A stretch of 21,192 nucleotides of DNA from a virus. Location: the IMG/VR virus record IMGVR_UViG_3300030382_003778, positions 1-21,192 of that record, one strand, 5' to 3'. This document shows positions 1 through 21,192 of the stretch, piece by piece. Each line of letters starts with the position of its first letter. The first letter of the stretch is position 1. The translations under genes were made by a program, and so were the position numbers. The notes below the pieces were generated by a model that had not been told where the DNA came from, made no database searches, and saw only the letters and a program-made list of their open reading frames with translations.

Positions 1-1
1 T

Positions 2-124
2 AATTGGATTAAAGTACCAGAATCATGTGATGCTACAGCTGTTAAAGAGAACAGAGGTGACACATTTATTGTGATGCGTTATGATGATTGGTTAGATATG
101 TTAAATCTTATAGACAAAGAATAG
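2..124 (+). CDS. C-terminal fragment of an unidentified protein (5' end outside window)
   Basis: An open frame runs from the left edge to TAG at 122-124, giving a 40-residue C-terminus that ends MRYDDWLDMLNLIDKE. The start lies outside the window. The composition is protein-like and the stop is followed two bases later by the ATG of another plus-strand frame, as in an operon. The pattern 'KENRGDTFIVMRYDDWLDML' is the kind of ending seen in small phage nucleases and Holliday-junction-resolvase-like proteins (hydrophobic strand, then an acidic/aromatic helix), but no catalytic residues are in view. That identity is only a guess. If real, the gene belongs to a module transcribed towards the virion block. 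Confidence 0.5.
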   Translation, partial: NWIKVPESCDATAVKENRGDTFIVMRYDDWLDMLNLIDKE

Positions 125-126
125 TA

Positions 127-327
127 ATGTATGTAATTGGTAATACTATACTTGGAATCAAGTGTGGAAAAGATAAAACTGAATATGGAGAACATATATG
201 TTTTATAATATTTATGTTCCCACTTAAGATAATATTTTTAGTTGATAATGAATTTACCGATTTTAGAATAGAATTATTTAATAAAATAAGTTTTTCTATA
301 TCATTACAAATTAAGAAGTCTGACTAG
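127..327 (+). CDS. small hypothetical protein, 66 aa, convergent with the virion block
   Basis: I start this frame at the ATG at 127, two bases after the stop of the upstream partial gene. The frame extends further upstream to a TTG at 88, but that would overlap the upstream gene by 37 nt. The predicted protein begins MYVIGNTILGIKCGKDK and has a hydrophobic middle (FIIFMFPLKIIFLVDNEF), followed by a Phe/Ile-rich tail and a basic C-terminus. It could be a small membrane-associated or beta-rich protein. No family is recognised and no good Shine-Dalgarno is visible, so translation would rely on coupling. Its last 17 nt overlap the 3' end of the minus-strand 897-aa gene. An accidental ORF in AT-rich DNA cannot be excluded. 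Confidence 0.4.
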   Translation: MYVIGNTILGIKCGKDKTEYGEHICFIIFMFPLKIIFLVDNEFTDFRIELFNKISFSISLQIKKSD

Positions 328-3004
328 GTAGTTTGGCAAGGGAAGATAATACCTCTGAAGTAGTGTATTTGGATGTGCTTGGTTTACTTAAACCTATACG
401 CCTCCTAGCACTTTTTATCCAGCTTGATGGGTAAAGAGCTAAATAGTGCCTAAGTACATCCACTCCCCTTCCATCTCTTAATGCTGGTAATATCTTATTT
501 TTTAATCTTCCATATTCTGTACTCCACTGGTAATCAGTGTATCTAAGAACATCTTCTGTATTCTCAGCATAATTTACATTACCTAACATTACTCTTGTTA
601 AAGGATCATCCATATCAACAAGACCTTTGGCTATTGAGAAGTATTTGAGATGTCCTATTGTAGGTCCAGTGAATTCAGATAGTAAACCAAATGTAGCTGC
701 TTCTTTACTGTCATGTTCAAGCAGATCTTTTTCTATTCTTGCTATCCTATCTATAGTTTCATTTTCAAGTATATTATTGAAGTTAACATTAAGTAAGATT
801 GAGCTTAACTGTATTAATCCAAACATACCTGCATATCTTAGAAGGTATTGTAATTCAGGAGACCATTCAGCATTTCCTTTTTCAGAGAATGGATTTACCT
901 TTAGATTATATTGACCAGCTAGTATGGATTGCTTTGCTCCCTTTAACTCACTTATATGTGTTTCAAATAAACTTAAAGGATAATGAAGTAAATGAAATGC
1001 TATCTCGCTTATACCCCCACCTACAGATTTCTTGACTATATAAGATTCTCCTATCTCATCAACTATAATATCCTGGCTACCTCTTACATATTTATTTTTA
1101 GCAAATGGAGCATATTCGTATGCCCATCCATTAACCATCTTTAATGCAAAATTCTTAGCAAACCTAATAGATGCAGCATCTGGCTCACCTTTTTCATTCA
1201 TCATGCCAGAAGATCTTAGTTGATGTAATTTTAAGATAAACGATGTTCTGAACATCTTTTTTCTTTGATAATTTTCTGTTAGTCTATGAAAGAATAATAG
1301 CTTACTTAAACTTTTATCTTTCATATTCTCCATCATATCTCTTAATCTTACATCTTTATAATAGAATTGACCATCTTCATCATTAAACCTAAGTTCAGAA
1401 TCCTTATACTTATCTCTTCCAATAGTTCCTTCCATTATAATAGCGGAATCTCTTGGAGTGAACAGGAATCCTTCTTCCTTTTCTACTTTATCAGTAATAG
1501 TTTTTATAACTTCATCCTGATATAATCTATTAGCATTAAGAACATTACCAGCTCCGACCTTAGATAGATAATGACTAATACTTAAAAAGTTTTTCACACC
1601 ACCAGTTACATTTAATCCCATAGTTCTCGCTGTCTGAAATCCATTAATATTTCGTACCATATCATTAACCCATTCTGGTCTACGTCTGGCACCTTCAGTT
1701 GCAACAGCATATTCTTCTATGATAAAACTTCTCATCCCCTGTAAAAATGGAGTATCTCTTGTAGGAACATCCCTCATAGCTTCGAGATAAGCAGCTTGAA
1801 TGTGAATATTTTTATTAAACTGTATAGCATCTCTGGAATATTTCTCAATAACTACAAACGGATCTGTTTCCCACATGACATTGAGATTGCTTTGACTTGA
1901 TGCTTTAGTATTCTCAGGAATATTATTTAGATCTGAGAGTATCTTTTCAGTAACAGTAGTTAGATCACTTAGTTCCTGTATAAGCTTACCTGGATCATTT
2001 TCAGGCAAAATACTTTCAAGTCTTTGTCTGATCTGATGCATAGTTTCAAGAGTAACTTTAGGGAAATAATTACCTGCTTCAATACCCTTTCTTATTCTTT
2101 TACTAGCCGCATCAAGCAAATCAACTAATTGTAAATGTTTATTGTCAAATCTGGAAAACTTATGTATAACAATATCTTGTATTCTATCAAATGATTTAAT
2201 ATTAACATTTCCCATTTTATCCAGTAATTCATGAGTAGCTAAAACTGCTTCTGTGATTTGAGGATCATAATAAACAGTTTCTTCTTTTAGTGTAGATGGA
2301 TCTGTATGAACATATCCTTCAGCAATAGCTTTTCTTAATTCACTAGTTTCACCTTTCTTGCTTTTACTTCTTAATCTAATAAGCCGACTGTACTGATCTA
2401 ATAGTTTTCCCTCATCTTTATTTAGAAATTTTTTAACTTCATTATAAGCATCAACCTCAGCAACTTCATCTTTAGCATTAAATATATCATTCCTTTTTTT
2501 TCTAAATGTTTTATAACTTTTGTTGCCAAACAGTTTACTTCCCATACCTTTCTTAATATGAGCAGATAACATTATATCTCTTATTTCCTGAGTTGAAAAT
2601 TCAAGAAAACTTACTCTATTTCTTTCATAATTCTTCATATTCTCAAGTTTCATAAGAAATTTATTCGATGTAGGATCAAGTCTTGCTAATCCCCTAGGTG
2701 TAGCAAAAAGCCCAGCTATATTTCTAAACCTTCCATTCAGATCTCTATTATATGAATCCATAGCAACTTCAAGCCTGCTCACCTGTTTGTTTGTAAGAGT
2801 ATATTCTGGAACAAATGGCACTTCTAATATATCTTGAGCCCATGACTTTAAATTTCTCTTTGCTATCTCTTTATTAAAGATATCATTATCATTTGTAAAT
2901 CTTTTCCTAATATTTCGTTTATTGCTCCAACGAGAAAAAAGAAGATTTATTCTTTTGGTATTCATGTCTATCTGTGATGGACTAATACATGGTACTAATG
3001 ACAT
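311..3004 (-). CDS. 897-aa large virion/ejection-type protein, partner of the giant polymerase
   Basis: This is the last gene of the minus-strand block. Its ATG at 3004 overlaps the end of the giant gene by 10 nt and is preceded by GGAG at 3014-3017 (9-nt spacer), which fixes the start. The protein is largely alpha-helical, basic at the N-terminus (residues 15-60), with charged helices at 150-220. From about 310 it shows patterns I associate with helical parts of giant phage virion proteins: NYFPK (312-316), a TDPFVVIEKYSRDA helix (about 380-393) and TMGLNVTGGVKNF (461-473). A hydrophobic segment lies at about 718-740, followed by a TGP motif near 779. In some phages comparable regions seem to be fused to the giant polymerase; here the two are separate. 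No enzymatic motif was found. Probable role: internal virion protein ejected with or beside the giant protein. Confidence 0.75.
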   Translation of the reverse strand: MSLVPCISPSQIDMNTKRINLLFSRWSNKRNIRKRFTNDNDIFNKEIAKRNLKSWAQDILEVPFVPEYTLTNKQVSRLEVAMDSYNRDLNGRFRNIAGLFATPRGLARLDPTSNKFLMKLENMKNYERNRVSFLEFSTQEIRDIMLSAHIKKGMGSKLFGNKSYKTFRKKRNDIFNAKDEVAEVDAYNEVKKFLNKDEGKLLDQYSRLIRLRSKSKKGETSELRKAIAEGYVHTDPSTLKEETVYYDPQITEAVLATHELLDKMGNVNIKSFDRIQDIVIHKFSRFDNKHLQLVDLLDAASKRIRKGIEAGNYFPKVTLETMHQIRQRLESILPENDPGKLIQELSDLTTVTEKILSDLNNIPENTKASSQSNLNVMWETDPFVVIEKYSRDAIQFNKNIHIQAAYLEAMRDVPTRDTPFLQGMRSFIIEEYAVATEGARRRPEWVNDMVRNINGFQTARTMGLNVTGGVKNFLSISHYLSKVGAGNVLNANRLYQDEVIKTITDKVEKEEGFLFTPRDSAIIMEGTIGRDKYKDSELRFNDEDGQFYYKDVRLRDMMENMKDKSLSKLLFFHRLTENYQRKKMFRTSFILKLHQLRSSGMMNEKGEPDAASIRFAKNFALKMVNGWAYEYAPFAKNKYVRGSQDIIVDEIGESYIVKKSVGGGISEIAFHLLHYPLSLFETHISELKGAKQSILAGQYNLKVNPFSEKGNAEWSPELQYLLRYAGMFGLIQLSSILLNVNFNNILENETIDRIARIEKDLLEHDSKEAATFGLLSEFTGPTIGHLKYFSIAKGLVDMDDPLTRVMLGNVNYAENTEDVLRYTDYQWSTEYGRLKNKILPALRDGRGVDVLRHYLALYPSSWIKSARRRIGLSKPSTSKYTTSEVLSSLAKLPSQTS

Positions 3005-6000
3005 TTATCATTACTCCATATCTTTTTCATTTTAGGATCAATATCACCACCAAAATTATAGTAGCGTTGCATCTTACCATTACTATCTCTCATTTCTACA
3101 AAATCTCCTCTTCCAGTATAAAATTGTTTAGCCCAATGACTCAGCACTGGATTATGATACCAATCATCCATTAAGGATTGCTTTGTTGTACGGGTAAACT
3201 TATCCCATTCTTCACTGCCAGAAAGCTTCATGGAATTATATCCTTTAACTTTAAAGCTTATATTATCATTTGTATAATCATGAAATGTATTCATATCTTC
3301 AACAATTGATCTTATAATATCTTCAGAAGTTCTTTTACCATCACTGTAGTATTCTGCATTAGTATCTTGACTATCTACTCTCTTTTTAGAAAGCCATTTA
3401 AATATTGATTCAACAAGATGAACATTTGCTTTAAAGTAAGGTGCTTCCATTGATCCATCTTTCCAATATACATTCTGTTGTATCGTTGGTTGTATAAGAT
3501 ACTTAACAATTCCATCTATACCATGCATTTCTATGCTATCAAAAAATTCTTTATTATATAGTTTGTTATGATCTTTAAAAAACTTATCTATCATTGCATC
3601 GGTTTCAACTGAACTATGGTAATAGAAATCCTTCCTATATGCTGGGCTATCCTTAGAGCCATCTAGTGCCTTACTATAGCTTTCTCTTATATTATTCTTA
3701 AGATCTGAAACATCAATTATAAACTTATTAAATAAGAAAGGATTTTCCTGTGGATTGATAAAGAAATCTGCTTTTAGATCTCCCATAATAGTAGCTTTCT
3801 CAAAAGACTTATTCCATCTAGCCTCTGCATCGTCTACAGATTTATATTGTACAGGTTTTGTATCTATAACATATGTATATCCATTTCTAATTCTCTTTCT
3901 CTGACGTTCAATAACATATCCAATATACTCTATACCTGCAGAAGTTTTTCTCTTTCTAAGATTCTTTTCTGTTATTTTACCTGCTATTCTATATAAATTA
4001 CCACTCACAGGAAACTCTTTGTAACTCCAATTAATGTCTTCTTTAGGTTTTGACTGAAAAAATCTATTTAAATGTTTCTCTTTATCAAGTACAAAATCAT
4101 TTACCATCTGTCTATTCAATACATCAGTAACAACTTTCAATACACCTATTCTATCTTGAGCTCTTTCTATCTTATTCTGATCAGGAAAGCTCTCCTTACT
4201 AAGAAGTCTTAGATTTCTCAGTTCACTGGTATACTGGCTATCAGCTACAAACTTTAATATACCACGCATGTTAGCCTTATACATATTAACAGATACACCT
4301 CTTGGAATATCAACAATACTTTCATTCCACATCATCTCTTCAATTTGATCAGGTGTCCAATCTTTAAATGATAGCAGAGTATGTATTTTATTATACATTC
4401 CATTGAAAGATTCAGTTATAATATTTCTCTCACTGTTGCTATCACCTTTATTGACCCTGTCATAGAAGATTGGATTCTTAGATATCTCATCAAGTATATG
4501 TCCACTGACACTGGATTTTATTCCTTCAGTAGTACCATCCTTAAATGTAAACCTCTTCTTCATATGATGTACAGGTATCTCACCATTTCCAAGTAGTTCT
4601 ATTACACTATCAAGATTCCTGCTTTTTAAAACTTCAGGGAAAAAGTAATCACCAATGTTAGATATTATTTTATTATATTCATCATTCTCTCCCTTCTTTC
4701 TATGTCTTCTAGCCTGAGATAATAATCTTCTTATAAGAAATAAATTAGGATCATTATAGAAATCTATTATATCTCTACGAGCTCTACTAACCTCAGATGT
4801 TGTTGGCTGCCTTTTTCCACCTTCATCATATACATCATTATCCATTAGCCTAGCTTTAGAAAGTGTTCTATGCATAATAGAGAATAGACCTCTTTCAAAT
4901 TCAGTACCACCAAACTTCTGATCTGAAAAGAATGAACGTGATGTATGATGCTCACTCGCCTTACCATAACTACCTGTTTGTCCATACAAATAATAGTTTT
5001 CTATTGCAGACAGCTTTTCTGCCAATGATGGACTTCCTTTCCACAGATCAACAGCACCTTGATTTAACTCTCCAGTTCTTTGAAATACTTCCAATGCCTC
5101 AGTTAAAGCTATATCAGCATTTTTCTTAAGAAAATCATTATTAACAAATGACTTCTTATCTAACTGTAACCCAGAGTTTAGTATATAACTCAAAGTTCCC
5201 TTCCTTGATATAAGACTGGACACTATCCTTTTCTTTGTAACTACTTCATTAGCAATCCTATCAAAACCTATTGATTTTATGTCACTACCAGCTTTTCCAT
5301 CAGCTCCTATACCAAACATATTAACCTTATCATTCATAACTATATTTTCTAAAGGTTTATAATCAGTAATATCACCCATATCATTAATATAATCAATCTG
5401 CATTGACTTAGGCATCTTTAGATATTTATATATATGGTCTCCATCATAATCTCTTTGAAGAGTAACCCTGATATCAAATGTATTCAGAGTAGCAAGACCA
5501 TTCTGGCTTTCATCTAATATTTTTTCTATTCTTAACAAAGGCTGATCTTTTAATACTTTAGGGATAGCATTGATACTCATACCAAGCTGTATGTCATACT
5601 CTTTAGCAATATCAGCATATTTCTGTTCTAGTCCTATCTTCCCTGCTTTTTGAAACCACCTCTTACTACCTGGTAACTTAAATGCAGGATCTGATGATTT
5701 TAATAAATTAATAGCATCACCTACATTAGCATTTCTTACCTTTCCTTTTAATGTTTCATGTAGATGCTTGATAGTTCCTTTTACATCTTCAATATTACTA
5801 TCTTTAACATCTACTTTCTCTCCTGCATTTAATCCTTTGATATCTGAACCAGGAGCTTTCTTTTGAAAATTAAGTAGTGAACTATAATGAGATACATTTC
5901 CTTTTTTATCTACCCAATACACAATATCCAATCCAGTATCCTTATCCCTAGCTATGATAGGAATATCGTTTAAGACATCATTACCTAATACCTTTTTAGA

Positions 6001-9000
6001 TAACGCATGTGTAATAGATCCTCCTCCATGCTGATATACAACATCATAATTTGGGTGTGGAGTAAAAGGTGCTAATCCCGTTCCTTTAAAGGTAGCATAA
6101 ACAGGATCTCTTAATGTATTATCTACATCCACAGCACTAAACCCTTCTTCTCCAAATCTTGTAGGTCTCTTTGTAACTATCTTATAAAACTCACTCTGAA
6201 GTAATCTTAATACTGTTTTTTGTAAAAGTATATTAGACTCTCTACCACCATACTTAAGTAAGTCTTCTGTAAGAGTATAGTTATCAGTAGATAACTGCTG
6301 ACCCATCTCTTCCTGTCTTATCTTATATAATGCCCTAAGAAGCTCGCCATTGCCAAGATTCCTATGTTTATTTATATTAGCCATATCTTCTATTATCTTA
6401 TCAATTTGATATAGCTTAACTGCTTTCTTTGTATGCTGGATATTCTGAAAATCAAACATGGATGAAGAATAGTTTACTCCTACACCTTCATGAGAAGTAA
6501 ATGATATACCAAGATTTTCAAATGGAATTTCAATTATATTTCTATTCATGTCAATATTAAGAAGATCCTGTTCCCATCCTGTTGCTAAATCTCTAGCAGG
6601 ATCAATACGATATGGAATAACCTTATCAAGGTTAAGTGTTTTAGCTACTGTCTTTCCAACTAGCAAATCTACACCAAGCTGATCCAATATAGGAGTAATC
6701 TTTGGATCGGAAACTGTATATCCTTTACCAAGCATATCATTATGCATTATAGTAGTTTTTAATCCATTCCATGTCTGATCTGCTCCACCCTTCTTAGACT
6801 TAAGAGAAGCATGTAATCCAGTACTAGCTATTTTCCCTCCATCCATAAAGAATGAATCAAGACTTTTATATTTACCATCTGTTATTTCATTTATAAAATT
6901 AGAAGTTAACCTATCCTGCAGGGTTCCTGCTGGTGATACTCTATTAGTATATTTTTTAATAAGCATCTTTGCATTGTGGAAAAAGTGATTCTCCTTATCT
7001 ACATCTACCTCATCTTCTGCCACTGCTATCCTAAGACTACCTCTATTTAAAAGATCTGTATCATATGCCTTAACTATTGGATCTTGATTATATACAGAAG
7101 ACCATGTCAACGCTTCTCTTGATAACATTGAAGATGTTCCTCCATCTGCAAGATACCCTCTTTTAAAACTATTATATTCCTCTTTGCCTCCTCCAAAAGA
7201 CATCTCCTGTATCATTTTATTAAATTCAGGACTCATTGTTCTGTTATAATGAACAAACAACATCTTTAATCTTAACTTATCATTTGATATAGAAGTACTT
7301 TGTGAAAGATCACCAAATATCTTTTTAAGTGTTCTTAAACTTCTTGGAAGATTATTGTAGTCAGCCAGTTTCTGTTGATAAACTTGTGTAAAGTCATCAT
7401 TAAGTAGTTCAATATTTTCTTTTGTCTTAGGAAATAAAAATCTAAGATAAGGACTTAATCTCATATATACTTTATCAGTTTGTATAGGAGAATCAGGATC
7501 ATAATAAGCTATCTCTTTTAATTCTTCAGCAGAAACAATATTATTAGTTTCCCTAGCTCTTTCATAAAGATTTTCAAGCTTATCCATATCAATAGGTATA
7601 GCTCTGTCAAAGTATGACTGCATCTTTAACCATTCACCACCTACATCTGCAGTTTCATCTAAATTAACAATACGCCCACCTATCTTAGCAGTCCCAGTGA
7701 GAAGAAAATATGTATATTTTTTATCTGGATCACTTGTGTATTCTCTGTCCAATGTCATTATTGAAAGTGATTTACTTATAGGCTTTTCTGATATTCTTAA
7801 CTTCTCATGATCAAGTATAATAACTTTTTTCTTCTGCTCTGTACTAGAGAATATCTTTTGTATTATAGGCTCTGCCTGTGTCTTCTGAAACTTAAGATAC
7901 TCAGCAGCAGCTTTAGTTGGATCATCAGAATATTTAGTTTCTATATCAGCACCTATATATTCCTTAAATACACTTTCTAAAGCCTTTGCTGGATCTGCAG
8001 AAGCAACAGCATTATTCATATCTACAATAAATCTATCACTTGGCTTATTAACATCCTTACTGCTTTGTAAAGAAGGATACTCCATCATCAACTCTTGAAA
8101 GTTTAATGGCTTTTCATTTGGCAACTTATCCCTCTGCATATTATTTAGTATTTCAGAAGCTGTCTCATTAAAAGTTACCTGATGTTGATTAAACATTCCT
8201 GCAGTTCTGCTAACAGTCTTAAGCAAGGTTTCTATATCTCTCCAGTTACCCTCATTGTTGAACTCTTCTACAAGCTTTGATAATGGTACTTCTTTTTCTG
8301 TTAGTTTATCACCTGCTAATTCCTTTAATCCTGTAACTAATTGTTCATATATTTCTTTTGCTTGTGAAAATGAAAGATCAGGGTTTCTCCCTGTAAGATG
8401 ATTGTGAATCTTTATATTTTGCTCTTGTAAAGTATTCTTAAAAAAAGATACCTTATCAACTTCTTTCTGAATAATTGCATCAAAACCAGTTATAACCTCA
8501 CCATATGCTTCTTCACTATAAGTAGCTTTCTGAAGAGTATAGTCACCTATACCCCCTTCCATAGTATCAATTAATCTTTCAAGTTCTACATCAGATGAAT
8601 CAGAAAGCATATTTTTATCTTTCAAATCTTTGTGAAGTATCTTTGTTTCAATTAATAAATCTTTAAGAGTATCAGGATCTAAATCTTTTGCTCTATCAGG
8701 ATCTTTTATTATATCTCCAATCTTAGATATTTTATCTTTTATAGATGTCAAACTGTTCTCTACAAAGCTTGGTTTCTGTAGGTTGTCTAATATATTTGGA
8801 AGATCAGTCAGGAACTCTTCAATTCTACTATTACTATGATGATCAACAAATTCTACCCACCTCTCTAATGGTGTATCTATTCCTACAAGCTTACCTCGTA
8901 TAACCATGCCTGGCTTAAACATGCTCTCGAATCTTCCAATAGATTCTTTTATACTTTTACCTACAGATGCTTCCATTCCTGTAGCGACTATATAGTTATC

Positions 9001-11919
9001 AATAGCACTATCCCTAGGAACAACTATCCTATTAGACCCACCTTCATGTTTTGTATATACTAAGTTTTCTTCTTGAGCTTTCTGAAGTGTTCTGAAAGTT
9101 AATTTATTTCCTCCACTAAAAAGCCTTGCTGAGAATACATCAAAAGCATTTTCGTATAAATTAGACTTCCATTCATACGGTAAGCTAGCCCCCATCTCTT
9201 CTATCTTGTCTGCTAACTCTGTTAATTTTGAATTCTTTATTCCTCTTTTACTCGCTTCAGTAGTTCCAATACCAGTTAGATCTCTCATAAGATCATACAC
9301 AGGTTTTATTATATTTAAGTTTTCAAAAACAGCAGAGTCTTGATCCTGTACTAGTTCATCTCCCCTTTTCCCCTCTATCTCATTTTCAAAGATGGACTTA
9401 TTAAATTTCCCGTTGACACCAAATATTTCTCTCATACCTTCCCTTAGAGCGACAACATTCTGCTTATCAGATTTAATATTAGTAACAACTTTATAAATAT
9501 CATCTTTAGCCAAGTTCCCTCTGATAACATTTATTCCTTTAAGAAATATATTGCTTTCAAATGGAAGATATAGATTATGATGCTGGTATCTTTCTCCAAA
9601 GGCAGTCATAAAATTATTCATTGATTCACCTAAAGCTGCATCATATTGCTCTATAGTCATACCTTTTTTAGCAGCTAAGTCTACAAGAGATTCTCTACTG
9701 TCAATACCACTTAGTACTTCTATCTTAAGAGCACCTCCAAATTGATCCAAAAGATCATTATATCTATTTACATTAGGTATCTCTACCCCTTCAGGAGCTG
9801 TTATCTTTTTAGCAGTAGCTCCAGTACCATCATCGCTAGCTTGAAAAGGAATTTCAAGCTGATCACTTAACTGATTTCCAAAACGCCAATATTCTCCCCT
9901 TACTTCCTGTATAGTTTCATTACCTAAAGAAAACTTTAACTCATTTAGAGTAATTCTATTAATAGGCTTACCACCTATTTCAATGATATCTAAATCTTTT
10001 TTAAGCGTTTCTAAGGTTCTATTGCTAACATTTTCTATATCTATAGGATCATATCTAGCATCAATTTGTTTCTTTAGTCCATTATATACTGTTATTAATT
10101 CTCTAACTTTTGGATATCTTTCAAGGTCTACTTTTTCTCCTGTATCTCTAGACCATCCTTCTCCTTTCTCAAATACAGCATCCAATGTATTAACTATCTT
10201 TTCTGTAGCTTCATTATGTCCATAAAGAACATTTCTACTATTCTGTATATCACTTTCTGATAGTATAGCTAACTGCCTATCTATATTTTTATAGTCTACC
10301 TTAAGAAAGTCAAGAGCTTTACGCATATCTCCATACTCTCTTGATATATAACCCATAGCTTCGGAATGCCCCCATGCACCTCTACCCTTTGTCATCAGTG
10401 CTGCCATAAATAAATGAGAAGATAGTTCCTGTGGACTCATATCATCAAAGGCCCCTGATTGGAAAGCACCGTAATTCATAAACAATATACCAGTACCTAT
10501 TCTTGCTTTAGATTCCCATAAATCTCCAAAATAATTAGTCCTAAATCTTTTTGTTAATTCTTTTGATGTTCCTACTCTCATCTTATTAAGCAATTCTACC
10601 ACATGCTTTAATGGTAATGTGCTTTCTATTTCACCAGTACTTTTATTTAAAGTGTATTTTGCACCTCTCTCTAATTCAGCTTTACCACTATATACAGTAC
10701 CATCTCTCATTTTATAAGACTTATCAGCATGTTTAGATTTATTTATAAGATTTAGATTAGCTCCTCTTACATTAGTTCCATATAACTCTCTAGCAACTAT
10801 CTCTCCTTTTAAACCCTGCTTACTAATCTTATTATAATTTATCTTTCTATATCTTGTAAAGTAATCCTGAATTCCTCTCTTTAATGTTTCCTGACCACCA
10901 CCTCTTATACCTCTTATCAATGGAAATCCTAATGCCATTATCCCTACTGACAGAGGTATTTCGCTATAATTAGCATTAGTATCAACAAGAGGATTATACT
11001 CATCCCTATGTACCATAGACTCTATCTTGGCAGAACCTACAGCATGTAATCCCATATACACTGCATCTTGAGCAAACATACCCAAGTATTTTCGTATATT
11101 ACCAGGATTCTGACCATTTAATCCTATCCTTGTAACCCACTCTCCTATATCATTAACATATCTACCATCTTTTAATCCATCTACATATAACCTTCCTATC
11201 CTCTTGGCAGCACCAGCACCAAAATCTAATCCTGTATCATCAAGTATCTTCTTGGCAACTCCTGCTCCTTGCTGTTCTAGATATCTTATAGCTCCAGCAG
11301 CAGTCTTTGTATCAGCATTTAATGACCTAAGAGAACTCACAGCCTGTCTACCTCTCATTGCTTTAGGCAAATTCTTCTGTAACTGTTTGTTTAAAGCATT
11401 TCTGGTAACCTCATCTATAGCCCCTCTTCTAGCAGCATCTTCTATAACACCTCTTGCCATTAAGGTATCAGTTTTTACTAGATCTTTAGCAGCATTTGTT
11501 ACATATCTATTAGCTCTGAATAATTTAGTTGCACCTCTTCCACCTTTACCTAGGATAGCAAAGGGTCCAACAAAAGGTGCAAATAGTGATAGACCTTCAC
11601 CAGTAACCCATCCAGCCTTCTCCCACTCGGTCATATCATCCCATTTCTTTTCTTCTTTTACAAAGCCAGATGCCCCCCATGTTAACCCACTTACACCTCC
11701 CCATAAGGCATTCCCCATAAACTCAGCTAAAGCATTCTCACTTACAACTTCCTGCTTTACATCATCACCTGCTCTTCTTGCAGCAATATCTCTAAAACTT
11801 AAACGTCCTGGATCAGGTATATCCTGCTGTAATGCAGGAGGGTCAACACCAGTTATGGTGGGATTTATTTCTTTTTGTTTATCTAAATATTCTAGATAAT
11901 CTTCTATAGTGATTGGCAT
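2995..11919 (-). CDS. giant 2974-aa probable virion-packaged single-chain RNA polymerase (DPBB type)
   Basis: Seen: one uninterrupted 2974-codon frame whose ATG lies 13 nt after the previous stop, without a clear Shine-Dalgarno. Residues about 60-130 are hydrophobic and Gly/Ala-rich (GNALWGGVSGLTWGASGFV; LSLFAPFVGPFAILGKGG), as in phage internal proteins that cross the envelope. Residues 2157-2161 read DYDGD followed by HIYKYL, preceded by a PLLRIEKI segment at 2127-2134. Residues 1693-1760 hold a DGG and lysines K1721, K1756 and K1760. Known: DxDGD binds catalytic Mg2+ in two-barrel RNA polymerases (beta', QDE-1, YonO), and crAss-like phages carry such an enzyme in the virion. Inferred: a packaged DNA-dependent RNA polymerase ejected into the host to transcribe early genes. 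No T7/N4-type polymerase motif was noticed. The long flanks may serve packaging and membrane passage. A purely structural protein remains possible if the motif is chance. Confidence 0.8.
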   Translation of the reverse strand: MPITIEDYLEYLDKQKEINPTITGVDPPALQQDIPDPGRLSFRDIAARRAGDDVKQEVVSENALAEFMGNALWGGVSGLTWGASGFVKEEKKWDDMTEWEKAGWVTGEGLSLFAPFVGPFAILGKGGRGATKLFRANRYVTNAAKDLVKTDTLMARGVIEDAARRGAIDEVTRNALNKQLQKNLPKAMRGRQAVSSLRSLNADTKTAAGAIRYLEQQGAGVAKKILDDTGLDFGAGAAKRIGRLYVDGLKDGRYVNDIGEWVTRIGLNGQNPGNIRKYLGMFAQDAVYMGLHAVGSAKIESMVHRDEYNPLVDTNANYSEIPLSVGIMALGFPLIRGIRGGGQETLKRGIQDYFTRYRKINYNKISKQGLKGEIVARELYGTNVRGANLNLINKSKHADKSYKMRDGTVYSGKAELERGAKYTLNKSTGEIESTLPLKHVVELLNKMRVGTSKELTKRFRTNYFGDLWESKARIGTGILFMNYGAFQSGAFDDMSPQELSSHLFMAALMTKGRGAWGHSEAMGYISREYGDMRKALDFLKVDYKNIDRQLAILSESDIQNSRNVLYGHNEATEKIVNTLDAVFEKGEGWSRDTGEKVDLERYPKVRELITVYNGLKKQIDARYDPIDIENVSNRTLETLKKDLDIIEIGGKPINRITLNELKFSLGNETIQEVRGEYWRFGNQLSDQLEIPFQASDDGTGATAKKITAPEGVEIPNVNRYNDLLDQFGGALKIEVLSGIDSRESLVDLAAKKGMTIEQYDAALGESMNNFMTAFGERYQHHNLYLPFESNIFLKGINVIRGNLAKDDIYKVVTNIKSDKQNVVALREGMREIFGVNGKFNKSIFENEIEGKRGDELVQDQDSAVFENLNIIKPVYDLMRDLTGIGTTEASKRGIKNSKLTELADKIEEMGASLPYEWKSNLYENAFDVFSARLFSGGNKLTFRTLQKAQEENLVYTKHEGGSNRIVVPRDSAIDNYIVATGMEASVGKSIKESIGRFESMFKPGMVIRGKLVGIDTPLERWVEFVDHHSNSRIEEFLTDLPNILDNLQKPSFVENSLTSIKDKISKIGDIIKDPDRAKDLDPDTLKDLLIETKILHKDLKDKNMLSDSSDVELERLIDTMEGGIGDYTLQKATYSEEAYGEVITGFDAIIQKEVDKVSFFKNTLQEQNIKIHNHLTGRNPDLSFSQAKEIYEQLVTGLKELAGDKLTEKEVPLSKLVEEFNNEGNWRDIETLLKTVSRTAGMFNQHQVTFNETASEILNNMQRDKLPNEKPLNFQELMMEYPSLQSSKDVNKPSDRFIVDMNNAVASADPAKALESVFKEYIGADIETKYSDDPTKAAAEYLKFQKTQAEPIIQKIFSSTEQKKKVIILDHEKLRISEKPISKSLSIMTLDREYTSDPDKKYTYFLLTGTAKIGGRIVNLDETADVGGEWLKMQSYFDRAIPIDMDKLENLYERARETNNIVSAEELKEIAYYDPDSPIQTDKVYMRLSPYLRFLFPKTKENIELLNDDFTQVYQQKLADYNNLPRSLRTLKKIFGDLSQSTSISNDKLRLKMLFVHYNRTMSPEFNKMIQEMSFGGGKEEYNSFKRGYLADGGTSSMLSREALTWSSVYNQDPIVKAYDTDLLNRGSLRIAVAEDEVDVDKENHFFHNAKMLIKKYTNRVSPAGTLQDRLTSNFINEITDGKYKSLDSFFMDGGKIASTGLHASLKSKKGGADQTWNGLKTTIMHNDMLGKGYTVSDPKITPILDQLGVDLLVGKTVAKTLNLDKVIPYRIDPARDLATGWEQDLLNIDMNRNIIEIPFENLGISFTSHEGVGVNYSSSMFDFQNIQHTKKAVKLYQIDKIIEDMANINKHRNLGNGELLRALYKIRQEEMGQQLSTDNYTLTEDLLKYGGRESNILLQKTVLRLLQSEFYKIVTKRPTRFGEEGFSAVDVDNTLRDPVYATFKGTGLAPFTPHPNYDVVYQHGGGSITHALSKKVLGNDVLNDIPIIARDKDTGLDIVYWVDKKGNVSHYSSLLNFQKKAPGSDIKGLNAGEKVDVKDSNIEDVKGTIKHLHETLKGKVRNANVGDAINLLKSSDPAFKLPGSKRWFQKAGKIGLEQKYADIAKEYDIQLGMSINAIPKVLKDQPLLRIEKILDESQNGLATLNTFDIRVTLQRDYDGDHIYKYLKMPKSMQIDYINDMGDITDYKPLENIVMNDKVNMFGIGADGKAGSDIKSIGFDRIANEVVTKKRIVSSLISRKGTLSYILNSGLQLDKKSFVNNDFLKKNADIALTEALEVFQRTGELNQGAVDLWKGSPSLAEKLSAIENYYLYGQTGSYGKASEHHTSRSFFSDQKFGGTEFERGLFSIMHRTLSKARLMDNDVYDEGGKRQPTTSEVSRARRDIIDFYNDPNLFLIRRLLSQARRHRKKGENDEYNKIISNIGDYFFPEVLKSRNLDSVIELLGNGEIPVHHMKKRFTFKDGTTEGIKSSVSGHILDEISKNPIFYDRVNKGDSNSERNIITESFNGMYNKIHTLLSFKDWTPDQIEEMMWNESIVDIPRGVSVNMYKANMRGILKFVADSQYTSELRNLRLLSKESFPDQNKIERAQDRIGVLKVVTDVLNRQMVNDFVLDKEKHLNRFFQSKPKEDINWSYKEFPVSGNLYRIAGKITEKNLRKRKTSAGIEYIGYVIERQRKRIRNGYTYVIDTKPVQYKSVDDAEARWNKSFEKATIMGDLKADFFINPQENPFLFNKFIIDVSDLKNNIRESYSKALDGSKDSPAYRKDFYYHSSVETDAMIDKFFKDHNKLYNKEFFDSIEMHGIDGIVKYLIQPTIQQNVYWKDGSMEAPYFKANVHLVESIFKWLSKKRVDSQDTNAEYYSDGKRTSEDIIRSIVEDMNTFHDYTNDNISFKVKGYNSMKLSGSEEWDKFTRTTKQSLMDDWYHNPVLSHWAKQFYTGRGDFVEMRDSNGKMQRYYNFGGDIDPKMKKIWSNDKCH
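3014..3017 (-). promoter_or_regulatory. Shine-Dalgarno GGAG for the 897-aa gene
   Basis: GGAG, read on the minus strand, lies nine bases before the ATG at 3004 and inside the last codons of the giant gene. It supports independent initiation of the 897-aa protein and argues that the boundary with the giant gene is a true gene junction and not a frameshift in a single ORF. Confidence 0.7.
5416..5667 (-). other. candidate catalytic barrel (DPBB2) with DYDGD metal-binding motif
   Basis: This encodes residues about 2085-2168 of the giant protein. The triad D2157, D2159 and D2161 lies at 5437-5451 in the context LQRDYDGDHIYKYL. In the superfamily the aspartates sit in a loop of the second barrel, with a hydrophobic stretch after the last Asp. 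Upstream, P2127 and R2130 in QPLLRIEKI are placed like the R-x-P segment that precedes the motif in beta'-like barrels. The motif is seen directly; the fold is inferred. Confidence 0.7.
6625..6867 (-). other. candidate first barrel (DPBB1) with DG and conserved-type lysines
   Basis: This encodes residues about 1685-1765 of the giant protein. It contains FMDGGKIAST (D1693), LKTTIMHNDMLGKGY (K1721) and LDQLGVDLLVGKTVAKTL (K1756, K1760). In single-chain two-barrel polymerases the first barrel precedes the catalytic one by a few hundred residues and supplies lysines that contact the nucleic acid. A DG strand, a K-hydrophobic strand and a 'GxD...K..AK' strand in this order fit my memory of crAss-like and QDE-1-type enzymes. 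This is a pattern-level assignment without an alignment. Confidence 0.45.
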
Positions 11920-11932
11920 TTATTACTATCAA

Positions 11933-13039
11933 CTAATAAAATTCTTGTCTTGGACTAGGTGTACCAACTCCACCACCAAATATAGATTCTTCTTCAGTCA
12001 TCTCATCTATAATTTGACTCTCTATATCAGGTTTCTCCTCAGCACCCTCTTCAGGTGTTTCAAATATTAAAGCATGTAACTCAGGCCATTGTTGTGATAG
12101 TTCAAAGAGATCCCAAGCAGTCAATCCTATACCCAATGCTCCTATTGCAGTAGACACACCCTCAGGTACTATAAAAGCAGTAGCACTTGCAGCTAACTTA
12201 AGTGCCTTTTTATGCAAACCAGCTTTTTTCAATAATGATCCTACTCTCATAGCAATATTAGGTTTCATTAATCGCATAGCCGCATCATCCCATCTCTTAG
12301 ATGCTTGATCACCTAATCTTTCCTTCATTACTTTGACCACTTTTTCACTTGCTACTTTCTTTGCATTATCTGTTCCTTTTTTTAATGCACTATGTGTTAG
12401 TTTACCAGCTGCATGCTTTTCTGTCAAGGCTTTCACAGTAGACTTAGCACCTTCTTCTATTGCTTCTTCTATTACTTCTCCTGCCATACCAACCTTTATA
12501 TTACCTAAGGCATTTGTAACAATACTTTGGGCACCTTTATATGTACCATATGCTGCTAAACCTCCTGCAGTTGATGATGCACCACCTGTCATACCAAGCT
12601 CTTCTTTAGTAAAATCTCTTACCAATTTATTTGCACGCACAGCTAGTATATAGGCTACTCCTTTAGTACCTAACTTTCTTGTCTTAGCACCCCAACCTTC
12701 AGGCCATTTAAAGTTTCTACCTTCAAGCACATTCCCAATACCAATAGCTACAGCAGGTGCTAATTTATCTACAATACCTGAACTGGCTGCATACTCTTTG
12801 GCATCTTCCAGAGAGAATCCTCCACTACCTTCATCTTCACCTTTACCTAAATTTGGAACAGGTAACCCTATTGATGTTCCTGCCCCTTCTAGAGTTAACT
12901 TAAATGCATTCTTAAGTGCTGAGGGAATATTCTCCCATTCTTCTTCCTCTTTAGCTATCTTTTGGACTGCTTTCAGAGAGTCTTCTATCTCACCTTCTCT
13001 CCATAAAGAGTCTACTTTACTAACATTAAAATTTCCCAT
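11933..13039 (-). CDS. 368-aa Ala/Gly-rich probable ejection (internal virion) protein
   Basis: The ATG at 13039 follows a strong AGGAG (13046-13050) that overlaps the TAG of the 416-aa gene. The protein has an acidic, charged N-terminus (residues 15-40), Gly/Ala-rich amphipathic segments at about 90-105 and 150-190, a basic helical middle (200-275), and a hydrophobic stretch at about 280-312 (ALKLAASATAFIVPEG, then GALGIGLTAWDLFEL). It ends in an acidic tail. The composition resembles small phage internal proteins that insert in the host envelope when DNA is ejected. It lies directly upstream of the giant polymerase candidate, as expected for a partner in the same ejected complex. No named family is recognised and no catalytic motif is seen. 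Confidence 0.7.
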   Translation of the reverse strand: MGNFNVSKVDSLWREGEIEDSLKAVQKIAKEEEEWENIPSALKNAFKLTLEGAGTSIGLPVPNLGKGEDEGSGGFSLEDAKEYAASSGIVDKLAPAVAIGIGNVLEGRNFKWPEGWGAKTRKLGTKGVAYILAVRANKLVRDFTKEELGMTGGASSTAGGLAAYGTYKGAQSIVTNALGNIKVGMAGEVIEEAIEEGAKSTVKALTEKHAAGKLTHSALKKGTDNAKKVASEKVVKVMKERLGDQASKRWDDAAMRLMKPNIAMRVGSLLKKAGLHKKALKLAASATAFIVPEGVSTAIGALGIGLTAWDLFELSQQWPELHALIFETPEEGAEEKPDIESQIIDEMTEEESIFGGGVGTPSPRQEFY

Positions 13040-13045
13040 TATAAT

Positions 13046-13050
13046 CTCCT
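13046..13050 (-). promoter_or_regulatory. Shine-Dalgarno AGGAG for the 368-aa gene
   Basis: AGGAG lies six bases before the ATG at 13039 and is partly formed by the TAG stop of the preceding gene (AAATAGGAGATTATAATG). It is among the strongest ribosome-binding sites in the block, consistent with high expression of the 368-aa protein, and it decides the start. Confidence 0.75.
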
Positions 13051-14299
13051 ATTTATTTGAAACTGCACTAAGTTTTTTCTTAAAATCTTTTAACGTACCC
13101 TGATCTCCAAACATATTTTTATACATTTTCATTATAATTTCCATATTATCATCTATATAACTTTGTAACTCTAAACTCGAATCAACTTTTACAGCTTCCA
13201 TATATGAATTTCTAATAGTACTCTCAAAAGGATCTTCTGTTGCTCCCATTATATATTCTTGATATATAAATTGTTCAGACTGCGAAATGTCTATATTAAA
13301 TAACTCTTTTAAATTAGTTTGCCAAGCAGCTTTAGAAATTGGATCTTGTTCTGATTCCCATTCTTGTTTCCATTTTGTTACATACCTAGTCAATCCTACT
13401 TTATCAGGAGTAGCCGTTGATAAACTTCCAATTGTAGTATGAAGATTTATCACTTCTGCATATTTTTGTTCCAATGTAGCACCTGGGAGTAAGAGATCTC
13501 CAACATGATAAGGTTGATCTTTTTCATTATACATAGTAGTAGCAAACTCTTTAACAGTCTTATCGCTCTCACCAGCTGTTGACTTAATATCAGCCATATC
13601 CATCTGTCTCATAAACCTACTGTTTCCAAGAGTTAAAGCTGATTCAATAGTTTTTAATGTTTCTTGTGTAGTCTTTATATCCTCTTCTTTAGCAAGTGAT
13701 TGCTGCCTTAATAATTCCATACTTCTTAAGAATTGAGGACTGGTAAGTAAAGGATTAGCTGTTAATATCTTTTCCATTAGTTCTTCATCTATTCCAAATT
13801 GAGAACTAAGAACTTCAGGTGTTACATCTCCTGCTTCATATCTAAGTGGATCATCTCCATACTCATAACCAATTGAACCTATATTTTTCTGTACTCTATC
13901 AGCTGCAGCTAATTCCATTACAATATTTTTACCTTGAATATTATAGAAATCAATTTCCTTTTCCTTTGATTCTATAGTATTTTTATAGTCTTGCATTATA
14001 TCGCCAGAAAGATCAACAGCTTCTCTTGTATATTGAGGATTATTTGGATTAGCTCCAAATATACTTTCATGTATAATACTTTTTTCACCATAATCTGCCT
14101 TTAATCCACGCAAATCACTTTTTGCATCTCTTAATTCTCCAGCAAGTAAATTAAGCTGAGCTAACCTATCACTTTCTTTTTTATCTTCTTTTCTTTCCTT
14201 ATTTTTCATAAGATAAGTAATAGCTAATTTAGAAAGATCATTAATAGTATCTCTCCTCCCATAGTTTAATTCAGGGGACAATACTTTAAAAGGAGGCAT
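13049..14299 (-). CDS. 416-aa alpha-helical probable virion protein
   Basis: The start codon shares a base with the stop of the 61-aa gene (TAATG), so translation is probably coupled. The protein begins MPPFKVLSPELNYGRRD. It has strongly charged, coiled-coil-prone helices at about 30-70 (KNKERKEDKKESDRLAQLN), 105-135 and 185-225, with no hydrophobic membrane segment and no cysteines. A helical fold with an acidic C-terminal half is predicted. It sits between the S74/CGGC genes and the ejection genes, so an internal core or scaffold-like role in the virion is plausible. It is not recognisably a tape-measure protein: no long hydrophobic helices, and too short. The family is unknown. Confidence 0.65.
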   Translation of the reverse strand: MPPFKVLSPELNYGRRDTINDLSKLAITYLMKNKERKEDKKESDRLAQLNLLAGELRDAKSDLRGLKADYGEKSIIHESIFGANPNNPQYTREAVDLSGDIMQDYKNTIESKEKEIDFYNIQGKNIVMELAAADRVQKNIGSIGYEYGDDPLRYEAGDVTPEVLSSQFGIDEELMEKILTANPLLTSPQFLRSMELLRQQSLAKEEDIKTTQETLKTIESALTLGNSRFMRQMDMADIKSTAGESDKTVKEFATTMYNEKDQPYHVGDLLLPGATLEQKYAEVINLHTTIGSLSTATPDKVGLTRYVTKWKQEWESEQDPISKAAWQTNLKELFNIDISQSEQFIYQEYIMGATEDPFESTIRNSYMEAVKVDSSLELQSYIDDNMEIIMKMYKNMFGDQGTLKDFKKKLSAVSNK

Positions 14300-14484
14300 T
14301 ATCTTATATTCCCGTTTTGTATTTTATCAATTGCTTCCAAAGCTTTATACCTAAACTTATCATTTAACCAATCACGTCTTTTAGTACATCCACCACACTC
14401 TTTTATTCTGCCACCAGATACCTTCTTGATAACATTTGATACTGTATCTCCTAATCCCTTACTCTTATAATTCTTATAAGTCAT
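14299..14484 (-). CDS. 61-aa basic protein with GLGDT and CGGC motifs
   Basis: This short frame is bounded on both sides by TAATG stop/start overlaps, which is good support for a real gene. The protein reads GLGDTVSNVIKKVSGG near residues 10-25, then ECGGCTKRRDWLNDKFRYKA. The combination of an N-terminal GLGDT, an amphipathic helix and a CGGCxxRRxxLNxxF segment recurs in small proteins of structural modules in many phages, as I recall. The two cysteines alone would not complete a zinc site within one chain, so dimer-shared metal binding or a disulfide is possible. Function unknown; probably a minor virion or assembly protein. Confidence 0.7.
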   Translation of the reverse strand: MTYKNYKSKGLGDTVSNVIKKVSGGRIKECGGCTKRRDWLNDKFRYKALEAIDKIQNGNIR

Positions 14485-15668
14485 TATACTTCTACAAAAT
14501 CTACATCTACTTTAGAATAATCTACTGCAAGATATCCATCAGGCATTACTACTGAAGCATTAGGTACCTCATCTGCCATAACTCCTTGATATCTTTTACC
14601 AGGATAACTTTTATAATTCCATTGATATACATTTATACCACTAGAAGATTTTCCTACAAGTTCTATATTTTCTTTTAACCTTCTATCGGAAGATGTTCCT
14701 AGAATAGAAGTATATCCCCACCCTGGTGACGTGCCTGGTGGTGTTGGTGTAACTCCATAGTCGGGAGAAGTAGGTCCGATAGTGATATTGGGGTATGTAA
14801 GAAGCCCTGTACCTCCACCAACATCATACTCAACTTCTGGATCTAATGGAGGAGTCACAAGACCGTATCCTTCCAATAGTGTATCCCTTATTTCCATAAT
14901 AGCTTGTATCTGAGGATCAATGATATTTGAATCTAGAGGCGTGGGAGGATCTATTGTACTATCACACCGTCCATTTGCACAACTTCCAAAGGCACCACAA
15001 TCAGCATCAGTATCACACTCATGAAATATTCCACTTAAAAGTAAGTCATCTAAAGTTTGACGTTCTCCTTCCTTCCAATCATATCTGAGATCATAAATAC
15101 CAAGTTCTAATTTTTCATAAATATCAGTAACAGCATCTCTATGTTTTCTTGCTTCAGTATCAATAGATTGTTCATACACAGATTTGGATGCCTTTCTTCC
15201 ACTACGATATCCTTCCATGATATTACTTTCAGCAGCTCCAATTCTTTTCTCCAGTCCTCCGTGGTAAAACATACCAGTTTTATCTCTTGCAGTTGTTTTA
15301 TCTGCTCCTAATTTCCCATAAGCTGCTTGAGATTTTAGACCAGTCTCTTCATATTCTAATCCCAAAGTTTCAGATAATTGTTTTTGTAATAATTCCCAAC
15401 CTTCTCCCAGCTGAGATACATCTCCAAGAGCATGCCTTTTAAGTATATCCTCTTTCTGTTTTATATAAGGATCAAAGTGGCGTGCATACTCAAGTTCTGG
15501 AGTAGCAGGATCATCTTCCCACGTAGTCCCCTCAAGAGCTTCAGAAAATCCAAGAGATTCTATAGTACCTGGAAAATCTTCTGAACCAACTTCTGATGGA
15601 GTATATATACAAGCCCCTGTTACAGGGTCTTCAGAATAATTTGGTCCTAATACAGAACAATCAGCCAT
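14484..15668 (-). CDS. 394-aa virion protein with Cys-rich motif and C-terminal S74 chaperone domain
   Basis: The start at 15668 follows GAAGG. Residues 60-215 are helical and charged; four cysteines lie at 218, 224, 230 and 235 (C-x5-C-x5-C-x4-C), then a Pro-rich linker (about 238-320). The C-terminus matches the peptidase S74 / intramolecular chaperone family: SSDRRLKENI at 326-335, then INVYQWNY, GVMADEVP and VDYSKVDVDF. In that family a Ser-Lys pair five residues apart cleaves the chaperone off once the trimeric fibre has folded; S327 and K332 have that spacing. The protein is therefore probably a trimeric tail or appendage component, although its body does not look like a beta-helix. Some short S74 tails are not cleaved, so self-processing is a prediction. 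TAATG couples it to the 61-aa gene. Confidence 0.8.
   Translation of the reverse strand: MADCSVLGPNYSEDPVTGACIYTPSEVGSEDFPGTIESLGFSEALEGTTWEDDPATPELEYARHFDPYIKQKEDILKRHALGDVSQLGEGWELLQKQLSETLGLEYEETGLKSQAAYGKLGADKTTARDKTGMFYHGGLEKRIGAAESNIMEGYRSGRKASKSVYEQSIDTEARKHRDAVTDIYEKLELGIYDLRYDWKEGERQTLDDLLLSGIFHECDTDADCGAFGSCANGRCDSTIDPPTPLDSNIIDPQIQAIMEIRDTLLEGYGLVTPPLDPEVEYDVGGGTGLLTYPNITIGPTSPDYGVTPTPPGTSPGWGYTSILGTSSDRRLKENIELVGKSSSGINVYQWNYKSYPGKRYQGVMADEVPNASVVMPDGYLAVDYSKVDVDFVEV
14487..14690 (-). other. S74-type intramolecular chaperone domain
   Basis: This encodes residues 327-394 of the 394-aa protein. Key residues are S327 and K332 in SDRRLKENI, the aromatic strand INVYQWNYKSY, GVMADEVP and VDYSKVDVDF. 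At about 68 residues it is near the usual core length of the family and it sits at the extreme C-terminus, as is typical. Confidence 0.8.
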
Positions 15669-15689
15669 TATATATTACCTTCTTTAGTA

Positions 15690-16250
15690 TTATACTTCAA
15701 AAACATCCCTCTCTTTTTTATTAAAATAGTGATAACCAGGATACTGCTCGTAGGGTATATCTATTGGATCATAGACCTTTGGAGAATTAATATCTTTCTT
15801 TTCTTTCCCACTATCCGCATACCAAAGACTAAGAAGATTTGCTCCAGTATCAGTTACATCTTGCCAAAAATCAGATGTATATGCAGAAGAAAGAACTCTA
15901 TTAAAGTCTTGAAGGTCATACCTTTGATTAACATCAAATTTTCCTACATCAGTACTAACATAGTAATCTTCTGGATCAAAGTCTGAAAAAGCTTTATGTC
16001 CCCATTTTCCTACTTCGGTACCATATGAATATCCTTCAGCTGCTCCTGGTAAACCTCCTGTTGAAAACCCTAAAATCGCCCCAATCGTTCCTGTAATAAA
16101 GCTTAATATTCCTTCTTCCTCAGCCTCTGACTCAAAAGCTTGCTGAGCTTGAGCTCTCTCACGCCTAAATCTACCTTCTTCTCTAGCTCTCTCTTGTTCA
16201 CGAGAACGTATTAACTCTGTTCTTCCTGCTCCGTATGTTTCTATTGGCAT
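15690..16250 (-). CDS. 186-aa protein with Gly-rich hydrophobic segment, probable virion/ejection protein
   Basis: The start at 16250 follows AAAGG. The N-terminus (residues 10-47) is a highly charged Arg/Glu helix (RSREQERAREEGRFRRERAQ). It is followed by a glycine-rich hydrophobic stretch at about 48-80 (ILSFITGTIGAILGFSTGG) that could insert in a membrane. The C-terminal half is polar and aromatic (QRYDLQDFNRVLSSAY; YEQYPGYHYF). The size and the charged-helix plus Gly-rich-helix layout recall small internal ejection proteins of short-tailed phages (T7 gp14 is similar in size), but no homology can be claimed. A 21-nt gap separates it from the S74 gene. Confidence 0.65.
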   Translation of the reverse strand: MPIETYGAGRTELIRSREQERAREEGRFRRERAQAQQAFESEAEEEGILSFITGTIGAILGFSTGGLPGAAEGYSYGTEVGKWGHKAFSDFDPEDYYVSTDVGKFDVNQRYDLQDFNRVLSSAYTSDFWQDVTDTGANLLSLWYADSGKEKKDINSPKVYDPIDIPYEQYPGYHYFNKKERDVFEV

Positions 16251-16329
16251 AGTATTACCTTTAACTATTCATTTTAACTTATAAAATTTGTTCTTAAATA
16301 CATAATGCTTTCGTGTTTACTGTTTAATA
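16251..16329. other. 79-nt AT-rich intergenic gap
   Basis: This is the largest gap in the minus-strand block. It is very AT-rich and holds the AAAGG ribosome-binding site of the 186-aa gene. A 7-bp inverted repeat (AGTATTA at 16251-16257, TAATACT at 16325-16331) flanks it but is too far apart to be a convincing terminator. A promoter could lie here, but no consensus stands out. Confidence 0.4.
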
Positions 16330-17055
16330 CTAATTTAGATAATACTTAACTGTAACATTTAGTGAATAATCTGAATTAACAGAATCGCTTCTAAAAAAGC
16401 ATAAAATTACTTTATCTAATCCCACATTAGCATAGTCTACTGTCCAACTTGATAGATATGGCTGTTCATTTCCTGCATTTGGGTTAATATCATCACTATA
16501 TGCAAGTAGTTTCCCTGCTGTTAAACAAGCAGTTGCTCCTGATGTAAGTGAAAAACTTTTAAGGTGCATACGAGTAGTATCACCTGTGGCAGCATATGCA
16601 CCTTCTATATGTGATACTGAATCTATTGTGATACTATCAGGAACATACCATATCACAGGAACTAACTGAGAAGCATATTGTGTGTCAGTATCTGCTGTTG
16701 TAAAAGTATCACTAGGGTCAGTACCTGTACCAAAGTCCACATCAGACTGTGCTGTGCTACTCCCAAATCCAAAAGGAATAGGGTAATGAGTATTAGCAGC
16801 AAATGACGAAATATCTGATGAGGCAGCACCAAAATAAGCATACCTAAAATCTTTATCTTCTTTTGATCCATCACGATCAAAAACCTTCTTATGCAAAACA
16901 CCATGATATCTTACATATTCTACAAGGCCTTCTGGAGTAGATCTTAATACTGGAACACCTTCTGTTAATTCGTTTGCAGAAGGAACTCCATTGCTAACCT
17001 GAAGTCTTTCCTGCTTCTTGTGTATAGATAACCTTTCTTGTCTTGTCATTGCCAT
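16330..17055 (-). CDS. 241-aa probable virion appendage protein
   Basis: The ATG lies one base after the stop of the 1122-aa gene, and there is another in-frame ATG at codon 3. The N-terminal 65 residues (RLSIHKKQERLQVSNGVP, ELTEGVPVLRSTPEGLVEYV, HGVLHKKVFDRDG) follow a pattern I recall from phage structural proteins: a short helix and then a strand pair 'EGxPxxRxTxxGxVxYVR'. The rest is rich in Ser, Thr, Asp and aromatic residues (IPFGFGSSTAQSDV; LVPVIWYVPDSITID; SLNVTVKYYLN), consistent with a beta-sandwich such as a fibre tip or head decoration. No catalytic site is visible. Its placement directly after the hub-like gene suggests a tail-associated component. Confidence 0.65.
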   Translation of the reverse strand: MAMTRQERLSIHKKQERLQVSNGVPSANELTEGVPVLRSTPEGLVEYVRYHGVLHKKVFDRDGSKEDKDFRYAYFGAASSDISSFAANTHYPIPFGFGSSTAQSDVDFGTGTDPSDTFTTADTDTQYASQLVPVIWYVPDSITIDSVSHIEGAYAATGDTTRMHLKSFSLTSGATACLTAGKLLAYSDDINPNAGNEQPYLSSWTVDYANVGLDKVILCFFRSDSVNSDYSLNVTVKYYLN

Positions 17056-17056
17056 A

Positions 17057-20000
17057 TTATTTCACTGGTTTTAATCTATATACTATTGATATATCGTTGA
17101 CCTCAAATCCTTCTGGAGTTTTCCCAATTTTGAATTCAGATGAACTATCTGGATTGGTACCCCATGTGGCTACAGTTGCTACTTTTGTACTTCCAACATA
17201 ATCAGTAATAGTCCTGACTTGCCCCAGACCAGTACCTGCATTAAGTACCATTACATAGCCATTATAATAGTCATTAGAAGCATTAGCTCCTGCATCCAAT
17301 GTAATTGTTGTACTAGCTCCAGCTTGAGCAGTTCCAGTATGTATATTTGAATTTTTGCCAATCCTTAATCGGAAAGACTTTATATTATTAGATTCCGATG
17401 TAGTATCTGGCTTCAATTCTGCTACCTGCCATCCATTTGCAGCACCAAGTTTACCGCTAGTAAAATTAGTACCATCCTGAAAATCATATGGAAATGTAGT
17501 TCCTCCATCAACATCATAATCAACATTTACATTAGGTATCACACTACCAGAAGAAGCAGTTTTGTATGTTATATATACTTTGTAAACTTTCTTTCTTACT
17601 CCTGGATGCCCAAAATCTATATCCTTAGTAATAATTTCCAAATCATCAGCTAAACAAAATTGACTTGCATCATTCCATTTAACTACAGTTCCATTTGTAT
17701 AAGCATACACCAAATCACCATTCCAATCTGTAGTAAAGTTCGTTTTGACTATATCAATTATTCTGGTTCCCATTCCCTGATCTGATCCTTTAACCCATGA
17801 CTGAGTAACTATATCATAAAGAAACATTCGTGGATCATTAGTACTTCCACCTTTAATATCATCAAAAACTACTAACTGCCTTTTTTTAGGAAGATATCCA
17901 ATCATTGGAGTCAATTCAGTATCGGTACCACTACCGTCTAAATTTTTATCAGCAGTTAAAAAATTAATCCAGTCACTTTCCTTTATTATCTGCCTACCTT
18001 TCTTCTCAAGTAAGTTAGTTACATTCTTACCATCATATAAATAACATCCAAATTTATTAACCCATGCTATACCAAAGTCAGTCTTGCAAGTAGCAGAAGG
18101 ATGAGATACTCCTTTATGCAGAAATGTTTCTTCTAAAATTTCAAGTCCTTGAGATACATTAATCAAATGCATTTTTCTCTTTTTAAACTGTAGTATTCTA
18201 TCTGCATATTCTTCAAGCTTTACTATTTCATCTCCATCACTTACTGAGGCTTCAATTCTATTAAATGATGGAAATACATCAAGCTTACCATGAGGAGACC
18301 TAATCATTGCATCGCCTTTAACTTCAATAGCATTACCATCCAAATCTTGCAGTTCGACATTACCTATATATGCACGTCCTCCAGCAACTACAGCAGTTTT
18401 AAATTTTGAAACAATACTTATTTCTTCTTTTGAAATATAAGAACTATCCTCATATGTAATTACATCTGGAGGAGATAACAGTCCAGTATAACTAATATCC
18501 CAAAAATAGTATGACTGATTTGCAGGATCACCAAGGAATCCAGCATCATATTCATTTCCTGTACTCGTAACTTTAAATTTTCCTGTAGTAAAACTACCAG
18601 TCCCTAACAGAAACCATGGTTCTGTAGTCTCTAATGCTAAATTTTGAACATATATATTTACTCCAACAATTCTTTTATTCCAACCAACTACTAAATCATT
18701 AGGAGAAGCAACAGCTATAAGCATACTAGGACTTAAATCGTCATTAGGAACATTTAGTGTTGTAGTAGAACCATCAGCATGATCCAATAATTCTGTAATT
18801 TGGCTTTCCTGTGATGAAGGGTGTCCATATTCTTCATCATATACAAAGGTTGATCCTATCTTCCATGCACCTTCATTAGCAGCATTATTCCATCCAGTCC
18901 CATCAGCACTACTCCATTGACATATTACAATAACATTATTCGCACTAGCGTATCCATTAGTTAAATCACCACCACTATCAAGCTCAGGAAATGCACCAGA
19001 TTCATAAACTGTTGGATAGTTATTTAATTGAACACTCGCAGCACCAGCACTTGCACTTATACTAATTTCGACTCTAAGCACATCATCACTTCCACTTCCA
19101 GACCCCCAATCTTCACCTACATCAGTTTTTGTAACATCAAACCAAATATTCCTTTGAAAAGCATCATATTCTGTCCCCCCTGTATTATTCACATTATATG
19201 TAACATAAGTTTGTGTTAAGCTTCCCTCAAGCCAAGCACTAGCATCATTATCATAAGGTCCAGCCTGTATTGTAGTTGTAACTATAGCAATCCAAGTACT
19301 ATATCCTATTGTATAAGGAACGAGTACTTTAAAAATTGATCCATCAGGATCTGCAAATGCATTTGCTATATCATCTCTTGTTTCATATAATACATTAGCA
19401 CCACCTGATGTCTCAAGTAAGTCTGTAGACCCCGATTCTAAATTACTAGAATAAGTAAAATCAGTATAAAAATAAGAAGCACTTGGAGGTAATATTGATT
19501 GTACAGTGTTAAACCATTGATCAATTTTATATGAATTACCAGTATTATCAAACCAAGTTTTCTTTATATATCCATACCACACATTAGGATTAGTTGACCC
19601 AAAATTACCATCACTTATTCTTAACGCCCCATTTGCATAATAAAAACAGGGAGCAAAACTATTAGTGTCACCCATAGTTATAGTCTGAGTTGCACTCCAA
19701 GTACCTCTGTTTTTACTATATATATACAAAGCAGGATCACTACTTTCATCATCCGCTAATACTAAATAGTCATCTCCAGTCTCAGCAGCTTCAGCTATTA
19801 CAAGTGAAACATTATCAATATTGAATGCTGCACTGCCTGAAGATGCAACATCTATTGTGAATGGCTGGTCTGTGTCTGAAGCATGAGATAAAAATGTAAC
19901 CCTATGAGTTCCATTAGTTTTTACTAAATCTGTATTAGCAGCTGCAAATTGATTGCCTGTACCTAATATTCTTAGTGTAGTAATAGTATCAGCAACACCA

Positions 20001-20425
20001 CTTAAAGTATAAGTAAATGCATAAGTAACATTAGCTACGCCTTCCTCTAATCGTTGAGCTGCAGTTTGAACTAAATCTCCTGGAGAACCACTATGAGCAT
20101 AACTAGCATCCGTAGAATCTGTATTCCATCCAGTTCCACCAGTCCAATTAGAACTAAAATCTCCACCATTAGCTAAATGTTCTCCTAAATGACCATCTAT
20201 TCTATCATGGCTGAACTGAAATAATCCAAACCCAGGTTCAATATCAACAGCAGTAGAAGTACCAGCATCATGAGCAGTAGTCCCTCCCATAGTCCTTATC
20301 TTCCCTAGTTCATCTACCATTATATCAGTAGCAGCAGATAGTTCATTATTAGCAATATCCCTAGGATCTGAGTTACTACTTAATCCTCCATGAAACTGAT
20401 CAATCTTATGTATCTGTTTAGGCAT
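17057..20425 (-). CDS. 1122-aa hub/DNA-stabilisation-like virion protein with jelly-roll insertion
   Basis: The N-terminus (IDQFHGGLSSNSDPRDIANNEL ... GKIRTMGG, residues 8-48) has the 'GGL-N-x-D-P-x-x-I-x-x-N-E' opening typical of phage portal-proximal tail and packaged-DNA stabilisation proteins. Residues about 85-212 form a likely carbohydrate-binding-like jelly roll (GGDFSSNWTGGTGW to FNIDNVSLVI). Residues about 675-915 contain propeller-like repeats (EEYADRILQFKKRKMHLINV; DFGIAWVNKFGCYLYDGKNV; RMFLYDIVTQSWVKG). A Gly/Thr-rich module follows at 1030-1101. AAGGG lies 12 nt before the ATG. The likely role is a structural ring or hub under the portal, or a tail body that holds DNA in and displays binding domains. 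Overall similarity to a named family is inferred from repeat style only. Confidence 0.7.
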   Translation of the reverse strand: MPKQIHKIDQFHGGLSSNSDPRDIANNELSAATDIMVDELGKIRTMGGTTAHDAGTSTAVDIEPGFGLFQFSHDRIDGHLGEHLANGGDFSSNWTGGTGWNTDSTDASYAHSGSPGDLVQTAAQRLEEGVANVTYAFTYTLSGVADTITTLRILGTGNQFAAANTDLVKTNGTHRVTFLSHASDTDQPFTIDVASSGSAAFNIDNVSLVIAEAAETGDDYLVLADDESSDPALYIYSKNRGTWSATQTITMGDTNSFAPCFYYANGALRISDGNFGSTNPNVWYGYIKKTWFDNTGNSYKIDQWFNTVQSILPPSASYFYTDFTYSSNLESGSTDLLETSGGANVLYETRDDIANAFADPDGSIFKVLVPYTIGYSTWIAIVTTTIQAGPYDNDASAWLEGSLTQTYVTYNVNNTGGTEYDAFQRNIWFDVTKTDVGEDWGSGSGSDDVLRVEISISASAGAASVQLNNYPTVYESGAFPELDSGGDLTNGYASANNVIVICQWSSADGTGWNNAANEGAWKIGSTFVYDEEYGHPSSQESQITELLDHADGSTTTLNVPNDDLSPSMLIAVASPNDLVVGWNKRIVGVNIYVQNLALETTEPWFLLGTGSFTTGKFKVTSTGNEYDAGFLGDPANQSYYFWDISYTGLLSPPDVITYEDSSYISKEEISIVSKFKTAVVAGGRAYIGNVELQDLDGNAIEVKGDAMIRSPHGKLDVFPSFNRIEASVSDGDEIVKLEEYADRILQFKKRKMHLINVSQGLEILEETFLHKGVSHPSATCKTDFGIAWVNKFGCYLYDGKNVTNLLEKKGRQIIKESDWINFLTADKNLDGSGTDTELTPMIGYLPKKRQLVVFDDIKGGSTNDPRMFLYDIVTQSWVKGSDQGMGTRIIDIVKTNFTTDWNGDLVYAYTNGTVVKWNDASQFCLADDLEIITKDIDFGHPGVRKKVYKVYITYKTASSGSVIPNVNVDYDVDGGTTFPYDFQDGTNFTSGKLGAANGWQVAELKPDTTSESNNIKSFRLRIGKNSNIHTGTAQAGASTTITLDAGANASNDYYNGYVMVLNAGTGLGQVRTITDYVGSTKVATVATWGTNPDSSSEFKIGKTPEGFEVNDISIVYRLKPVK
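17123..17338 (-). other. Gly/Thr-rich beta module near the C-terminus of the 1122-aa protein
   Basis: This encodes residues 1030-1101: TGTAQAGASTTITLDAGA, NGYVMVLNAGTGLGQVRTI and TKVATVATW. The sequence 'AxTTITLD ... NGYxxxLNxGTGxGQxRTIxDYxGSTKVATV' recurs as a mobile small beta module in many phage structural proteins, as far as I recall. Function unknown, possibly surface or trimer contact. Confidence 0.5.
19790..20173 (-). other. carbohydrate-binding-like jelly-roll domain in the 1122-aa protein
   Basis: This encodes residues about 85-212: GGDFSSNWTGGTGW, HSGSPGDLVQ, VTYAFTYTLSG, LRILGTGNQ and FNIDNVSLVI. The order 'NGDFS-W-GW', 'G-L-Q', 'Y-F-Y-SG' and 'IDNVSL' is the usual strand pattern of CBM4/9/22-like jelly rolls. 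It interrupts the hub-like protein close to the N-terminus. Glycan binding is a family expectation, not shown. Confidence 0.6.
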
Positions 20426-20494
20426 ACATGTATACTACCCTTATATTAGGGATAGAAGTATTAACTACCCATTTATACTGTATGTATACTTTCA
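20426..20494. promoter_or_regulatory. 69-nt intergenic gap with repeated motifs, possible regulatory site
   Basis: The gap between the 88-aa and 1122-aa genes contains two direct copies of ATGTATACT (20428-20436 and 20482-20490) and two of ACTACCC (20434-20440 and 20464-20470). It also has a weak 4-bp stem, CCCT/AGGG, around 20438-20451. It carries the AAGGG ribosome-binding site of the 1122-aa gene. The repeats could mark a promoter or an operator, but the region is short and AT-rich, so chance is possible. Confidence 0.35.
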
Positions 20495-20761
20495 TTAGAA
20501 TATCTTCCACTTTAAGTTAATTACTGACTTAAGTACGTCTAGTACCTCTTTCATGATCTTTTTCTTTTCATCAGCATCAAGCTTGCCATCAGCATATGCT
20601 TCTTCTAAAGTCCTAGCTACGTCACCTATTTCTTTCATCATTGCCTTATATCTGCTAGCCATCAAAGTAGCTATACCAGCCAGTATAAGACCTACCAGAT
20701 AGAATAGATTAGTCCAGCTAAAGTAGTCTGAAAAGAAACCTGCCATTATTAGTTGGTCCAT
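20495..20761 (-). CDS. 88-aa single-helix membrane protein
   Basis: The start at 20761 is fixed by AAGGAG (20770-20775) with an 8-nt spacer; a second Met at codon 6 has no such site. The chosen start overlaps the phosphoesterase end by 13 nt. The protein has one hydrophobic helix at about 17-36 (TNLFYLVGLILAGIATLM). A basic turn and a long amphipathic helix follow (GDVARTLEEAYADGKLDADEKKKIMKEVLDVLKSV). The DGKLDADEKKKI segment resembles the loop-helix found in small phage membrane proteins. It may be a holin-type or virion-associated membrane protein; neither is demonstrated, and no lysin gene is adjacent inside the window. Confidence 0.7.
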   Translation of the reverse strand: MDQLIMAGFFSDYFSWTNLFYLVGLILAGIATLMASRYKAMMKEIGDVARTLEEAYADGKLDADEKKKIMKEVLDVLKSVINLKWKIF

Positions 20762-21192
20762 GAGTTTATCTCCTTTTCGTTAAATTCCATTGTCACCCAT
20801 CCAGTCCTTATCATAGGAAAGAATGAATATCTTGCATAATCTGCATAGTTCAAAAAGCTTCCTCCTCTACAGTACCATCTCCTGTGGAGCTTTTCCTTAT
20901 CATCCATAATCCTAAGCGAATCAACAGGTTTAGCATATAACTGATGATTATGACCAAGGAAAAATACATCACCCTCAGAGAAAACAGCGGCCATCTTGTC
21001 CAACTCCAAGTCGCCATTCTTTGCTCCACTCTTGCCATGCCCTGTAACCAAGTACCATTCAGTATCATTTATCTTAACTCTCGTATACCCAGGTAATCTA
21101 AAGTATGGAACACCAAGTCTGTCAGCAAGTAACTTGCTAACATCAAAACCGAGTAAATTAACAGACCTGATATAGTCGTGATTACCACCCCT
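20749..21192 (-). CDS. calcineurin-like metallophosphoesterase, 5'-truncated by window edge
   Basis: The frame is open from the right edge (147 residues in view), so the N-terminus lies outside. Near the edge it reads RGGNHDYI, the GNHD motif of calcineurin-like metallophosphoesterases. TGHGKSGAKNG follows, then FLGHNHQLYAKP, the GHxH motif. These are the later metal-ligand blocks of the family; the early DxH and GDxxD blocks must lie beyond the edge. The enzyme class hydrolyses phosphodiesters or phosphomonoesters with two metal ions; the substrate is unknown. The C-terminus (RTGWVTMEFNEKEINSWTN) looks complete. A TTG or ATG start inside the window would cut off GNHD and is rejected. It is the first gene seen in the block and is translationally overlapped with the 88-aa membrane protein. 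Confidence 0.85.
   Translation of the reverse strand, partial: RGGNHDYIRSVNLLGFDVSKLLADRLGVPYFRLPGYTRVKINDTEWYLVTGHGKSGAKNGDLELDKMAAVFSEGDVFFLGHNHQLYAKPVDSLRIMDDKEKLHRRWYCRGGSFLNYADYARYSFFPMIRTGWVTMEFNEKEINSWTN
20770..20775 (-). promoter_or_regulatory. Shine-Dalgarno AAGGAG for the 88-aa gene
   Basis: AAGGAG lies inside the 3' end of the phosphoesterase gene, eight bases before the ATG at 20761. It favours the MDQLIMAGFF start over the internal Met at codon 6, and it implies translation from the same transcript as the upstream gene. Confidence 0.75.

Follow-up and report, generated by a model that had tools for sequence, protein, structure and literature searches.

The question raised by this locus is whether its largest gene encodes an RNA polymerase that is carried in the virion and ejected into the cell. 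The window (the whole stretch of DNA analysed) comes from an uncultured virus, is 21,192 bases long and has all major genes on one strand, and its largest open reading frame (2995..11919, minus strand, with an ATG start at 11919) encodes a protein of 2974 aa. The initial annotation had reported DYDGD at residues 2157-2161, followed by HIYKYL, as the metal-binding loop of a polymerase, and the minus-strand translation (...NTFDIRVTLQRDYDGDHIYKYLKMPKSM...) bears out the letters, with D2157 at 5451 and D2161 ending at 5437; D2157, D2159 and D2161 (5437..5451, minus strand) are the residues proposed to bind the metal. Taken alone, this motif is weak evidence, suggestive only and proving little, because D[FYL]DGD arose by chance in 1.7% of composition-matched shuffles of the 2974-aa protein; it is conservation across homologues that makes it significant. 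The protein had no match in Pfam, PHROGs, NCBIfam, the PDB sequences or the genomes of isolated phages (INPHARED), and the silence of PHROGs is uninformative, since the established gp66 of phage phi14:2 is likewise without a PHROG hit.

Relatives of the giant protein were searched for in viral contigs, where the early scans returned none or a single one (L002, with the motif DFDGD and 65% identity along the whole protein). The exact pattern DYDGDH[IVM]Y retrieved mostly unrelated proteins; a codon-biased D[FY]DGDH pattern opened the family, with homologues down to approx. 22% identity, and alignment-based scans raised the set to 21 viral records besides that of the window, with circa 16 distinct sequences and identities that go down to 20–25%. 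The complete homologues, found in circa 20 uncultured phage contigs, are 2930–3070 aa long, while scans of bacterial and archaeal genome contigs gave none. In the literature searched, which included few subscription papers or preprints, there was no earlier description of this family.

The initial annotation depended on the three aspartates being shared by homologues, and all 16 distinct sequences covering the motif do have D2157, D2159 and D2161, while the residue between the first two drifts (Y, F, H, N, M or G). Some of the homologues were fetched via the neighbouring patterns NxYDLRV or AIPK, with no requirement for DxDGD, so their aspartates were not forced by the selection of the search; in these the middle residue is H (L131, L132, L134, L135 and L136), N (L137), M (L185) or G (L189). 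By conservation scoring, the most conserved block of the protein comprises residues 2149-2162 (DIRVTLQRDYDGDH; 5434..5475, minus strand), and residues 2149-2160 top all 12-residue windows (0.85 versus a mean of 0.41). The upstream element AIPK..D....R (residues 2118-2130; 5530..5568, minus strand) is also conserved and, by way of a bridging homologue described below, it can be aligned with the R-x-P region of the crAss-like enzymes.

The second most conserved part of the protein is the N-terminal region of residues 74-516 (10372..11700, minus strand), which is possibly involved in packaging or ejection. The initial annotation had likened the N-terminus to that of an ejected protein, which holds as far as the Gly/Ala-rich composition and the mildly hydrophobic stretches are concerned, but not for a clear membrane helix, which is absent (maximal Kyte-Doolittle value 1.42). 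Since the N-terminal half is conserved too, the protein could be thought of as a giant ejected virion protein whose ancestral polymerase barrel is only a structural relic. However, none of the three metal-binding aspartates is replaced in the family, although the middle residue changes freely, and a remote homologue has DYDVD; strict aspartates with a free middle residue are the pattern predicted by selection for catalysis, and we therefore regard a relic as highly improbable and prefer a working enzyme.

In order to examine the fold, AlphaFold2 was applied to the putative polymerase core, residues 1480-2660 (3940..7482, minus strand), with 16 sequences, which gave a mean pLDDT of 72.5 and a pTM of 0.69. 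When this model was compared with the PDB, the sole hit below 0.001 was 6vr4_A, the virion RNA polymerase of phi14:2 (E 3.5e-6, prob 1.00), with a long alignment and a poor superposition (TM 0.23, rmsd 26). The significant matches in the viral library BFVD included the crAss phages cr118_1 and cr272_1 and several viral proteins, and cr118_1 independently carries a gp66 homologue, as found by tblastn. We take the training set of the structure-prediction network to predate the release of 6vr4, which makes recall of this structure by the network unlikely.

A trimmed model (residues 1660-2280), meant to better the superposition, had lower confidence (pLDDT 60), while residues 1923-2166 have a pLDDT of mostly 70–95 in both models. 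Among the best 50 PDB matches of the trimmed model there are only RNA polymerases, essentially largest-subunit chains (Pol I, II, III and IV, bacterial, archaeal, ASFV, AR9, phiKZ and phi14:2); none of these hits is individually below 0.001 and they are mutually redundant, and yet such exclusivity in a predicted model would be hard to explain by chance. Residues approx. 1923-2166 (5422..6153, minus strand) are thus predicted to form the DPBB-A barrel. The initial annotation had placed a double-psi barrel around residues 2085-2168; the model does put an RNA-polymerase barrel at the motif, although the confident region is longer than was claimed. It could still be argued that DYDGD is a chance occurrence in an ordinary virion protein of the internal or tape-measure-like kind, as the motif does appear in shuffles and unrelated proteins with DYDGDH exist. 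We rejected this, and a tape-measure-only protein with it, as scarcely credible, on account of the family-wide invariance of the aspartates, the top conservation of the motif block within the protein and fold matches that are exclusively RNA polymerases.

The second conserved block, residues 1686-1760 (6640..6864, minus strand; S..DG...NG.K...KG...AK), has invariant D1693, G1694, G1711, K1721, K1732 and K1760, and may be the lysine-bearing second barrel (DPBB-B); it is strand-rich in the core model and of low confidence in the trimmed one. A helix of 30 residues past the catalytic loop (residues 2220-2249; 5173..5262, minus strand), seen in the secondary structure of the model, is a plausible candidate for the bridge helix by its position, and neither conserved lysines nor a long helix are peculiar to polymerases.

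A polymerase of the T7/N4 type was also considered and rejected, as the giant protein has no Pfam match and its fold matches are two-barrel enzymes. The N4 virion RNA polymerase has a T7-like single-subunit fold, unlike our protein, whose model matches two-barrel enzymes only. The two still have in common that the N4 enzyme is giant, packaged and ejected by a short-tailed phage (PMC10136315), as we propose here. QDE-1 and YonO share the two-barrel single-chain plan but are not virion proteins, and QDE-1 is absent among the listed fold matches of our models.

Comparison with the polymerases of crAss-like phages at the sequence level gave a less direct answer. Phi14:2 gp66 has GSDFDIDKMY as its motif (1361-1365), and D[FY]D[IV]D recurs in eight relatives. 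The initial annotation had suggested a profile comparison with gp66, but the direct similarity is not significant: hhalign of the whole core of our family against the crAss polymerases gave a prob of 0.1, and the motif region, although it aligns motif on motif (28% identity over 40 columns), reached only E 0.07–0.47, with a reversed-template control nearly as good as the true template (13.8 versus 15.9). Because the whole-core comparison is null and the reversed control scores so close, this profile evidence is weak and we do not rely on it; the assignment as a polymerase rests on fold and conservation. The polymerase families in the study of P23-45 are reported to be likewise without sequence similarity outside the DxDxD region (PMC10770324).

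A bridge is offered by a second giant protein of 3028 aa in the viral contig G012 (L150, L151; locus 58952-70939, minus strand). It is a remote homologue of our family (hmmsearch 6.8e-6, hhalign 9e-5), without BLAST similarity to it and not selected by motif, which has DYDVD at the aligned place and matches the crAss RNA polymerases motif on motif with E 0.002–0.008. It is followed by an ORF of circa 965–970 aa, of the same kind as the partner of the giant gene in the window (see below). The contig itself is 104 kb long and consists of two alike halves of circa 52 kb, each with a giant protein and then an ORF of approx. 970 aa, a layout that could reflect prophages in tandem, a chimera of the assembly or the doubling of a genome plan. 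Taking the fold and the conservation together, the 2974-aa protein is almost certainly a two-barrel polymerase.

Whether such a polymerase is packaged was judged from the gene neighbourhood, in which all genes named here are on the minus strand. Directly downstream of the giant gene lies a gene for an 897-aa protein (311..3004), which is its constant partner: genes for proteins of approx. 900 aa are present in 12 of 14 records, and in the window and the 12 relatives compared the gap to the giant gene is at most 96 nt. Homology of the 897-aa protein to phi14:2 gp65 or gp67 was tested and not found. In one relative (L134, record G004) the match to the partner gene, of circa 880 aa, has one in-frame TGA, possibly a sequencing error or a boundary effect.

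On the other side, the giant gene is preceded by a gene for a Gly/Ala-rich protein of 368 aa (11933..13039), by position and composition a candidate cargo or ejection protein, with a 40% identical counterpart in L002, and by one for a 416-aa protein of the same block (13049..14299), 26% identical to its counterpart there. A small ORF of 61 aa (14299-14484) is 75% conserved in L002, where both of its neighbours are only 26–28% conserved. The next protein, of 394 aa (14484..15668), is a virion protein with a C-terminal S74 endosialidase chaperone (Pfam PF13884), and matches phrog_6121 (virion structural protein) and phrog_4287 (DNA ejection protein). A protein of 1122 aa (17057..20425) is probably a tail protein, judging by its position, with a C-terminal part weakly like a protein of Microcystis phage Mae-JY22. 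The block ends with a metallophosphoesterase gene (20749..21192; phrog_7339), whose 5' end is cut by the contig; a gene of this kind adjoins the tail block in phi14:2 and in the longer relative G009 as well. Next to the window's metallophosphoesterase gene, a membrane protein of 88 aa (20495-20761) has a single hydrophobic segment at its N-terminus and a tail that is charged and helical; it looks holin-like, yet in PHROGs and Pfam the tail matches CII-like regulators. In G009 the block runs on to the major head protein, portal and terminase, so the initial placement of the giant gene in a virion block is borne out by its late-block position.

We consider it unlikely that the giant protein is a two-barrel RNA polymerase made during infection and left out of the virion, acting, e.g., on late genes, even though non-virion two-barrel polymerases do occur in phages (P23-45 gp64, AR9 and phiKZ; PMC10770324). 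The giant gene lies within the block of late structural genes and has the same orientation as those for tail and head; a large N-terminal part is fused to the core, as is often the case in known virion polymerases (PMC10770324); and gp66 of phi14:2, encoded in an equivalent place by tail and cargo genes, was detected in virions by mass spectrometry. Gene position and precedent therefore point to packaging and ejection of the giant protein, and the proposal of a candidate virion RNA polymerase is well supported by the conserved aspartates, the predicted barrel and the virion block. With good confidence, though less than for the polymerase assignment itself, we suggest a single-chain two-barrel DNA-dependent RNA polymerase, packaged in the capsid of a phage of the short-tailed type and ejected with or ahead of the genome.

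The nearest known system is the polymerase of phi14:2 and other Crassvirales, which provides the best and only significant structural match (6vr4_A), is a giant single chain with a D-x-D-x-D motif and shows a comparable order of genes, from the metallophosphoesterase through tail genes and large cargo proteins to the polymerase and a large protein downstream of it. The differences are that gp66 has 2180 aa and our protein 2974, that the motif is DGDH in the giant family and D[IV]DK in the crAss enzymes, that the downstream 897-aa protein is unrelated to gp65 by sequence, and that family contigs with complete late blocks are approx. 45–56 kb, not circa 100 kb. Portal, terminase and head protein of G009 fall in PHROGs different from those of phi14:2 and have only distant relatives among isolated phages. 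Membership in the Crassvirales was rejected on these head genes of G009 (the window itself has none); by the same genes the family would lie outside that order, and it is invisible to current annotation. The initial annotation had suspected a divergent lineage, and the divergence from the crAss-like enzymes stands, but size alone is no sign of it, since crAss-like polymerases reach circa 6000 aa (PMC10136315). The giant protein very likely founds a previously unannotated family of packaged polymerases outside the crAss-like phages.

A further parallel is found in gp96 of Thermus phage P23-45, a virion RNA polymerase fused to a tape measure and found by the same DFDGD logic (PMC10770324); there too the polymerase is hidden in a giant virion protein and recognisable only by its DFDGD. 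Unlike here, the polymerase is N-terminal in a tape measure of 5002 aa in a long-tailed phage, while in our short-tailed-type phage the core occupies residues approx. 1480-2660 of 2974, and no sequence relation of gp96 to the giant family was found, nor was a tape-measure match seen in the giant protein.

To hypothesize on the mechanism by analogy, the giant protein would be kept in the capsid, be ejected before the DNA or together with it and then refold; crAss-like polymerases are virion cargo that is ejected via the tail, probably in a partly unfolded state, and their transcription of early genes is resistant to rifampicin (PMC10172136, PMC10136315). The DYDGD loop of barrel A (D2157/D2159/D2161) would hold the catalytic magnesium opposite barrel B with its lysines (K1721/K1732), and early phage genes would be transcribed by this enzyme independently of the host RNA polymerase. 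Packaging, ejection or promoter recognition is probably the task of the circa 1500 residues that precede the core and of the adjacent 897-aa protein.

Several other polymerase candidates came up in the scans. A phage protein of 1066 aa (L010:4197-7394:-) with ADFDGDHIYG, matching two PHROGs without an assigned function (phrog_8308 and phrog_25339), possibly represents an unannotated single-chain RNA polymerase family. Proteins of approx. 900–1000 aa with LSGADFDGDHV(L/V)VIPN, present in many viral contigs (L037, L050, L051, L064, L068, L088 and others), are candidates for a further two-barrel family, judging by this motif. An ORF of at least 3173 aa (L069:2-9520:-), with EHAMNLDFDGDHITFHAD near its N-terminal end, is possibly another giant polymerase-bearing phage protein. 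Lastly, a structural protein of the isolated Flavobacterium phage Fpv1 (L175:2-9007:+), which is classed outside Crassvirales, matches phi14:2 gp66 and has DYDID, so that this cultured phage apparently has a polymerase of the gp66 kind.

Only a few groups of phages are known to package two-barrel polymerases in the virion, and sequence divergence conceals these enzymes. The family described here extends their known spread beyond Crassvirales, and its DYDVD homologue bridges the DGD-type and the crAss D[IV]D-type active sites. We put forward, quite tentatively and at somewhat less than even chances, that these giant ejected two-barrel polymerases form an ancient lineage of their own, which arose before Crassvirales or in parallel with it. 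Together with the partner of circa 900 aa they would make up a minimal packaged transcription system in phages of only approx. 50 kb, and their DGD and DVD forms would connect the D[IV]D motif of the crAss enzymes with the DGD of the cellular ones. Judging by this family, an ejected enzyme of circa 340 kDa may be within the capacity of small phages, and the many family sequences allow tests of how large enzymes are threaded into cells and of how two-barrel polymerases evolved.
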